Assembly (NCBI GenBank): GCA_022842725.1
Contig: JALHOZ010000012.1
Span: forward strand, 1 to 64,000
Reading direction: 5' to 3'
Length of the DNA: 64,000 nucleotides
Source: Saprospiraceae bacterium
GTDB taxonomy: Bacteria > Bacteroidota > Bacteroidia > Chitinophagales > Saprospiraceae
The position numbers and the translations under genes were made by a program. This document shows positions 1 to 64,000 of this stretch, piece after piece. The number at the start of each line of letters is the position of its first letter. The stretch's first letter is position 1. Under the pieces are notes generated by a model. The model did no database searches and was not told the origin of the DNA. It saw only the letters and a list, made by a program, of their open reading frames with translations.

Positions 1-1538
1 GCATTTAATGAATTGAAGCCATAAAAATTAAAAAAGTCCAGTGATGTAAAACCCAAAGAAATATTAGTTTTGGCTTCATCATCAAAATTTTTGTAAAAAC
101 GATCAGGAATCAAACCTATCCGATTGACTAATTTGCTAAAACCCAAAAAATCTACGTGCGTTGGAACCTGCAGGTTGGAATTCAAAGAAATATTTCGGGA
201 TTGAAGTGAAAAAATCCGACCACCTTCCACATTCCTGCCAATATTCAGACCAAAACCGAATTGACCTCTCAAAGAAAAATTTTCAGCACCTCTCAAAAAA
301 TTCCTGTCGATAATATTTCCGGAGACTGACATTCCCAAAAGATTAAAAACATCAAAAGAACTGTAATAAGCTTCCAGGTCTCCTTCCACGATATATTTGT
401 TGTCCTGAGGGGTCAACAAAATGGATACGTCAAGAATTGAGTCTGATCCGACCTTTGGCGTTGCGGTTATATTCACAAACCTGTAGGGTGGCAAAGAATT
501 GAGCTTTCTAAAAGTTTTTTGCCTGTCGGAAAAAGTATACTTAGCCCCTTCTTTCAAAAACACAGATTTCCTTAATACTGACGATTTTACCAATAATTTA
601 TTGCCAAAATATTGGATTTTCATACCTAATGTATCGATTCTGCTTTTGGGTTTGAATGCATCAAATTCTTTATAATAATCAGGAAATACGTTAATATCTC
701 CAATACTGAATGATATATGTTTTTCCGCATTGGCAGGTGGAGCTATTTCAAACCAAAAATCAATTTCTTTGGACACTTTATTACTGTCAGCCACAATATC
801 AATGAAACTGGTATTAAAATTAATGTATCCTTCATTCTGCACATCCAAAGTAATCCTGCTTTTTTCAAGATTAAAATCATTTAAATCAAAATATTGTCCA
901 GCTTTCACGAATGCCGCAGACAGGTTATTCCGTACAATGGACATGATCGCAGAATCTGCACAGCTGTACTGAACAGATTTAATTTTGTACCTCTGCTTTG
1001 GGTTTACAATATAGGTGACTTTTGTTTTGTTGGAAATGGATACATAAGTACCAAAAGATGTCGTATTCGACCTGACTTTGTTTTTTTCGACAGTTGTAAA
1101 ATCGACAATCGCGTCAAAATACCCCTTTTCATTTCTGAGAAAATCTTCCATATCACGGACATTTTCTTTTGTTTTTTCTTCATCATAAAGGGTTGGTGGC
1201 TGACCTATATTTCTTATACCTTTATGAAACCATGTTGTATCCCCTGCCTCTGCGTTACTGAGGTAAATCCATTCTCTGGGTATTACAAACAATAATCTCT
1301 CATTCGGAATTTGAGAAATCATAGCCGTTAAATCATTATTCAACTCCTTTTTGTCCATTCCATGCACTTCTTCTTTAAAAAAAATGCGGTTTGACTTCAA
1401 CAATACATCTTGTGGTTGCAAATAACGGGAAGTCTGACAGGATGTGAAATAAAACAGCCCGAAAAAAATAAATACAACCCGAAATAATATCGGAGAAGAC
1501 TTGGGGATAAATGAGCTAGTGAAAAAATAAAAATTCAT
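1..1538 (-). CDS. TamA/BamA-like outer-membrane lipoprotein barrel (partial, C-terminus beyond window)
   Basis: Open frame from an ATG at 1538 down to base 1 without a stop (512 codons seen). The N-terminus has a hydrophobic signal followed by a lipobox ending FTSC (Cys at about residue 34), so it is predicted to be a lipoprotein. The next 200 residues resemble the POTRA-containing periplasmic part of Bacteroidota TamA/BamA paralogs (motif NEKGYFDA after a PPTLYDEE stretch). The visible C-terminal part is rich in alternating hydrophobic residues and short turns, as expected at the start of an Omp85 beta barrel. Likely role: insertion or translocation of outer-membrane proteins. The family assignment is from remembered sequence patterns; the barrel itself is mostly off the window. 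Confidence 0.8.
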   Translation of the reverse strand, partial: MNFYFFTSSFIPKSSPILFRVVFIFFGLFYFTSCQTSRYLQPQDVLLKSNRIFFKEEVHGMDKKELNNDLTAMISQIPNERLLFVIPREWIYLSNAEAGDTTWFHKGIRNIGQPPTLYDEEKTKENVRDMEDFLRNEKGYFDAIVDFTTVEKNKVRSNTTSFGTYVSISNKTKVTYIVNPKQRYKIKSVQYSCADSAIMSIVRNNLSAAFVKAGQYFDLNDFNLEKSRITLDVQNEGYINFNTSFIDIVADSNKVSKEIDFWFEIAPPANAEKHISFSIGDINVFPDYYKEFDAFKPKSRIDTLGMKIQYFGNKLLVKSSVLRKSVFLKEGAKYTFSDRQKTFRKLNSLPPYRFVNITATPKVGSDSILDVSILLTPQDNKYIVEGDLEAYYSSFDVFNLLGMSVSGNIIDRNFLRGAENFSLRGQFGFGLNIGRNVEGGRIFSLQSRNISLNSNLQVPTHVDFLGFSKLVNRIGLIPDRFYKNFDDEAKTNISLGFTSLDFFNFYGFNSLN

Positions 1539-1626
1539 TCCGGCTTAATTCAGGGAAAAATGATGAAAAAAATCCTGAAAAAAATTAGTTTTGTCCGCAA
1601 TTTGGTCAGAATATGTTGTTATACAG

Positions 1627-1655
1627 TTTGTTAACGACCAAAATATTTGATTTTG
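1627..1655 (+). promoter_or_regulatory. Possible Bacteroidota promoter for the SpoU methyltransferase
   Basis: TTTG at 1627-1630 is followed after 17 bases by TGATTTTG (1648-1655), one mismatch from the TAnnTTTG -7 element used by the Bacteroidota primary sigma factor. A start near 1660 would leave a leader of about 25 bases before the GTG start. Inferred only from pattern. Confidence 0.25.
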
Positions 1656-1684
1656 TATGAAATAACCGAAAAACAATACATCCT

Positions 1685-2446
1685 GTGGTAAGTAAATCAC
1701 AAATAAAATTTATAAAATCTTTGAACCTGCAAAAATTCAGGCAAAAATATGATAAATTTACAGCAGAAGGCGAAAAAACGGTAACAGAATTTATAAAACA
1801 TCAAAAATACCCTCTTGAGCAGGTATATTGTGATTCTCCCACGGTTTTTGACTATTTTTCCCGATTGGTTACTGCAGAAAAACTGACCTTGGTTACAAGG
1901 TCAGAAATGGAACAAATATCTATGTTTAAAACACCTTCCCATATCATGGCTGTCTTTGAAAAAAAAGAACCTGAATGGGATGTTTCAGAAATCGTCGGGG
2001 AGAAAACCTTGTATCTCGATGACATTCAGGATCCCGGAAATCTCGGGACGATGATCAGAATAGCCGATTGGTTTGGTATCAAAAATGTAATCCGTTCATC
2101 AGGTTCTGCCGATTTTTATCACCCCAAAGTGATTCAGTCTACTATGGGAAGTTTGTGCAATGTACGTTTAAAAACCATGGCACTTTCCGAAATTACTGGT
2201 CAAACTGTCAAAATACCGGTCATTGGTGCATTGCTGGAAGGGGAAACACTCCGGCAAAATCATCAACTCCCCGCATCAGGCATTTTGGTCATCGGAAATG
2301 AAGGACATGGTATCAAACCTGAAAACATAGGTTTCATTACCCACCCTTTCCGGATTTCCGGACATCAAAACAAAATTGCAGAATCGTTAAATGCCGCTTC
2401 AGCATGCAGTATTTTTTGTTTTGAGTGGTCAATGGTATCCCAATAA
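1685..2446 (+). CDS. TrmH/SpoU family RNA 2'-O-ribose methyltransferase
   Basis: 253 residues starting at a GTG; no upstream ATG is available in frame. An N-terminal substrate-binding domain (about 1-95) precedes a SPOUT methylase domain. The three SpoU motifs are visible: DDIQDPGNLGTMIRIA (112-127), IGNEGHGI (203-210) and IAESLNAASA (231-240). The family transfers methyl from SAM to the 2'-OH of a specific rRNA or tRNA ribose, using a deep trefoil knot as the SAM pocket. The target cannot be told from sequence alone; the RlmB/TsnR-like architecture suggests 23S rRNA. It ends only 8 bases from the convergent glgC stop. Confidence 0.9.
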   Translation: MVSKSQIKFIKSLNLQKFRQKYDKFTAEGEKTVTEFIKHQKYPLEQVYCDSPTVFDYFSRLVTAEKLTLVTRSEMEQISMFKTPSHIMAVFEKKEPEWDVSEIVGEKTLYLDDIQDPGNLGTMIRIADWFGIKNVIRSSGSADFYHPKVIQSTMGSLCNVRLKTMALSEITGQTVKIPVIGALLEGETLRQNHQLPASGILVIGNEGHGIKPENIGFITHPFRISGHQNKIAESLNAASACSIFCFEWSMVSQ

Positions 2447-2454
2447 CAAATGTC

Positions 2455-3768
2455 TTATTCTGCCTGATAACCGATAATGGTCCCATCAGGAATAATGGCA
2501 TTTTTATTAAGTACGACAATACCTTTTTTGATGACATAATGTTCATTCTCCTGATCTTTCAGTCTGTCATTACCTCTGATCAGTACCCTGTCCCCTACCC
2601 GGGCATGTTTGTCGATGATGGCATTTTCTATAAAACAATCCTTACCTATTCCCATGGGAATGTCAGATTTACTCGCCAAAAACTCCAATGGTTCCCAGTA
2701 GTCATTTCCCATGATGTAACTGTTTTTTATAACAGTGCCATGACCTATTCTGGACCGGATTCCTAAAATGGAATTTTCCACCAGTTTTGCATTTACAATG
2801 GAACCTTCCGCCACAATGGAATTGGTAAAGGTAACACCAGAAAATTTTGCCGGTGGCAACAATCTGGGACGCGTAAAAATTTTATTATTATTGTCAAATA
2901 AATTGAAATCAGGTATGTCTTTTGTCAAAGCCAGATTGGCTTCAAAAAAAGATTTAATGTCTCCTATATCTGTCCAGTATCCATCGTAAGCGTAACTGAC
3001 CACGTTTAAACCGCCGGCAATAGATTGTGGTATAAGTTCTTTTCCAAAATCTACAGCATCAGGATTGTTATTCAACAAATCACGCAGGGCTGCTCTGCTG
3101 AAAATATAAATTCCCATGGAGGCAAGATAATGTTTCCCCTGATTTTTCAAATGGTCTTCCACTTCTGATTGCCATTCCGGCAATATATCATGTCCGGGTT
3201 TTTCGATAAATCTTTCAATATTGGAATCGCCATCAACTTTCATGATTCCAAAAGAAGTGGCATCATCTGCTATTACAGGAATGGTTGCGATCGTAACATC
3301 TGCTTTTTTTTCAATATGGACTTCAAACATCTCCCTGAAATCCATCTGGTACAGCTGATCACCCGATAAAATTAAAATATGGTCAAAATTATGGTAAGCA
3401 AAATTGCGGACTGACTGACGCACTGCATCTGCTGTGCCCTGAAACCAATTCATATTCAATGCAGTTTGTTCTGCCGCAAGGATGTCTACAAAACCGTTTG
3501 AAAAATTATCAAAGTGAAAAGTGTTTTTGATATGTTTGTTTAATGACGCAGAATTGTACTGAGTAAGGACAAAAATTCTGTATAAACCTGAATTTAAACA
3601 ATTCGATATCGGAATGTCTATCAATCTGTATTTTCCGCCTATAGGAACGGCAGGTTTGGATCTGTCCTTCGTAAGAGGATACAACCGGGAACCGGCACCG
3701 CCGCCTAAAATGAGGCAAATCGACCTTCCCATTGCAACGGAGGCATCATATTTTTCGGATTTTGACAT
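2455..3768 (-). CDS. glgC: Glucose-1-phosphate adenylyltransferase (ADP-glucose pyrophosphorylase)
   Basis: 437 residues, full length for bacterial GlgC. Makes ADP-glucose from glucose-1-phosphate and ATP, the committed step of glycogen synthesis. The nucleotidyltransferase signature GGGAGSRLYPLT lies at 22-33, followed by KPAVPIGGKYRLID (38-51) and later SGDQLYQMD; the C-terminal third shows left-handed beta-helix hexapeptide character (NSIVAEGSIV, NAIIDKHARVGD). Start chosen at the first ATG; a second Met at residue 13 sits directly before the core domain and is an alternative. No other glycogen gene is adjacent, so it appears to be a stand-alone glgC. Upstream, CAACTTTG resembles a -7 element. 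Confidence 0.95.
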   Translation of the reverse strand: MSKSEKYDASVAMGRSICLILGGGAGSRLYPLTKDRSKPAVPIGGKYRLIDIPISNCLNSGLYRIFVLTQYNSASLNKHIKNTFHFDNFSNGFVDILAAEQTALNMNWFQGTADAVRQSVRNFAYHNFDHILILSGDQLYQMDFREMFEVHIEKKADVTIATIPVIADDATSFGIMKVDGDSNIERFIEKPGHDILPEWQSEVEDHLKNQGKHYLASMGIYIFSRAALRDLLNNNPDAVDFGKELIPQSIAGGLNVVSYAYDGYWTDIGDIKSFFEANLALTKDIPDFNLFDNNNKIFTRPRLLPPAKFSGVTFTNSIVAEGSIVNAKLVENSILGIRSRIGHGTVIKNSYIMGNDYWEPLEFLASKSDIPMGIGKDCFIENAIIDKHARVGDRVLIRGNDRLKDQENEHYVIKKGIVVLNKNAIIPDGTIIGYQAE

Positions 3769-3894
3769 GGTTTTTATATTTACAAAGTTGAATGGACAAT
3801 ATTAGTAAATATTCAGATATCTACAAGGCAAATAACCGAAAATTTACAAAAAAGTAATATAAATTATTATTTTAACAGTTAAGACTGATCTGTA

Positions 3895-4908
3895 TCATAA
3901 GATCAGCAGATTACATCCCCTGATATCTGCATTGTCCAATCGCCCGGTAAGGTATAATACGTTATCATCAGTAATGTAGCCTGTATCTTCAGTAAGGATA
4001 AAGGCACAACTGTCAATATTGGCTGCATCCATACAGCCTACCATACCTTGTTTGCCTCTACCTTCGACTGTCAGTGGATCCTGAAGTTGCCTGATGACAG
4101 GTATCAATTGAGTACCAAAGGTAAATCCCACACCCTGATTTGTATAAGCCTGCGAAAAAAGTTCTGTCATACCGTATTCAGAATAGACAAAAGGTGTCAA
4201 AAATCCTTTTTGTAATGTCCCGAACAATTCTTCTTTGGTCATATCTTCCCTGAGACCTTTCATTCCCCCGGTTTCGACGATATAGATGTCAGGGGTTGAC
4301 CATCTATAATTTTCTAAAAAATTCAACAAAGCGTAACTGACGCCAAAAATCAAAGGTTTTTTACCAGAAAGGGTATTTGAATTCACGATTTGCTCGAGTT
4401 CGGCTTCTTTGCCATGAACAAACATACTTCCGTTTTGCCTGGTTTTACTGATAAAATAATCAACCATACAAATCAAAGACGAATCTCCCCTGTCAACATA
4501 CCCAGGTAGCAAAGAATAAATACAATATTGATCCAGGGGACCAAAATGACGGTTCCAGATATATTCTGCATTTTTCAGATATAAATTTATGTCTTTGACA
4601 AAATGTCGGGAACGTATTGTTTGGGTGGTTCCGCTACTTTTAAAAATACCGGTTTCCGCCCATAATCCGGTTTTTATATCATGGACTTTAAAGGCCGATA
4701 TCGGCAACAAAGGAATGTCAAAAATTTGGAAGACATTTTGAGGTGATTTTGACAAAATATCACAATATTTTTTGTATACCTGATTATTAAGATATTGGTA
4801 TTCAAATAATTGCAAAAAATAATCCTTTTTATCAAAAGATACAGGGTCAGTATATGACTGACTCAGATGTTTTACCAACTTTTCCCTTGTCACTGTATGA
4901 ACGGTCAT
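3895..4908 (-). CDS. LuxE-like acyl-protein synthetase / AMP-forming acyltransferase
   Basis: 337 residues. The sequence matches the LuxE/acyl-protein synthetase family, distant relatives of ANL adenylating enzymes: SSGTT (91-95) is the phosphate-binding loop, ETGGMKG (212-218) and YGMTEL (245-250) correspond to the A4/A5-type adenylate motifs. The family activates a carboxylate as acyl-AMP and moves it to an enzyme cysteine. There are no luciferase or fatty-acid reductase genes nearby, so bioluminescence is not implied. Such orphan LuxE genes occur in many Bacteroidota; the substrate is unknown. It stands alone with about 125 bases to glgC. No -7 element is evident upstream. Confidence 0.8.
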   Translation of the reverse strand: MTVHTVTREKLVKHLSQSYTDPVSFDKKDYFLQLFEYQYLNNQVYKKYCDILSKSPQNVFQIFDIPLLPISAFKVHDIKTGLWAETGIFKSSGTTQTIRSRHFVKDINLYLKNAEYIWNRHFGPLDQYCIYSLLPGYVDRGDSSLICMVDYFISKTRQNGSMFVHGKEAELEQIVNSNTLSGKKPLIFGVSYALLNFLENYRWSTPDIYIVETGGMKGLREDMTKEELFGTLQKGFLTPFVYSEYGMTELFSQAYTNQGVGFTFGTQLIPVIRQLQDPLTVEGRGKQGMVGCMDAANIDSCAFILTEDTGYITDDNVLYLTGRLDNADIRGCNLLIL

Positions 4909-5069
4909 GATTATATAATAGGATTTTTTTTTAAAAGTTCAGTTTACGACTTATTTATAATAAAATCATAAAAAATAAAACTTTAAAATGGCAATATTCG
5001 TTACCTTGTTACGTCTATCAATTTCTGATATGTATTGTTGATTTTGATCAGAAAAAACATAAGCACTCT

Positions 5070-5579
5070 ATGATTCCTTTATTTGGCCCTAAAATTTTTT
5101 TTATCGTAGTTTTGACAACTGCTATTTCATTCAGCGGCTGTCTTTCGCCTCCGGAATTCGACCCGACTCCTGAAATCACAGAAATCAGTTTGTCCAAAAA
5201 TACCATGGTGCAGGGTGTAACCCAAACTGACTCCATTATTTTCAAAATAAGTTTTACTGACGGTGACGGAGATTTTGGTTCAAATGTCTCCGGAAGCAAT
5301 TCAAATATTTTTATCACTGACGGCAGAAACCAAAACCTTGTTTACGATTTTAAAGCTCCGGAAATTCCGACGCAAAGCGCCGAAAACGGAGTCAGAGGCA
5401 CTATATATCTCACCATGTATACCTTGTGTTGTCTGGCCAATCAAAACCAGAATTGTTGTCTGACTCCTTTGGGATGTCCTTCAGAAAACACATTTCCTTT
5501 TGAAGTATTTATAAGAGACAGATCAGGAAAAAATTCCAACAAAGTTACAACAAACAATATTGTTCTTCTTTGTAATTAA
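5070..5579 (+). CDS. Small predicted lipoprotein, unknown function
   Basis: 169 residues. A signal segment of about 22 residues ends in the lipobox FSGC, so the mature protein is likely lipid-anchored. The mature part contains FTDGDGDFG, an acidic turn common in extracellular Bacteroidota domains with Ig- or cadherin-like folds, and five Cys clustered at TLCCLANQNQNCCLTPLGC which could form disulfides or bind metal. No enzymatic motif recognised. It lies directly upstream of secG on the same strand; whether they are co-transcribed is uncertain because secG appears to have its own promoter. Confidence 0.7.
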   Translation: MIPLFGPKIFFIVVLTTAISFSGCLSPPEFDPTPEITEISLSKNTMVQGVTQTDSIIFKISFTDGDGDFGSNVSGSNSNIFITDGRNQNLVYDFKAPEIPTQSAENGVRGTIYLTMYTLCCLANQNQNCCLTPLGCPSENTFPFEVFIRDRSGKNSNKVTTNNIVLLCN

Positions 5580-5598
5580 TTTATTTTACCTTCTTTTC

Positions 5599-5629
5599 TT
5601 GTACAAACCAAAAATATTGATTTATTTTG
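5599..5629 (+). promoter_or_regulatory. Candidate promoter of secG
   Basis: TTG (5599-5601), 20-base spacer, TTATTTTG (5622-5629), one mismatch from TAnnTTTG. The predicted start lies about 20 bases before the secG ATG. Pattern-based inference. Confidence 0.4.
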
Positions 5630-5655
5630 CACCCTATTTTTAAAAGTTCACAAAC

Positions 5656-5922
5656 ATGATAACAGGATTAACCATATTAATAGCCATCAACTGTGTATTA
5701 CTCATGGCTGTAGTTTTGATTCAAAACCCAAAAGGAGGAGGGGTTGACTCTAATTTCGGAGGAGCTGCCGCAAATCAAATGTTTGGCGCTGCAAAATCAA
5801 CAGATTTTGTAGAAAAAGTAACATGGGGACTTGCAGCCACTTTATTTATTTTATGCATTATTACAGCAATGTTGGTGAGCGGAAGTACAACAGGTACAGA
5901 AGTCATACAAGATTTACAATAA
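5656..5922 (+). CDS. secG: Preprotein translocase subunit SecG
   Basis: 88 residues, typical SecG size. Two membrane helices (about 1-20 and 54-76) flank the conserved cytoplasmic loop with QNPKGGG (24-30) and the FGGAAANQMFGA stretch typical of SecG. It stimulates SecA-driven protein export through SecYEG in the inner membrane. It is followed by a strong intrinsic terminator, so it is transcribed as a short unit. Confidence 0.95.
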   Translation: MITGLTILIAINCVLLMAVVLIQNPKGGGVDSNFGGAAANQMFGAAKSTDFVEKVTWGLAATLFILCIITAMLVSGSTTGTEVIQDLQ

Positions 5923-5950
5923 TATATACTCAACTCAATCTCAACGAATT

Positions 5951-5984
5951 GCCTGCATCTTTTATGATTGCGGGCTTTTTTTTT
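5951..5984 (+). terminator. Intrinsic terminator downstream of secG
   Basis: GCCTGCA at 5951-5957 pairs with TGCGGGC (5969-5975, one G-T pair) around a short loop, directly followed by nine T residues (5976-5984). Classic stem plus T-tract on the plus strand. Confidence 0.75.
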
Positions 5985-6039
5985 AATAAAAACTATCTGA
6001 CTTCGAAAAACAGATTCTGAAATAATCCCCTATATTATT

Positions 6040-6906
6040 TCAAAACACGCATTTACGGGCACCGTTCAAAGACTTACGTTTTTTCCTTTCAAGAATGGGA
6101 TCAAACAACACAGATACTGAGATGGAACTAAATATATACCAATCATTATCCTTACTGTTTCCTCTTCCTTTTGTAGTGAGTTCTTCAAGTTTAATCCCGT
6201 TGGGAAGTAAGTTTCCTTTATACGATAAATTGACAGCCATCTCACCTTTTTCTGCCCGAAGCATGTCAAAATCCGGATAATCCGTACTCACATCATCCAA
6301 ATAATCTGTAAAAGTAATTCGTGGAGTTACGTCCAGGCTAACGCGGAAATATTCATTCAGATCATAAGAAAGGCCAAATCCAAGAGGAATAGCAATCTGC
6401 TGCAATGCATAAGGTTGTTGATCACTGCCCGGCAATCCCTGACCTTCTGTAGATAATGGTTGTAAATCATACCATTTTCCATCATAACTGCCTTGTGGGT
6501 TAAAGGAAAAATAGGCTATCCCTGTTCTGACAAAGGGTTTAAGGTCATATTTTCTAAAAAACTTATAATATTCAAGGAAAAAAATATCTGTGGTGACTGC
6601 CCATTCATAAATTTTGGTTCTGAAATTCAGATTTCTGTTTCTTCGCCAATCATCGACTGCATACCTGTCGGAAGCCTGAATTTGCCCATGACTGTAGGAG
6701 ATTCTTAAAGAAAACCGGTCATTTAGGTGATATCCCAGATTAATTCCATAACCAAATTGGGTTCCCTGAAAACTAAATCGGTATTTTAACGGAGAAATAT
6801 CTCCCTGGTAAGTGGTTCCTGCAATATTAAAACCGATCTCAACAAACTGAGCTGCCAAAGGAGTGGTAAAAATTATAAGAAAAAACAATAATAATTTGCC
6901 TGTCAT
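6040..6906 (-). CDS. PorG-like DUF6089 outer-membrane beta-barrel protein
   Basis: 288 residues from the ATG at 6906. An upstream in-frame ATG at 6978 would add 24 basic residues before the signal peptide, so the inner start is preferred because MTGKLLLFFLII...AAQ is a standard signal peptide. The remainder is amphipathic barrel sequence ending in strand-like SISVSVLFDP. It resembles DUF6089, the family that includes PorG, an outer-membrane part of the type IX secretion system; the CotH protein at 40507-42105 carries a T9SS sorting domain, which fits. Several DUF6089 paralogs exist per genome, so a T9SS role for this copy is inference. Confidence 0.65.
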   Translation of the reverse strand: MTGKLLLFFLIIFTTPLAAQFVEIGFNIAGTTYQGDISPLKYRFSFQGTQFGYGINLGYHLNDRFSLRISYSHGQIQASDRYAVDDWRRNRNLNFRTKIYEWAVTTDIFFLEYYKFFRKYDLKPFVRTGIAYFSFNPQGSYDGKWYDLQPLSTEGQGLPGSDQQPYALQQIAIPLGFGLSYDLNEYFRVSLDVTPRITFTDYLDDVSTDYPDFDMLRAEKGEMAVNLSYKGNLLPNGIKLEELTTKGRGNSKDNDWYIFSSISVSVLFDPILERKKRKSLNGARKCVF

Positions 6907-7045
6907 TTTCCGGAGAGGAAAAAAAGGTATACAAACCCGGGTAAAGGTTTCGGATAAATTTTTTTTAATACAATACATAGCACAATGTGTGTTATCATAG
7001 TAGACACAAAATTTTACAGAACCCCCTATTTAATTTGTATTTATA

Positions 7046-8377
7046 TTATGGTTGCAGCCATAATTTTTTTGATGCTGAGGATTCCGGTTTCCAAAATGAT
7101 ACAAATTTCCCATCCGGATCATATTTTTTAGCCTGCGTTTCCGGATTAAAGTATCGGTCCTCTCTCGGATCGTTCCCCACGCCGGCAATATAATTCCAAT
7201 TACCATAATTAGAACAAGGGTCATAATCCAAAAGTAGAGATTCAAAATATTCGGCTCCTATTCTCCAGTCCGCATGAAGATCATTCACTAAATAACTGGC
7301 GGCAATCTGACGTCCTCGATTGCTCAAAAACCCGGTTTGTTTCAACTGATTCATACATGCATCCACAATGTCAACTCCTGTGTCACATTGAACCCAGTTT
7401 TTCCATAACTGATGGTTAACATCGGCTTTAGGACTGTTTCTCAGGCCTCCGGGTTTAAATATACAATTGCCATACTTTTTACCCATCAATCTGAAAAAAT
7501 CTCTCCATAACAATTCAAAAATCATCCAATAAGTTGATTTTGATTCTCCATATTCTCCTTCAAACTTTTTGATTTCACTAAAAATTATTTTGGGAGAAAG
7601 ACAACCTGTGGCCAGCCATGGGGAAAACTTGGATGAATAGTCCCATCCTAAAAGATCATTCCTCGTTTCAAAATAGGAAAGTATATTACGGGATTCCCAA
7701 AGATAGTAATGCAATTGTTTTAATGCTTCCGTTTCTCCTCCTGTAAACGAATGAATCTCCTTTTGTTTTGTATCCGGATACTTTTTTCCAAAAAAATCCA
7801 GAGTTGGAATTTCCCCGGCCGATACCTTATCAGGGTCATAAGGGATATTTGCAGGAACCGGCAAAGGCTCTCTGACAGGAACAATCTTTTCGACTTCTTT
7901 TCTGAATTGGGTAAAAACATCGGGGGTATGTGTCACGGGAAAAGGTAAATCAGACGTATAATATAACATTTTACCTCTGGTGTACCTCAATTCCTGCCCT
8001 ATGGTCCAGAGTTTTCGCTCCAGTGCATCCTGAACCAAAACCTCTTCCTGTGTCCTTTCTCTGTTGCAATAAACCCAACTGGTTTTCAAATCTTTTGCTA
8101 TATCAAACAAAATCTCTTCAGGTTTGCCTGTCCTAACAATCAGATCAGCACCCAATTTTTTCAGATTTTCCCGAAGATCTATGACAGACTCAATAATAAA
8201 TTGGGTTCTGAAAGCACTGATTTTTTCAAAACCAAAACTAGTTTTCCCAAAAAATACCCGCTCATCAAATACATAGACAGGAAAAATTTTTGCTTTTTTG
8301 TCCAAAGCCTCTGTCAATGCTTCGTTGTCGTGTATTCTGAGATCATTCCTGAACCAAATGATGGCACGATTCTGCAT
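7046..8377 (-). CDS. DASH-family cryptochrome / photolyase
   Basis: 443 residues from ATG 8377; an upstream ATG at 8407 would add ten residues without homology. N-terminal alpha/beta photolyase domain (IIWFRNDLRIHDNEAL near residues 5-20) and C-terminal FAD-binding helical domain with ELLWRDFFRLM, GRQIAASYLVNDL and NDPREDRYFN motifs. The last, followed by a YDPDGKFV stretch, is characteristic of the DASH branch. Members bind FAD and an antenna folate; they repair cyclobutane pyrimidine dimers in single-stranded or loop DNA, or act as blue-light sensors. Stand-alone gene with about 200 bases upstream; no light-regulated partner is adjacent. Confidence 0.88.
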   Translation of the reverse strand: MQNRAIIWFRNDLRIHDNEALTEALDKKAKIFPVYVFDERVFFGKTSFGFEKISAFRTQFIIESVIDLRENLKKLGADLIVRTGKPEEILFDIAKDLKTSWVYCNRERTQEEVLVQDALERKLWTIGQELRYTRGKMLYYTSDLPFPVTHTPDVFTQFRKEVEKIVPVREPLPVPANIPYDPDKVSAGEIPTLDFFGKKYPDTKQKEIHSFTGGETEALKQLHYYLWESRNILSYFETRNDLLGWDYSSKFSPWLATGCLSPKIIFSEIKKFEGEYGESKSTYWMIFELLWRDFFRLMGKKYGNCIFKPGGLRNSPKADVNHQLWKNWVQCDTGVDIVDACMNQLKQTGFLSNRGRQIAASYLVNDLHADWRIGAEYFESLLLDYDPCSNYGNWNYIAGVGNDPREDRYFNPETQAKKYDPDGKFVSFWKPESSASKKLWLQP

Positions 8378-8550
8378 TTTTTCCTTATTTAATTGACCAT
8401 CTAACAATTATACAGATAGCTTGTTCAAAATCTTTCTGTTTTTAAACGCCTAAAGAAACATAACGATAAAATCAGCAAAAATGCAAATTTGACAGGTCGG
8501 TTTTGAACAATAACACACAATTTGAATTATTCATATTAGACGACATTGCG

Positions 8551-8558
8551 TATCTTTG
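8551..8558 (+). promoter_or_regulatory. -7 promoter element for the SCO / cytochrome c operon
   Basis: TATCTTTG is a perfect TAnnTTTG. A start near 8562 gives a leader of about 17 bases before the ATG at 8579. No convincing TTG at the -33 position. Confidence 0.45.
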
Positions 8559-8578
8559 TGACAGAATAAATTTTTACC

Positions 8579-9016
8579 ATGCAAAAAACAAACATCTTCA
8601 GTTTTGTATTCGTGCTGACATTTTCCTTTTTGTTTATATCATGTCAAAACAAAACAAAAGAGGTACAAACTGAACAAACAGCAGGAAGTGAGGATCCGTT
8701 ATATCAGGAGGTGATGGCTATTCATGATGCTGTAATGCCTGAAATGGGCACTATTCACGCCTATAAAAAAGAATTAAAAATATTAAAAGATTCGTTTTCA
8801 AATGAAAACAAAATTCTTGATGCCATCCAAGTTCTCAACCAGGCTGACGACGGAATGATGGATTGGATGGCAGCATTTAAAGTTCCTGAAAACAAAGATT
8901 CAGTACAAATCTACCTTGAAAAGGAAAAAATAAAAATTCAGAAGGTCAGTGACGATATGTATGCATCCATGTCGTCTGCAAAAATACTTATTGACAGCCT
9001 GAAAAAAATTCAATAA
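8579..9016 (+). CDS. Small lipoprotein associated with SCO, unknown function
   Basis: 145 residues. Signal peptide with lipobox LFISC (Cys about residue 22). The mature part is highly charged and mostly helical by composition, with a conserved-looking segment MAIHDAVMPEMG near residue 45 that includes His and several Met, chemically suitable for copper but not a recognised site. It is the first gene of a three-gene operon with an SCO chaperone (20-base gap) and a cytochrome c, so a role in periplasmic copper or cytochrome handling is inferred from context only. I recall similar proteins in this position in other Bacteroidota. Confidence 0.7.
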   Translation: MQKTNIFSFVFVLTFSFLFISCQNKTKEVQTEQTAGSEDPLYQEVMAIHDAVMPEMGTIHAYKKELKILKDSFSNENKILDAIQVLNQADDGMMDWMAAFKVPENKDSVQIYLEKEKIKIQKVSDDMYASMSSAKILIDSLKKIQ

Positions 9017-9036
9017 TCTTTTTCTAATTCGCTAAA

Positions 9037-9675
9037 ATGAAATATCCTTTGGTTTCAAACTCACATAAAATGGCCTTCCGTTTTTCGTTAATATTTTCTT
9101 TAGTATTATTTATGCTGTCTTGTGGTGAAAAACCGCTCCCTTATCTGGGAAATACAGTTGTTGAAAACGGAAAACAAAAGTACCACAAAGTCAGAGATTT
9201 TTCGTATCTCAATCAGGATAGTGTCGTGGTAACTAATAAAGATTTGGCTAAACATATCTATATCACCGATTTCTTTTTTACTTCCTGTCCGTCCATTTGT
9301 CCACGCGTTATGAAGGAGATGCTGGCAATACATGAGGCTTTCAAAGGAGATGATCGGGTAAAACTTGTATCCTTTACTATTGACCCCAAAAGGGACAATG
9401 TTTCAAAACTTAAATTGTATGCCCAAAATATCGGTGCAGATACAAAATACTGGCACTTTTTAACAGGAGATAAAGACGAAACATTGGATCTTGCAGCAGA
9501 TTTTTTTGTCGCAGCATTGGAAGATCCCACAGCACCCGGAGGATTTGACCACAGTGGAAAAATTGTTTTAGTAGACAAAAATGGTCATGTCCGTTCATTT
9601 ACGGAAGGGACAGAACCCGGAGACACCCCTACTTTTATTGAAAACGTAAAAAAATTGCTCAAAGAATATGAATAA
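9037..9675 (+). CDS. SCO1/SenC/PrrC family copper chaperone
   Basis: 212 residues with a thioredoxin fold. Hydrophobic leader ending in lipobox FMLSC (Cys29) implies a membrane-anchored periplasmic protein. The copper-binding motif TSCPSICP gives Cys84 and Cys88, and the distal ligand His lies in GFDHSGK near residue 170. SCO proteins deliver copper to the CuA centre of oxidase subunit II or keep its cysteines reduced. Two in-frame Met residues (1 and 12) could start translation; both keep the leader. Its stop overlaps the next gene's start by 8 bases, indicating translational coupling to the cytochrome. It may serve either oxidase in this window. Confidence 0.92.
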   Translation: MKYPLVSNSHKMAFRFSLIFSLVLFMLSCGEKPLPYLGNTVVENGKQKYHKVRDFSYLNQDSVVVTNKDLAKHIYITDFFFTSCPSICPRVMKEMLAIHEAFKGDDRVKLVSFTIDPKRDNVSKLKLYAQNIGADTKYWHFLTGDKDETLDLAADFFVAALEDPTAPGGFDHSGKIVLVDKNGHVRSFTEGTEPGDTPTFIENVKKLLKEYE

Positions 9676-10063
9676 AATGATCTTATTGCCCTTACTGTTG
9701 TTGTTTTCATGTCAGGACACCCCTTATCAGCAGGGAAAAAGACTGTATTCTGCCTATTGTGCCAATTGTCACATGGATGATGGATCAGGATTGTCCATGA
9801 TGATACCCGCTATCTCAACTTCTACACTGACGTATTCCCCTGAATTTGTATGTCTATTATATAAAGGAAAAAATGATACAATTTTTGAAGGCAATAGCTT
9901 TCTCGTCAAAGAAATGCCTTCTTTTAAACATTTGAGTTCTACGGAAGTAACCAACATTATTAATTATGTCAATCATAGTTTTATAAAGGACTTTACAGAA
10001 AAAAACATTTTAGAAACAACCCGTGACCTGGAAAACTGTTCTAAACAAAATCATTTATATTAA
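9668..10063 (+). CDS. Lipid-anchored monoheme cytochrome c
   Basis: 131 residues. Lipobox LLFSC (Cys15) follows a short signal. The heme motif CANCH is at residues 31-35, and EMPSFKHL supplies a plausible axial Met. The fold size fits a class I cytochrome c that would shuttle electrons in the periplasm while bound to a membrane. Overlaps the SCO gene by 8 bases, so it is part of the same operon. Redox partner unknown; the ACIII-to-oxidase or cbb3 branch is plausible. Confidence 0.88.
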   Translation: MNKMILLPLLLLFSCQDTPYQQGKRLYSAYCANCHMDDGSGLSMMIPAISTSTLTYSPEFVCLLYKGKNDTIFEGNSFLVKEMPSFKHLSSTEVTNIINYVNHSFIKDFTEKNILETTRDLENCSKQNHLY

Positions 10064-10106
10064 ATTTTATATAAATATATTAAATCCTGATAAATAATAC
10101 ATTGTA

Positions 10107-10718
10107 CTACAAAATACGATTTTCTTTAAAATACTGGTAATCAGTAAACTCATCCAGATCTCTTTTTTCAGGCAATACACCCAAGGATAATCCCGATTGT
10201 TTGACCTTCTCTGCGGTCTCCTCAAAAACAGTAGTCGTACTCCATGAAATATCTTTAAAAAGCTCCGGGAAATATCCTTTACATGCAATCAGATAATAAC
10301 CACCGTCCACACTGGGTCCGATGACGACATCGTTTTTTTTCAACAGGTCAATACAGGTTTTAATATCTGCGGTATGGATTTCCGGACAATCGCTTCCAAT
10401 CAAAATGACAAAATCATATTGATTGTTTCCTGCTGACATGGCATTTTTCATCCTTTCTCCCAAATTTTCACCCTGCTGAATAATATATTCGACAGGATTA
10501 TTGCCCCATAAATCGTCTTCCTCCTTAAAGTCGCTGTAATATATATGCATGGGAAGCGGTTGATCTTTCAGATTATATTTGAGCACAGAAAGTAATTGTT
10601 CATATACTTTTAATGCTTCATCGTTCCCGATGACTGAAGCCAATCTTGTTTTTACTTTACCTTCCTGCCTGTTTTTTACAAAAATCTGAAGAACACCGGA
10701 AAAATGATCGTTAGTCAC
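10107..10718 (-). CDS. TIGR04282/DUF2064-type glycosyltransferase (GT-A fold)
   Basis: 203 residues. Starts at a GTG whose G is shared with the TAG stop of the upstream adaptor gene (TAGTG), a tight translational coupling. The sequence has the features of the DUF2064/TIGR04282 family: GKVKTRLA near residue 19, IGSDCPE as the metal-binding DxD-like region, and GPSVDGGYYLI. The family is annotated as nucleotide-sugar transferase, in some genomes linked to arsenosugar synthesis; no arsenic gene is near this one. The substrate is unknown. The coupling to an efflux adaptor is unusual. Confidence 0.78.
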   Translation of the reverse strand: MTNDHFSGVLQIFVKNRQEGKVKTRLASVIGNDEALKVYEQLLSVLKYNLKDQPLPMHIYYSDFKEEDDLWGNNPVEYIIQQGENLGERMKNAMSAGNNQYDFVILIGSDCPEIHTADIKTCIDLLKKNDVVIGPSVDGGYYLIACKGYFPELFKDISWSTTTVFEETAEKVKQSGLSLGVLPEKRDLDEFTDYQYFKENRIL

Positions 10719-12100
10719 TATTTTTTATCTTCTTTATTGGCATCTTCTTCCTTTTTCAAATGAATCTTATCGCCTCCTTTTAATCCTTTTGAAAGTTCGG
10801 CATAAGGACCTGTTACAATTTTTTCACCGGCTTTTAATCCTGAAATGATATGAATGTATTCATTATCCTGAATACCGGTTTCAACGATAACCATTTTTGC
10901 AGTGTCTGCATCAAAGACAAAAACAACCTGATCGTATTGATTAATCTGCGTGGATAAATCCTTACCTTCCTTTATTTTGGCATCTTTTTTTTCCCGTATG
11001 GCAACAGATTGAATAGGAACTGTCAACACATTTTTTTCTTCTTTTGTATAAATATCCACTGCAGCTGACATTCCGGGACGGAAAACATATTTATTTCCAT
11101 CAGATTTTAATTCTTTGTAAGATGATTCCAAAATCCGAATTTTAACCAAAAAGTTGGTCACCTGATCCGTTGAAAGGGAGGACGTCAAAGAGGCATTTTT
11201 TAGATTGGACGCCGAATTGGAAATATGGGTAACTTCCCCTTTAAACTTTTTTCCGGTATATGCATCAACTTCAATGTCAGCAAGGTCACCAACTTTAACT
11301 TTCAAAATATCATTTTCACTTACATCTACCTGAACTTCCATGGCGTTCAGATCAGATATCCGCATCATTTCCGTTCCTGTCATCTGAATGGTTCCGACTA
11401 CCCTTTCACCTTTTTCGACAGAAAGACTGGAGACAATTCCGCTTCTCGGTGCACGGATGATTGTCCTGTCAAGGTTTGTTTTTAACTCCTTAAGGCCTGC
11501 AGCTGATCCTTTTTCTGTAAAACCGGCTGCTTCCATACTTTTTTCGGCAGACCGAATGTTGGCTTCGGCACTCTTCAGATTGGCTTCCAATCCTTTGAGT
11601 GTTGCCAGTGACTGATCAAATTCCGCTTGTGAAATGACGCCTTCGGATTTCAGCTGGGTATTTCTTTGATGGGATATTTTAGCATTTTCAAGTTGAGCCA
11701 AAATTTGTTCTCTTTGGTTTTTACTGCTCTCCCACTGCGCTTTGCTGGTAAAATATTGAGATTTGGTAGCATTTAAACCTGCCTGTCCTCTTTCGACTGC
11801 AGAAACATAGACATCAGGATTGATTTTGGCAAGCAACTGTCCTGCCACCACACTATCGCCTTCCTGCACATAAAGTTCGACGATCTCACCGGACACATCT
11901 GAGCTGATTTTTACCTGTGCTATAGGATACACCTTACCACTGGCTGTTACGGTCTCTCTGATGGTTCTGAGAGCCGACTCTTCCATGGTTACTGCTTTAC
12001 CTTTAGGTTTGGATTTTGCTCTGTAGATGGCTGCAATACTCAAAACAATAATAGCGGACACCAATCCGATCAACCACCAATTCGTTTTTCTTTTTGACAT
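10718..12100 (-). CDS. HlyD/MacA-family periplasmic adaptor of a tripartite efflux system
   Basis: 460 residues. One N-terminal membrane helix (about 8-26), then a biotinyl-lipoyl-like half domain (VSGEIVELYVQEGDSVVAGQ), a long alpha-helical hairpin (about 100-205, Gln/Ala/Glu-rich coiled coil), the second lipoyl half (RSGIVSSLSVEKGERV) and beta-barrel and membrane-proximal domains. This is the membrane-fusion-protein layout that joins an inner-membrane pump to TolC. It follows the TolC gene by 19 bases. No ABC (MacB) or RND pump gene follows; the next gene is a glycosyltransferase. Confidence 0.9.
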   Translation of the reverse strand: MSKRKTNWWLIGLVSAIIVLSIAAIYRAKSKPKGKAVTMEESALRTIRETVTASGKVYPIAQVKISSDVSGEIVELYVQEGDSVVAGQLLAKINPDVYVSAVERGQAGLNATKSQYFTSKAQWESSKNQREQILAQLENAKISHQRNTQLKSEGVISQAEFDQSLATLKGLEANLKSAEANIRSAEKSMEAAGFTEKGSAAGLKELKTNLDRTIIRAPRSGIVSSLSVEKGERVVGTIQMTGTEMMRISDLNAMEVQVDVSENDILKVKVGDLADIEVDAYTGKKFKGEVTHISNSASNLKNASLTSSLSTDQVTNFLVKIRILESSYKELKSDGNKYVFRPGMSAAVDIYTKEEKNVLTVPIQSVAIREKKDAKIKEGKDLSTQINQYDQVVFVFDADTAKMVIVETGIQDNEYIHIISGLKAGEKIVTGPYAELSKGLKGGDKIHLKKEEDANKEDKK

Positions 12101-12119
12101 GATACTTTTACTTTATTAA

Positions 12120-13571
12120 TTATTCGATAATAATAGGTTTTCCCAAATAAAAATCCAACACTTTTAACCTGAAAAACAAGTCATATTTTGCAATCAGCAG
12201 ATTGTTTTGTGCAGCTTCCTGAAGTGCTTTTACCCTGACCAATTCAAATGAATTGATGCTACCTGCCTCAAATCTTTTTTTAGCATTTTCCAAAACGTTG
12301 GATTGAGCTAAAAAAGATTTTTCGGATGCGGCGTATCTTGCTTTGGCGGCTTTTGCTTCGGTATAACTTTGCATGACGGTAACTCTAAGGTTATCCTTTT
12401 GAATTTCAAGATTATTTTTGGCACTTTCCGTAGCTACAACTGCCCTGTTTTTGGCTGCTCTGACATTATAATTAGAATAAATCGGAACAGACAAGTTTAA
12501 TCCAACACCATAAGAAAGGTTATTGTTTAATTGATCAAAATAGGGAATACCTTCAAAAACAGGAGTTTGATTGGGAAATCCTACGGTAACGGTCTGACCA
12601 TTTATGAGAACATCAAGATTACTGACACTGTTTTCAAAGCCTGCAAGTTGTTGAAACCTGTTCGAAAAATTGGTAATGAGGTTAAAACCTGCTGTCAGAG
12701 AAGGATAAAATCCTGCTGAAGCAATTTTTTCTCCTTTTTCTGCCATATTTACCCTTAATCTGGCGGCTTCAATGCCGACCTGATTTTGAAAAGCACTTTC
12801 CATCAATTCTTCTATGGTCAAAAACTCCAAAAATCCGACATCCGGTGTAACCGTTGGTGTTGTGATATCTAATGGAATGGTTGGGTCGAGTCGAATAAGC
12901 TGGCGTAATGTGAGCAATGCCATATCTTTACTGTTTCTGGCAGTCACTATGGTTTGTTCGTTTTGCGCGATTTGGGCATCCAGGTCGAATATAGCGTTTT
13001 CCGGCGAATTTCCGACTCTGATCATTCTGGACATAACATCTCTTTGTGCCATTGTCTGTTCCAATTGATTTTCAGCGATGGCAATATTTTCATTGGCAAA
13101 CAATATATTGAGATAAGCAGAAGCCACATTCAGGCTGATATCCCGTCTGAGTTGTTCAATATCTTTTGAAGCCGCAATGGTACCCAGTTTGTTTTGTTCA
13201 ATGGTATTTTGTACCCTAAAACCATTAAACAATAAAACACCGGTATTTACCGAAAGTCCGTTGCTCAAAATGGATTGAGAAATAAAAGAGTTACTGGTAG
13301 GGTCTACTGTTCTACCGAAACTATTGCCAAAATTAGCACTAAAACCAAGATTGGGCAACTGAGCATGCCTGCTTTGGGTAAGACTGATTTCTGCATTTTG
13401 TTTGTTAAATTCAATTCCCCTCAGTTGGAGGTTGTTTTCCAATGCCATTTCCACACATTCCATCAAAGTAAATTGTTTTTGTGAAAAACCATTGGCCTGA
13501 TCCAATAAAATCAGACAAAACAGAAATACTGTTTTGAAAAACCATTGTTTGCGGATAGGTTGTATTGACAT
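12120..13571 (-). CDS. TolC-family outer-membrane efflux protein
   Basis: 483 residues, normal for the family. Signal peptide (about 1-31, ending FSQ). Two homologous repeats of long helices with OEP character (FTLMECVEMALENNLQLRG at the start, and a second MAEKGEKIASAGFYPSLTAG region) would form the periplasmic tunnel and beta barrel after trimerisation. First gene of a minus-strand operon with the HlyD-type adaptor and glycosyltransferase. Function: exit duct for drugs, lipids or proteins; cargo not determined. Confidence 0.92.
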   Translation of the reverse strand: MSIQPIRKQWFFKTVFLFCLILLDQANGFSQKQFTLMECVEMALENNLQLRGIEFNKQNAEISLTQSRHAQLPNLGFSANFGNSFGRTVDPTSNSFISQSILSNGLSVNTGVLLFNGFRVQNTIEQNKLGTIAASKDIEQLRRDISLNVASAYLNILFANENIAIAENQLEQTMAQRDVMSRMIRVGNSPENAIFDLDAQIAQNEQTIVTARNSKDMALLTLRQLIRLDPTIPLDITTPTVTPDVGFLEFLTIEELMESAFQNQVGIEAARLRVNMAEKGEKIASAGFYPSLTAGFNLITNFSNRFQQLAGFENSVSNLDVLINGQTVTVGFPNQTPVFEGIPYFDQLNNNLSYGVGLNLSVPIYSNYNVRAAKNRAVVATESAKNNLEIQKDNLRVTVMQSYTEAKAAKARYAASEKSFLAQSNVLENAKKRFEAGSINSFELVRVKALQEAAQNNLLIAKYDLFFRLKVLDFYLGKPIIIE

Positions 13572-13684
13572 CTTCTGCTTAAATTTGCTACAATATTAAA
13601 AAAATCATTTCACATATATAAAAATACTTATACCAATAATCATAAAACATAGATAAAGTGTCAAAAGATTAAGATAGGTTTTGA

Positions 13685-15043
13685 TTAACCCAAACTTAAA
13701 TCCTTTTTCCAATTTCCTTTCCAGAGGTAAAAAAAGCTGAGTAAAAACATAACGGACCAGTATAACCACTCACTGCCCCAGGCAACAATGTGAGGATACT
13801 TGTATACTTCAATAACAAAATAAACATAAGAAAGGTAAGAAAGAATGCCAATAAATTCGATACCAAAAACAACAATTGTTTTTCCGGTAGCGATCACAGC
13901 ATTGAGCATGATGACCCCCAAACCAAGAATTAACATTGCAATCGTGACAACCCTCAATGGTCCGATGGCCTGATCGACAAATTCATTGCCTAACCCATAA
14001 AAGCTTAAAAATGCCGAAGGGAAAAGATTCATGGCTAAAATAAACAATAAGATGCCGCCACCACTGATAACGCTGATTTTCAACAAGGTTTGTTTTATTT
14101 CTGCTATTTTCCCCTGACCTATGAGATTGCTGATGATGGTGTTTGTCGCTGAACCAAAAGCCCAGGTAAACACACCACTCAAACCAAATAAATTTCGCAT
14201 TACCTGAGAAACTCCTTGTTCTGTTTCTGTATAATTCCTGTTGACCAAAATAAAAAACACCCACCATGCCCAGGTACTGATGGCATATTGCCCCATTAAT
14301 GGCCAGGCTTGTTTAAGGACTAACATAATTGTTTTTCTGTAGATTTTCCAATGGTATACAATTTGATATTTTTTTGAAATCCCGGAAACATAAATGACAA
14401 ACATAACCGTGATCATTCCCAGAAATTCAGAAATTACGGATGCATATGCAGCACCATTAAACCCCAATTCAGGAAAACCGTATTTTCCAAATATCAGGGT
14501 ATAATCCAAAAAAACGTTTGAAAAAGCAGCAACCAATGCACCAACCATCAGGTATTTACTATTTTGCAGGCTAACCAAATAAGCATTTTGCATTTGAAAA
14601 GAAAAAAGAAATAATAATCCCCACATCCTGATTTTCAAAAAATCTGCTGCCATCCGGGCATTTTCATGACTGACTCCTGTAGATATCAGAATATCTTCAA
14701 TAAAAAAATGGGTTGCAGCTATGGTGATGACGGCAAGTACCGTTCCTACAAAAAGGCCATGCCACAAAGTCGAAAAAATGGCACCCCGATTGTCCTCTCC
14801 TGCCCTTCTGCTCATGATAGAAAGTAAAGCATTATTCAATCCGTAACCCATTGCAGAAAAAATCAGATAATAGACTCCCACCAGGCCAACCAATCCCAAC
14901 TCTTTGACTCCGAGCCTGCTTAAAAATACAGCATTAAACAAATAATTCAGTTCCGGTACCAGTTTCGAAAGGGATATCGGAATCGTAAGCCACAAAATAC
15001 CTTTTATAGTAGTATCAACTTTTAAAGATTGTTGGTTGCCCAT
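13685..15043 (-). CDS. MATE-family multidrug/polyspecific exporter
   Basis: 452 residues with about twelve hydrophobic helices in two six-helix halves, typical for MATE transporters of the DinF/NorM superfamily (IPISLSKLVPELNYLFN near the start, NAYLVSLQNSKYLM in helix 4). Uses Na+ or H+ gradients to expel cationic compounds. The start lies 4 bases after the stop of the M15 peptidase gene, so the two are probably co-transcribed. The lipoprotein peptidase and exporter pairing has no clear functional link. Confidence 0.88.
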   Translation of the reverse strand: MGNQQSLKVDTTIKGILWLTIPISLSKLVPELNYLFNAVFLSRLGVKELGLVGLVGVYYLIFSAMGYGLNNALLSIMSRRAGEDNRGAIFSTLWHGLFVGTVLAVITIAATHFFIEDILISTGVSHENARMAADFLKIRMWGLLFLFSFQMQNAYLVSLQNSKYLMVGALVAAFSNVFLDYTLIFGKYGFPELGFNGAAYASVISEFLGMITVMFVIYVSGISKKYQIVYHWKIYRKTIMLVLKQAWPLMGQYAISTWAWWVFFILVNRNYTETEQGVSQVMRNLFGLSGVFTWAFGSATNTIISNLIGQGKIAEIKQTLLKISVISGGGILLFILAMNLFPSAFLSFYGLGNEFVDQAIGPLRVVTIAMLILGLGVIMLNAVIATGKTIVVFGIEFIGILSYLSYVYFVIEVYKYPHIVAWGSEWLYWSVMFLLSFFYLWKGNWKKDLSLG

Positions 15044-15047
15044 TATA

Positions 15048-15836
15048 TTATTTGTTTAGCAAACATTGCTGATTTATTCCCAAAACATATTTTTCGACAA
15101 CTTTTAAGGAGGTCGCCGTTTGGCTTCCGGCAAAACCCGATATCATACCATCTTTAAAATGTTTTTCAGCCCATTCAGTTAGCGGACGTGAAACCGGAGT
15201 GAAAGACCAATGCCACTTCTCTTCCTGATAGCCTGAAGACCTGCCCTTTCCAAATGAAGTGTAGGTTTGACAAAAACCAAAATCAGCGGCATGTTTATCA
15301 AGCCATTGGTATATTTTTTTTCCCTCGCCTTTCGCAAAATATTGGTTTTGTAAAGCGTTAAGATCTATATCCGTTCCCCAATGGTGTCGGGATGTGCCGG
15401 GCATGGAACTGTATTCCAGAATCATTAATGATCTTAATGAATCATTGGAAATATCCGTCCATGCATTAATACCGCCCTCCAACAATCGTTTTCCAAACCA
15501 CTTGTCTTCCCATATTTTTTTTTGTGCATCAAAATTCCGGGTAGCCGAAATGATGACGAGTTGAATACCTTCTTTTTTGGCAGCAGCATACATTTTTTTA
15601 TACGCTTCAAACACGTCTTTTCGGATATAACGACCTTTCTGATCTGCATATTCTTCAGGAATCAACATAAATTCAGGATGTGTGGCCGGATCGAATTTTC
15701 CCATGATATAAGATGCCTCAATGTCTTTCATGGTATCCTTAGCCAAAACCCTAACAGGTATGTCAGACGTTTTCGGACCTGACACCGAACCACAGGACAA
15801 AACAAAAATTAAAAAAGGTAGTATAAAATAAATCAT
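15048..15836 (-). CDS. M15-family D-Ala-D-Ala carboxypeptidase lipoprotein (VanY-like)
   Basis: 262 residues. Lipobox FVLSC puts the lipid-anchored Cys at 15. The zinc peptidase signature is intact: Ser149-x-His151-x-x-Gly154-x-x-x-Asp158 (SRHHWGTDID) and the EKWHW motif (Glu206, His209). The family trims the terminal D-Ala from peptidoglycan pentapeptides. Its -7 promoter element ends only 4 bases before the ATG, so the mRNA may be leaderless. Likely operon with the MATE gene. Confidence 0.88.
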   Translation of the reverse strand: MIYFILPFLIFVLSCGSVSGPKTSDIPVRVLAKDTMKDIEASYIMGKFDPATHPEFMLIPEEYADQKGRYIRKDVFEAYKKMYAAAKKEGIQLVIISATRNFDAQKKIWEDKWFGKRLLEGGINAWTDISNDSLRSLMILEYSSMPGTSRHHWGTDIDLNALQNQYFAKGEGKKIYQWLDKHAADFGFCQTYTSFGKGRSSGYQEEKWHWSFTPVSRPLTEWAEKHFKDGMISGFAGSQTATSLKVVEKYVLGINQQCLLNK

Positions 15837-15840
15837 ATGG

Positions 15841-15848
15841 CAAAGATA
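15841..15848 (-). promoter_or_regulatory. -7 promoter element of the M15/MATE operon, near-leaderless
   Basis: On the minus strand TATCTTTG (perfect TAnnTTTG) ends at 15841; transcription would start at about 15837, one base before the ATG at 15836. No TTG at -33. A hexamer repeat array begins about 50 bases upstream. Confidence 0.45.
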
Positions 15849-15885
15849 TTAAAAAAAAAGATAATAAATGAAAGCCCGGGAAGAG

Positions 15886-15969
15886 AATAAGGATGAGGTT
15901 AAGATTGAGGTTAAGGATAAGGATAAGGTTGAGGTTGAGACTAAGGTTGAGGTTAAGATTGAGAAAAAG
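15886..15969. repeat. Degenerate hexanucleotide tandem repeat, 14 units
   Basis: Fourteen consecutive hexamers fit a [G/A]NTNAG pattern, for example GTTAAG, ATTGAG, GATAAG, GTTGAG, with AAAAAG as the last. The period of six is strict over 84 bases while the composition is restricted to a few units, which suggests replication slippage. The array lies in a 309-base gap between two minus-strand genes (15837-16145). Read on the plus strand it opens a frame (15868-16086) of alternating acidic, hydrophobic and Lys residues, which I regard as a by-product. The rest of the gap shows nothing recognisable. Confidence 0.85.
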
Positions 15970-16145
15970 CTTATTGATTCCGTCCTAATCAGCTATCAGG
16001 TTCATAAAATTATGGGATCGTTGCTAAGCATAACATTGTTCCTTAGGGTAAACCAACCGTTTTGGCGGCCTTGTTTACCTATTTGAAAAAAATAAATCTT
16101 GTAACTGTGTTATGTGCGGAAATCTTGCCAAAAAAAGGATAAAAC

Positions 16146-17126
16146 TTAGGATTCGCGGTAAAGCAAATCATTTACAAACCGAATTAATATATCTTTTTTG
16201 TCCTGAGAAATATTACAGGAATAAACATGAGAAATGGCAAGATCACGATACGCTTCCATTACCTGTGAAGCATATTCTTTGACTCCTGTGCGCAAAAAGA
16301 TATCAGTAACTGCTTCTATTTTATTTTCTTCTGACAAGGTGTTGGAAGAATCATACATCTGAAGAAGGTTATTTTTTTGTTTTTCGTCAGCTAATTCAAG
16401 CGCCTTCAGATACAAGTATGTTTTTTTATTTTGAATAATATCTCCTCCTATTCGTTTCCCTACATTTGATTTTGTTCCAAAAGTATCCAAGACATCATCC
16501 TGAAGTTGGAAGGCGATACCAAAGTTGAGCGCAAACAAATAAAGGTGTGCTGCATCCTCTTCTCCTGCCCCACCGATCAGTGCACCCATTTGTAATGAAG
16601 CACCCAATAGTACTGCTGTTTTAAGCTCAATCATTTTGATATAATCCCCAATAGAAACATTATCTGATTTTTCAAAATCCATATCCATTTGTTGGCCCAT
16701 ACACAATTCAACAGACATTTTATTGAAAATACTAAGCAATCTATGGCTTAATGAAATGGGGCTATAGGACAATAACATCTCATAGGCATGGATAAGCATG
16801 ACATCTCCGGTCAGAATGGCCTGGCTGGCCCCAAACTTTTCATGTACCGTTGGCTGACCTCTTCTTATGGAGGCATTATCCATGATATCATCATGAACTA
16901 AGGTAAAATTGTGAAAAACTTCAACACTCATGGCAGCTTTCATGGCTTTGGTAAAATCATCTGTATAAAGATGACAACCCAATAAAGCAAATATAGGCCT
17001 GATTCTTTTCCCGCCTAGGGCAAGTATATAATTTGCCGGCTCGTATAAACCGGCAGGTTCCTGTCTTAAAACATGACTTTCGACATGTTTATAAAATGAA
17101 GTGGTGTAGACTGATAAATAATCCAT
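16146..17126 (-). CDS. Polyprenyl (isoprenyl) diphosphate synthase
   Basis: 326 residues. Both Asp-rich motifs of trans-prenyltransferases are present: DDIMD (79-83), followed by RRGQPT, and DDVLD (210-214) in FQLQDDVLD; GGKRIRP at 38-44 binds the IPP phosphate. Catalyses chain elongation with IPP to make an all-trans polyprenyl diphosphate for menaquinone side chains or related lipids. Phe at 74, five residues before the first motif, is the kind of bulky residue that limits chain length in short-chain members, so product length is uncertain. The start is 5 bases after the small CPMCKM gene's stop; likely co-transcribed with the oxidase assembly genes. Confidence 0.92.
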   Translation of the reverse strand: MDYLSVYTTSFYKHVESHVLRQEPAGLYEPANYILALGGKRIRPIFALLGCHLYTDDFTKAMKAAMSVEVFHNFTLVHDDIMDNASIRRGQPTVHEKFGASQAILTGDVMLIHAYEMLLSYSPISLSHRLLSIFNKMSVELCMGQQMDMDFEKSDNVSIGDYIKMIELKTAVLLGASLQMGALIGGAGEEDAAHLYLFALNFGIAFQLQDDVLDTFGTKSNVGKRIGGDIIQNKKTYLYLKALELADEKQKNNLLQMYDSSNTLSEENKIEAVTDIFLRTGVKEYASQVMEAYRDLAISHVYSCNISQDKKDILIRFVNDLLYRES

Positions 17127-17131
17127 AAATG

Positions 17132-17392
17132 TCAGGGTTTTTCCCTGATTTCGTCATAACTTTTGCGGTTTTTATACCAGATAAATCCCAAGGTTCCGAC
17201 CATGAGGTAAGGCAATGAAAGTAAAAATAAAATACCTGCATTTAAACCTTTGCCCGCTGTTCCTCCTTCCTTTAGATTTGATTCAGCTGACATTTTACAC
17301 ATGGGACATTGTGCGGACATTTCCTCCGGCAAAAAAAACAAAATGATTACGAACAAAAATATCAGGCTGATATATAAAAATTTATTTTTCAT
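17132..17392 (-). CDS. Small CPMCKM-motif membrane protein of an oxidase assembly cluster
   Basis: 86 residues. Signal-like N-terminal helix (about 4-21), then a periplasmic stretch with Cys29-Pro-Met-Cys32-Lys-Met34, then a second helix (about 51-73) and a charged tail. The Cys/Met cluster has the chemistry of a copper(I) site or a thiol redox pair. I recognise homologs beside oxidase assembly genes in other Bacteroidota but know no assigned function. Sixteen bases separate it from the DUF420 gene upstream. Copper handling is inference from motif and context. Confidence 0.7.
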   Translation of the reverse strand: MKNKFLYISLIFLFVIILFFLPEEMSAQCPMCKMSAESNLKEGGTAGKGLNAGILFLLSLPYLMVGTLGFIWYKNRKSYDEIREKP

Positions 17393-17408
17393 GATTTTTT
17401 CATTTATT

Positions 17409-17951
17409 TTATAATGGATAACAAGGTTTGAGCATGAGATAACAAACAGGTCCTGTCATAGCAACGTACAACCATATCGGAAATACCCATCGGGCCATTT
17501 TTTTATGAGATTCCACCTGATAGGTATAACCGCGGGAAAATGTTATTAAAATAAACGGCAAAGAAACCCCTGCTAAAATAATGTGGGAAATCAATAATAT
17601 GTAATACAATGTTCTGGTGAAACCTTCTCCGCAATATGTTGTCTCCTGAGTGGTAAAATGGTACAAAACATAACATATCAGAAACAATGCACTAAAAGTC
17701 ATTGCGCCAAAAATCATTCTTTGATGATTTACAATATCCTTCCTTTTGATAAAATAAAGGGCCAATAACAAAAAGATGGTTACAAAAGTATTAAATAATG
17801 CATGGTAAGGAGGCAAAAAAGAAAAATCAAAACCCAGATCAATTTTTACCTGACGCATGACACCCACAAGGATGAATACGATAATTGAAAAAATGATACT
17901 TACTTTGTATAAAGTTTTGTACAAGGTTGGATTTGGTGATTTGTAACGCAT
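17409..17951 (-). CDS. DUF420 membrane protein
   Basis: 180 residues with about five hydrophobic helices (roughly 16-34, 46-62, 79-98, 114-135, 154-174). It matches DUF420, a family found next to cytochrome oxidase genes (CtaM/YozB relatives), some members of which are needed for assembly of heme-copper oxidases. His residues at helix ends (PYHALFN, NHQRM, SHIILAG) could bind heme or copper, as suggested for the family. Its start is 2 bases after the preceding stop, so it is translated in one unit with the SCO-like gene. Confidence 0.85.
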   Translation of the reverse strand: MRYKSPNPTLYKTLYKVSIIFSIIVFILVGVMRQVKIDLGFDFSFLPPYHALFNTFVTIFLLLALYFIKRKDIVNHQRMIFGAMTFSALFLICYVLYHFTTQETTYCGEGFTRTLYYILLISHIILAGVSLPFILITFSRGYTYQVESHKKMARWVFPIWLYVAMTGPVCYLMLKPCYPL

Positions 17952-17953
17952 AC

Positions 17954-18427
17954 TTATTTCATTTTAATGTCTTTATCCTTGGCTCTTGGCAGGACGATAG
18001 CAAGATGTTCGACCATTAATTTTAATTGAGAAACATCCCGGGTGTAAAAATTTCTGATTTGGCCTGCTGTATCAATGATAGCGAAGGAGTTTTTACCATC
18101 TCTTATACTTTCCATAATGCTACTATCAACAGGTAGAACAAAATCCGCCTGACCATTACCAGCCAATAAAAATGTATAAGCATCTTTAAACTGCTCGTAT
18201 ATTGGTTTTGTAATCGTATCTGCTTCCGTAGAGTCAAGTACCAATAAGGTAGTTTTTCCTTTAAAAACATTTAGTGAATCTGGTATTACAGGTAGACTGC
18301 TTTTGGGCTTTAATGCTTCGAGGGCACCTTTTCGATAATCCAAACCTTGTTTCAGGTAATACCACGATCCGAAAGGAACGATCACGATAAGGGAACCTGT
18401 TACAATCCAGGTGATTAACTTTTTCAT
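17954..18427 (-). CDS. SCO-like thioredoxin-fold protein lacking the copper-binding cysteines
   Basis: 157 residues from ATG 18427; an upstream ATG (18463) would add twelve residues before the membrane anchor. One N-terminal helix (about 4-23) anchors a periplasmic domain. The pattern GKTTLLVLDST...YTFLLAG...SFAIIDTAGQIRNFYT looks like the second half of a SCO/thioredoxin fold, and many Bacteroidota have an SCO gene at exactly this position beside DUF420. No Cys remains anywhere in the mature domain, so CxxxC chemistry is impossible. Identification as a degenerate SCO is inference. Confidence 0.5.
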   Translation of the reverse strand: MKKLITWIVTGSLIVIVPFGSWYYLKQGLDYRKGALEALKPKSSLPVIPDSLNVFKGKTTLLVLDSTEADTITKPIYEQFKDAYTFLLAGNGQADFVLPVDSSIMESIRDGKNSFAIIDTAGQIRNFYTRDVSQLKLMVEHLAIVLPRAKDKDIKMK

Positions 18428-18500
18428 AAAAACTGATTGGTTTTCAAACAACCGATAAACCAAATGGTTTACGTAAAACTATAGGATGTAACATTCAACT

Positions 18501-18529
18501 ATAAAAAAAGGCGGAAAAAATTCCGCCTT
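18501..18529 (-). terminator. Intrinsic terminator ending the act-cox operon
   Basis: Perfect 9-bp stem: AAGGCGGAA (18508-18516), 4-base loop, TTCCGCCTT (18521-18529). On the minus strand the stem is followed by TTTTTTTAT (18507 down to 18501). It sits 6 bases past the coxD stop and marks the end of the 15-kb respiratory transcript. Confidence 0.85.
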
Positions 18530-18534
18530 ATATT

Positions 18535-18945
18535 TTATAATGAATTTTCAGGTAATTCGTATATCAATCCCTGAGGTGTAGTACCTGAGGAACTTTCGGT
18601 AGCAGGAGGATTTTTAACATTTTCTCTTGACCCCAACCAATATCTTCCTTCAGCAAGAAAGGCGATAATGGCCCATACCAAAAGTAATGTCGGAAACAAT
18701 ACTGTCCTTACCAAACCCGGTACTTCATATTTCATATGCATAAACTCATATACAATCAGGTATGCTTTCACAATACTCAACAAAATCATCATTCCACCGG
18801 TAATCCAACCACTGATATAAAACCCATCAACTAGGTAACCTTTGCCAAGCAAGGCAAAAACAACTTCGAATATGGTAATAAAAGCAAGAATTAATATGGT
18901 TTTCGTTGCTATTGTCTTTGAACTTTCGTAACTTAAATGTCCCAT
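18535..18945 (-). CDS. coxD: Cytochrome c oxidase subunit IV
   Basis: 136 residues. Three hydrophobic helices (about 14-33, 39-60, 76-96) and the conserved YEFMHMKYE segment after helix 2, typical for the prokaryotic COX4 family (CoxD/CyoD-like). Small membrane subunit that stabilises subunits I and III. Last gene of the respiratory operon; 17 bases from coxC, followed immediately by a terminator. Confidence 0.88.
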   Translation of the reverse strand: MGHLSYESSKTIATKTILILAFITIFEVVFALLGKGYLVDGFYISGWITGGMMILLSIVKAYLIVYEFMHMKYEVPGLVRTVLFPTLLLVWAIIAFLAEGRYWLGSRENVKNPPATESSSGTTPQGLIYELPENSL

Positions 18946-18962
18946 GTAATATCAATATTTGA

Positions 18963-19817
18963 TTATAATAGATAGAATAATAAAAATACAAACACCCAAA
19001 CCAAGTCTACAAAGTGCCAGTACAATCCGATTTTCTCAACCATTTCGTACCCGTTTTTTCGTGATACATACAGCCCTGTATAAGAGTTAACACATATGAT
19101 AAGAAGGAAGATCACTCCTGTCAAAACGTGGAATCCGTGAAATCCGGTGATAAAGAAAAACAATGCACCAAATGCTTTTGGCCCGAATTGTTGTTGTTTT
19201 TCTTTTCCTGCATCAACTCCGTCTTCAGCCCTGTATTTCAAAGGATGCCACTCACCATCGTGTTTGTGGATTAAATATGAATCACCGGCTTTGAAGGTAT
19301 CACCCTCTTTGATATCATGGCCATCGCCTTCGAGGTATGTGCCTGATTCAGTATGTGAACCAAAAGGATTTATTTTAACAGACATGTGTTCTTTACCCAT
19401 TAAAGTATTCCATTCCCAAGCCTGACAGCCCAAAAACGCAGCACCACCAATGATAGTCCACAACATCCATTTTACAACACCCATTTTGTTTTCACGGTGA
19501 CCTTCCTGTACTGCTCTCACCATCGTGAAAGAAGAAGCCAATAGAATAAATGTCATCAAAGTAACAAATAATAACGGCTTGTGATGAAAACCACCCGGAA
19601 AAGTACTAAAAACAAAATCAGGTACCGGCCATGACGGCATGCTGAAACGCAATGCGCCGTAAGCTATCAGGAAACCCGAAAAAGTAAAAGCATCCGAAAG
19701 TAAAAAATACCACATCATCAACTTACCGTAACTTGCCTTAAAAGGCTCTGACCCACCATTCCATGATGGTTTGGTCTCCGCGTGATGATGCTGATCTGTC
19801 ATAGTATCTGAAGCCAT
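18963..19817 (-). CDS. coxC: Cytochrome c oxidase subunit III (second copy, with soluble loop)
   Basis: 284 residues from ATG 19817; a longer reading from 19892 runs into the upstream gene and is rejected. N-terminal His-rich segment, about five to six helices, and the family motifs SDAFTFSGF and FFFITGFHGFHV...WHFVDLVW. Between helices there is a hydrophilic insert of about 70 residues (roughly 133-205) rich in Gly, Lys, Asp and Glu, which should lie outside the membrane. Inserts here are usual in Bacteroidota. Subunit III surrounds the entrance of the D proton channel. Fourteen bases from the preceding coxC paralog. Confidence 0.92.
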   Translation of the reverse strand: MASDTMTDQHHHAETKPSWNGGSEPFKASYGKLMMWYFLLSDAFTFSGFLIAYGALRFSMPSWPVPDFVFSTFPGGFHHKPLLFVTLMTFILLASSFTMVRAVQEGHRENKMGVVKWMLWTIIGGAAFLGCQAWEWNTLMGKEHMSVKINPFGSHTESGTYLEGDGHDIKEGDTFKAGDSYLIHKHDGEWHPLKYRAEDGVDAGKEKQQQFGPKAFGALFFFITGFHGFHVLTGVIFLLIICVNSYTGLYVSRKNGYEMVEKIGLYWHFVDLVWVFVFLLFYLL

Positions 19818-19831
19818 TCGTAAAAAATTAT

Positions 19832-20413
19832 CTATTTGTAAAACATTAAAAACAAAAATAATACTATCCAAAGTCCGTCGACAAAATGCCAATAATTGAC
19901 AACCAAATCAAACTTTTGTCTCTTTCCGGCACTATTATCAAATGGAAAAAAGAATGCATATACGGCAGATATCATTAAAGCTACGATACCACCTAATACA
20001 TGTAATACGTGAATTCCGGTAATAAGATATAAAAATGAACCCGAAACGTTGCCTTTCAAATCAATACCTCTTTCTACCAGGGTATTCCAGGAAGTATATT
20101 GACTGATGATGAATAGTACCGCCAGGATCAAAGAAATGATAACACCGGTTTTATAATTTTTAACTGAAGAATTTTTTAAATATCCGCCGGTAAAATGTAA
20201 AGCGACACTTACCAGGATTACCAATAAAGTACTGACAAAAAAGGTAGTTGGCATAGAAAACTCCAACCAATTTCCACTTGCCTGTTTGACGATATAAGCA
20301 CTCAAAAAAGCAGCAAACATCATACCGATACTTGCCATTGCAGCCCAAAGCGCAAATTTTTGAGCATGAATTTTATTCCTCTTATTTGTTATACTTGTAT
20401 TCATTTTATTCAA
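19832..20413 (-). CDS. coxC: Cytochrome c oxidase subunit III (first copy)
   Basis: 193 residues with five helices, the compact form of subunit III. Motifs include FALWAAMASIGMMFA, ITGIHVLHVLGG and VNYWHFVDGLWI. The two adjacent subunit III genes are not identical in length and only share the family core. Start overlaps the ctaB stop by 8 bases. Both copies are kept in many Bacteroidota act-cox operons, suggesting both are subunits of one enzyme. Confidence 0.92.
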   Translation of the reverse strand: MNKMNTSITNKRNKIHAQKFALWAAMASIGMMFAAFLSAYIVKQASGNWLEFSMPTTFFVSTLLVILVSVALHFTGGYLKNSSVKNYKTGVIISLILAVLFIISQYTSWNTLVERGIDLKGNVSGSFLYLITGIHVLHVLGGIVALMISAVYAFFFPFDNSAGKRQKFDLVVNYWHFVDGLWIVLFLFLMFYK

Positions 20414-21308
20414 ATATCAATATGAATAATAAAAATAAAGGCAGATATAGAAAAGAATAAAACATGAGTTGTAATGCAGACTTTTTATCGAACGATAAAT
20501 GAAATCTGACACTGTAAAATATATATCCTGCTGTCAATAAAATCAACAATATAAACGAGTATAAACCTATAAGTTGCTGAACATACATAAAAACAAAAAC
20601 CGGTAAAATCAAAAGTGCGTATACAGTTGCATTTTTGCCTAATGTTCTGTCAATGTTTTCGCCAACAACAGGTAATAATTTGTACCCCGCATTTTTGTAA
20701 TCTTCAAAACTATTATAGCCGATTGCCCAGAAATGAGGAAATTGCCATAAAAACTGAATTACAAACAGGGACAATCCAAGATAGGTGATTTGGCCATCGA
20801 ATGCTGTTACTCCTATTAGTACGGGCAACGCACCAGGCACAGCCCCTACTGCAACCGCAGAAGTGGAATACCTTTTTAATGGTGTATATACAAAAGCATA
20901 GGTAACCATGCTCAACATTCCTAAAAACGCTGTCATGAAATGAATAGATGACAAAAATCCAACACCTATCAAACAGCTGATACCGGCAAACATCACCGCT
21001 TCAGAACTTTTCATTCGGCCGGCTGTCACAGGTCTGTCGGCGGTCCTTGACATATAACAATCAAATTCGCGTTCCAAAACCTGATTCAATGCATTGGCAG
21101 AAGCTGTAACAAAAAAACCGCCTATCGCCAAAACAGATAATACCGTCCAATTAATATCTCCGCCACATGCAATAAGGTATCCCAAAACTGAAGATACGAC
21201 TACCATAAGACTCAATCTGAGTTTTACCAGCATAGCGTAATCCTTCAGTTTTGTAAACTGAATATTTTGCGTTTGCTGCTCGGTTTGATATGTCTGTGAA
21301 GATTTCAA
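20406..21308 (-). CDS. ctaB: Heme O synthase (protoheme IX farnesyltransferase)
   Basis: 300 residues, about nine helices, UbiA superfamily. The farnesyl-binding Asp motif NQVLEREFDCYMSRT and the TADRPVTAGR motif are visible, and the second motif region YNSFEDYKNAGYKLLP follows. Converts heme B to heme O by adding farnesyl, the first step to heme A. Located inside the oxidase operon, 21 bases after coxA. The next enzyme, heme A synthase CtaA, is not found in this window. Confidence 0.93.
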   Translation of the reverse strand: MKSSQTYQTEQQTQNIQFTKLKDYAMLVKLRLSLMVVVSSVLGYLIACGGDINWTVLSVLAIGGFFVTASANALNQVLEREFDCYMSRTADRPVTAGRMKSSEAVMFAGISCLIGVGFLSSIHFMTAFLGMLSMVTYAFVYTPLKRYSTSAVAVGAVPGALPVLIGVTAFDGQITYLGLSLFVIQFLWQFPHFWAIGYNSFEDYKNAGYKLLPVVGENIDRTLGKNATVYALLILPVFVFMYVQQLIGLYSFILLILLTAGYIFYSVRFHLSFDKKSALQLMFYSFLYLPLFLLFILIFE

Positions 21309-21329
21309 AAAATGATATTTATATTGGAT

Positions 21330-23174
21330 TTAATGATCACCAACTTCTCCTTCTCTCAAAGGAACGTGTTGCTGAACAAACTCTCTTTCATCTTTACTAA
21401 AGTCATAAGGCCATCTGTGTACTACAGGAAGGTTGCCCGGCCAGTTACCGTGAATCGGTTCTATCGGTGTTGTCCATTCAAGTGTTGTAGCACCCCATGG
21501 ATTTTTAGATTTCATTTTTTTACCGTACCAAATACTGTAGAAAAAGTTGATCACAAAAACCAATTGAACAGCAAAAGCTATAATAGCAAACACTGTAATG
21601 AATTTATTCATATCGGTAAAGTGTCTGAATGCGTCGAATGACTCAAAACTGAAATATCTTCGGGGAACACCTGCCATACCAAGGTAATGCATTGGCCAAA
21701 ATATCGCATATGCACTGATCATGGTACCCCAGAAATGGATTTTACCCAATGTTTCGTTCATAAATCTTCCATACATCTTTGGATACCAATGATACACTCC
21801 GGCAAACATACCAAAAAATGCTGCAACACCCATTACGATATGAAAGTGAGCCACAACAAAATAAGTATCATGCAACTGAATGTCTATCGCCGAATTCCCT
21901 AAGAAAATTCCGGTAAGCCCCCCTGAAATAAACATGGAAACGAATCCTATGGCAAATAACATTGGGGTGTTCAATCTAAGATTTCCACCGTAAAGTGTCG
22001 TAATCCAGTTAAACACCTTCACTGCTGATGGAACCGCAATAATCAGGGTAAAAACAACAAAAAAGTTGGATAAAAATGGATTAACTCCGGACATAAACAT
22101 ATGGTGAGCCCAAACAATAAAGGATAAAAATCCAATTGCCATAATGGAATAAACCATGGCTCTGTATCCAAAAATTGGTTTTCTTGCGTGAACTGATAAC
22201 ACTTCAGAAACCAATCCCATAGCTGGAAGAATAATGATATATACTTCAGGGTGTCCTAAGAACCAAAATAAATGCTGGAATAAAATCGGACTTCCTCCTA
22301 CTCTGTCCAATGCCTGACCTTCTATAAAAATTTCACTCAAAAAGAAACTTGTTCCTAATGAACGATCAAATATAAGCATAAAAAAGCCAGATGCCAATAC
22401 CGGGAATGAAAGTAATCCGAGAATAGCTGTCACAAAAAATGCCCATATAGTCAAAGGCATTCTCCAAAGGGTCATACCTTTTGTTCTCAAATTTAAGACC
22501 GTAGTAATGTAATTAATACCACCTAATAAAACTGAGACTACAAATAAGGTTAAACTTACCAACCAGAGCGTCATACCTGTTCCGGAACCACTGCTCGCCT
22601 GAGGAAGAGCGCTCAATGGAGGATAGGCTACCCATCCTCCGGAAAAAGGCCCTGTGCTCAAAAACAAGGAATAAAACATAATAATACCTGCCAAAAAGAA
22701 AAACCAATATGAAAGCATATTCAGGAATGGCGACGCCATATCTCTCGCTCCCAACTGTAAAGGAATAAGGAGATTACTAAAAGTTCCACTTAAACCGGCA
22801 GTTAATACAAAAAATACAATGATTGTACCATGCATTGTAACCAATGCATAATAAAACTCGGGAACCAACTTACCTATTCCGGTAGTCGGGTCAACTTCTA
22901 TCCACTTACCCAATAAAGGTTTAATCCAGGTAAGACTTTCTTCCGGAAATCCAAGTTGCATTCTGAATATAACCGACATTGCAGCGCCGATTATAGCCCA
23001 AATCATACCCGTTATCAAAAACTGACGGGCAATGATTTTATGATCCATGGAGAATATATAGTGGAAGATAAAATTAGTCTGGTATTTATCGCCATGGTGA
23101 TGTTCATGGAAATGATCATCAAAACCCTGATCTTTGATCAATACATCATCTTCGTGTACTGTGATATTTGCCAT
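21330..23174 (-). CDS. coxA: Cytochrome c oxidase subunit I, A1-type
   Basis: 614 residues, 12 core helices plus an extra C-terminal region. Low-spin heme and CuB/heme a3 ligands are visible: TMHGTI (His), GHPEVYI (CuB His, with the A1-type Glu and the Tyr that crosslinks), WAHHMF (two CuB His), and HDTYFVVAHFHIVM (His ligands of both hemes). The FLGHPEVY form places it in the A1 subfamily with a Glu at the end of the D channel. Reduces O2 to water while pumping protons. 28 bases from coxB. Confidence 0.97.
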   Translation of the reverse strand: MANITVHEDDVLIKDQGFDDHFHEHHHGDKYQTNFIFHYIFSMDHKIIARQFLITGMIWAIIGAAMSVIFRMQLGFPEESLTWIKPLLGKWIEVDPTTGIGKLVPEFYYALVTMHGTIIVFFVLTAGLSGTFSNLLIPLQLGARDMASPFLNMLSYWFFFLAGIIMFYSLFLSTGPFSGGWVAYPPLSALPQASSGSGTGMTLWLVSLTLFVVSVLLGGINYITTVLNLRTKGMTLWRMPLTIWAFFVTAILGLLSFPVLASGFFMLIFDRSLGTSFFLSEIFIEGQALDRVGGSPILFQHLFWFLGHPEVYIIILPAMGLVSEVLSVHARKPIFGYRAMVYSIMAIGFLSFIVWAHHMFMSGVNPFLSNFFVVFTLIIAVPSAVKVFNWITTLYGGNLRLNTPMLFAIGFVSMFISGGLTGIFLGNSAIDIQLHDTYFVVAHFHIVMGVAAFFGMFAGVYHWYPKMYGRFMNETLGKIHFWGTMISAYAIFWPMHYLGMAGVPRRYFSFESFDAFRHFTDMNKFITVFAIIAFAVQLVFVINFFYSIWYGKKMKSKNPWGATTLEWTTPIEPIHGNWPGNLPVVHRWPYDFSKDEREFVQQHVPLREGEVGDH

Positions 23175-23202
23175 TTGTCAAATGATTTAGAAGTTACCTA
23201 TA

Positions 23203-24711
23203 TTATTTTGAAATGATTTTCAATTCAGTTCTTCGGTTTTTGTCCCGACCTTCCGGTGTGTCATTACTATCCACAGGATTATTTTGACCGTATCCTTTTG
23301 CCACCAACTTTCCGGTTTCGATTCCTTTTGAAACGAGGTAATTTAATACACCCGAAGCTCTCTTCTGAGATAAGTCCAGGTTCATGGCAGCATCGCCGAC
23401 ATTGTCAGTATGTCCGGCCAATTCAACACGAACTGAAGGTCTGCCTTTTAATATGGAAACGAGATTATCAAGTTCATGTTTTGATAAATCGCTCAACTTA
23501 TCAGAACCCGTTTCAAAAAACACATTTTTCAGCGGAATGATGTTGGTCTTTGCCGAATCGCTCAATACATTAGCAAACTCTGCTTTCAACTCTTCCTCTC
23601 TTTGTTTAATCTCAAAAGAGAATAACCTTTTACCCTTGTTAGGGTCTGCATCCGTATTTCGGATGTTGGTCATATAGAATGATTTTTGCTGTGTAATCCA
23701 AGCATTGTATTCATCTCTGCTTACAACTTCAAGAACCCGTCGCATACTGTAATGACCTTTTCCGCATAATTCAGCACAAGCCAATTCGTATTCGAAAACT
23801 TCCCATCGTTTTGGTCCTTCCGGATCTTTGGGATCGGCGGGAACTTGCCATTCAGGATATTGGCTTAATTGTTCTCTGAATTCTTTAGTGGTCAGAACAG
23901 GTTTGAAAATGAAGGATGTAGGAAGTCCCGGAACCGCATCCATTTTTACCCTGAAATGAGGAAGATAAAAATTGTGAAGAACATCTTTGGCTGTGATCCG
24001 AACTTTAACTGTTGTATCCACCGGGAGAACTATTTTATCTGTTCCACCCAAAACAATGTCATCGGCAGAATGTTCGTCGGTAAAGTCTAAACCTAAACTA
24101 TTATTTGCAAGATCAATCAGACGGAAATCTTTATTACCAAGTTTACCATCCGGACCTGGATATCTGATATCCCAAGCAAACTGATATCCTGTAGCTTCGA
24201 TCTCAATATATTTATCCTCATTTGTCAATGTAGGGAAAATATTATTCCAGGCAACCAAACCTCGTGCCACTAAAAAAGTCATTACTACGGCAGGTACAGC
24301 TGTCCATATCATTTCCAATTTTGTATCATGGGCAAAAAATATGGCTTTTGTTCCTCGTTGCTGGCGATATTTATAAGCATACCAAAATAAAAGAATATGC
24401 GTCAAAACGAATACAATTCCTGTAAATATTAGGGTAACATTAAAAATACTATCTAATTCAAATCCATGTTCTGAAGCCGAAGTCAAAGGACCATAACCCA
24501 ACATGTAATTTTTATAATAGTACGCTGAAACGACACTACCAACCAGAAATACAACCATAAAGATCATACCCCAGATACCTTGTGTCGTATTATTCTGTAA
24601 TTCTACTTCTTCCTCACCTCTGATTTTTGATGCCAATTCAGAAACTTTGCCAATCTGAATTACAATCACAGCAAGGAGAAAAACTATACCAAATGCTATT
24701 AGATACGTCAT
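23203..24711 (-). CDS. coxB: Cytochrome c oxidase subunit II with C-terminal OmpA-like peptidoglycan-binding domain
   Basis: 502 residues, about twice the usual subunit II. Hydrophobic segments at about 3-21 and 46-66 precede the two canonical subunit II helices (about 88-112 and 132-152). The CuA site is complete: His246, Cys312, Glu314, Cys316, His320, Met323 (CAELCGKGHYSM). After it comes a charged linker (331-390, KQREEELKAEF) and a full OmpA C-terminal domain (392-502): NVFFETGS, AGHTDNVG with Asp436, LSQKRASGVLNYL, GYGQNNP and NRRTEL with Arg493/494, i.e. both residue types that hold diaminopimelate. Since the CuA domain is periplasmic, the OmpA domain faces the peptidoglycan. It is one uninterrupted frame. 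No cytochrome c domain is present. Confidence 0.95.
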   Translation of the reverse strand: MTYLIAFGIVFLLAVIVIQIGKVSELASKIRGEEEVELQNNTTQGIWGMIFMVVFLVGSVVSAYYYKNYMLGYGPLTSASEHGFELDSIFNVTLIFTGIVFVLTHILLFWYAYKYRQQRGTKAIFFAHDTKLEMIWTAVPAVVMTFLVARGLVAWNNIFPTLTNEDKYIEIEATGYQFAWDIRYPGPDGKLGNKDFRLIDLANNSLGLDFTDEHSADDIVLGGTDKIVLPVDTTVKVRITAKDVLHNFYLPHFRVKMDAVPGLPTSFIFKPVLTTKEFREQLSQYPEWQVPADPKDPEGPKRWEVFEYELACAELCGKGHYSMRRVLEVVSRDEYNAWITQQKSFYMTNIRNTDADPNKGKRLFSFEIKQREEELKAEFANVLSDSAKTNIIPLKNVFFETGSDKLSDLSKHELDNLVSILKGRPSVRVELAGHTDNVGDAAMNLDLSQKRASGVLNYLVSKGIETGKLVAKGYGQNNPVDSNDTPEGRDKNRRTELKIISK

Positions 24712-24745
24712 TTTAAAAATATTTCTTAATTACGTAAAGTTTATT

Positions 24746-26053
24746 TTAAACATGGTGATGTAAACTCTCTTCCAAATAAGGATCATTTTTGGGAACGAGA
24801 GGAGCCTTAGAAAGAGAGTACAGTCCTACGAAAAGGAAGAGTCCTAAAAATCCTAAAAAGGTACCTAATTCCAACAATCCAGGCAAGGTAAAACCTTCTA
24901 CAAAAGCAGAAACATGCTCTGCACCATGGGCAGCATGAGGATCTGCGGCGTGTTCAGCACCATGCTCTCCTGAATGCAAACTATGAAGTGCATGATTGGC
25001 TGTTATCAAAGCTGCAGGTTTTATCATGAGGAAAAAATCTACCCAGTGGCCCAACAATAAAATAATGGAAACCAAACCAACAGATCCGAATTTTCTTTTT
25101 GTATCATTTCTCATAAGGATGAGGAAAGGTACTAAAAAGTTGATTATCAGATTTCCAAAAAACAGGACAGGATAATTGTCATATCTTTCTCTGAAATAAA
25201 TGGTCTCCTCGCCGATATTTGCATACCAAATCAACATAAATTGTGAAAACCATAAATACGTCCAGAAAACACTAAAAGCAAATAAAAATTTACCTAAATC
25301 ATGGATGTGACTATCATTTACCTCTTTGTAATATCCATTGGATTTTAACCAGATTAACAAAAGAATGGTCAAAGAAATCATAGAAACAAACCAACTTGTT
25401 GCTGTATACCAGGCAAATAACGTACTGTACCAATGAGAATCAAGACTCATCACCCATTGCCAGATCATAGCAGCGCTTGAAAAACCAACTATGGGTAAAA
25501 ATATAGCTGAGTAAACTTTGAGATTTTTGTGATGACTGTACGATGTATCACCATTTTTATCTTCGTCCAAAGAAATTTGTCTGAATTTTCTGGAAAAAAA
25601 GATCCAGGAACCTACTACTATAATTGTTCCGAAAAAATACCAGTTCTTATTCAAAAAAGAGGACTTACCGTGCAATATTTTATCATATTCGGGATTGTTA
25701 GGATCCAGTAAAGACTCATCTGCCCAATGGTACAAATGGTGCCAATGCATGTAAACTCCCAAACCCAAAATCAACATAAAAAACACTCCGACATACATGT
25801 AAGAAGAGTAAGCTTCCCAAACTCTTTTAAAAGTGGTATGCCATCCTGCGTATGCGGTAACACACACTGCCATAAAAAAGGCAGCCATAACAGAGATTCC
25901 AAGAAAAAAAACGGAATTGTGCAAAAAATTACTCCAGAACCTGGTGTGGAATGCATCATCATTCATCCATGTGAGCACCATGGAAATAATGCCTATACCC
26001 ATTGCTCCGATCAATACATTGCGTTGTTTTGACGTAAAAATATACTGGTTCAT
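24746..26053 (-). CDS. actF: Alternative complex III subunit ActF (NrfD-like membrane subunit)
   Basis: 435 residues with about ten helices; short His-rich loop near residue 365 (HAAHGAEH) and a His-rich C-terminus. Matches the quinol:cytochrome c oxidoreductase ActF family, a divergent NrfD/PsrC homolog paired with ActC. In known structures it forms the second half of the membrane core and is thought to contribute to proton movement. Located 34 bases upstream of coxB in the same operon. Confidence 0.93.
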   Translation of the reverse strand: MNQYIFTSKQRNVLIGAMGIGIISMVLTWMNDDAFHTRFWSNFLHNSVFFLGISVMAAFFMAVCVTAYAGWHTTFKRVWEAYSSYMYVGVFFMLILGLGVYMHWHHLYHWADESLLDPNNPEYDKILHGKSSFLNKNWYFFGTIIVVGSWIFFSRKFRQISLDEDKNGDTSYSHHKNLKVYSAIFLPIVGFSSAAMIWQWVMSLDSHWYSTLFAWYTATSWFVSMISLTILLLIWLKSNGYYKEVNDSHIHDLGKFLFAFSVFWTYLWFSQFMLIWYANIGEETIYFRERYDNYPVLFFGNLIINFLVPFLILMRNDTKRKFGSVGLVSIILLLGHWVDFFLMIKPAALITANHALHSLHSGEHGAEHAADPHAAHGAEHVSAFVEGFTLPGLLELGTFLGFLGLFLFVGLYSLSKAPLVPKNDPYLEESLHHHV

Positions 26054-26079
26054 TGTATTTCCTTTGTATTACCGTTTTA

Positions 26080-26895
26080 TTAATTAATTGTTTCCACTTT
26101 GGTTGTATCAACCGGAACCGTTGCAGCAGTCTCCAACTTTATTAAAGAAGCCGGTTTGTCGATACTATTTAATGTGTTGGCTTTTTCACTGTAAACCAAC
26201 TTTTTGGCTTCTGCCTGAAGTGACCGGATATAATGTATAACCTGCCATCTTTCTTCATAAGACAACTTATCACTATATCCTGACATCAGGTTTCTACCAT
26301 AAATTATACCGTGATAGTATCTACCATTTGAGGCAGCGACAAATTCGTCTGTCATAAAATTAGCCGGCTGAACAGGATACTTTCCACCGTTGTCTCGTAA
26401 CAGGTAACCAGCTCCATCCCCCTTCTCACCGTGGCAGATACCACAATAGATATTATAAAGGTTCTTTCCTTTAGCCAATCCTGCTTCAGTAATAGGATAA
26501 GGGTTATTAATAATTTCATTGGTTGCCCGAATTCTTTCTTCTTCTGTATCTGTATAATAATAAGGTTTCGCACCATTCGACTGATAAGCAATTCCTTGTT
26601 GTGACATTGAAGAAGTAAATCCTACAGAACCACCGGTTGCTCCTCTGGCTATCGATCCGTTGATAGGTTTTCTGGGTTGAACCATTTTATGCAATTCATC
26701 TTCTGTGCCCCAACGATTGTTGTAATAATAACCGTAGGTATTTGCTTCGTAAGCAACTGAGTGTGCCATATCCGGCATGTATTCACTACCTGTGGTATTT
26801 CCACCGGGTTGCTGACATGAGAACATAATCATGGATATACATGCTCCCAATAATACATATAAAATATTCCCTTTGTGTGTCATACGACTATACAA
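26080..26895 (-). CDS. actE: Alternative complex III subunit ActE (monoheme cytochrome c lipoprotein)
   Basis: 271 residues. Lipobox IMFSC near residue 27 predicts a lipid anchor. A single heme motif, CGICH in NIYCGICHGEKGDGAG, lies around residue 155, with a Met ligand candidate in YGRNLMSGYSDKL. ActE is the monoheme subunit that transfers electrons from the ActA hemes to the oxidase or to soluble cytochrome c. Begins one base after the actD stop region (no gap), suggesting coupling. Confidence 0.93.
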   Translation of the reverse strand: MYSRMTHKGNILYVLLGACISMIMFSCQQPGGNTTGSEYMPDMAHSVAYEANTYGYYYNNRWGTEDELHKMVQPRKPINGSIARGATGGSVGFTSSMSQQGIAYQSNGAKPYYYTDTEEERIRATNEIINNPYPITEAGLAKGKNLYNIYCGICHGEKGDGAGYLLRDNGGKYPVQPANFMTDEFVAASNGRYYHGIIYGRNLMSGYSDKLSYEERWQVIHYIRSLQAEAKKLVYSEKANTLNSIDKPASLIKLETAATVPVDTTKVETIN

Positions 26896-27417
26896 TTATA
26901 AGGTTTTATGATTAATTTCAACGGCACCTGTTTGTTTCAATAAAGAAACTGCTTTATCTTCACTTACAGAACCTTTGTCAAAAGCCAGGCAAAATTTATC
27001 ATCTGTAATTCTGTCATCCAGATGCTGATTGACAACACCGGGTCCAAGGCCATTAACAATATAAAAAGTAACGGTCATTCCGATTGCTGCAAAAAGAACC
27101 GTCAACTCAAACGTGATCGGAATAAATGCAGGTACGGACCAATATGGTTTACCACCAAAAACATTCGGCCAGTCTTTTGTAAAAATCCAGGTCATACCTA
27201 AAAAGGCTGTCAATGTACCAAGTGCACCGTAAATGAAACCGGCTATATGTAAACGTGACTCTTCCAAACCCAAAACCGGATCCAATCCATGTATTGGGAA
27301 CGGTGTAAAAACATCGTAAATATCAAGGTGTGCTGTTTTAGCTTCTTTAACTGCTCTGATCAGATCTTCCTCATCATTGTAAAGACCAAAAACTATTTCT
27401 TTATGATTATTTGCCAT
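26896..27417 (-). CDS. actD: Alternative complex III subunit ActD (DUF3341)
   Basis: 173 residues. N-terminal soluble part with VFTPFPIHGLDPVLGL, the family hallmark, then two membrane helices (about 59-80 and 98-120), then a soluble C-terminal tail. DUF3341 proteins are the ActD subunit, bridging the ActC and ActF modules. Position between actC and actE is standard. Confidence 0.95.
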   Translation of the reverse strand: MANNHKEIVFGLYNDEEDLIRAVKEAKTAHLDIYDVFTPFPIHGLDPVLGLEESRLHIAGFIYGALGTLTAFLGMTWIFTKDWPNVFGGKPYWSVPAFIPITFELTVLFAAIGMTVTFYIVNGLGPGVVNQHLDDRITDDKFCLAFDKGSVSEDKAVSLLKQTGAVEINHKTL

Positions 27418-27451
27418 TATGAAGGATTATTCTATTCAATAAATATAAGAA

Positions 27452-28852
27452 TCAATGATGTTCGTGATGATGTTTGTGTGTGGCATTTTCTCCAACATAC
27501 TGATTACCTCCTGTCTTAAGTACTGATTTTACTTCAGCTACTGCAACTACCGGAGCTACTCTTGTAAATATAAGGTAGCAGGTAAAAAACAAGCCAAAAG
27601 TTCCGATATAAATACCTATTTCTACCCATGATGGCGAATATAAACTCCAGCTTGAAGGTAAATAATCTCTAGCCAAAGTTGTGGCGATAATCACAAAACG
27701 TTCAAACCACATTCCGATATTGATAAAAATAGACATCAGGAAAGTAAGGGTTATATTTCTTCTCCATGATTTTTTCCAAAATAATTGAGGAGAGATAACA
27801 TTACAAAACATCATTCCAAAATATGACCACCAATAAGGCCCTAATGCTCTGTTGAAAAAAGCAAACTGTTCATATACATATCCTGAATACCATGCTATAA
27901 AAAGCTCTGTCAGATAAGCAACACCAACAATAGTACCTGTCACCAAAATAACTTTGTTCATTGACTCAATGTGTTCGACAGTGATGTAGTCCTCAAGTTT
28001 TAATAACTTTCTGGTGATAATCATCAGGGTCAAAACCATAGCGAAACCTGAAAAAACGGCTCCGGCAACAAAATAAGGAGGAAATATAGTTGTATGCCAT
28101 CCCGGAATAACGGAAGTGGCGAAGTCAAAACTTACAATCGTGTGAACAGAAAGTACGAGTGGTGTGGATAAACCAGCCAAAACAAGAGAAAGTGACTCCC
28201 ATCTTTGCCAGTGTTTTGCAGAACCTGTCCAACCAAAAGATAAGAAGTTATAAATTTTTCTTCTCATACCTTTTGCTCTGTCCCTTACGGTTGCAAAATC
28301 CGGAACCAAACCTGTATACCAAAATAACAAGGAAACTGTAAGATAGGTAGAAATCGCAAACACGTCCCAAAGCAATGGCGAGTTAAAGTTTGGCCATAAT
28401 GGTCCTCTTGTGTTTGGATAAGGTAAAATAAACATGGCCAACCATATCCGTCCCATGTGAATTAACGGGAACAATCCGGCACACATTACGGCAAAAATTG
28501 TCATCGCTTCAGCAGCCCTGTTTACTCCTGTTCTCCATTTCTGTCTGAACAATAAGAGGATGGCTGAAATCAGGGTACCCGCGTGACCGATACCAATCCA
28601 CCAAACGAAATTGGTAATATCCCATCCCCAGTTTACGGTTCTGTTCAGATTCCAACTTCCGATTCCCACATAAATGGTCCAAAGGATACAAAAAACACCG
28701 TAAGAAAGAACAGCCACCGAAATAATCAATCCGATGGTCCAGGCTCTTGTGGGTGCCTTTTCAGTTGGTGAAATCAAATCTTCCGTAATCTGATGGTACG
28801 TTTTATTACCTGTGATTAACGGTCTTCTGATTGGACTTACAACAGCGCTCAT
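27452..28852 (-). CDS. actC: Alternative complex III subunit ActC (NrfD/PsrC-like)
   Basis: 466 residues with about ten helices; motifs [19 protein letters not shown] near residue 80 and [17 protein letters not shown] near 250 are typical of ActC and contribute to the quinol site. It oxidises menaquinol together with ActB. His-rich C-terminal tail (HKHHHEHH) could bind metal. 31 bases downstream of actB. Confidence 0.95.
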
Positions 28853-28883
28853 TATCTGTATTTTGTTTTAAATCTTAATAAAA

Positions 28884-31800
28884 TTATGCATCAAGTGCAC
28901 TATCTCTGTTATTCACCTTCATGGTATAGGTCACGGAAGATCTGACATTGATCTCTTCCAATGCTATATAATTTAAAGGTGACTCCAATTTACTGCTTAA
29001 CATGTCTTTTTTGTTGTTCATATCCCCGAAGGTAATGGCTCCGGTAGGACAAGATGTCTGACAAGCTGTTTTAACATCAGCATCCATCAATTCTCTGCCT
29101 TCTACTTTTGCCGCTAATTTTCCTTCCTGAATTCTTTGAACACAGAAACTACATTTTTCAATAACTCCTCTAGATCTTACAGTTACATCAGGGTTTAATA
29201 CCATTCTGGTGAGGTTGTCTGCTCCGAAAGGAATGTTCTCATCTGCCAGTTTTGGCTGATTACCAGGGAAGATATCCGCGGTTGTATAATCCAACCAGTT
29301 GAATCTTCTTACTTTATAAGGACAGTTGTTTGCACAATATCTTGTACCAATACATCTGTTGTACGCCATTTGGTTTAATCCCTCAGATGAGTGATTGGAA
29401 GCATTTACAGGACAAACATTCTCACATGGAGCATTATCACAATGCTGACACATCATTGGTTGGTAGATCGTATTAGGACTTTCAATATCGCCATAATAAT
29501 ATCTGTCAATTCTCAACCAGGCCATCTCATGGTGAATTGCAACCTCGTGTTTACCAACAACAGGTACGTTATTTTCAGCCATACACGCTACGGTACAAGC
29601 TCCGCAACCTATACATGCATTGAGATCAACGTGCATTCCCCAATGATGACCCAATTTATAGTTGTGGTCAAATCCGGCGTAAATCTGTTGTTCATTCAGA
29701 TGCTGGGCGTGTTTTCTCTTTTTGGTCAGACCTTCAATACTGTTTTTCAGATCATTTACGTGTGCTGTATACACTACTGATCTATCGGTCAACGCTCCCT
29801 GAAATCCCTTCGCACCGGTAAAATAATCAAAAAATACCAATGCCGCTTCATCAGCATTGATTTCCTTTCCTGATTCAGTATCCACAGCTTTTACGCCTAT
29901 GGTGTGGTGATACTGAACACATGAAAAGTCTTTTTCTTTACCTATTTTGGTGCTTACGGCAACATTACTGCTATAATTTTGACGATACCCGTTTACGTAG
30001 GTAAGGTCGTTATTTACATTAATACCAACATTTTGTCCTGTAATTCCTGCATGTGTTCTGCCATATCCTAAAGCTATCGCAACTGTTCCAGGCATTTGAC
30101 CGAATTGTTGAATCACAGGAACGGTATATTTGGAATCTCCAATCGATAACTCCACCAATTCTCCATCCTTAAGATTCTGAAATCCAACCATTTTGCTCAC
30201 TCCGTCAAAATTGACAGGCACAGCAAGGTAATTCCCCCAATTGGTTCTGTTGACCGGATCAGGCATCTCCATCAACCATGGGTTTCCGGCATATTGACCA
30301 TTTCCTAACTGAACGGTTTCATAAAAAGAAATTTCCAATTCTTTTCCTGAAGGTTTGGTGTAATCAGCAGGTATATTAACAGAAGTGAAGGACGCAGACG
30401 AAACACTTCCGGTGTTAAAGACACCATCATGTACACACGAATCCCAGAATGTTGTAAAAGATGAAACCGCATTTTGATTAGCAAAAACGGTGTTTTTCCA
30501 ATTATTTTTTACATATTCATAATATGGTTGCGGATTAACAAAATCGACAGAAGCACTTTCTGCCCACTTCAATAAAGACAATTCAGCTTGTCTTGTATTG
30601 AATAAAGGAGCAATAGTTGGTTGAATTAAGGTGTAATAACCTTGTTTAACCTCTACATCTCCCCAACTTTCGAGAAAATGGTGATTAGGAGCGATGATAT
30701 CACATTTATCTGTTGTTTCATCAACCGTTGTGTTGAAAGACAACTTATTTTTGACTTTTCCGAAAGCTTCAGTAAAGGCTGATGCCATAGGAGCGTCATA
30801 AACCGGATTGGCATTCATAATGATAACCATATCCACACTTCCTGATTTCATTTCACTAACCAAAGCTGCAAAATCAGCATCATTTCCCTGAGCTTGTTGG
30901 GAGGTAACTCCCATATTTATGGTAGAACCATAACTGCCCAGTGCATTGTTGATGGCATTTACCATCAATTGTTCAGCTACAACATTTGAAGAGGAAACTA
31001 CAAGTGCTGCGCCTTGAGCAGCTTTCAATTCTTCTGCAATTTTTGTCAAAGATTTTTTTGCTTTATCATTCAGGCCTGAAGTTGACATACTGCCACCTAC
31101 AATGCTATTATATAAAGCTGCAATAGCTACTCCCTGCTCTGATGGTTTGACCAAAATCCTGTTGTCCGCATTGGAACCTGTCAAAGACATATGGCTTTCA
31201 ACCTGTATGTGTCTTGACATTTTTGCTTTGGTTACATCATCAATTTTCCTGTTTTTGATATAATCACCTGCAAATTCAATCGGAGAAATCCAGGTTCCCA
31301 AAAAGTCCGCATTAAAAGAGACAATGACGTTGGCTTTATCAAAATGGTAAGAAGGAAGAGCCTTTTTACCGAAGTTTAAACTATTTGCTTCCAATACAGC
31401 ACTATAAGACACCGGGTCATAGGTGACTACTTTGGCATTTGGGTATTTTGCCGTAAAATCTGCCAAAGATTTATTGGAACTTGGACTCATATTGGTATTT
31501 GATATGATCCGGATATTGGAAGACGACTGTATGGTAGTCATCACCATTTTGTCCAAATCTTCCCATGAAGTATCATTCCAACCTTTGTCAGATTTCAGTT
31601 TAGGTCCTGAAATTCTGTGTGTATCATATAAACTAAGGACGGCAGCCTGCGCTCTGGCTGAAGTACCACCTCTTGTAACCGGTGATAAATCATTACCTTC
31701 TATTTTGATAGGACGTCCTTCCCGTGTTTTTACGAGAATCGAACAATAGTCACCACCATTTACGAAAGTTGAAGCATAATAATTAGCTACTCCGGGTACG

Positions 31801-32051
31801 ATTTCTTCCGGTTTTACTACATAAGGAATGGCTCTTTTTACAGGAATATCACATCCTGCAGCTACTGTAGCTGCTCCGAGTCCGAAACCCAGAAATTTTA
31901 GAAAATCTCTTCTGTTACCTGACAAGTGTTCTGTCATTTCACCTGTAGTAAGTGCTGAAGGCGAAACTTCCTGGGTAGCTTCTTTAAGGAAATCGATATC
32001 TTGTTCCAAATCCTTTTGGCCTATCCAAATATTGTCTATGGGTTGTTTCAT
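28884..32051 (-). CDS. actB: Alternative complex III subunit ActB (molybdopterin-oxidoreductase-like iron-sulfur protein)
   Basis: 1055 residues. A Tat-type signal, NRRDFLKFLGFGLGAATVAAGC, sits about 50 residues from the start and ends in a lipobox-like Cys. The large middle part resembles the molybdopterin oxidoreductase catalytic subunit but in this family carries no Mo cofactor. The C-terminal third is a four-cluster ferredoxin domain: CIGCGACTVAC, CQHCDNAPCENVCP, CIGTRYCANNCP and CSFC...CQTSCPTGA, expected to bind three [4Fe-4S] and one [3Fe-4S]. Takes electrons from quinol and passes them to the ActA hemes. Confidence 0.96.
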   Translation of the reverse strand: MKQPIDNIWIGQKDLEQDIDFLKEATQEVSPSALTTGEMTEHLSGNRRDFLKFLGFGLGAATVAAGCDIPVKRAIPYVVKPEEIVPGVANYYASTFVNGGDYCSILVKTREGRPIKIEGNDLSPVTRGGTSARAQAAVLSLYDTHRISGPKLKSDKGWNDTSWEDLDKMVMTTIQSSSNIRIISNTNMSPSSNKSLADFTAKYPNAKVVTYDPVSYSAVLEANSLNFGKKALPSYHFDKANVIVSFNADFLGTWISPIEFAGDYIKNRKIDDVTKAKMSRHIQVESHMSLTGSNADNRILVKPSEQGVAIAALYNSIVGGSMSTSGLNDKAKKSLTKIAEELKAAQGAALVVSSSNVVAEQLMVNAINNALGSYGSTINMGVTSQQAQGNDADFAALVSEMKSGSVDMVIIMNANPVYDAPMASAFTEAFGKVKNKLSFNTTVDETTDKCDIIAPNHHFLESWGDVEVKQGYYTLIQPTIAPLFNTRQAELSLLKWAESASVDFVNPQPYYEYVKNNWKNTVFANQNAVSSFTTFWDSCVHDGVFNTGSVSSASFTSVNIPADYTKPSGKELEISFYETVQLGNGQYAGNPWLMEMPDPVNRTNWGNYLAVPVNFDGVSKMVGFQNLKDGELVELSIGDSKYTVPVIQQFGQMPGTVAIALGYGRTHAGITGQNVGINVNNDLTYVNGYRQNYSSNVAVSTKIGKEKDFSCVQYHHTIGVKAVDTESGKEINADEAALVFFDYFTGAKGFQGALTDRSVVYTAHVNDLKNSIEGLTKKRKHAQHLNEQQIYAGFDHNYKLGHHWGMHVDLNACIGCGACTVACMAENNVPVVGKHEVAIHHEMAWLRIDRYYYGDIESPNTIYQPMMCQHCDNAPCENVCPVNASNHSSEGLNQMAYNRCIGTRYCANNCPYKVRRFNWLDYTTADIFPGNQPKLADENIPFGADNLTRMVLNPDVTVRSRGVIEKCSFCVQRIQEGKLAAKVEGRELMDADVKTACQTSCPTGAITFGDMNNKKDMLSSKLESPLNYIALEEINVRSSVTYTMKVNNRDSALDA

Positions 32052-32091
32052 TATATCTTATAAATTATATGATGCAATAGATGAATCCTGA

Positions 32092-33495
32092 TTAATAATG
32101 ACATTTTTGACATTCCAATCCTCCGATGTCGGCAACGGTAACTTTACTTCTTTTGCCTGATGCCAACTCTTCGTGGTATCTGGCATAATCAGCATAGTAT
32201 GGATTGTCTAAAAATTTAACTTCTGTTTGTCTGTGGCAATTGATACACCATCCCATTGAAAGAGGTGATGCCTGTGCCAAAACCTCCATGGTTTCTACAG
32301 GGCCGTGACAAGTCTGACATTCGACTTTACCAACGGTAACGTGCTGAGCATGATTAAAATATACATGATCAGGAAGATTATGTATTCTTGTCCACTCTAT
32401 AGGACCCTGAATGTTTTTTTTCTGTTCGTTGGTCAGAGATTTAACGATGTCTTTCCACTGTTTTTCAACAAGTTTTACACCTTCTTTATCCAAATCTGCC
32501 AATTCTTTTGACACTTTGTATTGATCACCCATCCACTTGGTATAAATGGCCTTGATTTCTTCTTCCGTTTTGGATTCGTAATTTTCCACATACAAGTTGG
32601 TAGTGGGATCGTAACCAATAGAAGCAAATATTTTGGTGATTTCTGCGGTACCGTATTTAGAACCAACTTTAATCGCTTTATGACAATTCATACAGGTATT
32701 TGCTCCCGGTATGCTTGAATGTTTTGATTTTCTTGCAGAATCATGACAATACTGACAATCAATTTTGTGCAGACCTGCATGGGTTTCATGCGAAAATTTA
32801 ATAGGTTGATCCGGAGCGTATCCTTCCTGCCTTCCCAGATTTGTTGCATTATTAACTGTCGTGTATGATCCTAAAATGACTGCAGAGAAAATTAAAAAAG
32901 TAACCACTCCTTTTGAAGACATAATTTGCCAAAGGGTTTTCTTTTCGTAATCTTCCCCTTCTTTGGCAGCTACGATATGCCGAAGGTTCAGGATAATTTT
33001 TGTTAACAATAATGCCAGCGCTGCAAGAATAACTGCAATGATGACATACATAGGCAGGTTGCTCTTTTTTTCGACCGGACCTTTTGCTTCCTCACCTGCA
33101 GCCACAGGAGCCGCGCCGTACGTACCGTCATAAACACCATTGATGTAAGCCATCATACTTCCTATCTCATCATCTGTAAGATTAGGGAATGCTGTCATCA
33201 CTGTAGGCTTGTATTGATTCCACAATTCTACCGCTCTCGGATGTCCGTCTGCAATCAATGCCTGAGAATTTCTGATCCAGGCATACAAAGCAGCATCGTC
33301 TCCCCATCGCTGTTGAGAACCACCGAGTGCCGGACCTGTGGCAGCTGACCTCATGTCTTTGGCGTGACAGGCAGCACAATAACTTTTGAATAATTCTTTT
33401 CCTGCGTCAGGACTGACTTGAGCACGAGCTGAAGATATCGTGATCAAAGAAAAGATGGCCAGATATAAGCTGAATTTCAGATGTTTGTACATCAT
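32092..33495 (-). CDS. actA: Alternative complex III subunit ActA (multiheme cytochrome c)
   Basis: 467 residues from ATG 33495 (a second ATG follows at once; a reading from 33534 adds residues before the signal peptide). Signal ending SARAQ. Six CxxCH motifs: CAACH in an N-terminal class I cytochrome domain, then CQYCH, CMNCH, CQTCH, CINCH and CQKCH in the multiheme part after a membrane helix (about 155-175). Electron wire from ActB to ActE. The final CQKCH is three residues from the C-terminus. First gene of the operon; a -7 element lies about 70 bases upstream. Confidence 0.95.
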   Translation of the reverse strand: MMYKHLKFSLYLAIFSLITISSARAQVSPDAGKELFKSYCAACHAKDMRSAATGPALGGSQQRWGDDAALYAWIRNSQALIADGHPRAVELWNQYKPTVMTAFPNLTDDEIGSMMAYINGVYDGTYGAAPVAAGEEAKGPVEKKSNLPMYVIIAVILAALALLLTKIILNLRHIVAAKEGEDYEKKTLWQIMSSKGVVTFLIFSAVILGSYTTVNNATNLGRQEGYAPDQPIKFSHETHAGLHKIDCQYCHDSARKSKHSSIPGANTCMNCHKAIKVGSKYGTAEITKIFASIGYDPTTNLYVENYESKTEEEIKAIYTKWMGDQYKVSKELADLDKEGVKLVEKQWKDIVKSLTNEQKKNIQGPIEWTRIHNLPDHVYFNHAQHVTVGKVECQTCHGPVETMEVLAQASPLSMGWCINCHRQTEVKFLDNPYYADYARYHEELASGKRSKVTVADIGGLECQKCHY

Positions 33496-33566
33496 CGTCG
33501 AAGATGTTTGAGATTTGATATTTCTTTTATACACGAAAATGTGAATATTTTCTTAAAATTTGAGCA

Positions 33567-33574
33567 CAAAAATA
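33567..33574 (-). promoter_or_regulatory. -7 promoter element of the act-cox operon
   Basis: TATTTTTG on the minus strand (perfect TAnnTTTG); start predicted near 33563 with a leader of about 65 bases to the actA ATG. No clear -33 TTG. The divergent gap 33535-33981 (about 450 bases) is AT-rich and otherwise shows only the promoter of the Porin_10 gene. Confidence 0.45.
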
Positions 33575-33915
33575 CTACAGTCTTTGATTAAATGAAGGTT
33601 TTTGTAAAAGATTTGATTTATTTAGAATATATCTAAATAAAAATGATTTTACATTCTCCATATTGAATAAAAATGTAATGTAAACGAATCTTTAAAAAGA
33701 TAACTAAATGGCAAATATAATTTTGAATTCGACAAGGATATCATATCATTATAACTCAAATATAAAATATTTTTATATTCATTCAATTAAAAAATAGAAG
33801 GTTATCGTCCTGTTTATCAGGGAATATTCTTAGTTGCAGGTAAAAAAAAAGATTCTGTTTTAACCATAAAATTTATTTTATATATATTTTAACATCGTGA
33901 AACATATTATAATGG

Positions 33916-33923
33916 TATTTTTG
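33916..33923 (+). promoter_or_regulatory. -7 promoter element of the Porin_10 gene
   Basis: TATTTTTG fits TAnnTTTG; start predicted near 33927, about 55 bases before the ATG at 33982. No TTG at -33. Confidence 0.4.
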
Positions 33924-33981
33924 CGCAAAGATATTTGTATTGTTTTTACCATTTATTCCAATCTCTGATACATTGAAAGCA

Positions 33982-35865
33982 ATGAAAGCCTGTTTGTGCA
34001 GATTCATGTTTTTTGTTCTGATCTTTCCTGTTATGATGTCCGGACAAAAAAAAGCAGACTTTATCGTAAGGCAGGACAGTGTGGAAACCAGGGTCAAAAA
34101 AGCTGGATTTTCCGGTTTATCCGGTTTTACCTATTTTAATCCTTCGGAAAAAGATGTGGTAATATCATTATATGATACGACGATACACCACGATTTTACC
34201 CGCGTGGATCCGACAAAAAAATTCGGACATGAACATATAACCCTCGGCAATACTTTTTCAGCAGCAAATAAACTTCTGTTTTCGCCTGAAACAAACCTCC
34301 AATTCTATCACGGATACAAACAATATGATGCGTACAGACATTCTTTGGAAAATGCGAGGTTTTACACATCTTCAAAACCTCAGACGGATGTGTATTTTTC
34401 TCAGTTTTCAAATCAATTAAACTTTTCGGCCGGAGCCAGGGTCTCTATACCTTTTCAAAATGGATTTTCCTTCAGTATTGATTATTTCAGGGTCAGCGAA
34501 CAGGGATTCTATTTGTCCCATGCACTCAAGTCGACCAATCTTACAGCCGGCTTACGATATTCTTCAAAAAAATATACTTTGTTTGCTTTTATCATCCAAC
34601 ATGCTCAGGATGAAGAAAACAACGGAGGATTATCTGTAGTATCTGATGCGGACACACAACCTCTCAGAAGAGCAATCGTACCCAATATAATCCGGGCCAA
34701 AACCAGACATCAGGAGCGAACCTTTGCTATTTCTCAATATCTTACCCTTGCAGGCTCGTCACGATGGAATCTTTTTGTCCAAAATAACATTGCTTATACT
34801 CCTTCTTATTATAAGTTTTCGCATCTCGCTGAAATCAATGATACCGCGTATTACGGCAAAAATTTTATTGACCAACGCGGGCTGAGACGCTTTTTGGATA
34901 TTCAACATACCAGAGCTGATGTCTTTTTGGGTGGAAAAGATTCTTCCGGATTGAATGGTAAAATCGGGTTACAATTGGACCTCTTTAACATAAAAAATAG
35001 TGGATTTGACCAAACAAGAACGGATTTGACCGCTGTTTTTAAAGGCTCGATTCCTTTTTTCAAGGTCTTTTTATTACAAACCAAAGGAGCTTTAGGATTG
35101 GGTGAAAACGCCGGCAACTTCAAAACATCCGGTTCTTTAAATCTTGGCCTGAATAAATGGGCTCAACTGAAAGCCGGTGTTGATTTTTTTTTATCGGAAC
35201 CCTCTTATGCTTCCCAGGTGCTCGTGATAAACAATACAGAACTTTTCCGAAAAAACTGGCTAAAGTCTTTTGGGACCACATTTTCCGGAACTTTGGAAAT
35301 TCCGGTAACCAAAACAAGTGTTACAGCGGTTCAGTCAATCATCACCAATCCTGTGTACTGGCGGATGGCTGATCAACCTACCGGTCTGACGGATATCGAA
35401 AGTTTCCAATCATCTGATGTACTTTCATATACATCTTTGCAAATCAAACAAAATATTGCCATCAAAAACTTACATTTTAATAACGGCATATTTTTTCAGG
35501 TATTCTCACAAAATCTTTATAATCTGCCTGAATGGTACAGTAGCCATCAATTATACTACGATCTGAAGATATTTAAAAAAGCTCTTTTATTGAGCGCCGG
35601 TGTTGAAGCCAGGATTATTCCTCAGCATTCAGGCGTAGGATACAGTGTTTTACATGGTCAGTTTTTTGCTGATAATACCGTCAGTCTTCCTCTTTTTTCA
35701 GAGTTGGATCTTGTACTGAATGCACGGGTCAAAAGTTTCAGAATTTCCGTGATGATAGAAAATGCCGGACAATGGATGCAGACCAAACAAAACTTTAATG
35801 TAAGAGATTATCCGACTTTTGATCCTTTGTTGCGGTTTTCGGTCAGATGGATGTTTTTTAATTAA
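33982..35865 (+). CDS. Porin_10-family putative outer-membrane porin
   Basis: 627 residues from ATG 33982, where a clean signal peptide begins (MKACLCRFMFFVLIF...SGQ); a start at 33940 would add fourteen residues in front of it. The remainder is beta-rich. Sequence features of Porin_10 are visible: YKQYDAYRHSLENARFYTS, then long amphipathic strands such as GARVSIPFQNGFSFSIDYF, ending in the strand LLRFSVRWMFFN with the terminal aromatic expected for BAM-dependent insertion. Substrate unknown; the family is widespread in Bacteroidota. Confidence 0.8.
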   Translation: MKACLCRFMFFVLIFPVMMSGQKKADFIVRQDSVETRVKKAGFSGLSGFTYFNPSEKDVVISLYDTTIHHDFTRVDPTKKFGHEHITLGNTFSAANKLLFSPETNLQFYHGYKQYDAYRHSLENARFYTSSKPQTDVYFSQFSNQLNFSAGARVSIPFQNGFSFSIDYFRVSEQGFYLSHALKSTNLTAGLRYSSKKYTLFAFIIQHAQDEENNGGLSVVSDADTQPLRRAIVPNIIRAKTRHQERTFAISQYLTLAGSSRWNLFVQNNIAYTPSYYKFSHLAEINDTAYYGKNFIDQRGLRRFLDIQHTRADVFLGGKDSSGLNGKIGLQLDLFNIKNSGFDQTRTDLTAVFKGSIPFFKVFLLQTKGALGLGENAGNFKTSGSLNLGLNKWAQLKAGVDFFLSEPSYASQVLVINNTELFRKNWLKSFGTTFSGTLEIPVTKTSVTAVQSIITNPVYWRMADQPTGLTDIESFQSSDVLSYTSLQIKQNIAIKNLHFNNGIFFQVFSQNLYNLPEWYSSHQLYYDLKIFKKALLLSAGVEARIIPQHSGVGYSVLHGQFFADNTVSLPLFSELDLVLNARVKSFRISVMIENAGQWMQTKQNFNVRDYPTFDPLLRFSVRWMFFN

Positions 35866-35942
35866 CTATTAATTTTCAATTGAAGCATCCTGCAAAATAA
35901 ACCAATATAAAAACTTCATGTTCTAATACATATATCCGATTC

Positions 35943-36725
35943 ATGTCTCAACCTGTTACCCTCAATTATAAAGTCCTTGGCGAAGGTCAGCCTGTAGTCG
36001 TTTTACATGGCCTTTTCGGCATGCTCGACAACCTCCAGCTTTTTGCCAAAGGACTCGCTGACAAGGATTTTATGGTGTTTTTGGTGGACCAGAGGGATCA
36101 TGGAAGATCACCTCACACCAATGAATTTTCTTATCCGGTACTGTCAGAAGACCTCCTTCATTTTACGGAGTCTCAATGGTTGCATCAAACAATTATTATT
36201 GGGCATAGTATGGGTGGTAAAACAACTTTACAATTTCTGGTCGATCATCCCGGCATTGTTACCAAAGCTGTCATCATAGATATCGGTATCAAAAAATATC
36301 CCGGTGGACATGAAAATATTCTGGAAGCTCTTCAATCCATATCGCTGAAAGATAAAACTTCCCGTGAAGAAGTGCAGTCTGCCCTTTTGGAAAAAATACC
36401 GGATTTGGGGACGGTTTTGTTTTTAATGAAAAATTTATCCCGAAACAAAGAAAACCATCGTTTCGATTGGAAAATGAACCTTCCTCTCCTGGTAAAAAAT
36501 TATAAAAACATATTGAGCGGTATACGTATCGAAGGAGAAATAGATACCGATATCTTGTTTGTCCGGGGTCAATTGTCAAATTATATACAGGACGCAGATA
36601 TTCCTGAAATAAAAAAACACTTCCCCAATGCACAATTTACCACCATTCCTGATGCTGGTCATTGGGTGCATGCAGATAATCTTCCCGCTTTACTTTCCGA
36701 AATAATTACTTTTCTTGAAACATAA
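35943..36725 (+). CDS. Alpha/beta-hydrolase (YbfF-like esterase)
   Basis: 260 residues. The nucleophile elbow GHSMGG (Ser about 87) and catalytic His in DAGHWVH near residue 240 are clear; the oxyanion region HGLFGMLDN is typical of the YbfF/PldB branch of acyl-CoA or short-chain esterases. Cytoplasmic. Substrate not predictable. 77 bases after the porin gene and 47 bases before the protease gene, so it may be in one operon with S41 peptidase and tsaB. Confidence 0.85.
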   Translation: MSQPVTLNYKVLGEGQPVVVLHGLFGMLDNLQLFAKGLADKDFMVFLVDQRDHGRSPHTNEFSYPVLSEDLLHFTESQWLHQTIIIGHSMGGKTTLQFLVDHPGIVTKAVIIDIGIKKYPGGHENILEALQSISLKDKTSREEVQSALLEKIPDLGTVLFLMKNLSRNKENHRFDWKMNLPLLVKNYKNILSGIRIEGEIDTDILFVRGQLSNYIQDADIPEIKKHFPNAQFTTIPDAGHWVHADNLPALLSEIITFLET

Positions 36726-36772
36726 CCCTACCCTATTCACGTTTACTTTATTATTGCCAAACTCACATTCGT

Positions 36773-38407
36773 ATGTTTAAAAAATATTTCAGGTTTCTTT
36801 TCATTTCAGGTTTAGTGGTTTTATTAACCTCAGCCGGCATTTATCAGGATAAATTATTCGAAATCAGCAAAAACCTTGAAATTTTCACACGAGTTTATAA
36901 AGAGCTCAATACTGGTTTTGTGGATGACCTCGACCCGAACATCATGATGAAAACCGCCATTGATGCTATGGTAAACTCTTTGGATCCTTATACCAATTAT
37001 GTTACAGAATCACAAATTGAAAGTTACCGGATTTCGCAGGATGACAGGTATCAGGGTATCGGTGCCAGAGTAGGATTGGTGGATGAGGAATATACCATTC
37101 TCGAACCCTATGCAGGAGGACCGGCAGCTGAAGCAGGACTAAAAGCCGGAGATAAAATCCTGGCCATCGACGGTATAACTATAAAAGGCAAAACCCTGGA
37201 TGAAATAAATCTTATCATCCGAGGTGTCCCGGGAACCAATCTCAATCTCACTATTGCCAAACCTGCCAAAAAAGAAGAAATCATCACTTTGGTCAGAGGA
37301 GAAGTCAATATTCCGAATGTGCCTTTTTCAGGTATTGTCGGTGAGGATATTGCATATATCAATCTCACCACCTTTACAGCCAATGCATCAGCCAATATCA
37401 AAAATGCTTACAAAGAATTAAAAAATAAAAATCCGAATCTGAAAGGTGTCATACTGGATTTGAGACAAAACGGAGGAGGTCTGCTGCACGAAGCAGTCAA
37501 TATATGTAATCTCTTTATCCCTCAGGGTGAAGTAGTCGTCACCACAAAAGGAAAAGTCAAAGAAAACGACCAGACATTTAAAACCATGGCTCCTCCAGTT
37601 GATTTGGAGATTCCGCTGGCTGTACTCATTGACAAACGTTCAGCATCGGCTTCAGAAATTGTGTCGGGAGTCATTCAGGATTTGGACAGAGGAGTGCTGA
37701 TAGGTCAACGTTCTTTTGGGAAAGGATTGGTCCAAAATACGAAAAATGTAGGGTATAACGCGGTTTTAAAGCTCACAACTTCTAAATATTACATACCCAG
37801 CGGAAGATGTATACAGGGTGTGGAATATGAAAACGGTCAGCCAAAAGACATTCCGGACGACCAAAGATCAAAATTCAAAACCCGAAACGGAAGAATTGTT
37901 TTGGATGGTGGCGGGGTAGCACCTGATATTAAATCACAAGCTCCCGAACTATCAGATCTCACCAAAGCTTTAGTCGAAAAAAACATCATTTTCCATTATG
38001 TGACCCGATATGTAATGGGTAAAGACAGTATTTCATCTCCTGAGACATTTGTATTTACAGAATTTGGCGATTTTGAAAAATTCTGCAACGAGAAAAAATT
38101 TGTTTACCAAACCAAAGTTGAAAAGTCCTTAGAGGATGTATTGGAAAATGCAGGTACAGCAGGTCAAAAAGAACTTTTACAAAATGATATAAACAACATC
38201 AGGCAAAAAATAACAAAAGAAAAAGAAAAAGCCTGGACTATACACAAGCAGGAAATCATTCGCGAAATTGAAAAAGAAATCGTTTCAAGATTTTACCTTC
38301 AATCCGGAAAAGTAAGATATGCTCTTAATGTAGACCCCGAAATCAAAGAAGCCATTCAGGTACTCCACGATACCAAAAGATACCAACAAATACTGACAAA
38401 AAAATAA
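36773..38407 (+). CDS. S41-family C-terminal processing protease (CtpA-like)
   Basis: 544 residues. One N-terminal membrane segment (about 8-24), a PDZ domain (about 105-180, YQGIGARVGLV...GLKAGDKILAIDG) and an S41 protease core with the Ser/Lys dyad motifs: Ser in DKRSASASEI and Lys in RSFGKGLVQ. The family degrades or trims periplasmic proteins with non-polar C-termini. The extra C-terminal 140 residues after the core are charged and helical. Four bases separate it from tsaB. Confidence 0.93.
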   Translation: MFKKYFRFLFISGLVVLLTSAGIYQDKLFEISKNLEIFTRVYKELNTGFVDDLDPNIMMKTAIDAMVNSLDPYTNYVTESQIESYRISQDDRYQGIGARVGLVDEEYTILEPYAGGPAAEAGLKAGDKILAIDGITIKGKTLDEINLIIRGVPGTNLNLTIAKPAKKEEIITLVRGEVNIPNVPFSGIVGEDIAYINLTTFTANASANIKNAYKELKNKNPNLKGVILDLRQNGGGLLHEAVNICNLFIPQGEVVVTTKGKVKENDQTFKTMAPPVDLEIPLAVLIDKRSASASEIVSGVIQDLDRGVLIGQRSFGKGLVQNTKNVGYNAVLKLTTSKYYIPSGRCIQGVEYENGQPKDIPDDQRSKFKTRNGRIVLDGGGVAPDIKSQAPELSDLTKALVEKNIIFHYVTRYVMGKDSISSPETFVFTEFGDFEKFCNEKKFVYQTKVEKSLEDVLENAGTAGQKELLQNDINNIRQKITKEKEKAWTIHKQEIIREIEKEIVSRFYLQSGKVRYALNVDPEIKEAIQVLHDTKRYQQILTKK

Positions 38408-38411
38408 TCAA

Positions 38412-39107
38412 TTGCCGATCAGGATCCTTTGTATTGAATCATCAACAGATGTTTGTTCTGTAGCTCTTTTTGCCGACGGAGAGTTGACAGGGATTAAAGA
38501 AGCAGATAAAATCAACAGTCATGCAGAAATTCTTGCTGTCCTGATTGATCAACTAATGAAGGAAAATCAAATCCCCTTTTCGGCATTGTCGGCCGTTGCA
38601 GTCAGTACCGGCCCGGGATCTTATACTTCACTCAGGGTAGGACTGTCAACGGCCAAAGGTATTTGTTATGCAGGAGGTTTACCTTTGATAGGTCTGCCTA
38701 CTGACCAGATTCTGATCAGCGGCCAAATACAAACGGCTGTAGCGCAACATTGTACCTGTATCATCGGGATGATTGATGCAAGAAGAATGGAAGCCTATAC
38801 CACGGTTTATGACGTTAAAAAACATACTTTTACAGATAGCACGCCTACCCTGTTGGACGAAAATCCATTTACTGAACTGGAAACCAATCATTCACGTATT
38901 GCCCTTTGCGGGAATGGAGCTGAAAAATATTACCAAATCTGCCAAAAAGATATCTATATACTGCTTGATGTAAAAACAACATCACGCTGGATGGGTGCCC
39001 TGGCTCATGAACGGTTTACGAGTCGTTCTTTTGATGATGTAGCCTATATTACTCCTGTTTATATCAAACCACCCAATATTACTGAGTCTAAAAAAAAGAT
39101 GTGGTGA
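38412..39107 (+). CDS. tsaB: tRNA threonylcarbamoyladenosine biosynthesis protein TsaB
   Basis: 231 residues, normal for TsaB. ASKHA fold: LCIESSTDVCSVAL near the start and AVSTGPGSYTSLRVGLSTAKG near residue 60 are diagnostic. It partners with TsaD and TsaE to make t6A37 in ANN-decoding tRNAs. The start codon is TTG; no ATG or GTG lies between the upstream stop and the first conserved residues. The partner genes are outside the window. Confidence 0.93.
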   Translation: MPIRILCIESSTDVCSVALFADGELTGIKEADKINSHAEILAVLIDQLMKENQIPFSALSAVAVSTGPGSYTSLRVGLSTAKGICYAGGLPLIGLPTDQILISGQIQTAVAQHCTCIIGMIDARRMEAYTTVYDVKKHTFTDSTPTLLDENPFTELETNHSRIALCGNGAEKYYQICQKDIYILLDVKTTSRWMGALAHERFTSRSFDDVAYITPVYIKPPNITESKKKMW

Positions 39108-39147
39108 CAAGGAACTTATATCCTAAAATATAGGTTGTTACATATAT

Positions 39148-39174
39148 AGATTTTTTGAATCTTAATTTTTTTTT
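39148..39174 (+). terminator. Weak intrinsic terminator after tsaB
   Basis: AGATT (39148-39152) pairs with AATCT (39158-39162) around a 5-base loop; TAA then a T-tract to 39174. Stem is short and AT-rich. Confidence 0.4.
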
Positions 39175-39255
39175 AATATTTTAATGTAATGTTAAATATT
39201 TGGTATGGTCTTTGAATTATGGATACCGATTCTGTGATCTATCAAATAATTTTGT

Positions 39256-39594
39256 ATGAGGAATAAAAAGAACGAGACAATTACCCTGAAAAAGGGAGGT
39301 AAGGAAGTTCAGTTAGATTATGCCGACCTGCGGAAAGCGGTGTTGGTTTTGAGAGCGGTAAACCATAAACTTCGTCAGAGGATCATTGATCTTTTGGAAG
39401 ATGGTGACTCTATGACCGTAACCGATATTTATATCAAGTTACGTCTTGAACAATCAGTAGCATCTCAACATCTGGCTATCCTTCGAAGAGCAGGTGTCGT
39501 GGCAACGGACAGGCAAGGAAAGTTTATATACTATTCTTTGGATAAAGAGCGTCTGAGCCAGATATCATCTCTTGTCGAAGATTTAACGAGCTAG
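39256..39594 (+). CDS. ArsR-type winged-helix transcriptional regulator (first of a pair)
   Basis: 112 residues. Core winged-helix: LRAVNHKLRQRIIDLLEDG, recognition-helix region LEQSVASQHLAILRRAGVV and wing RQGKFIYYSLD. The metal-binding CxC motif of metal sensors is missing; there is no Cys in the protein, so it probably does not sense metal through thiols. A related regulator lies 198 bases downstream on the same strand. Binding site and target unknown. Confidence 0.88.
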   Translation: MRNKKNETITLKKGGKEVQLDYADLRKAVLVLRAVNHKLRQRIIDLLEDGDSMTVTDIYIKLRLEQSVASQHLAILRRAGVVATDRQGKFIYYSLDKERLSQISSLVEDLTS

Positions 39595-39724
39595 AAGTAA
39601 TCAGATTTTCTTACCGGAACAAACACGCGGAGCCCTTGATTTGACCTTTACCCTACCTATTTTGACCCCCTGAGAGGCAGAAATAAAAAAAATATAGTTT
39701 ATACATATATTTTTTTGTAATTTG

Positions 39725-39756
39725 TTTGGATAGTTGAAAAAAACTTTCCACCTTTG
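39725..39756 (+). promoter_or_regulatory. Promoter of the second ArsR-type gene
   Basis: TTTG (39725-39728), 20-base spacer, CACCTTTG (39749-39756), one mismatch from TAnnTTTG with ideal spacing. Start near 39760, leader about 32 bases. Indicates the two regulators are transcribed separately. Confidence 0.4.
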
Positions 39757-39792
39757 CCCCAAGGTCTTAAAATATCAAAATAGAAAACACGC

Positions 39793-40107
39793 ATGAAAGG
39801 TACAAAGGTCATCTTCGACAATGATAAGTTACATTATTCGTCGGAGCTTATGAGAGCCCTCGCACACCCGTTGAGGCTAAAAATTTTGGAATTTATTGAT
39901 GAGAATCAATCCATCAATGTTAACAAAATTTACAGTAATCTGGATATCGAACAGAGTATTACATCCCAGCATCTGAAAATACTCAGAATGTCAGGAGTAC
40001 TATCCGTCGAAGTCACTGGCAAATGGCATGTTTATTACATTAATTATGATGTAATCAACAAAGTCGAAAAAGCGATTACCAGATTTAAAAACAAAAATCT
40101 CGCTTAA
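39793..40107 (+). CDS. ArsR-type winged-helix transcriptional regulator (second of a pair)
   Basis: 104 residues. LMRALAHPLRLKILEFIDE, LDIEQSITSQHLKILRMSGVL and wing VTGKWHVYYINYD form the winged helix. It shares the IEQSxxSQHLxILRxxGV core with the upstream regulator, so the two are paralogs. Like its neighbour it has no Cys and no metal signature. Ends at a strong hairpin terminator. Regulated genes cannot be told from sequence. Confidence 0.88.
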   Translation: MKGTKVIFDNDKLHYSSELMRALAHPLRLKILEFIDENQSINVNKIYSNLDIEQSITSQHLKILRMSGVLSVEVTGKWHVYYINYDVINKVEKAITRFKNKNLA

Positions 40108-40129
40108 CTTAACAGGCAAAAATATAGAA

Positions 40130-40167
40130 AATTCAAAGTTGATTTCGGTCAACTTTGAATTTTTCTT
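40130..40167 (+). terminator. Strong intrinsic terminator of the second ArsR-type gene
   Basis: Perfect 13-bp stem AATTCAAAGTTGA (40130-40142) / TCAACTTTGAATT (40149-40161) with loop TTTCGG, followed by a T-rich run. Confidence 0.8.
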
Positions 40168-40223
40168 TATTTGATTTTTACCCGTATTTTATCTTTCTTC
40201 CCCTATTTCTTCACCCGCATTCT

Positions 40224-40257
40224 TTTTGCTTTGCCAAGGTATTTCCGAAAAGCAAAA
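40224..40257. repeat. Inverted repeat in the gap before CotH
   Basis: TTTTGCTTT (40224-40232) and AAAGCAAAA (40249-40257), 9-bp arms with a 16-base loop. The remainder of the roughly 340-base gap 40168-40506 shows no gene, RNA or promoter I can recognise. The repeat is without a T-tract on either strand close enough to call it a terminator. Confidence 0.35.
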
Positions 40258-40506
40258 TCATCTCACGATTTTTATCATTTGGTCAAAAACCAATGAGCTT
40301 TATTCTATATCAGGAATAACTTCTACTACTAAAAAACTTCGTGAAAAATGTTGATCAATCTTTAAAAAACGAATAGCGCCATACATGGAGCAATCCTTAT
40401 ATTCCCAAATTTCTATTTTTTAAAAAAAATTAGCCTCTACCTGATACGACACTGTTTAATGGCTACATTGTAACCTGCAGCCCATCTTCATACTTTATCA
40501 AAAACT

Positions 40507-42105
40507 TCAATATACTACAACGGGAAAGGTTTGTACAGAGGAACTGTCCCAAACACGTAACATATAAAATCCTTCAGACACACCTTCCAATGATATGTTG
40601 TATTGATCACCATCAGCTGTAAAGTAGCAAGGAAAGGAATTTCCCGTCTGATCTACCAAAAAAACCGACGTTACAATTTTATCCGAGCGTAATGTAAGTT
40701 GGTTGGTTGCCGGATTGGGATAAACGGCTGAATTTTTAGTTGGTCTATCTTCTGTTGCGGTTGGGCTGCCCCATTTACCATCTAAAAATACCAGGCGCAT
40801 ATTAAGCCAGTTTTTTAAGTAGTTTACTTCATCATTATAACTTTGTCCGACATAATAGTTTGGCCATACATATGTACCTAATACAGGCCATCTTTGAAAA
40901 TTGCGCGTTTGTGCAGTCGATAATAAAGTTTTGATGGAGTCAATTTTGTGATGAATTGCAGCGTTGGACAATCTGGTTTCTCTCAAAAACTTCCATCTGG
41001 ATTTCAGACTTTGAACAAATTGGGGATCGTTCATAAATTTTTGCCACCAAAAGTGTATCACCCAATTGTCATTAGGACAAATTTGGTTAAATTTTTCAAT
41101 GACCAGACCTTCAGGATCTCCATTTGTACAATAATCTACATTCCCAAAACCAAGGTTAAAATCCCAAACCGGACCAAAAAAAAGTTTTCCACCCTCACTT
41201 TCTCTTTTTTTATAAAAAAAAGTACTCAATCGGTAAGCATCCGGGTTTTTGGTCAATTCATTAATAATGATAAAATCAATAACACTGTTTATATCAATAA
41301 ATTTCCTGTACCCAAAAACCGGATCTGTGTAATTAGCGCTGTGCATCGTGTTTTCAACCTGCTGGAGATGGTTTTGGATGTATGTTTTTTGCTGAGGTGT
41401 AATCTCATCAGCTTTGGGATATTCATATTGAAAAAATGTAGACTGCCAGGCCCCCGGAAAAGGCGGATAGGTAGAAATCCAACCTGCTCCGCTGTTTGAT
41501 CCGGTGTCTTTGTCCCATTTTAGAATATAACCACCGGTCAGTTTATCTCCTTCATTATCTGTAGTTTCCATTTTTTTAATATCAACCCTGTTTTTATCTC
41601 TTTTGATTTTTTCGATCAGTTTGTAGACACCCTGATATTGATTATTCAGCATCAGTTCTACATAACGAACTCTGGGTGCATATGGCATTATCTCTCCGGC
41701 AAGCATATAAGCCAGTCCATCCCTCATCAGAGTTTTGTCGTTGTATGTCGCATTCAGTGTCCAATCCGTTTCTTCCGGCATCCCGATCAATGATACATCA
41801 TTGTCTTCTCCGTCATCATCCCGGGTTTCAAATCCATATGGCATTTTTGGAAAAGATTGTGAAGAAGACCCTCTCAATTCAATACCAATCTTGCCATCAT
41901 AACCCAAAGGTTCATCTGTTAAAAAATTGATTTGCCCCTGCCCTTTATCGAAAATTTTCATTTCCGCCATAATTTTGGGATCGTCCAAAATTTCTTTACC
42001 CAACGTGTTTATCGAAATTATCGGAAGGTTGGACTGAGTAAATTGTACCTGACTTTGTACTATAGCAGGTAAAAACAAAAGGGAGAAAAAAATGAATTTT
42101 CGCAT
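40507..42105 (-). CDS. CotH-kinase-family secreted protein with T9SS type A sorting domain
   Basis: 532 residues. Signal peptide 1-18 (ending VQSQ). The CotH core spans about 30-420: GIELRGSSSQSFPKMPYGFE, then YKLIEKIKRDKNRVDIKK, GGYILKWDKD and GPVWDFNLGFGN, where the kinase-like Asp/Asn residues lie. The last 80 residues are a Por secretion-tail: PNPATNQLTLRS...GVSEGFYMLRV, the hallmark of cargo for the type IX system. Spore CotH proteins phosphorylate coat proteins; a secreted Bacteroidota homolog probably modifies or anchors surface proteins. Substrate unknown. Alone on its strand. Confidence 0.9.
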   Translation of the reverse strand: MRKFIFFSLLFLPAIVQSQVQFTQSNLPIISINTLGKEILDDPKIMAEMKIFDKGQGQINFLTDEPLGYDGKIGIELRGSSSQSFPKMPYGFETRDDDGEDNDVSLIGMPEETDWTLNATYNDKTLMRDGLAYMLAGEIMPYAPRVRYVELMLNNQYQGVYKLIEKIKRDKNRVDIKKMETTDNEGDKLTGGYILKWDKDTGSNSGAGWISTYPPFPGAWQSTFFQYEYPKADEITPQQKTYIQNHLQQVENTMHSANYTDPVFGYRKFIDINSVIDFIIINELTKNPDAYRLSTFFYKKRESEGGKLFFGPVWDFNLGFGNVDYCTNGDPEGLVIEKFNQICPNDNWVIHFWWQKFMNDPQFVQSLKSRWKFLRETRLSNAAIHHKIDSIKTLLSTAQTRNFQRWPVLGTYVWPNYYVGQSYNDEVNYLKNWLNMRLVFLDGKWGSPTATEDRPTKNSAVYPNPATNQLTLRSDKIVTSVFLVDQTGNSFPCYFTADGDQYNISLEGVSEGFYMLRVWDSSSVQTFPVVVY

Positions 42106-42272
42106 GGTTATTCTTTATTAACAGCACAAATAAAGTCATTAATCATCACATTGACATCAGACCCTATCTAAATTAAAGAAATTTGAAGAAATATTATATC
42201 AAATGCCTGTCAGCGACAAATGAATCAGGCTGGATTATTGAACCATCCGGTTTAAGGCAACGGAATATTTGT

Positions 42273-44936
42273 TTAACCTTCTTCATCCATCAACTTTTTC
42301 AGTTCGACCAGTTTGAGCATACACTCAATGGGCGACATCGTATTGATATCAAGAGATTGAATGGTAGATTTCAGTTTGCCTGCCGTGGTGTCTACCGTCT
42401 CAAAAATGCTTAATTGGTAAGAAGGAGGGATATTTTTTACCGGTGCTTTGGTCGGCCTGTCTGATGTTATATTTTGTTGGGTGCTGATTGTTTTTTGTTC
42501 TAATTCGACCAAAATTTCCTGTGCACGCTGAATGATTTCTTTAGGCATTCCCGCCATTGCAGCAACGTGGATACCAAAACTATGCTCACACCCTCCTTCG
42601 ACAAGTTTTCTCAAAAAAATCACTTTATTGCCAACTTCCCGGGTGGCGACATTATAATTTTTTATCCTTGGATATTGTTCTGCCAATTCATTTAGTTCAT
42701 GATAATGGGTTGCAAATAATGTTTTTGGATTGGCTTTGGGGCTATTGTGCAAAAATTCAGCCAGGGACCACGCTATAGAAATACCATCATAGGTCGAAGT
42801 GCCTCTTCCGATTTCATCCAACAGGATAAGGCTTCTGTCAGAGATATTATTCATGATGCTGGCAGTTTCATTCATTTCAAGCATAAAAGTAGATTCACCA
42901 CTTGAAATATTATCACTCGCCCCTACTCTGGAAAATATTTTGTCGACGATGCCGATTCTTGCTTCTTTGGCCGGTACAAAACTACCCATTTGAGCCATCA
43001 GGCTGATTAGGGCTGTTTGTCTTAAAACCGCTGATTTTCCGGACATATTCGGACCTGTAATCATCATAATCTGGGTGTCCAGATTGTCAAGATTCATATC
43101 ATTGGGCACATAACTATCCTGAACTGAAAGTTGTTTTTCAATGACGGGGTGCCGTCCTCCAATGATGTTTATGACCAGAGAATCATCGATGACAGGTTTG
43201 GTATATTGATTTTTTATGGCTAGTTTTGCAAAGGATAACAAAACATCCAAAACACCCAGATTGCGGGCATTTTGTTGAATGGCATCGAGATAAGAATTGG
43301 CCTTTGTCACCACTTCCTGATACAATTTTTCTTCCCAATCGGCTATTTTTTCTTCAGCTGTCAAAATTTTTGCTTCCAGCTTTTTCAGATCTTCTGATAC
43401 GTATCTTTCAGCATTGGTAAGGGTTTGTTTTCTTACCCATGTATCCGGTATTTTATCATGGTCTTTGTACTTATTGGTGATTTCCAGAAAATACCCAAAA
43501 ACATTATTGTACCCGATTTTGAGTGTAGATATGCCGGTTCTTTCAGCTTCGGTTTTCTGAATATCGAGCAATAATTCTTTAGAATTTCTGATAATATTGC
43601 GCAATTCGTCCAAATCTTCATGATAGCCGTCTCTGATGACATTACCTTTGATCAACAAAGCCGGTGGGTCATCAGAAATGGCCTTTTGGATTTCGTTTTT
43701 CAGCATTTCGCAAGGCAGCAACTTTTCGCCAAGCATCCTGAGCGCATCGTTTTGCGAATGTTCAAGGGCTGACATAACAGTCGGAATCACATCGAGTGCC
43801 CGTTTTAATTGCAACAACTCTCTGGGATTTATTTTTTCCATAGCCAGTTTGGAAGCTATCCTTTCGAGATCGCCTACGGATTTGATGGATTGTTCCAGAT
43901 TTTCTGCCACATCACTGTTTTCGGTAAAATATTCCACCATTTGTTGGCGGGATTGAATTTTTTCGATGGACAAAAGTGGCAACAATATCCATTTTCGCAG
44001 GAGTCTGGCGCCCATAGGAGAAACCGTTTTATCCATCACCTGAAGCAAGGAAGTACCACTATCATGATTTGATCTGACCAATTCTAGGTTATTGACAGTA
44101 AAACGATCAAGCCAAATATACTGATCGGATTGTATTCTGTTGATTCTGCTGATATGAGACAGCTTATCATTTTGTGTTGAATTGAGATAATGTAGTGCCG
44201 CGCCTGCAGCGACTTGTGCCAGTGGCATATCTTCTATACCGAATCCTTTTAAATTACTGACTGAAAATTTGTCAAGAAGTTTTTCGCGTCCGTAATCCAA
44301 TGTAAAAACCCATTCGTCCAGGGTGTATGAGTAATACCTCTCATGAAACGTCTGATGGTATTGTTTTTGATAAAACTTGGAATATATAACTTCGGCAGGC
44401 TGAAAACTGTCAATCAGTTTTTCTATGGTGGAAGCACTCCCCTCACTTACTAAAAAGTCGCCTGTTGATATATCGAGGAAAGCGACTCCATATTCATTTT
44501 TTTGTGTAAAATGAATCGCTGCCAGATAATTATTTGCTTTTCGATCCAGAATGGTGTCTTCAATCGTCAAGCCAGGAGTAACCATGTCAGTAACTCCCCT
44601 TTTTACAATCTTTTTTTCTTTACCGGGTTTTTCTAATTGTTCACAAATGGCTACCCTGTACCCTGCCCTGACCAATTTTGGAAGATAAACATCGAGGCTG
44701 TGATATGGAAATCCTGCCAATTCAATGTCGTTACCACCGTTATTCCTTTTGGTAAGAACGATACCCAGAATATCAGCTGTTTTGACCGCATCTTCTGCGA
44801 AGGTTTCATAAAAATCACCTACTCTGTATAACAGAATAGCATCCGGATGTTTTGCTTTCAGTTGAAAATACTGTGCCATCAGCGGGGTAAGCTTAGCTAC
44901 CTCATCTTCAGCGGGAGTTATATTTTTTTTGCCCAA
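42273..44936 (-). CDS. mutS: DNA mismatch repair protein MutS
   Basis: 887 residues, full-length MutS1. Mismatch-binding domain starts with MAQYFQLKAKHPDAILLYRVGDFYETFAEDA (Phe and Glu of the F-x-E wedge in GDFYETF); clamp and lever in the middle; ATPase with P-loop GPNMSGKSAVLRQ and Walker B LILLDEIGRGTSTYDG, and FATHYHELNEL. C-terminal tail follows the ATPase. Recognises mispairs and recruits MutL. Its promoter -7 element lies just upstream; mutL is not in the window. Confidence 0.97.
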   Translation of the reverse strand: MGKKNITPAEDEVAKLTPLMAQYFQLKAKHPDAILLYRVGDFYETFAEDAVKTADILGIVLTKRNNGGNDIELAGFPYHSLDVYLPKLVRAGYRVAICEQLEKPGKEKKIVKRGVTDMVTPGLTIEDTILDRKANNYLAAIHFTQKNEYGVAFLDISTGDFLVSEGSASTIEKLIDSFQPAEVIYSKFYQKQYHQTFHERYYSYTLDEWVFTLDYGREKLLDKFSVSNLKGFGIEDMPLAQVAAGAALHYLNSTQNDKLSHISRINRIQSDQYIWLDRFTVNNLELVRSNHDSGTSLLQVMDKTVSPMGARLLRKWILLPLLSIEKIQSRQQMVEYFTENSDVAENLEQSIKSVGDLERIASKLAMEKINPRELLQLKRALDVIPTVMSALEHSQNDALRMLGEKLLPCEMLKNEIQKAISDDPPALLIKGNVIRDGYHEDLDELRNIIRNSKELLLDIQKTEAERTGISTLKIGYNNVFGYFLEITNKYKDHDKIPDTWVRKQTLTNAERYVSEDLKKLEAKILTAEEKIADWEEKLYQEVVTKANSYLDAIQQNARNLGVLDVLLSFAKLAIKNQYTKPVIDDSLVINIIGGRHPVIEKQLSVQDSYVPNDMNLDNLDTQIMMITGPNMSGKSAVLRQTALISLMAQMGSFVPAKEARIGIVDKIFSRVGASDNISSGESTFMLEMNETASIMNNISDRSLILLDEIGRGTSTYDGISIAWSLAEFLHNSPKANPKTLFATHYHELNELAEQYPRIKNYNVATREVGNKVIFLRKLVEGGCEHSFGIHVAAMAGMPKEIIQRAQEILVELEQKTISTQQNITSDRPTKAPVKNIPPSYQLSIFETVDTTAGKLKSTIQSLDINTMSPIECMLKLVELKKLMDEEG

Positions 44937-44959
44937 TTTTATTTACTCAGGTTAGAAAG

Positions 44960-44967
44960 CAAAATTA
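44960..44967 (-). promoter_or_regulatory. -7 promoter element of mutS
   Basis: Minus strand TAATTTTG (perfect TAnnTTTG); start near 44956 and a leader of about 20 bases to the ATG at 44936. No -33 TTG recognised. Confidence 0.45.
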
Positions 44968-45097
44968 CACCATTCCCCGAATATTTGTTACATTACAAAA
45001 AAAATAATGTATCTCTTATCAAAAAATCACACGTTTCATCATGAAATCCGATGATGTATGTAAATAAAAAAATCAGATTTCAATTCAGCAGCCGATA

Positions 45098-45553
45098 TTA
45101 AAAATCGAGTATTTCCACTTCAAATACCAACATAGCGTTAGGTCTTATGCCTATCGAAGAACTTTCGCCATAACCCTTGTCTGAAGTGATCAACAATTTA
45201 CCTTTTCCTCCCCTGCCAAATTTTGGTATACCCAACTGCCATCCTCTGATTGTATTACCCAACCGGATACTAAGGTCTTCGTTTTCATCAAAGACTGTTC
45301 CGTCGTAATAATATCCTTTGTATTTTACCTTAACGGAAGAATCATTGGTAGGCTTGTCCGAACCGCCGGGTGCATCTACTACCACCCAAACGCCTTCAGA
45401 TATAATTTCGCTGACTACCCATCCGTTTTTTGCTACAAGATCGTTGATTTGTTCTACCTGTTCATCGTACGTATCGCCTTCACTGCAAGAAGTCAAATGA
45501 AGTAAAGAAAAAACAAGGAGTAAACCTAAAAATATATTTCTGCTGATATTCAT
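45098..45553 (-). CDS. FKBP-type peptidyl-prolyl isomerase lipoprotein
   Basis: 151 residues. Lipobox LTSC (Cys about 23). FKBP core from about 65: VKVKYKGYYYDGTVFDENEDLSIRLG, RGWQLGIPKFGRGGKGKLLITSDKGYGESS, and final strand MLVFEVEILDF. Catalyses cis-trans proline isomerisation on the periplasmic or outer side of the envelope. Two bases separate it from dsbD, so they are co-transcribed; the pairing suggests a shared role in envelope protein folding. Confidence 0.93.
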   Translation of the reverse strand: MNISRNIFLGLLLVFSLLHLTSCSEGDTYDEQVEQINDLVAKNGWVVSEIISEGVWVVVDAPGGSDKPTNDSSVKVKYKGYYYDGTVFDENEDLSIRLGNTIRGWQLGIPKFGRGGKGKLLITSDKGYGESSSIGIRPNAMLVFEVEILDF

Positions 45554-45555
45554 GT

Positions 45556-47706
45556 TTATTGTATTAATTCAGGATTGTTTTTGAATTGTGACAGACTACA
45601 TCTCAAATAATCGAGATATCCATCCACTCCGGGTACGTAAGCCCTTGGCTGAGAGACCACTTTCTGGTCATTAGAAGCGAGTACATAAAGTGGTTGTGCA
45701 TTTTTTTCAAAGTTGACAATTTGAAAATCTGCCCACTTTTTCCCTATGTTGCGCAATTTCTCATTGGTATTGAGAGAAATCAATACATCTTCTATTTTTT
45801 TATCATCATCGACATAAAGAGATATCAAAACAACTGAATCCATCAGGATATTCCGTACCCTGTCGTCAATCCAAATGTGTTCTTCTGTTTTACGACAATT
45901 AACACATCCGTGTCCGGTAAAATCGATCAAAATGGGTCTGTTTACCTCGTTGGCATATTGAATTCCTTCAAAATAATCTTTAAAACAATTAATATTATTG
46001 GCACATTTGGAATAAGAAGGATATTTTTGTTTTATGGAAGCATCCAAAGGCTGGGGAGGAATAAAAAAGTTATAATGTGCAGGAGGTGCCAATCCACTCA
46101 TCAGGGACAAAGCTTTATAATTGCCTGTACTTTCATTAACAAAAAATCCTGATAACAAATAAAATACACCTGCTGTAGCCAGGCCGGCAAAGGCAAGTCT
46201 CACTGTACCTAATTTTTTGATTGGGCTATCATGCGGAAACTTGATGAGGCCGAATAAATATAAAGCCATACCAATAAAAATGATGACCCAAAGTCCCATA
46301 AACAATTCATATTTCAGGAATCCCCAGCGATTGGTCATATCGGCTACCGATAAAAACTTAAGGGCAAGTGCGAGTTCCAAAAATCCAAGAACCACTTTTA
46401 CTGAATTCATCCAGCTACCGGATTTTGGTAAGGTATTCAACCAGGCAGGAAAAGCAGCAAATAACCCGAAAGGCAATGCCAATGCTGTACTGAAACCCAA
46501 CATCACCAAAAAGGGACCAAAAAACTCTCCTTTGGTACTAGCCTGCACTATGGCTGTTCCGATGATCGGGCCTGTACAGGAAAAAGAAACCAAAGCCAGC
46601 GTAAAAGCCATAAAAAAGATTCCTAATAAACCTCCTTTATCAGCCATCCTGTCACTTTTTGTACTCCAGGAACTCGGCAAAGTAATCTCATAGTATCCAA
46701 AAAATGAAAATGCAAAGGCGACAAAAATGAGGAAAAACAAAGAATTAGCTATCCAGTTTGTCGACAACCTGTTTAACGCTTCAGGACCAACCAATATGGT
46801 AATCAAAAGACCAATCAAAACATAAATAACGATGATGGAGGCTCCGTAAATAGCTCCGTTTACCCATCCTTTTCGTTTAGTGTCCTTGAGAAAAAAACTG
46901 ACAGTCAATGGAAGCATTGGAAAAACACAAGGTGTCAACAATGCCAATAGTCCGCCTAAAAAGCCAAAAACGAACAGCCAGAAAAGTCCTTCTCTCGTTT
47001 CTTTTTGACCGCCACAATCAGAAAGCGGGTCTTTTTGGGTTTCGTAAAGGGTAGGTATTTTCTGATCTATTTTATTTCCTGATATTTTAGGCCCTAACGC
47101 AGCAACTGTTCCTGACAAGGTATCTGTCGCTGCAGCATCGGTCAGCATGGTGGCCGTATCTGACGGCATGGTTACCACGGCGATTCCGGGCACGTTGTCT
47201 GTTGTTTCTTCTTTTTTATTGGATGTCTCTGTTGCAGTAGACGCACCTCCGAAAGAAAATGAAAATTCTTCATCTGTAGGCGGAAGACACTTTTCGTCAT
47301 CACAAGCCATGTATGTTACATACCCTGAAACTTTTTTAGAAGCATCTTTGACTTTTACCTTTTGTTTCATCACAAAAGGTTTGTCTGCCAAAAATTTGAT
47401 GACATTAACACCAAACAAGGCATCCATTCCTTCCTTCTTTTTACCGGACTCAGAGGCTTTACCGACCAGTTCAATACCTGTTGATTCTTCAAAAGTAATG
47501 GTAGTCGGAATCGGTCCGTCGTCAGCCGTAAACTGAGAGTAAATGGTCCAGCCTTTATCAATCTTAGCAGTAAAAACCAAATAATATTCCTTATCACTGA
47601 TTTTTTCCTGAGAAAATGACCATTTCACAGGTTTGAAAATCTGGCTGTAAGACGATGTAACTATGGTTAGCATCAGCAAACATGCCAACCCTATTCTATG
47701 CATCAT
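45556..47706 (-). CDS. dsbD: Thiol:disulfide interchange protein DsbD
   Basis: 716 residues in three modules. Signal peptide; N-terminal alpha domain (about 20-150) with CDDEKCLPP, the Cys pair; eight-helix membrane core (about 225-520) with TPCVFPMLPLTVSFFL and SFSCTGPIIGT carrying the two membrane cysteines; C-terminal thioredoxin-like domain with GHGCVNCRK. All three redox Cys pairs are therefore present. It moves reducing power from cytosolic thioredoxin to periplasmic targets such as cytochrome c maturation factors and SCO proteins, which fits the oxidase neighbourhood. Confidence 0.93.
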   Translation of the reverse strand: MMHRIGLACLLMLTIVTSSYSQIFKPVKWSFSQEKISDKEYYLVFTAKIDKGWTIYSQFTADDGPIPTTITFEESTGIELVGKASESGKKKEGMDALFGVNVIKFLADKPFVMKQKVKVKDASKKVSGYVTYMACDDEKCLPPTDEEFSFSFGGASTATETSNKKEETTDNVPGIAVVTMPSDTATMLTDAAATDTLSGTVAALGPKISGNKIDQKIPTLYETQKDPLSDCGGQKETREGLFWLFVFGFLGGLLALLTPCVFPMLPLTVSFFLKDTKRKGWVNGAIYGASIIVIYVLIGLLITILVGPEALNRLSTNWIANSLFFLIFVAFAFSFFGYYEITLPSSWSTKSDRMADKGGLLGIFFMAFTLALVSFSCTGPIIGTAIVQASTKGEFFGPFLVMLGFSTALALPFGLFAAFPAWLNTLPKSGSWMNSVKVVLGFLELALALKFLSVADMTNRWGFLKYELFMGLWVIIFIGMALYLFGLIKFPHDSPIKKLGTVRLAFAGLATAGVFYLLSGFFVNESTGNYKALSLMSGLAPPAHYNFFIPPQPLDASIKQKYPSYSKCANNINCFKDYFEGIQYANEVNRPILIDFTGHGCVNCRKTEEHIWIDDRVRNILMDSVVLISLYVDDDKKIEDVLISLNTNEKLRNIGKKWADFQIVNFEKNAQPLYVLASNDQKVVSQPRAYVPGVDGYLDYLRCSLSQFKNNPELIQ

Positions 47707-47729
47707 GCGGTCTATCTTTTAATGTGTTG

Positions 47730-47737
47730 CAAAAGTA
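47730..47737 (-). promoter_or_regulatory. -7 promoter element of dsbD
   Basis: Minus strand TACTTTTG (perfect TAnnTTTG); start near 47726, leader about 20 bases. No -33 TTG recognised. Confidence 0.45.
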
Positions 47738-47751
47738 AAAAAACATTTTAA

Positions 47752-48171
47752 CTACCAGGTAAATTTAAAAGGAACGTCAACGGGAGGAAGACATTTTTCG
47801 TCGTCACAAGTCATAAAAGTAACATATCCTTCCAGTTTTTTGGAAGTTTCTTTTTTTAAACTGTGGGTAAAAACAGCTTGTTTTTTGAATTTTTTAATCT
47901 CTATTTCAAAAATCGGGTCCATTTCTTTTTTTCCTTTAGACTTTTCAGAAAAAACAACCGGTGTACCATTCACATAAAATTGGGTCGGAATCGGTCCGTC
48001 ATCCCCTAATTCCTGTCCATAAATAGCCCAACCCGGTAATATGTCTGCCACAGCTGTGATCAACACCTCTTCCCCTTTATCTTCAAAAGAAAACTTCCAT
48101 GTTACGGGATTCTGACCGGAAAGATGCAAAGCACCAAACATCAGCATTGAAAAAAATATATTAAACTTCAT
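47752..48171 (-). CDS. Stand-alone DsbD alpha-domain protein
   Basis: 139 residues with signal peptide (1-19). The mature part aligns by eye over its full length with the alpha domain of the adjacent DsbD: WKFSFEDKGEEVLITAVADI, GWAIYGQ, DDGPIPTQF, and the redox pair in MTCDDEKCLPP. It lacks the membrane and thioredoxin modules. A soluble periplasmic thiol carrier that could accept electrons from DsbD is plausible. It has its own promoter-like element. Tandem position suggests duplication from dsbD or a common split arrangement. Confidence 0.85.
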   Translation of the reverse strand: MKFNIFFSMLMFGALHLSGQNPVTWKFSFEDKGEEVLITAVADILPGWAIYGQELGDDGPIPTQFYVNGTPVVFSEKSKGKKEMDPIFEIEIKKFKKQAVFTHSLKKETSKKLEGYVTFMTCDDEKCLPPVDVPFKFTW

Positions 48172-48238
48172 ATAAATATATAACCTGATAAATTTTATGG
48201 ATCTCCGGATATTGTATACCCGAATTTTTAAAAGCTCA

Positions 48239-48246
48239 CAAAATTA
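48239..48246 (-). promoter_or_regulatory. -7 promoter element of the DsbD alpha-domain gene
   Basis: Minus strand TAATTTTG (perfect TAnnTTTG); leader about 60 bases before the ATG at 48171. Confidence 0.4.
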
Positions 48247-48333
48247 CAATTATTTTTATTAAAAGTATGTAACTAATGTTTCTTTAAATCAATTTTAACC
48301 TTATCTTAGGTTTTATTTTGAAGGGTATACATA

Positions 48334-48352
48334 CCGGGTAAATATGACCCGG
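48334..48352 (-). terminator. Short hairpin downstream of the cbb3 operon
   Basis: CCGGGT (48334-48339) and ACCCGG (48347-48352) form a 6-bp GC stem with a 7-base loop, 9 bases beyond the last stop codon of the operon. No T-tract follows on the minus strand, so its terminator role is uncertain. Confidence 0.4.
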
Positions 48353-48361
48353 AATGCAAAA

Positions 48362-49060
48362 CTAATGGCACATGACCGGATTTTTTAAAGCCTCCATAAA
48401 ATTTAATTCGAGGGGTGTGGAGGAAAATATACCTCTGTAAATCAGGTATATTCCTAATAACAAAGTAACGATAGGATAAATTTTTTGTAAATTTCCTCTC
48501 CAGGCATTTTTAAACCATTTTCCTGCTATCATTACCCCTGCCATTGCCGGAAAAGTTCCCAAGCCGAAAAAAAGCATAAATCCCATCGCTCCGAAAGTAT
48601 TTTGCAGACTGATGGCGCCTGCCAAAGCAATATAAACCATTCCGCAAGGGAGAAATCCATTCATCATACCCAGTGCCACCCTTGAAAAAAGATCGTGTTT
48701 ACCTGCAAGTTTGCCAAAGTTTTTTTGAATGAGTCCGTATAATTTCTGTACCCAATTTTTTTTTCCCAGCCAGGCATCCGGTTGAACACTGAATAAAAAA
48801 AGCAGAACCAAAACCATACCTGAAAATATACTGATTCCTTTTTGATACCCTGTAAATGCCAGGATGGTACCAAACAAACCAAATATGATCCCCAACAACA
48901 TGTAAGAAAAAATCCTGCCGGCATTATATAAGATGGCATGTACCCAAACCTTTCCAAATTCTTTATTAAACAAACCCTGACCGGCAATTGCCAAAGGTCC
49001 ACACATTCCCACACAATGTAAACTACTCAACAGGCCTAATGAAAAGGCGATGTAGTACAT
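48362..49060 (-). CDS. TauE/SafE-like membrane protein of the cbb3 assembly operon (CcoI/H-associated)
   Basis: 232 residues with about six helices. Motifs CVGMCGPLAIAG near the N-terminus and NGFLPCGMVYIALAGA in the middle are shared by the UreH/SafE-like proteins that close cco operons in Bacteroidota and Proteobacteria. Cys17 and Cys21 (CVGMC) could bind copper. The family is implicated in copper delivery to cbb3 oxidases; direct evidence for this subgroup is limited. Three bases after ccoH. Last gene of the operon. Confidence 0.85.
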   Translation of the reverse strand: MYYIAFSLGLLSSLHCVGMCGPLAIAGQGLFNKEFGKVWVHAILYNAGRIFSYMLLGIIFGLFGTILAFTGYQKGISIFSGMVLVLLFLFSVQPDAWLGKKNWVQKLYGLIQKNFGKLAGKHDLFSRVALGMMNGFLPCGMVYIALAGAISLQNTFGAMGFMLFFGLGTFPAMAGVMIAGKWFKNAWRGNLQKIYPIVTLLLGIYLIYRGIFSSTPLELNFMEALKNPVMCH

Positions 49061-49063
49061 AAA

Positions 49064-49510
49064 TTAAGGGTTGACAAATTTATGTTCTGTATACATCGGA
49101 ACTCCTCCCCATGCCCAATCTACTTTAAGTATCCATTGCCCGGTTTCCAAATCCCGGGTGGCAACGGTCATTATGGAATCTTTTTCCAGCCGGATGTCCA
49201 TCACTCTATCTTTAGATTTGTCACTGGATCGGTATAATGTAACCGTTCCTTTGTGTTTTTTATTTTCATCATAAGGAAAAACCAAATCAATCCTTCCCTC
49301 TTGCATAGCCTGGATAAAATTTATTTTCTTAGGCAGGTTGATGTAATTATTCATTTTTTCAAATTTCGACTGGTAGGCAAGATCTTCTTCATAATACTTG
49401 TCCATGACCAATGAGTTATCTACTTGTTTTGACTTGTATAGCACAAATCCCAAGGTAAGTATAAAAAGACCAAGAAAAATAAAGATACCGGTTCCCCAAT
49501 GAAACTTCAT
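49064..49510 (-). CDS. ccoH: FixH/CcoH-family cbb3 assembly protein
   Basis: 148 residues. One N-terminal helix (about 7-25), then a periplasmic beta-domain ending in KVDWAWGGVPMYTEHKF, characteristic of FixH. FixH/CcoH is required for stable assembly of cbb3 oxidase. The YYEEDLAYQSKFEKM segment after the helix is typical of Bacteroidota members. 49 bases downstream of ccoG. Confidence 0.88.
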   Translation of the reverse strand: MKFHWGTGIFIFLGLFILTLGFVLYKSKQVDNSLVMDKYYEEDLAYQSKFEKMNNYINLPKKINFIQAMQEGRIDLVFPYDENKKHKGTVTLYRSSDKSKDRVMDIRLEKDSIMTVATRDLETGQWILKVDWAWGGVPMYTEHKFVNP

Positions 49511-49559
49511 AATGTTATGATTTATGGATAGACAACAAAAATAAAATTAAAATAGTTGT

Positions 49560-51062
49560 TTAATGAGGTGATGCAAAAAAGGTGGTATTTACGGTTTCCA
49601 ACAATTTTCCATCTTTGTCAAAAATGTCAACCAAAATTTTATTTTTCCCTGCTTTTACTTTATTTTTAGGAAGGTGAATAAACACGGCCCCTGAAGATTT
49701 TACATTAGGAATGACGGTAATTTCATTCTGACCGACCATTTCAATCTGACCATCCAGATCATGCAAAACCAATCGGGTAAAAAGCGTATCCGTTGTTTTA
49801 TTGACCATGGTGTAATTATACAAATTACTGATAAATCCTTCTTTTTTCTCAATGGCTGTCATCCCGGGAGTTCTGAGCAACAATACTTCAATGGATCCAC
49901 GCAATGAAAACAACAATACTTCAACGGCAATCAATAATACAAGAACAATGGTATAAGCAAGGACCCTTCCGTTCCAAACAGAACTCGTACCATTTTTGAT
50001 ACCATCTTCACTGTCAAGTCTGATGAGGCCTTTTGGTTTTTCAATTTTTTCCATCACTTCGTCACAAACATCCATGCAGGCTGTACAATTGACACATTCC
50101 AACTGCGTACCATTCCTGATGTCAATTCCTGTGGGACATACGTGAATACAAAGTTTACAATCAATACAGTCTCCTTTCAGATTTTTTTGAAATACAGCGG
50201 CCGGATCCATATTTTCGGCTGAAACTGAAGGTGTTGCTAAGGGAATATTCTGAAAAGTATTTATTTCAGGAAGCGGATCAACAACTTTGTTTTTGGTGAG
50301 TTTCCCCCTTGGTTCGCCGCGCACATAATCGTAAGCTACTACCAGAGACTTATTATCCAACAAAACACCCTGTAATCTTCCGTAAGGGCATATGGTGGTA
50401 CATACCTGTTCTCTCAATCTGGCAAAAACACCATAAAATACAATAGAAAAAATTATCATCGCGATAAATCCCACCAAATGTTGGGACAACGGTTCAGATA
50501 TAATTTTAAGCACCTCATCCATACCGATGATATAGGCCAGAAAATAATTGGAGATGACCACTGCGATAATTAAAAATACAGTATGTTTTATACCTCTTTT
50601 GATGATTTTATCAGAAGTCCATGGAGCAGCGTCCAATCTTTTTTGTTCTCTGTAATCACCATCGATCAGGTATTCTATTTTTCGGAAAACGAGTTCCATA
50701 AACACAGTCTGGGGGCAGATCCATCCACAAAACAGTCGTCCGTAGACAACCGTAAACAGGATGATAAAGACCATCAGGATAAGCATCGCAATAGCAAACA
50801 AATGAAAATCCTGTGGTGTAAAATATATTCCGAAAAGAATAAATTTTCTTTCAAGAATATTAAACAATACAAATGGCTGTCCGTCGTACTTTATAAACGG
50901 AAGAGCTAAAAAAATCAGAATGTAAAAGTAAGATAAAAGACTTCGGTAATTATAAAATTTACCTTTAGGCTTTTTCGGATAAATCCAGATTCTTTTACCT
51001 TCACTATCCACCGTTGCGATGGAATCCCTGAACTCTTCGTTATAAAAATCTAACTCAGCCAT
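49560..51062 (-). CDS. ccoG: Cytochrome c oxidase accessory protein CcoG (FixG/RdxA)
   Basis: 500 residues. Five or so membrane helices; Fe-S Cys in GWICPQTVFMELVFRKIE and TTICPYGRLQGV, then a two-cluster ferredoxin segment CIDCKLCIHVCP...CVNCTACMDVCD; C-terminal Ig-like domain. CcoG reduces Cu(II) to Cu(I) for cbb3 oxidase biogenesis in bacteria where it has been studied. 22 bases downstream of ccoP. Confidence 0.95.
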   Translation of the reverse strand: MAELDFYNEEFRDSIATVDSEGKRIWIYPKKPKGKFYNYRSLLSYFYILIFLALPFIKYDGQPFVLFNILERKFILFGIYFTPQDFHLFAIAMLILMVFIILFTVVYGRLFCGWICPQTVFMELVFRKIEYLIDGDYREQKRLDAAPWTSDKIIKRGIKHTVFLIIAVVISNYFLAYIIGMDEVLKIISEPLSQHLVGFIAMIIFSIVFYGVFARLREQVCTTICPYGRLQGVLLDNKSLVVAYDYVRGEPRGKLTKNKVVDPLPEINTFQNIPLATPSVSAENMDPAAVFQKNLKGDCIDCKLCIHVCPTGIDIRNGTQLECVNCTACMDVCDEVMEKIEKPKGLIRLDSEDGIKNGTSSVWNGRVLAYTIVLVLLIAVEVLLFSLRGSIEVLLLRTPGMTAIEKKEGFISNLYNYTMVNKTTDTLFTRLVLHDLDGQIEMVGQNEITVIPNVKSSGAVFIHLPKNKVKAGKNKILVDIFDKDGKLLETVNTTFFASPH

Positions 51063-51084
51063 TTGTATTGTGATAAAAATTTGA

Positions 51085-52053
51085 TTATTTAACTATGGTA
51101 GTATCTACCTTTGTAGTATCTACCTTTGTAGTGTCTGAAGCAACAACCGCAGTTGTTTCGTCATATAAATTCCCCTGTGGATCTTTGGCGTTTGGCGGAT
51201 TACTGCCTTGTAGTGATAAGATGTATGAAGCTACTTTTTGCATCACCTGAGGTCTCAACTGAGCCTGCCATGCCTGCATACCTTTTTGAACAACTCCATA
51301 TTTGATGGTAGAAAATACACTTTGAACGCTGCCACCGTGTATCCAATATTTGTCAGTCAGGTTCGGACCTACGGCATTTCCTTCTCCTGCAGCGCCATGA
51401 CAAGCCACACAATTTGCCAGATAAACCTCTTTACCTTCAGCCAATGACGCTTCATCTGTCAGAATGGTTACTGATTTTTCATCAACCAGATCTGCTTGGG
51501 TTGCCAGGAAGGCAGCTTTTTGTTCTTCAGCAACTTCCATTGCGGATACGTATTCCTGCTCCTGATTAGGGCCCCAGTTACCAACATGGTAATAGATTAC
51601 ATAACCAACACCCCAGATAATGGTGATATAAAACAGATATAACCACCAGGGAGGGAGTGAATTGTCCAACTCCCGGATTCCGTCGTATTCATGATCGAGT
51701 TCAACATCTTTTTCCTGATCAAGTGGTTTGAGACCTGAAAGTTTGTCATAAATAGTACCCCATAGAGAACTTTTGCTGGACCAACCGGCTTTTTCCATGA
51801 CTTCGGGACCGTATTGATCAATCAATTTGATTTTTTGCATTTCGATGAGGGCCCAAATCAAATTTAATCCGGCAAGAATAACCCCGATTAACACGAGTAC
51901 TGCAATGACCACCAGAATATTATTGTAAGCGAGATCTAAAACTTCCGATCTGTCTGAATTTGCCGGCACAGCAGCATCCTGTGCCATTAGTTTTACGCTG
52001 CTGAAAAGTACAAGCGCATATGCTGATATTATAGAAAATAATCGATTCATCAT
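51085..52053 (-). CDS. ccoP: cbb3-type oxidase subunit III (CcoP), monoheme
   Basis: 322 residues from ATG 52053 (a second ATG at 52050); a longer reading from 52167 would overlap ccoQ and is rejected. Signal or membrane segment at 1-25, a helix near 40-65, then the N-terminal CcoP region (NSLPPWWLYLFYITIIWGVGYV) and a single class I cytochrome domain, NCVACHGAAGEGNA. Only one CxxCH is present, where proteobacterial CcoP has two; monoheme forms are usual in Bacteroidota. The extreme C-terminus repeats DTTKV. Confidence 0.92.
   Translation of the reverse strand: MMNRLFSIISAYALVLFSSVKLMAQDAAVPANSDRSEVLDLAYNNILVVIAVLVLIGVILAGLNLIWALIEMQKIKLIDQYGPEVMEKAGWSSKSSLWGTIYDKLSGLKPLDQEKDVELDHEYDGIRELDNSLPPWWLYLFYITIIWGVGYVIYYHVGNWGPNQEQEYVSAMEVAEEQKAAFLATQADLVDEKSVTILTDEASLAEGKEVYLANCVACHGAAGEGNAVGPNLTDKYWIHGGSVQSVFSTIKYGVVQKGMQAWQAQLRPQVMQKVASYILSLQGSNPPNAKDPQGNLYDETTAVVASDTTKVDTTKVDTTIVK
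51095..51136. repeat. 15-bp tandem repeat at the 3' end of ccoP
   Basis: GTAGTATCTACCTTT recurs in-phase two to three times, encoding DTTKV-DTTKV-DTTIV on the minus strand. The ORF stays open, so copy number change by 15 bases would alter only the disordered tail. Confidence 0.7.
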
Positions 52054-52060
52054 GTTACTT

Positions 52061-52255
52061 TTAAGAATGTTTTGAAAAAGAAGTAGGCATATCGTCTTCC
52101 GTATCCAGGGGCAAGTTTTCCATTTTTTTAATGAATGCTTTATTGTCCATGAACACCATAAAAACAACTAATAAAAATACGGTCATAAAAGTGATAAGCG
52201 CAAATAAAGCCATCCAGTTTATATTGCCTGCTGATTCTAAAATATATTTTGCCAT
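52061..52255 (-). CDS. ccoQ: Small cbb3 oxidase subunit (CcoQ-like)
   Basis: 64 residues. One membrane helix (about 14-36) followed by a charged tail. Position between ccoNO and ccoP, 6 and 7 bases from each, and single-helix build are those of CcoQ, the small subunit that stabilises CcoP. Sequence similarity to proteobacterial CcoQ is too low to be sure; assignment rests on context. Confidence 0.7.
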   Translation of the reverse strand: MAKYILESAGNINWMALFALITFMTVFLLVVFMVFMDNKAFIKKMENLPLDTEDDMPTSFSKHS

Positions 52256-52261
52256 GGTGCT

Positions 52262-54400
52262 TTATTTTTTAATTATTTCAGAAGATTCTACCTTTATATC
52301 TGTACCCAACCTTTGCAGGTAAGCTATAAGCGCAATGATTTCTTTTTTCTCCAATCCTTCCATTTTGATGTTATCCTTTTCGAGATTGGCTGCTACTTTT
52401 TTAGCTTGTGCTTCCAGATCGCTCACCGCTTTATCGGCATAATTGTCCGGATAAGGTGTATTTAACATCTGAAGGTTTTTGATTTTTGCTGCTGTATATT
52501 TGGTACTGAGATCGTTTTCAAACAACCATGGATATCTTGGCATAATCGTACCTGCGGCCATTGATTCCGGATCCCACATGTGATTGTAGTGCCATGAATC
52601 AGAATATTTACCACCGACTCTGTGAAGATCCGGTCCAGTTCGTTTACTTCCCCATAAGAAAGGACGGTCATAAATAAATTCTCCGGATTTTGAGTAATCG
52701 CCATATCTTTCCGTTTCTGATCTGAATGGCCTTACCATCTGAGAGTGACAACCCACACAACCTTCACGGATGTAGATATCACGACCTTCCAGTTCCAGCG
52801 GTGTATAAGGTTTGACAGATGCTATTTTCGGAATATTATTATCAATCATCAACATAGGAATGATTTCAACAATACCACCGATAAGGATCAATACGGCACT
52901 CACGACCAACATTTGAATTGGTTTTCTTTCAATCCATTTGTGCCAGTATTCGCCGGTGTGGACTGCGTTTTCTTCTCTTGGAGGAGAGGAAGCTTCCTGA
53001 TTGGCAATGAGTTTTCCTGCGGCTGCGGTTTTCCACAAATTGTAAACCATAATCAGGAATCCCACATAGTATATACTACCTCCGATTGCTCTGATACGAT
53101 ACATGGGCAAAATCTGTGTTACTGTTTCCAGAAAATTACCATAAACCAAAAATCCGTCTGGTGAAAATTGTTTCCACATCAAACTTTGGGTCCAACCAGC
53201 CCAATATAATGGAATCGCATAAAACAAGATACCCAGAGTACCAATCCAAAAGTGATAATTGGCCAGTTTAACAGAATATAATGGTGTGTTGAACAATCTC
53301 GGAAACAACCAGTATAACATACCAAATGTCAACATACCGTTCCAACCCAAAGCACCTATGTGAACGTGACCAACTGTCCAGTCAGTGTAGTGCGTAATAG
53401 CATTAAGTGATTTTACAGATAAAAGAGGGCCTTCTAATGTCGCCATACCGTAAGCCGTAACAGCAACTACAAAAAACTTCAAAACCGGGTCGACTCTTAC
53501 TTTATCCCAAACTCCTCTTAAGGTCAAAAGTCCATTCAACATACCACCCCAGGACGGAGCAATGAGCATGATGGAAAAAACCGTTCCCAGAGATTGCGCC
53601 CAGTCAGGAAGAGAGGTATATAATAAGTGGTGCGGGCCAGCCCAAATATAAATGAAGATGAGTGCCCAAAAGTGAATGATAGATAATTTGTAAGAATAAA
53701 CCGGTCTATTGGCTGCTTTGGGCATAAAATAATACATCAGACCCAAATATGGTGTGGTAAGGAAAAAAGCAACCGCGTTATGTCCGTACCACCATTGAAT
53801 CAATGCATCCTGTACACCTGCAAATACATTGGTCGCATGGAAAAAACTGACCGGAATCTGAAGATTATTGAATACGTGAAGAACAGTAACCGTAACCCAG
53901 GTAGCGATATAAAACCATATAGCTACGTATAAATGTTGTTCTCTCCTTTTGATAATGGTCATAAACATGTTGATACCAAAAATAATCCATACCACCGCAA
54001 TGGCAAGGTCTATCGGCCAGATAAGTTCTGCGTATTCTTTGCTGCTGGTTAATCCCAGAGGTAAAGAAACTGCTGCAGACAAAATAATCAACTGCCATCC
54101 CCAAAAGTGAAGGCTTGACAAAAGATCACTGTACATCCGGGTTTTGAGCAACCGTTGCAGTGAATAATAGACTCCGGTAAAAATACCGTTACCCACAAAT
54201 GCAAAAATCACAGCATTGGTGTGCAAAGGTCTCAATCTTCCGTAAGTCAGAAATGAAGTATCAAAATTTAATACCGGAAATACCAGCTGGAATGCAATTA
54301 ATATCCCGACCAGCATCCCGATTACTCCGAAGGCAATTGTAGCAATCGCAAAATTGCGCACAATCTTGTTGTCGTAATAAAAGGTCTCCATGTTTGCCAT
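52262..54400 (-). CDS. ccoNO: Fused cbb3 oxidase subunits I and II (CcoN-CcoO)
   Basis: 712 residues. CcoN part (about 1-480) with 12 helices: heme/CuB His in RPLHTNAVIF, WWYGHNAVAFFL, WAGPHHLLY and the YTDWTVGHVHIGALGWNG stretch. CcoO part (about 500-712): one helix then a monoheme cytochrome, REGCVGCHSQMVRPF with MPRYPW as a Met-ligand region. This N-O fusion is common in Bacteroidota. Catalytic and first cytochrome subunits of a high-affinity oxidase. MET at residue 4 is an alternative start. Confidence 0.95.
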   Translation of the reverse strand: MANMETFYYDNKIVRNFAIATIAFGVIGMLVGILIAFQLVFPVLNFDTSFLTYGRLRPLHTNAVIFAFVGNGIFTGVYYSLQRLLKTRMYSDLLSSLHFWGWQLIILSAAVSLPLGLTSSKEYAELIWPIDLAIAVVWIIFGINMFMTIIKRREQHLYVAIWFYIATWVTVTVLHVFNNLQIPVSFFHATNVFAGVQDALIQWWYGHNAVAFFLTTPYLGLMYYFMPKAANRPVYSYKLSIIHFWALIFIYIWAGPHHLLYTSLPDWAQSLGTVFSIMLIAPSWGGMLNGLLTLRGVWDKVRVDPVLKFFVVAVTAYGMATLEGPLLSVKSLNAITHYTDWTVGHVHIGALGWNGMLTFGMLYWLFPRLFNTPLYSVKLANYHFWIGTLGILFYAIPLYWAGWTQSLMWKQFSPDGFLVYGNFLETVTQILPMYRIRAIGGSIYYVGFLIMVYNLWKTAAAGKLIANQEASSPPREENAVHTGEYWHKWIERKPIQMLVVSAVLILIGGIVEIIPMLMIDNNIPKIASVKPYTPLELEGRDIYIREGCVGCHSQMVRPFRSETERYGDYSKSGEFIYDRPFLWGSKRTGPDLHRVGGKYSDSWHYNHMWDPESMAAGTIMPRYPWLFENDLSTKYTAAKIKNLQMLNTPYPDNYADKAVSDLEAQAKKVAANLEKDNIKMEGLEKKEIIALIAYLQRLGTDIKVESSEIIKK

Positions 54401-54422
54401 AAAAAAGGATTTAGTTATTAGG

Positions 54423-54593
54423 TTAAGAATTGTTTTGTTCTTTGTTTTTAATCATATCATCATCCAGTAAAATCCGGACTGACGGTGTATAGTCATCATC
54501 ATACTGACCCGATCTGACTGCCCAAAAAAAAGCACCCAAAAAAACTCCGGCTACTAAAATACTGATGATGATTAGAAAAATGATGATATTCAT
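54423..54593 (-). CDS. ccoS: cbb3 oxidase assembly protein CcoS
   Basis: 56 residues from ATG 54593; longer readings begin without homology. One helix (about 2-22) then FWAVRSGQYDD, the CcoS signature. CcoS is needed for insertion of heme and copper into CcoN. First gene of the operon; in many bacteria it sits directly after the copper ATPase gene ccoI, which is not here. 22 bases before ccoNO. Confidence 0.85.
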   Translation of the reverse strand: MNIIIFLIIISILVAGVFLGAFFWAVRSGQYDDDYTPSVRILLDDDMIKNKEQNNS

Positions 54594-54638
54594 ATTAAAC
54601 TTTATCTTATAAGAATTCATTAAAATCTGAATTCGGGT

Positions 54639-54646
54639 GCAAGGTA
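54639..54646 (-). promoter_or_regulatory. Candidate -7 element of the cbb3 operon
   Basis: Minus strand TACCTTGC resembles TAnnTTTG with one base missing; start predicted near 54634, leader about 40 bases to ccoS. Supported mainly by its spacing to the FNR-like palindrome. Confidence 0.35.
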
Positions 54647-54668
54647 GGCAAGGAGATATTTTTGAAAA

Positions 54669-54682
54669 CTGATATATATCAT
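54669..54682. promoter_or_regulatory. FNR/CRP-like palindrome upstream of the cbb3 operon
   Basis: CTGATATATATCAT contains TGAT-N4-ATCA, ten-twelfths of the FNR consensus TTGAT-N4-ATCAA, differing only at the outermost bases. Its centre (54675.5) lies about 41.5 bases upstream of the predicted start near 54634, the class II activator position. cbb3 operons are regulated by FNR-type proteins in many bacteria. The rest of the 422-base divergent gap 54594-55015 shows nothing else I can call with confidence. Confidence 0.45.
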
Positions 54683-55015
54683 GGTCACGTTTGATTGTCA
54701 TCATAATGTAAAAAGTCAGAGATCATGTTCAGTCACCATAAAAAAACGGTATCCTTATATGACTTTAAAGGATCGCAGGACTTTTGTTTTAGGGTTGAAT
54801 TGCCAAAAAACAAATGAATCGATTTTATTATGAAAGCTTTCCTGTTCAGAAGATGTGTATGTATTTTTTTTTTAAATGGTCACTGTTAATTTTGCCGGAT
54901 ATAGATTCGTACAATTACGTAATGACATAATTTAACTGAAAATGTATTTTTTTTTCTCATAATCCATCTGAAATTATTTTATGTCATATCTTAGCGTTCT
55001 ATTCTATCAACCGTT

Positions 55016-55888
55016 ATGAACCGAAGAGAAAATCTCAAAACCCTTTCATTGGGTGTTGGCGCCATACTCAGTAATCCTGTAGGAATTGCTGCTATGATTC
55101 CGGATAATACAAACAAATCAGTACAATCAAAAATCAGACATTCCGTCTCAAGATGGTGTTATGCATCTACCCCTTTGGAAAAGCTGGTCGATTTCTGCAA
55201 AGAAAAAAATATACATTCCATTGAATTACTTGAGCCTGACGAATATAAATATGTTACCAAAAAAGGATTAACCTGTGCGGTAGCCAACGGTCCGGAGACA
55301 CACATTACGCGTGGATTTAATGAACCCGCCCTTCACACTTACCTATTGAATGAATATCGCAGACTGATCCCAATGGCTGCGGATGCCGGAATACCAAATA
55401 TCATTTGTTTTTCTGGAAACCGCAACAGGCTTGATGACAAAACAGGGCTTGAAAATTGTGTTCAGGGATTAGAACCTGTGGTTAAACTGGCAGAAAAATA
55501 TAAGATTACACTTATAATGGAGTTGCTCAACAGCAAAGTTGATCATAGTGATTATCAATGTGATCACACTTCCTGGGGTGTCGGACTTGTTGAAAAAATG
55601 GCTTCTCCGCATTTTAAACTGCTTTATGACATTTATCATATGCAGATCATGGAAGGTAATATTATAGATACCCTCAGAAAAAACATCTCCTCTGTGGCAC
55701 ATATTCATACGGCAGGTGTTCCCGGCAGAAATGATCTGGATCAATATCAGGAATTAAATTATCCTGCTATATTCAGAACCTTAAAAGAAATCGGATATTC
55801 CGGATTTATCGGTCAGGAATTTATTCCGAAAAAACAAAATCCCCTTGAATCATTATGGGATTCTGTTCAAATGGTAGAACAAGCTTAA
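55016..55888 (+). CDS. TIM-barrel sugar isomerase/epimerase, hydroxypyruvate isomerase-like, with Tat-type leader
   Basis: 290 residues. N-terminal RRENLKTLSLGVGAIL is a Tat-like or Sec signal. The rest is an AP endonuclease-2/xylose isomerase-like barrel: metal ligands are suggested by MELLNSKVDH (Glu), YDIYHMQIMEG (Asp, His) and GQEFIPK (Glu), the hydroxypyruvate-isomerase subfamily pattern (RWCYASTPLEKLVDFC near the start). An exported member would act on sugars in the periplasm. First gene of a three-gene cassette with GMC oxidoreductase 9 bases downstream. Confidence 0.85.
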   Translation: MNRRENLKTLSLGVGAILSNPVGIAAMIPDNTNKSVQSKIRHSVSRWCYASTPLEKLVDFCKEKNIHSIELLEPDEYKYVTKKGLTCAVANGPETHITRGFNEPALHTYLLNEYRRLIPMAADAGIPNIICFSGNRNRLDDKTGLENCVQGLEPVVKLAEKYKITLIMELLNSKVDHSDYQCDHTSWGVGLVEKMASPHFKLLYDIYHMQIMEGNIIDTLRKNISSVAHIHTAGVPGRNDLDQYQELNYPAIFRTLKEIGYSGFIGQEFIPKKQNPLESLWDSVQMVEQA

Positions 55889-55897
55889 TTTAAATAC

Positions 55898-57601
55898 ATG
55901 TATTTTAATAATCAGGGAAAAGAAGAAGTCACCTATGACGCCATCGTCATAGGATCCGGAATCAGTGGTGGATGGGCAGCTAAAGAATTGTGTGAAAAAG
56001 GTTTAAAAACTCTGGTTCTCGAAAGAGGCAGAATGGTCAAACATCCCGACTACCCTACTGCCAACCTTGAAGACTGGGAGCTGCCCAACAGAGACCAACT
56101 CACAGAAGAAGAATGGAAAGATTATCCGATTCAAAGGAGGACAGGTTATACAATGACGCCGGCTCTGAAACATTGGTGGCCAAAAGATACCGAATTTCCT
56201 TATACAGAAACCAAACCCTTTGATTGGATTCGTGCTTATCACGTTGGCGGGAGGTCACTTTTGTGGGGTCGCCAGTCTTATCGTCTCAGTGAAATGGACT
56301 TTGAAGCAAATGCTAAAGAAGGCATTGCAGTAGATTGGCCGGTGCGTTATAAAGATATTGCTCCCTGGTACGACCATGTCGAAAAATACATCGGAGTCAG
56401 CGGGCAGGTCGAAGGATTGCCTCAACTTCCCGACGGACAATTTTTACAACCCATGGAAATGAATTGTATCGAAAAACATGTTAAAGCCAGAATAGAAACC
56501 AGGTTTCCCGGTAGAAAAATGACTATAGGCAGAGCCGCCCATATCACCACTCCAGGCGGACACAACGGAAGAGGCACTTGTATGTCGAGGAACCGATGTA
56601 TGAGAGGATGTCCTTTCGGAGCTTATTTTTCAAGCAATTCGTCGACACTTCCGGCAGCTGAGGCTACAGGAAATCTTACCATCAGGCCTTTTTCTGTCGT
56701 AACCAGAATTATTTTTGATACGAAAACACAAAAGGCAACCGGAGTGGAAATATTGGATTCAGAAACAAAAGAAACAAAAGAATATTTTGCCAAAATTATT
56801 TTTTTATGTGCTTCCACCTTACATTCCACGCAAATTCTTTTACAATCAGATTCCGATCGTTTTCCTCAGGGAATGGGTAACGACAGTGGAGAATTGGGGC
56901 ACAACCTGATGGACCATCATTTTCGCCTGGGTGCTAACGGGACTTCTGATGATTTTAGCGATAAATATTACGTAGGTAGAAGACCAAACGGCATATATAT
57001 TCCAAGATACCAAAACCTATATGGCAACAATAAAAATTATTTAAGAGGATTCGGTTACCAGGGAGGTGGCGGCAGAGAAGGCTGGCAACGATATATTGCT
57101 GAGGCTGAATACGGCAACTCCCTTAAAGAGGCTATATCCAATCCCGGAGAGTGGACCATGGGTCTGATGGGTTTTGGTGAGTGTTTGCCTTATCATGAAA
57201 ATAAAGTGACCCTGAATAAAGAGGTTAAAGATGTTTTGGGCATGCCAACGCTGAATCTCGATGCAGAATGGAAAACCAACGAATACAATATGCGCAAAGA
57301 CATGATGAATGACGCAGCAGAAATGTTGGAAGCGGCAGGTTTAAAAAATGTAAGCACCTACGATAGCGGGTGTAATCCCGGTCTGGGCATCCACGAAATG
57401 GGAACTGCCCGCATGGGAAGAGATCCGAAAACATCCGTTCTCAATGAATGGAACCAGATACATGCTGTTCAAAACGTATTTATCACAGACGGATCCTTTA
57501 TGACATCTGCAGGTTGCCAAAATCCTTCATTAACGTATATGGCATTTACGGCAAGAGCTGCCAATTATGCCGTTGACCAATTAAAAGCAGGAAAATTATA
57601 A
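55898..57601 (+). CDS. GMC-family FAD-dependent sugar/choline oxidoreductase
   Basis: 567 residues. FAD-binding dinucleotide fold at the N-terminus, IVIGSGISGGWAAKEL...LVLERGRM; GMC signatures GGRSLLWGRQSYR and, near the C-terminus, HEMGTARMG and TSAGCQNPSLT. The active-site His/Asn pair should lie in the last 60 residues (GCQNPSL). No signal peptide, which fits export as a folded complex with a Tat-bearing partner. Members oxidise sugars, polyols or glycosides; electrons probably go to a cytochrome or quinone. Two bases before the small subunit gene. Confidence 0.92.
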   Translation: MYFNNQGKEEVTYDAIVIGSGISGGWAAKELCEKGLKTLVLERGRMVKHPDYPTANLEDWELPNRDQLTEEEWKDYPIQRRTGYTMTPALKHWWPKDTEFPYTETKPFDWIRAYHVGGRSLLWGRQSYRLSEMDFEANAKEGIAVDWPVRYKDIAPWYDHVEKYIGVSGQVEGLPQLPDGQFLQPMEMNCIEKHVKARIETRFPGRKMTIGRAAHITTPGGHNGRGTCMSRNRCMRGCPFGAYFSSNSSTLPAAEATGNLTIRPFSVVTRIIFDTKTQKATGVEILDSETKETKEYFAKIIFLCASTLHSTQILLQSDSDRFPQGMGNDSGELGHNLMDHHFRLGANGTSDDFSDKYYVGRRPNGIYIPRYQNLYGNNKNYLRGFGYQGGGGREGWQRYIAEAEYGNSLKEAISNPGEWTMGLMGFGECLPYHENKVTLNKEVKDVLGMPTLNLDAEWKTNEYNMRKDMMNDAAEMLEAAGLKNVSTYDSGCNPGLGIHEMGTARMGRDPKTSVLNEWNQIHAVQNVFITDGSFMTSAGCQNPSLTYMAFTARAANYAVDQLKAGKL

Positions 57602-57603
57602 CC

Positions 57604-58179
57604 ATGGACAGAAGAGAAGCCCTTAAAATATCATCCCTGATACTTGGATATTCACTTACAGGAACATCGGCAATGATGTTGCTGAATGGATGTAAAGCAG
57701 ATCCCAAATCAGATTGGACACCTTCTTTTTTGAGCGGGGACGAGTTGCAACTCGTAGCGGAAATCTCAGAAATGATATTGCCCAAAACTGATACTCCCGG
57801 CGCAAAAGATGCTCAGTGTGACCGTTATATAGATACAGCATTGTTTGTATTTGCCAAATCTGAAGAACAGGAAGATTTTCGCAAAAAACTCCACATTTTT
57901 GATGATAAAGCCAAAGAAAAATTTGCCAAAGCTTTTCTGGCACTCAACCAAAATGAAAAAGAAAAAATTCTCGACCTCGTTGTCGCTGATATGAAAACAT
58001 TTGAAGCAGCAAAAAAAGAAGGAAAACATATTTTCCGACACCTTAAGGAGCTGACAATTTCCGGTTATTGTACGAGCGAAGTAGGTGTAAAAGGCGGCCT
58101 TTTAGATTTCAGACCTGTTCCCGGTCCTTATCAGGGTTGTATAGATTACAGCACGATTGGAAAAACATGGGCTCTTTAA
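57604..58179 (+). CDS. Gluconate 2-dehydrogenase subunit 3-like protein with Tat-type lipoprotein leader
   Basis: 191 residues. MDRREALKISSLILGYSLTG is a twin-arginine-like leader ending in LLNGC, a possible lipobox. The mature part matches the gluconate 2-dehydrogenase subunit 3 family (LQLVAEISEMILPKTDTPGAKDA). In characterised dehydrogenases this subunit carries the export signal for the FAD subunit by hitch-hiking. Its close coupling to the GMC gene supports the same arrangement. No heme subunit is found nearby. Confidence 0.88.
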   Translation: MDRREALKISSLILGYSLTGTSAMMLLNGCKADPKSDWTPSFLSGDELQLVAEISEMILPKTDTPGAKDAQCDRYIDTALFVFAKSEEQEDFRKKLHIFDDKAKEKFAKAFLALNQNEKEKILDLVVADMKTFEAAKKEGKHIFRHLKELTISGYCTSEVGVKGGLLDFRPVPGPYQGCIDYSTIGKTWAL

Positions 58180-58280
58180 AATTTTCCGTAAATAATAACT
58201 TTTTAAGCAGTTGACCCCCTATGCCGGATGGCTTAAAGATAGAAGAACATTCTATCTTACAATAAAATGTTGAGCTGAGA

Positions 58281-58322
58281 TAAAACAAAAGGGTAACAGT
58301 AAACTGCTACCCTTCTGTTTTA
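58281..58322. terminator. Bidirectional terminator between convergent genes
   Basis: Interrupted stem TAAAACA-AA-AGGGTA-A-CAG / CTG-C-TACCCT-TC-TGTTTTA with loop TAAA. A-tract on the left and T-tract on the right allow termination in both directions, serving the Gdh3 gene and the DUF2892 gene. Confidence 0.7.
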
Positions 58323-58339
58323 TTCTGAAAAAATGTTTA

Positions 58340-58543
58340 TCATTTTACACCGCAGGTATTGATTCCTACCAAACGATATAAGGGACAAAATTGTAACACA
58401 CTGGTCAGTGCAAAAACAATTCCGATGGCCAGCAAGATCATAGCCAAAGTGCCCGAAATATAGCCAAAATAGTATAAGGAAGCAATGACCAAAGCGACCA
58501 CCATTCTGATTAATTTATCTGTTCTGCCCATGTTTTTCTGCAT
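58340..58543 (-). CDS. DUF2892 inner-membrane protein
   Basis: 67 residues, with two hydrophobic helices (about 14-30 and 33-51) and a CPLYRLVGINTCG tail, the hallmark of the YgaP-like DUF2892 family. Usually found with rhodanese or sulfur/selenium or thiol-stress genes; none is visible here. The start has a short gap of 47 bases to the CBS-domain gene. Role unknown. Confidence 0.85.
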   Translation of the reverse strand: MQKNMGRTDKLIRMVVALVIASLYYFGYISGTLAMILLAIGIVFALTSVLQFCPLYRLVGINTCGVK

Positions 58544-58590
58544 ATACCTACTATTTACAGGTTGATAAAAGTAAAGAAAAAAATGATCGA

Positions 58591-59028
58591 TCAGACATCA
58601 ATTCCGTTATCCAATTCATCTTTAAATAAAATCGGATCCGGATATTCCCTTTTAAACTCATAGCGCAGTACATCAAATGTAGTTACCAGGCCGACCAAAG
58701 TATTATCATCTGTCACTACGGGCAATGCATGAAATCTGTTGTCCAAAAATATTTCAGCAGCAGTACCAATTTTGTCTCCGGGATTAATTTTTACCACCTT
58801 TCTGGACATAACATCTTCAACGTTGGTGTCATCATTAACCTGTTGATTTGCTGCAGAACGCCAGATATCGTATGTAGTAATCAATCCGACCAGTTTACCA
58901 TTTTCCTGAACCGGAAGATGGTGAATACGTTTTCCATGAAATATTTCTTTTGCCTTGGACAAGGTGTCTTTTGGCTCCAAAGTGATCAGTTTTTTGATCA
59001 TAATGGATTCTACTTTTTCGTTCATCAT
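58591..59028 (-). CDS. CBS-domain pair protein
   Basis: 145 residues: two CBS domains (about 8-60 and 72-130), with repeated HHLPVQENGKLVGLITTYD and HALPVVTDDNTLVGLVTTFD. CBS pairs bind adenine nucleotides and act as energy or stress sensors. No fused catalytic domain. A FNR-like palindrome lies about 150 bases upstream (59179-59192), shared with the divergent yidC side. Confidence 0.9.
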   Translation of the reverse strand: MMNEKVESIMIKKLITLEPKDTLSKAKEIFHGKRIHHLPVQENGKLVGLITTYDIWRSAANQQVNDDTNVEDVMSRKVVKINPGDKIGTAAEIFLDNRFHALPVVTDDNTLVGLVTTFDVLRYEFKREYPDPILFKDELDNGIDV

Positions 59029-59178
59029 ATGTTTCTGATTTTAAACTTTATTATAAAATTATACAGCTAAGTTATGTATATTTTCGAATGTAAACCTATT
59101 AAGATGATTAAAATTATCTCTTTAACAGAAAAAAATATAAAAACCAATGTCCTGTTAGAAAAATTTTGTTTTTGCAAT

Positions 59179-59192
59179 ATGATATAAATCAC
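59179..59192. promoter_or_regulatory. Second FNR-like palindrome, upstream of the CBS gene / yidC
   Basis: ATGATATAAATCAC contains TGAT-N4-ATCA. It is within a 347-base gap (59029-59375) between divergent genes. No clear -7 element lies at the right distance in either direction. The rest of the gap, other than the yidC -7 element, shows nothing. Confidence 0.3.
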
Positions 59193-59342
59193 TATTTTTC
59201 AAAAGCAAAAATACATGGTGAGCATAAAAAAGTCATTCATTTTTTGAAAAAAATAAGAAGATCCGCCGGGTTATTCCCGTTCCTTTATAGAAGCTTAATA
59301 CATAATTTGTCTAAAAAATATGTGGTTGTGACTTTGTAATTG

Positions 59343-59350
59343 TACCTTTG
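59343..59350 (+). promoter_or_regulatory. -7 promoter element of yidC
   Basis: TACCTTTG (perfect TAnnTTTG) with TTG at 59326-59328 (spacing 14, shorter than usual). Start near 59354, leader about 22 bases to the ATG at 59376. It overlaps the upstream reading frame, supporting the ATG at 59376 as the true start. Confidence 0.5.
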
Positions 59351-59375
59351 CACGAATTTTACAATCAAATACCCG

Positions 59376-61238
59376 ATGGAGCGAAATCAAATCATTGGTT
59401 TAATTCTTATTTTCACCACGTTACTTGCCTGGACATTTTTAAATAAACCATCTTCTGAAGAATTGGAAAAACGACAAAAAGTACGTGATTCTATTGCTTT
59501 GGTAGAACAACCGGTACCCAAAAAAGCAGACACACTCAAAAGTGTTACCCAGGCTCAAACTCAAAATTTGCCTGACTCTATTGTCAAAGCTCAAAATGAA
59601 ACCATTTTCGGAGCTTTTACCAATGTCAGCGCCGGCAAAGAGGAGGTTGTAAGCCTTGAAAATGACCTGATCAAAATTCAATTTTCTTCGAAAGGTGGAA
59701 AAATCATTTCTGCCACGTTAAAAAAACACTATAAAACGGTAGTAGATTCAGCCGGAAATGAAGGTAAAACTTTGGTCACCATGCTCAACAACCCGGCCAA
59801 TAAGTTTGAATATTTACTTCCCCTTTCCAACAATAACACCATTTCGACTGCACAGCTGTATTTTAATGTAAGTAAAGAGGGGAATACCGTGACTTTCCGC
59901 GCTCCTGTAGACGAAACCCGCTATTTCGAACAAAAATACACCCTTGCAGAAAACGATTATAAACTGGATTATAAAATCAGCTCTCAGGGGCTGGAGGCGA
60001 TATTGGCACCTTCTACAAAATCGATTGCTCTAAAATGGGAAAATCATTTGAGCAAGTACGAAAAAAGTGAACAATTTGAACAAAATTATTCAACTGCTTA
60101 CTTTCGTGAAGTGGATGAAAGTACCGACTATTGTAAATGTGTTTCTGATGATACCAAAGAGCTTAAAGAAAAAGGAATCGATTGGGTAGCACACAGCAAT
60201 CAGTTTTTTAATACCTCATTGATCAGCAATAAAACGCCGTTTGGTCCTTCTACCCTTTCCACAAAAATGACCGATCTGAAAAAATCAGAAGATGTCAAAA
60301 TCATAACTTCAGATATAACCGTTCCCCTGGAAAACGGAGGCCACGATATGACCTTATACATCGGTCCGAACGAATACAAAAGACTCGTCGCATTTGACAA
60401 CAAAATGGAAGAAATCATTCCGTTTGGATCCAGCATTTTCGGAACCATCAACCGGTATGTCATCCGTCCGTTTTTTGATTTTCTTTCACAATTTATCGGC
60501 AGCAAAGGGATTGTCATCATTGTTTTGATTTTTATCATTAAAATGTTGTTATACCCTTTGATGTATAAAATGTTGTATTCTCAGGCCAAAATGGGAGCAC
60601 TCAAGCCGGAACTGACACATCTGAAGGAAAAGTTCAAAGATGATATGCAGAAACAACAGTTGGAAACCATGAAAATATACCGTGAATACGGTGTAAGTCC
60701 TTTTGGTGGTTGTCTGCCAATGTTGTTGCAAATGCCGATTTGGTATGCTTTGTTCCGCTTTTTCCCGGCATCTATCACCTTCCGTCAGGAGCCGTTTTTA
60801 TGGGCACCGGACTTATCAACCTATGATGTATTTTTTGATCATGGCGTGGATATCCCGTTTATGGGAACCCACATCAGTTTGTTTACGTTGCTATGGGCTG
60901 TATCAACCATTTTATACACCTATTATAATATGCAAAGTGTGGATTTATCTGCCAATCCTGCCATGAAATATGTTCAATACCTCATGCCGGTGATGTTTCT
61001 CGGATTTTTCAACAGTTATGCTTCTGGTCTTACTGTGTATATGTTTTTTAGCAACATGATCAACATTATTCAGACGATCGTGACCAAAAAATATGTGTTT
61101 GACGAAAGTAAAATCAGGGCACAGCTGCTCAAACAAAAAGAAAAACCGAAGAAAAAAAGTGGCTTTCAGGCCAGGCTTGAAGAAGCCATGAAACAACAAC
61201 AAGCCGTTCAGGAACAAAAAAAGAAGAAAAACTCATAA
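59376..61238 (+). CDS. yidC: Membrane protein insertase YidC (Oxa1 family)
   Basis: 620 residues from ATG 59376; the frame extends upstream by 12 codons to a TTG but that would begin before the promoter element. N-terminal helix (5-20, IIGLILIFTTLLAWTFL), large periplasmic beta domain (about 60-350), then five C-terminal helices with the Oxa1 core (LYPLMYKMLYSQAKM, LPMLLQMPIWYALFRFF, WAVSTILYTYYNMQ). Basic C-terminal tail KKKKNS for ribosome contact. Inserts membrane proteins such as the small oxidase subunits. Stop overlaps the gpsA start by one base (TAATG). Confidence 0.97.
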   Translation: MERNQIIGLILIFTTLLAWTFLNKPSSEELEKRQKVRDSIALVEQPVPKKADTLKSVTQAQTQNLPDSIVKAQNETIFGAFTNVSAGKEEVVSLENDLIKIQFSSKGGKIISATLKKHYKTVVDSAGNEGKTLVTMLNNPANKFEYLLPLSNNNTISTAQLYFNVSKEGNTVTFRAPVDETRYFEQKYTLAENDYKLDYKISSQGLEAILAPSTKSIALKWENHLSKYEKSEQFEQNYSTAYFREVDESTDYCKCVSDDTKELKEKGIDWVAHSNQFFNTSLISNKTPFGPSTLSTKMTDLKKSEDVKIITSDITVPLENGGHDMTLYIGPNEYKRLVAFDNKMEEIIPFGSSIFGTINRYVIRPFFDFLSQFIGSKGIVIIVLIFIIKMLLYPLMYKMLYSQAKMGALKPELTHLKEKFKDDMQKQQLETMKIYREYGVSPFGGCLPMLLQMPIWYALFRFFPASITFRQEPFLWAPDLSTYDVFFDHGVDIPFMGTHISLFTLLWAVSTILYTYYNMQSVDLSANPAMKYVQYLMPVMFLGFFNSYASGLTVYMFFSNMINIIQTIVTKKYVFDESKIRAQLLKQKEKPKKKSGFQARLEEAMKQQQAVQEQKKKKNS

Positions 61239-62275
61239 TGTCTCTTACCACCGTCGGAGTCATAGGATCAGGAAAATTCGGGATCACCGTGGCCAAACTT
61301 CTGAGCCGCAACGTAAAGGTTTTGGTCTATACAAGAAGTGAAGAAACGAAAAACCGAATCAACAGCGAACATCAATTTAAGAATACAAAACTGAAAGAGT
61401 CTATTTCAGCGACGACTGATATAGCGCATATTTGTAATTCCTGTCAACTACTTTTTGCTGTTATTCCTTCATCTGACTTCCGGGGAATGATGAGGTCTTT
61501 CAGAGATTGTCTGAAACCTTTTCACATCATGATACATGCCACCAAAGGTCTGGATGTGAGCCATGTGAGTCATCAAGAATTTTACCAATGGGATTTCAGC
61601 AGAAGAGAGGTGCATACCATGACGGAAGTAATCCTTCAGGAAAGTAACCTCATCCGGGTGGGTTGTATGTCAGGTCCCAATCTGGCTACAGAAATTCTGG
61701 CAGGTCAGCCGGCAGCAACGGTAATCGCTTCAGATTATGATGAAGTCATCTCGATGGGTCAGGAAGCCCTCAGTTCGAATAAATTTTTTGTTTTCGGGTC
61801 TCATGATCTCAAAGCCGCAGAAATAGCCGGCGCATTCAAAAACATCATCGCCGTAGCTTCAGGTATACTCAGCGGGATGGGAATGGGCAAAAACATGCAG
61901 TCCCTGCTCATCACCCGGGGACTCAGGGAAATGATATATTTCGGAAGGGCCATGGGCACCAGTGCCAATGCCTACTTAGGCACAGCAGGTATCGGCGACC
62001 TGATCGCCACCTGTACCAGTGAAGACAGCCGAAACTATATTTTTGGTAAAAGACTGGCCAGTGGTGAAGATTTTGAATACATCATGAAAACCTCTTCTGA
62101 AGTAGTGGAAGGTGTACGTACGTTAAAAATCATCAATCAATTAGCCAAAAACGAAAAACTGATGCTTCCCATCGTTCAGGTTTTGCATAAAGTAGTGTAT
62201 GAAGGTTTTGATAAAACCAGAGCCTTAGACTTTCTGATGCATGAAAACCATGCCCCGGACGTGGACTTTTTGTAA
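61238..62275 (+). CDS. gpsA: NAD(P)-dependent glycerol-3-phosphate dehydrogenase
   Basis: 345 residues. Rossmann motif GSGKFGITVAKLL at 9-21; MSGPNLATEIL and AAEIAGAFKNIIAVASGI carrying the catalytic Lys; GIGDLIATCTSEDSRN. Supplies sn-glycerol-3-phosphate for phospholipids. Start ATG overlaps the yidC stop by one base, so translation is coupled: membrane protein insertion and lipid precursor synthesis are in one unit. Confidence 0.95.
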   Translation: MSLTTVGVIGSGKFGITVAKLLSRNVKVLVYTRSEETKNRINSEHQFKNTKLKESISATTDIAHICNSCQLLFAVIPSSDFRGMMRSFRDCLKPFHIMIHATKGLDVSHVSHQEFYQWDFSRREVHTMTEVILQESNLIRVGCMSGPNLATEILAGQPAATVIASDYDEVISMGQEALSSNKFFVFGSHDLKAAEIAGAFKNIIAVASGILSGMGMGKNMQSLLITRGLREMIYFGRAMGTSANAYLGTAGIGDLIATCTSEDSRNYIFGKRLASGEDFEYIMKTSSEVVEGVRTLKIINQLAKNEKLMLPIVQVLHKVVYEGFDKTRALDFLMHENHAPDVDFL

Positions 62276-62333
62276 AAAAGATAACACCCGACACTTTTAA
62301 CGGTAAGAAACCATCCAGTAATTTTGTCCCAAC

Positions 62334-62410
62334 GAAATGCGATAAGGATAGTAGCGGGCACGCAGCGAAGCGGAGTAAAGCGGATAGCCTGACCTGAAGG
62401 GATCGCCCTG
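62334..62410. ncRNA. GC-rich structured intergenic element (possible structured RNA or repeat)
   Basis: In the convergent gap between gpsA and the flippase. Nested complements are visible: GCGAT (62339-62343) with ATCGC (62402-62406), and CGGGC (62355-62359) with GCCTG (62387-62391, one G-T pair). GGATAG occurs twice (62346-62351 and 62382-62387). The composition is distinctly richer in G/C than the flanks. I recall similar GGATAG-AGCGG intergenic elements in other Bacteroidota but cannot verify it. Strand and function are unknown. Confidence 0.45.
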
Positions 62411-62420
62411 AATATAAATA

Positions 62421-63872
62421 TTACGTCTTGTTTACAAACACTCTTTTAAACAGCCCTTCCCGCACTATGACAAATAAAGTAAAGAGCATCAACACTGAGA
62501 TATTGGCAAGGATATTTCCTCTGAAAAAATAAAAGGACAACATCGAAATCGTTGCTGTGAGTCCGAGATAGGTCAGTACTTTTGTTGTTTCGTAGGGCAC
62601 CGGATAATATTTCCTTCCCATCAGATAAGAAGTAGCCGCCATAAAAAAATACACAATCAAGGTAGTGTAAGCAGCGCCCATATAGCCCAAAACCGGCAAT
62701 AAAACGGGGAGCAAAACGATAGTAATCAATGCTCCAAAAACGGAGATCAACATACCTATCCTCGTTTTGTCTTTTAGTTTGTACCAAACACTAAGGTTGT
62801 TATACACGCCCAAAAACATATTGGCCAGTAATATGATTGGCACGATGTCGAGGGCTGCTTTGTACGATGCCCTTTTAAGCAATAAACCGGCAAAAATATC
62901 TACAAAACCGGTGACCAGTAACATACACAAACAACCAAAAATAACAAACCAGGTTAAAATTCTGCTGTATAAAGATTCTGCTCCTTCTTTGCCGTATTGA
63001 TTAAAAAAAAAGGGTTCTGCACCAAGTCTGAAGGTCATGACGTACAAAGACATAAAAACGCCGAGTTTATAACAACCGGCATACATACCATTGACATCAT
63101 CGCCCAAATAGTGCGAGATAAAAAGTTTATCGAGATTTTCATTGATTGCGTAGGCAAAACCCGCGACCATTACAGGCCAACCGTAAGCAAACATCTTTCT
63201 GATCAATGTGTCGTCCCAGGTGATTTTGACTTTGAAGATCAGCGGTAAGCACAATAAAAAGGTAAAAATACTGGCGACAACATTGGCCACAAAAATATCA
63301 GATACATCGGCTGTACGATCTATCAATCCCGAAAAAAGGACCTGATCGCCGCTTTGGGAAGGCAAAATCAGCAGGAGCCATACGTTCAGCAGGAGGAGAA
63401 TCAATACGTTTAATATCCTGAAACCCGCAAACATCAGGGATTTGCCGGTAGCACGCAGGTAGGCAAACGGAATGACCACCAGGGTATCAAAAACGATAGT
63501 CAGTATGAGCAATTTAATAAAGTACGGGTCCGGAAATCCAAAAAAAGTCGCCAGAAAAGAACTCGCAGGCCATGCAGCGATCAAAAAAATCAGACTGGAT
63601 AAGGCCAACATCACAAAGGAGGATGATACCACCTTCATCTTATCGGATTCTCCGGAAAAATACCTGAAAAAAGCCGTTTCCATGCCCATCGTCAACAAAG
63701 CATTGAGAAATACTGCGTAGACGTAATAATTGGTATTGATGGAATACAATGCCGTATCCAGCGAAGAAGTGTGGATGGGAACCAGAATAAAAGAAACCAA
63801 CCTCGGCGTGATGGACGCCAAACCATAAATGATGGTATCTTTAAAAAACTTTCTGAGTATGCTCAAAATCAA
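62421..63872 (-). CDS. Polysaccharide/lipid flippase (Wzx/MurJ-like MOP superfamily)
   Basis: 483 residues from a TTG start at 63872; a stop two codons upstream leaves no ATG or GTG, and the conserved FFKDTIIYGLASITPRLVS segment begins within ten residues. About fourteen hydrophobic helices with the polysaccharide biosynthesis pattern (GWPVMVAGFAYAINENLDKLFIS and similar). Flips lipid-linked oligosaccharides across the inner membrane. No glycosyltransferase gene is adjacent in the window. The promoter-like element sits so close that the mRNA leader is only a few bases. Confidence 0.85.
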   Translation of the reverse strand: MILSILRKFFKDTIIYGLASITPRLVSFILVPIHTSSLDTALYSINTNYYVYAVFLNALLTMGMETAFFRYFSGESDKMKVVSSSFVMLALSSLIFLIAAWPASSFLATFFGFPDPYFIKLLILTIVFDTLVVIPFAYLRATGKSLMFAGFRILNVLILLLLNVWLLLILPSQSGDQVLFSGLIDRTADVSDIFVANVVASIFTFLLCLPLIFKVKITWDDTLIRKMFAYGWPVMVAGFAYAINENLDKLFISHYLGDDVNGMYAGCYKLGVFMSLYVMTFRLGAEPFFFNQYGKEGAESLYSRILTWFVIFGCLCMLLVTGFVDIFAGLLLKRASYKAALDIVPIILLANMFLGVYNNLSVWYKLKDKTRIGMLISVFGALITIVLLPVLLPVLGYMGAAYTTLIVYFFMAATSYLMGRKYYPVPYETTKVLTYLGLTATISMLSFYFFRGNILANISVLMLFTLFVIVREGLFKRVFVNKT

Positions 63873-63883
63873 AAATTATTCGT

Positions 63884-63891
63884 CAAAATTA
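63884..63891 (-). promoter_or_regulatory. -7 promoter element of the flippase gene
   Basis: Minus strand TAATTTTG (perfect TAnnTTTG); TTTG at 63914-63917 is 22 bases upstream. Predicted start near 63880, leader about 8 bases before the TTG. Confidence 0.35.
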
Positions 63892-63916
63892 CAAGATTTT
63901 GGCAGATAAAAAACAA

Positions 63917-63970
63917 AGAAACCACTTTCTTGTTTGGGAATATCGCGTCCGAAGCGAAATGCTGGTTTCT
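63917..63970. repeat. Inverted repeat at the window's right end
   Basis: AGAAACCA (63917-63924) and TGGTTTCT (63963-63970), 8-bp arms with a 38-base loop. No gene seen from 63873 to the window end. Confidence 0.35.
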
Positions 63971-64000
63971 GAACTGTTTTGTAAACCGTTCATTTTGCGG

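Follow-up and report, generated by a model that had tools for sequence, protein, structure and literature searches.

The window, by which we mean the whole 64,000-nt stretch of DNA analysed, holds an operon in the order actA-B-C-D-E-F, cox2, cox1, ctaB, cox3 (Table 1). The actABCDEF genes lie upstream of the cox genes and the COX2 gene adjoins COX1, with CtaB and COX3 also present, which is the arrangement of an ACIII-oxidase operon and, within it, of an aa3 oxidase operon. The COX2 gene is one unbroken minus-strand frame of 502 codons according to the ORF listing and translation; the plus-strand reading of the same positions contains many stops. Pfam matches follow one another in the protein as COX2_TM (residues 78-147), COX2 (171-262) and OmpA (398-493), all above their cut-offs, with the OmpA match (PF00691) at E 3.1e-22 and 79.2 bits against a gathering cut-off of 27.2. 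The CoxB model TIGR02866 scored 134 bits, below its cut-off of 147.7, while the Pfam COX2 and COX2_TM cut-offs were passed.

Table 1. Coordinates of the fusion gene and its parts, of the neighbouring operon genes and of further OmpA carriers (positions are in the window unless a locus is named)
Feature	Position	Strand	Basis
COX2-OmpA fusion gene, 502 aa	23203..24711	-	ORF and translation, Pfam
Membrane part, residues 1-160	24232..24711	-	AlphaFold2 model; Pfam COX2_TM
Periplasmic CuA domain, residues 165-343	23683..24219	-	Pfam COX2; PDB sequence matches; fold
CuA motif, residues 312-323 (C312 E314 C316 H320 M323)	23743..23778	-	residue check
Charged linker, residues 344-389, helix 365-384	23545..23682	-	AlphaFold2 model
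OmpA-like peptidoglycan-binding domain, residues 390-502	23206..23544	-	Pfam; PDB sequences; fold
D436, predicted diaminopimelate ligand	23404..23406	-	conservation; spacing from PMC6572160 (excerpt)
R451, predicted diaminopimelate ligand	23359..23361	-	conservation
ActA-like multihaem cytochrome c, 6 CxxCH	32092..33534	-	motif count and homologues
ActB (Fe-S / molybdopterin-type)	28884..32051	-	Pfam
ActC (NrfD)	27452..28852	-	Pfam
ActD	26896..27417	-	PF11821
ActE, mono-haem cytochrome c, lipobox-like start, without OmpA in the window	26080..26895	-	
ActF	24746..26053	-	position and homologues; without Pfam match
COX1	21330..23174	-	PF00115
Haem o synthase CtaB	20406..21308	-	TIGR01473
COX3	19832..20413	-	PF00510
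Second COX3-like protein	18963..19892	-	NCBIfam matches below cut-off
Oxidase subunit IV-like	18535..18945	-	TIGR02229, below cut-off
H_PPase with C-terminal OmpA	L189:2812-5517	-	
H_PPase with C-terminal OmpA	L191:1996-4866	-	
H_PPase with C-terminal OmpA	L210:834-3587	-	
H_PPase with C-terminal OmpA	L211:630-3425	+	
ActE-OmpA example	L214:2072-3343	-	
ActE-OmpA example	L240:1286-2755	+	
ActE-OmpA example	L241:3583-4761	-	

The protein was modelled with AlphaFold2 from a 47-row alignment (mean pLDDT 87; residues 391-502 in blocks of 86-97). The membrane part was modelled as helices at residues 2-31, 33-65, 81-114 and 130-158, two more than the two-helix membrane part of canonical COX2. Foldseek matched the oxidase side of the model to COX2 chains (7au3_B, for example, at 3.8e-13) and the wall side to OmpA folds (5u1h_A at 3.2e-10; 5wtp_B at rmsd 0.9 over 104 columns). 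ORF, Pfam and model agree with the original prediction of an uninterrupted frame from membrane helices through CuA and a charged linker into OmpA, and the structure prediction proposed there for the OmpA part returned a confident OmpA fold. Cys312, Cys316, His320 and Met323 stand where that prediction had placed them; the upstream H246, together with E314, completes the site, the Cx3CxxxHxxM pattern plus upstream His is present, and all six residues are invariant across the 47 rows. The C-terminus of COX2 is periplasmic. A cytochrome c extension of the caa3 type was ruled out, since CxxCH occurs nowhere in the 502 residues. The window also encodes a second oxidase, a fused cbb3 enzyme at 52262-54400 on the minus strand, where a CcoN-like and a CcoO-like part share a single frame of 712 aa (COX1 + FixO).

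Peptidoglycan binding by domains of this type involves an Asp/Arg pair that holds diaminopimelate (DAP), which in A. baumannii OmpA is D271/R286, 15 residues apart (PMC6572160, in the excerpt available to us). D436 and R451 of the window protein form an Asp/Arg pair with the same spacing of 15. Asp436 thus keeps the role of putative DAP ligand that it had been given at the outset, whereas Arg493/494, named as its partners, do not: R493 and R494 are conserved too, yet the pair partner is R451, 15 residues after D436 by the spacing in that excerpt. Among 75 different COX2 domains of the Saprospiraceae (f1, in the GTDB sense) the aspartate is kept in 73, the exceptions being L238 and L239, and the arginine in all 75. 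Both residues are also kept in other COX2 proteins (7/7), in ActE (8/8) and in pyrophosphatase tails (3/3). Paralogous OmpA domains keep the pair about equally well (Asp 36/38, Arg 37/38), and its conservation is therefore evidence that the domain functions rather than that it serves respiration. Consistent with constraint, dN/dS of the OmpA part (Nei-Gojobori) was 0.009-0.191 in the 8 of 20 chosen pairs with OmpA dS of 0.1-2, the remaining 12 being saturated or too close. dN of the OmpA part exceeded that of the CuA core in 18 of the 20 pairs, so the OmpA part evolves faster, but under constraint.

The fusion is widespread in f1. Among the matches listed in a search of 396 genomes of the order (Chitinophagales, GTDB sense), the alignment ran through the OmpA domain in 102 of 133 f1 genomes, a count that leaves aside the truncated G278 and three f1 genomes that gave no match. 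The other 31 comprise G755, cut by a contig end, three genomes with decayed OmpA ends (G220, G250 and G703), ten with the domain on ActE and 17 with it on neither COX2 nor ActE. Fused genes were present in the named isolates Portibacter marinus, P. lacus, Lewinella cohaerens and two Membranihabitans marinus strains. Two doubts raised with the original prediction, absence from close relatives and a frameshift or assembly join, are answered by these data: 102 of the 133 listed relatives align through OmpA, and an artefact of assembly is ruled out because the fusion recurs in dozens of separate assemblies as well as in isolates. The distance from the CuA Met to the OmpA start is narrow in f1 (65-79 aa, mean 70.5, sd 2.4; 86 loci, duplicates included) and 69-94 aa in the COX2-OmpA proteins beyond it. 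Five Saprospiraceae COX2 proteins without OmpA (L220, L222, L224, L228 and L236) have a long tail instead, which is probably coiled or low-complexity.

The domain search that had been suggested thus placed COX2-OmpA in most of f1 and, sporadically, in other families of the order: G019 (f19), G053 and G183 (f8), G118 (f18), and G024, G037 and G073 (f4). Sister genomes of these carriers (L131, L132 and L133) have COX2 without OmpA, in a tally that counts as none L020 and L067, both cut by a contig end; the end of the L131 COX2 looks like an OmpA remnant. Losses or decays were also seen at L019, L111, L115 and L131. Beyond the order, none of the matches listed for 395 genomes of the class, down to E 2.4e-60, aligned past query residue 392, and in the search of 296 genomes of the phylum only OmpA-only rows of other proteins reached past that residue (among the matches listed, to 8.8e-26). 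Since the matches listed end at these values, and since the fused G118 was absent from those of the order search, rare cases beyond the order may have been missed. OmpA was found on COX2 in 0 of 20 loci beyond the order that were picked among long frames. In 12 of these 20 (L139-L144, L146-L150 and L157), CxxCH lies near the N-terminus of the COX2 frame; here a cytochrome c is apparently fused N-terminally, unlike the C-terminal caa3 arrangement.

A second carrier is new here: ActE, the cytochrome c lipoprotein of ACIII, bears an OmpA tail in place of COX2. In G192, for example, COX2 lacks OmpA and the ActE of the same operon continues from its cytochrome c lipoprotein part into an OmpA domain. 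ActE-OmpA was detected in ten f1 genomes (G192, G699, G715, G759, G739, G769, G723, G746, G683 and G763) and in nine more genomes of three related families: G001 and G022 in f2; G011, G085, G065, G028, G138 and G076 in f12; and G052 in f22. The ActE of G022, in which the haem stretch reads X, was assigned because ActD and ActF flank it and because it gives a weak match. G041 and G054 (f12) have ActE without OmpA, and no full-length ActE-OmpA was found among the matches listed in f20 (16 genomes) or beyond the order (17), of 80 genomes searched. The linker measures 39-65 residues in the 5 of 10 loci that allowed the haem domain's end to be located, and all 10 rows of the ActE-OmpA alignment have the D/R pair, there D329/R344. 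A structural model of ActE-OmpA was poor and was set aside (mean pLDDT 55; OmpA part 71-92). In L255 (G128), an ActE frame at 1507-2757 overlaps a separate OmpA frame at 2601-3116, both on the plus strand, and looks like a frameshifted ActE-OmpA gene.

In the genomes examined the two placements exclude each other, none having both. At 74 loci with both genes present, OmpA was on COX2 without ActE-OmpA at 48, on neither at 26 and on both at 0. The 48 include L019, which has a decayed domain; the 26 comprise 20 loci (L069-L088) from Cyclobacteriaceae or from genera that we take to belong there, four Saprospiraceae and two cut by contig ends. Contig-end cuts of ActE fall N-terminally, so the position of any OmpA tail is still read. 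ActE-OmpA was likewise seen in 0 of the six COX2-OmpA loci beyond f1 with readable ActE (L119-L124) and in none of the nine fused f1 genomes in the ActE search (E <= 1e-30, one Saprospiraceae query). Conversely, COX2-OmpA was found in 0 of the 19 ActE-OmpA genomes. For the ten in f1, either the COX2 frame itself was read or the COX2 alignment stops before OmpA; for G001, G011 and G022 the frame was read and lacks OmpA; those of G138, G028 and G052 are 347, 390 and 363 aa; and G065, G076 and G085 were judged from scores, which barely differ between the COX2-only and the full query. A Fisher test on the counts 0/48/10/17 gave p of about 1e-5, a value that ignores shared ancestry; the 17 'neither' entries hold one genome twice (L061 = L227), and without it p = 7e-6.

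OmpA tails also occur on an unrelated ion pump. In at least four of 298 genomes searched (G053, G058, G024 and G052, among the matches listed), a membrane pyrophosphatase frame of 902-957 aa carries the domain, with H_PPase (PF03030) and OmpA both matched by Pfam in L189, L191 and L210; this is a second ion pump with a putative wall tether. OmpA domains are abundant, with 9-43 matches per genome in 40 genomes, and shuffling onto many proteins is therefore expected. We examined the origin of the tails in OmpA-domain trees, which have 108 columns and many unresolved forks. The starred branches require the label to change at least 3 times for COX2 and at least 2 times for ActE. An earlier tree with other rows (domains of at least 60 bits kept; COX2 rows thinned from 82 to 69) forced 4 and 3 changes, counts that two rows mislabelled as paralogs may have raised: L185 is the cut G053 pyrophosphatase (the gene of L189), and L125 is the cut G192 ActE. 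For the later tree, f1 COX2 was thinned at 60% identity, and L003, L008, L183, L185, L186, L187, L199, L201, L202, L203, L207, L208, L211, L238, L239, L244, L245 and L255 were left out.

In the trees, the COX2 domains of f8, f18 and f19 form one fully supported clade with pyrophosphatase OmpA tails and the tail of a DUF937 protein; of the pyrophosphatase rows, L191 and L210 are in both trees, and L185 (= L189) and L211 only in the earlier one. The DUF937-OmpA protein (L002 in the trees) belongs to the window's own genome (L195:1474-2742, minus strand, 423 aa) and is a possible source of the module on the pyrophosphatase and on the f8/f18/f19 COX2. The COX2 tail of G019 and the pyrophosphatase tail of G053 match at 63% over residues 361-524, a stretch that reaches upstream of the Pfam domain. 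The f4 COX2 domains lie elsewhere in the tree, beside a paralog (97/86). Some f1 and f12 ActE domains group weakly (85/85), so these may share ancestry. A label change can be a gain or a loss, and 'three sources' is thus only a reading of the placements.

The fusion, its conservation, the intact ligand residues, purifying selection and the exclusive placement on two subunits were all shown computationally. On this sequence evidence we propose as the simplest account, with a probability of about 0.7, that the OmpA tail is a peptidoglycan tether for the ACIII-oxidase supercomplex, with one position per complex. In this aa3 oxidase coupled to ACIII, the CuA subunit would run through a helix-bearing linker of ~50 residues into an OmpA-type domain, which would grip meso-diaminopimelate of peptidoglycan through D436 and R451 and thereby fix the supercomplex laterally, keep wall and inner membrane a defined distance apart, or both. 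One position per supercomplex would suffice, and some relatives would place it on the neighbouring ActE rather than on COX2. Given the periplasmic C-terminus of COX2 and the position of ActE, the OmpA domain of either carrier would lie on the side of a single assembly that faces the wall. ActE is a lipoprotein atop ActA, and within the supercomplex of R. marinus it adjoins oxidase subunit II, a position described as favourable for electron transfer to subunit IIc (PMC5928083, in the portion available). We infer that the domain binds peptidoglycan in vivo, that the complex is tethered and that the cell benefits. The tether would be dispensable in some lineages, because 17 of the 133 listed f1 genomes have the domain on neither subunit, three have a decayed one and L238 and L239 lack the aspartate. 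Of the original prediction, both domains, the setting in the operon and the idea of an anchor hold up; its arginine was misassigned, and COX2 is not the only protein to be fused. The anchor idea, in which wall binding is predicted, gains from three comparative results: the D/R pair is conserved, selection is purifying, and a domain of this type also hangs on ActE, a second subunit of the supercomplex, but never on ActE and COX2 together.

The same domain could instead serve the envelope, as the mirror image of this proposal: the abundant oxidase would bolt the sacculus to the inner membrane, just as Pal and OmpA hold it from the outer one. OmpA tails on the membrane pyrophosphatase (G053, G058, G024 and G052) would be expected in that case, because any abundant inner-membrane protein would do. 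However, the domain listing of the window gives no OmpA domain on the cbb3 oxidase, an internal control which argues that in this genome the tether belongs specifically to the ACIII-coupled enzyme, and the alternation between COX2 and ActE within one complex points to that complex. We consider such a bolt the less likely of the two readings.

Still less probable, in our view, is an element internal to the complex, in which the domain packs on ACIII near ActE and COX2, helps the complex to assemble or to transfer electrons, and does not bind the wall. The adjoining positions of the two carriers in R. marinus (from the same portion of PMC5928083) and the narrow CuA-OmpA spacing in f1 would suit such a role, but nearly every copy has the DAP-ligand residues intact, the same type of domain sits on the pyrophosphatase, and an interface of this kind would not easily tolerate COX2 tails that lie apart in the tree (f1, f4 and f8/f18/f19). 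The many losses and decays (31 of 133 listed f1 rows not aligned through OmpA; L019, L111, L115 and L131) and the high copy number of OmpA domains might suggest that common domains were occasionally caught on COX2 and ActE by chance, with little function. Purifying selection, retention in about three quarters of the family (among the matches listed), recurrent attachment and exclusivity speak against this, and we regard it as very improbable.

The usual view is that respiratory complexes diffuse in the membrane. A built-in domain of a wall-gripping type on an O2-respiring complex suggests that one group of environmental bacteria has its respiratory machinery bolted to the cell wall. Taken further, the repeated appearance of OmpA on COX2 or ActE, never on both, and sometimes on the pyrophosphatase, could mean that the main proton-pumping complexes of the order are immobile and wall-registered rather than freely diffusing, an extension to which we give about even odds. 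If the tether is real, it is a natural and genetically separable one, with which one could ask whether respiration depends on where an oxidase sits, how mobile it is or how far it lies from the wall, and whether respiratory complexes contribute to the organisation of the envelope. A comparative experiment over many species is already at hand in the alternation of COX2 and ActE.

The window protein shares its CuA ligands, transmembrane part and operon with COX1 and CtaB with aa3 COX2 (PF00116/PF02790; CoxB TIGR02866), but adds two N-terminal helices (in the model) and the C-terminal OmpA domain, and falls short of the CoxB cut-off. Known COX2 extensions are cytochrome c domains; caa3 subunit IIc has, like the window protein, an extra periplasmic domain C-terminal on COX2, which is a cytochrome c there and OmpA here. 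With OmpA C-like domains (PF00691: OmpA, Pal, OprF, MotB/PomB) it shares the fold, the D/R pair and, with MotB, the anchoring in the inner membrane, whereas the carrier here is a respiratory electron-transfer subunit. MotB is an OmpA-type anchor on an inner-membrane machine. The nearest functional parallel is PsaB of Gloeobacter violaceus photosystem I (7f4v_aB), which belongs to a bioenergetic membrane complex and ends in an OmpA-like domain; the complex is a photosystem there and an oxidase here. A peptidoglycan-binding motif in Gloeobacter PsaB was reportedly described in FEBS Letters in 2004. Residues 754-864 of 7f4v_aB match the window OmpA domain at 6e-16 in a PDB sequence search; the available portion of PMC9000952 gives 7F4V as the Gloeobacter entry, tabulates PsaB as 3-727 and does not use the word 'peptidoglycan'. 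ACIII-aa3 and ACIII-caa3 supercomplexes of F. johnsoniae and R. marinus have the same operon and subunits as the window, and the portions available of their descriptions (PMC8552683, PMC5928083, PMC8361435) do not mention an OmpA domain, ompA appearing in that of PMC8552683 only as a promoter name. In line with the original prediction, which knew of no published account, none that describes OmpA on an oxidase, on ACIII or on a pyrophosphatase was found in the open-access literature searched. COX2 extensions and OmpA anchors on inner-membrane machines are known in kind; the comparative pattern found here is unexpectedly strong.
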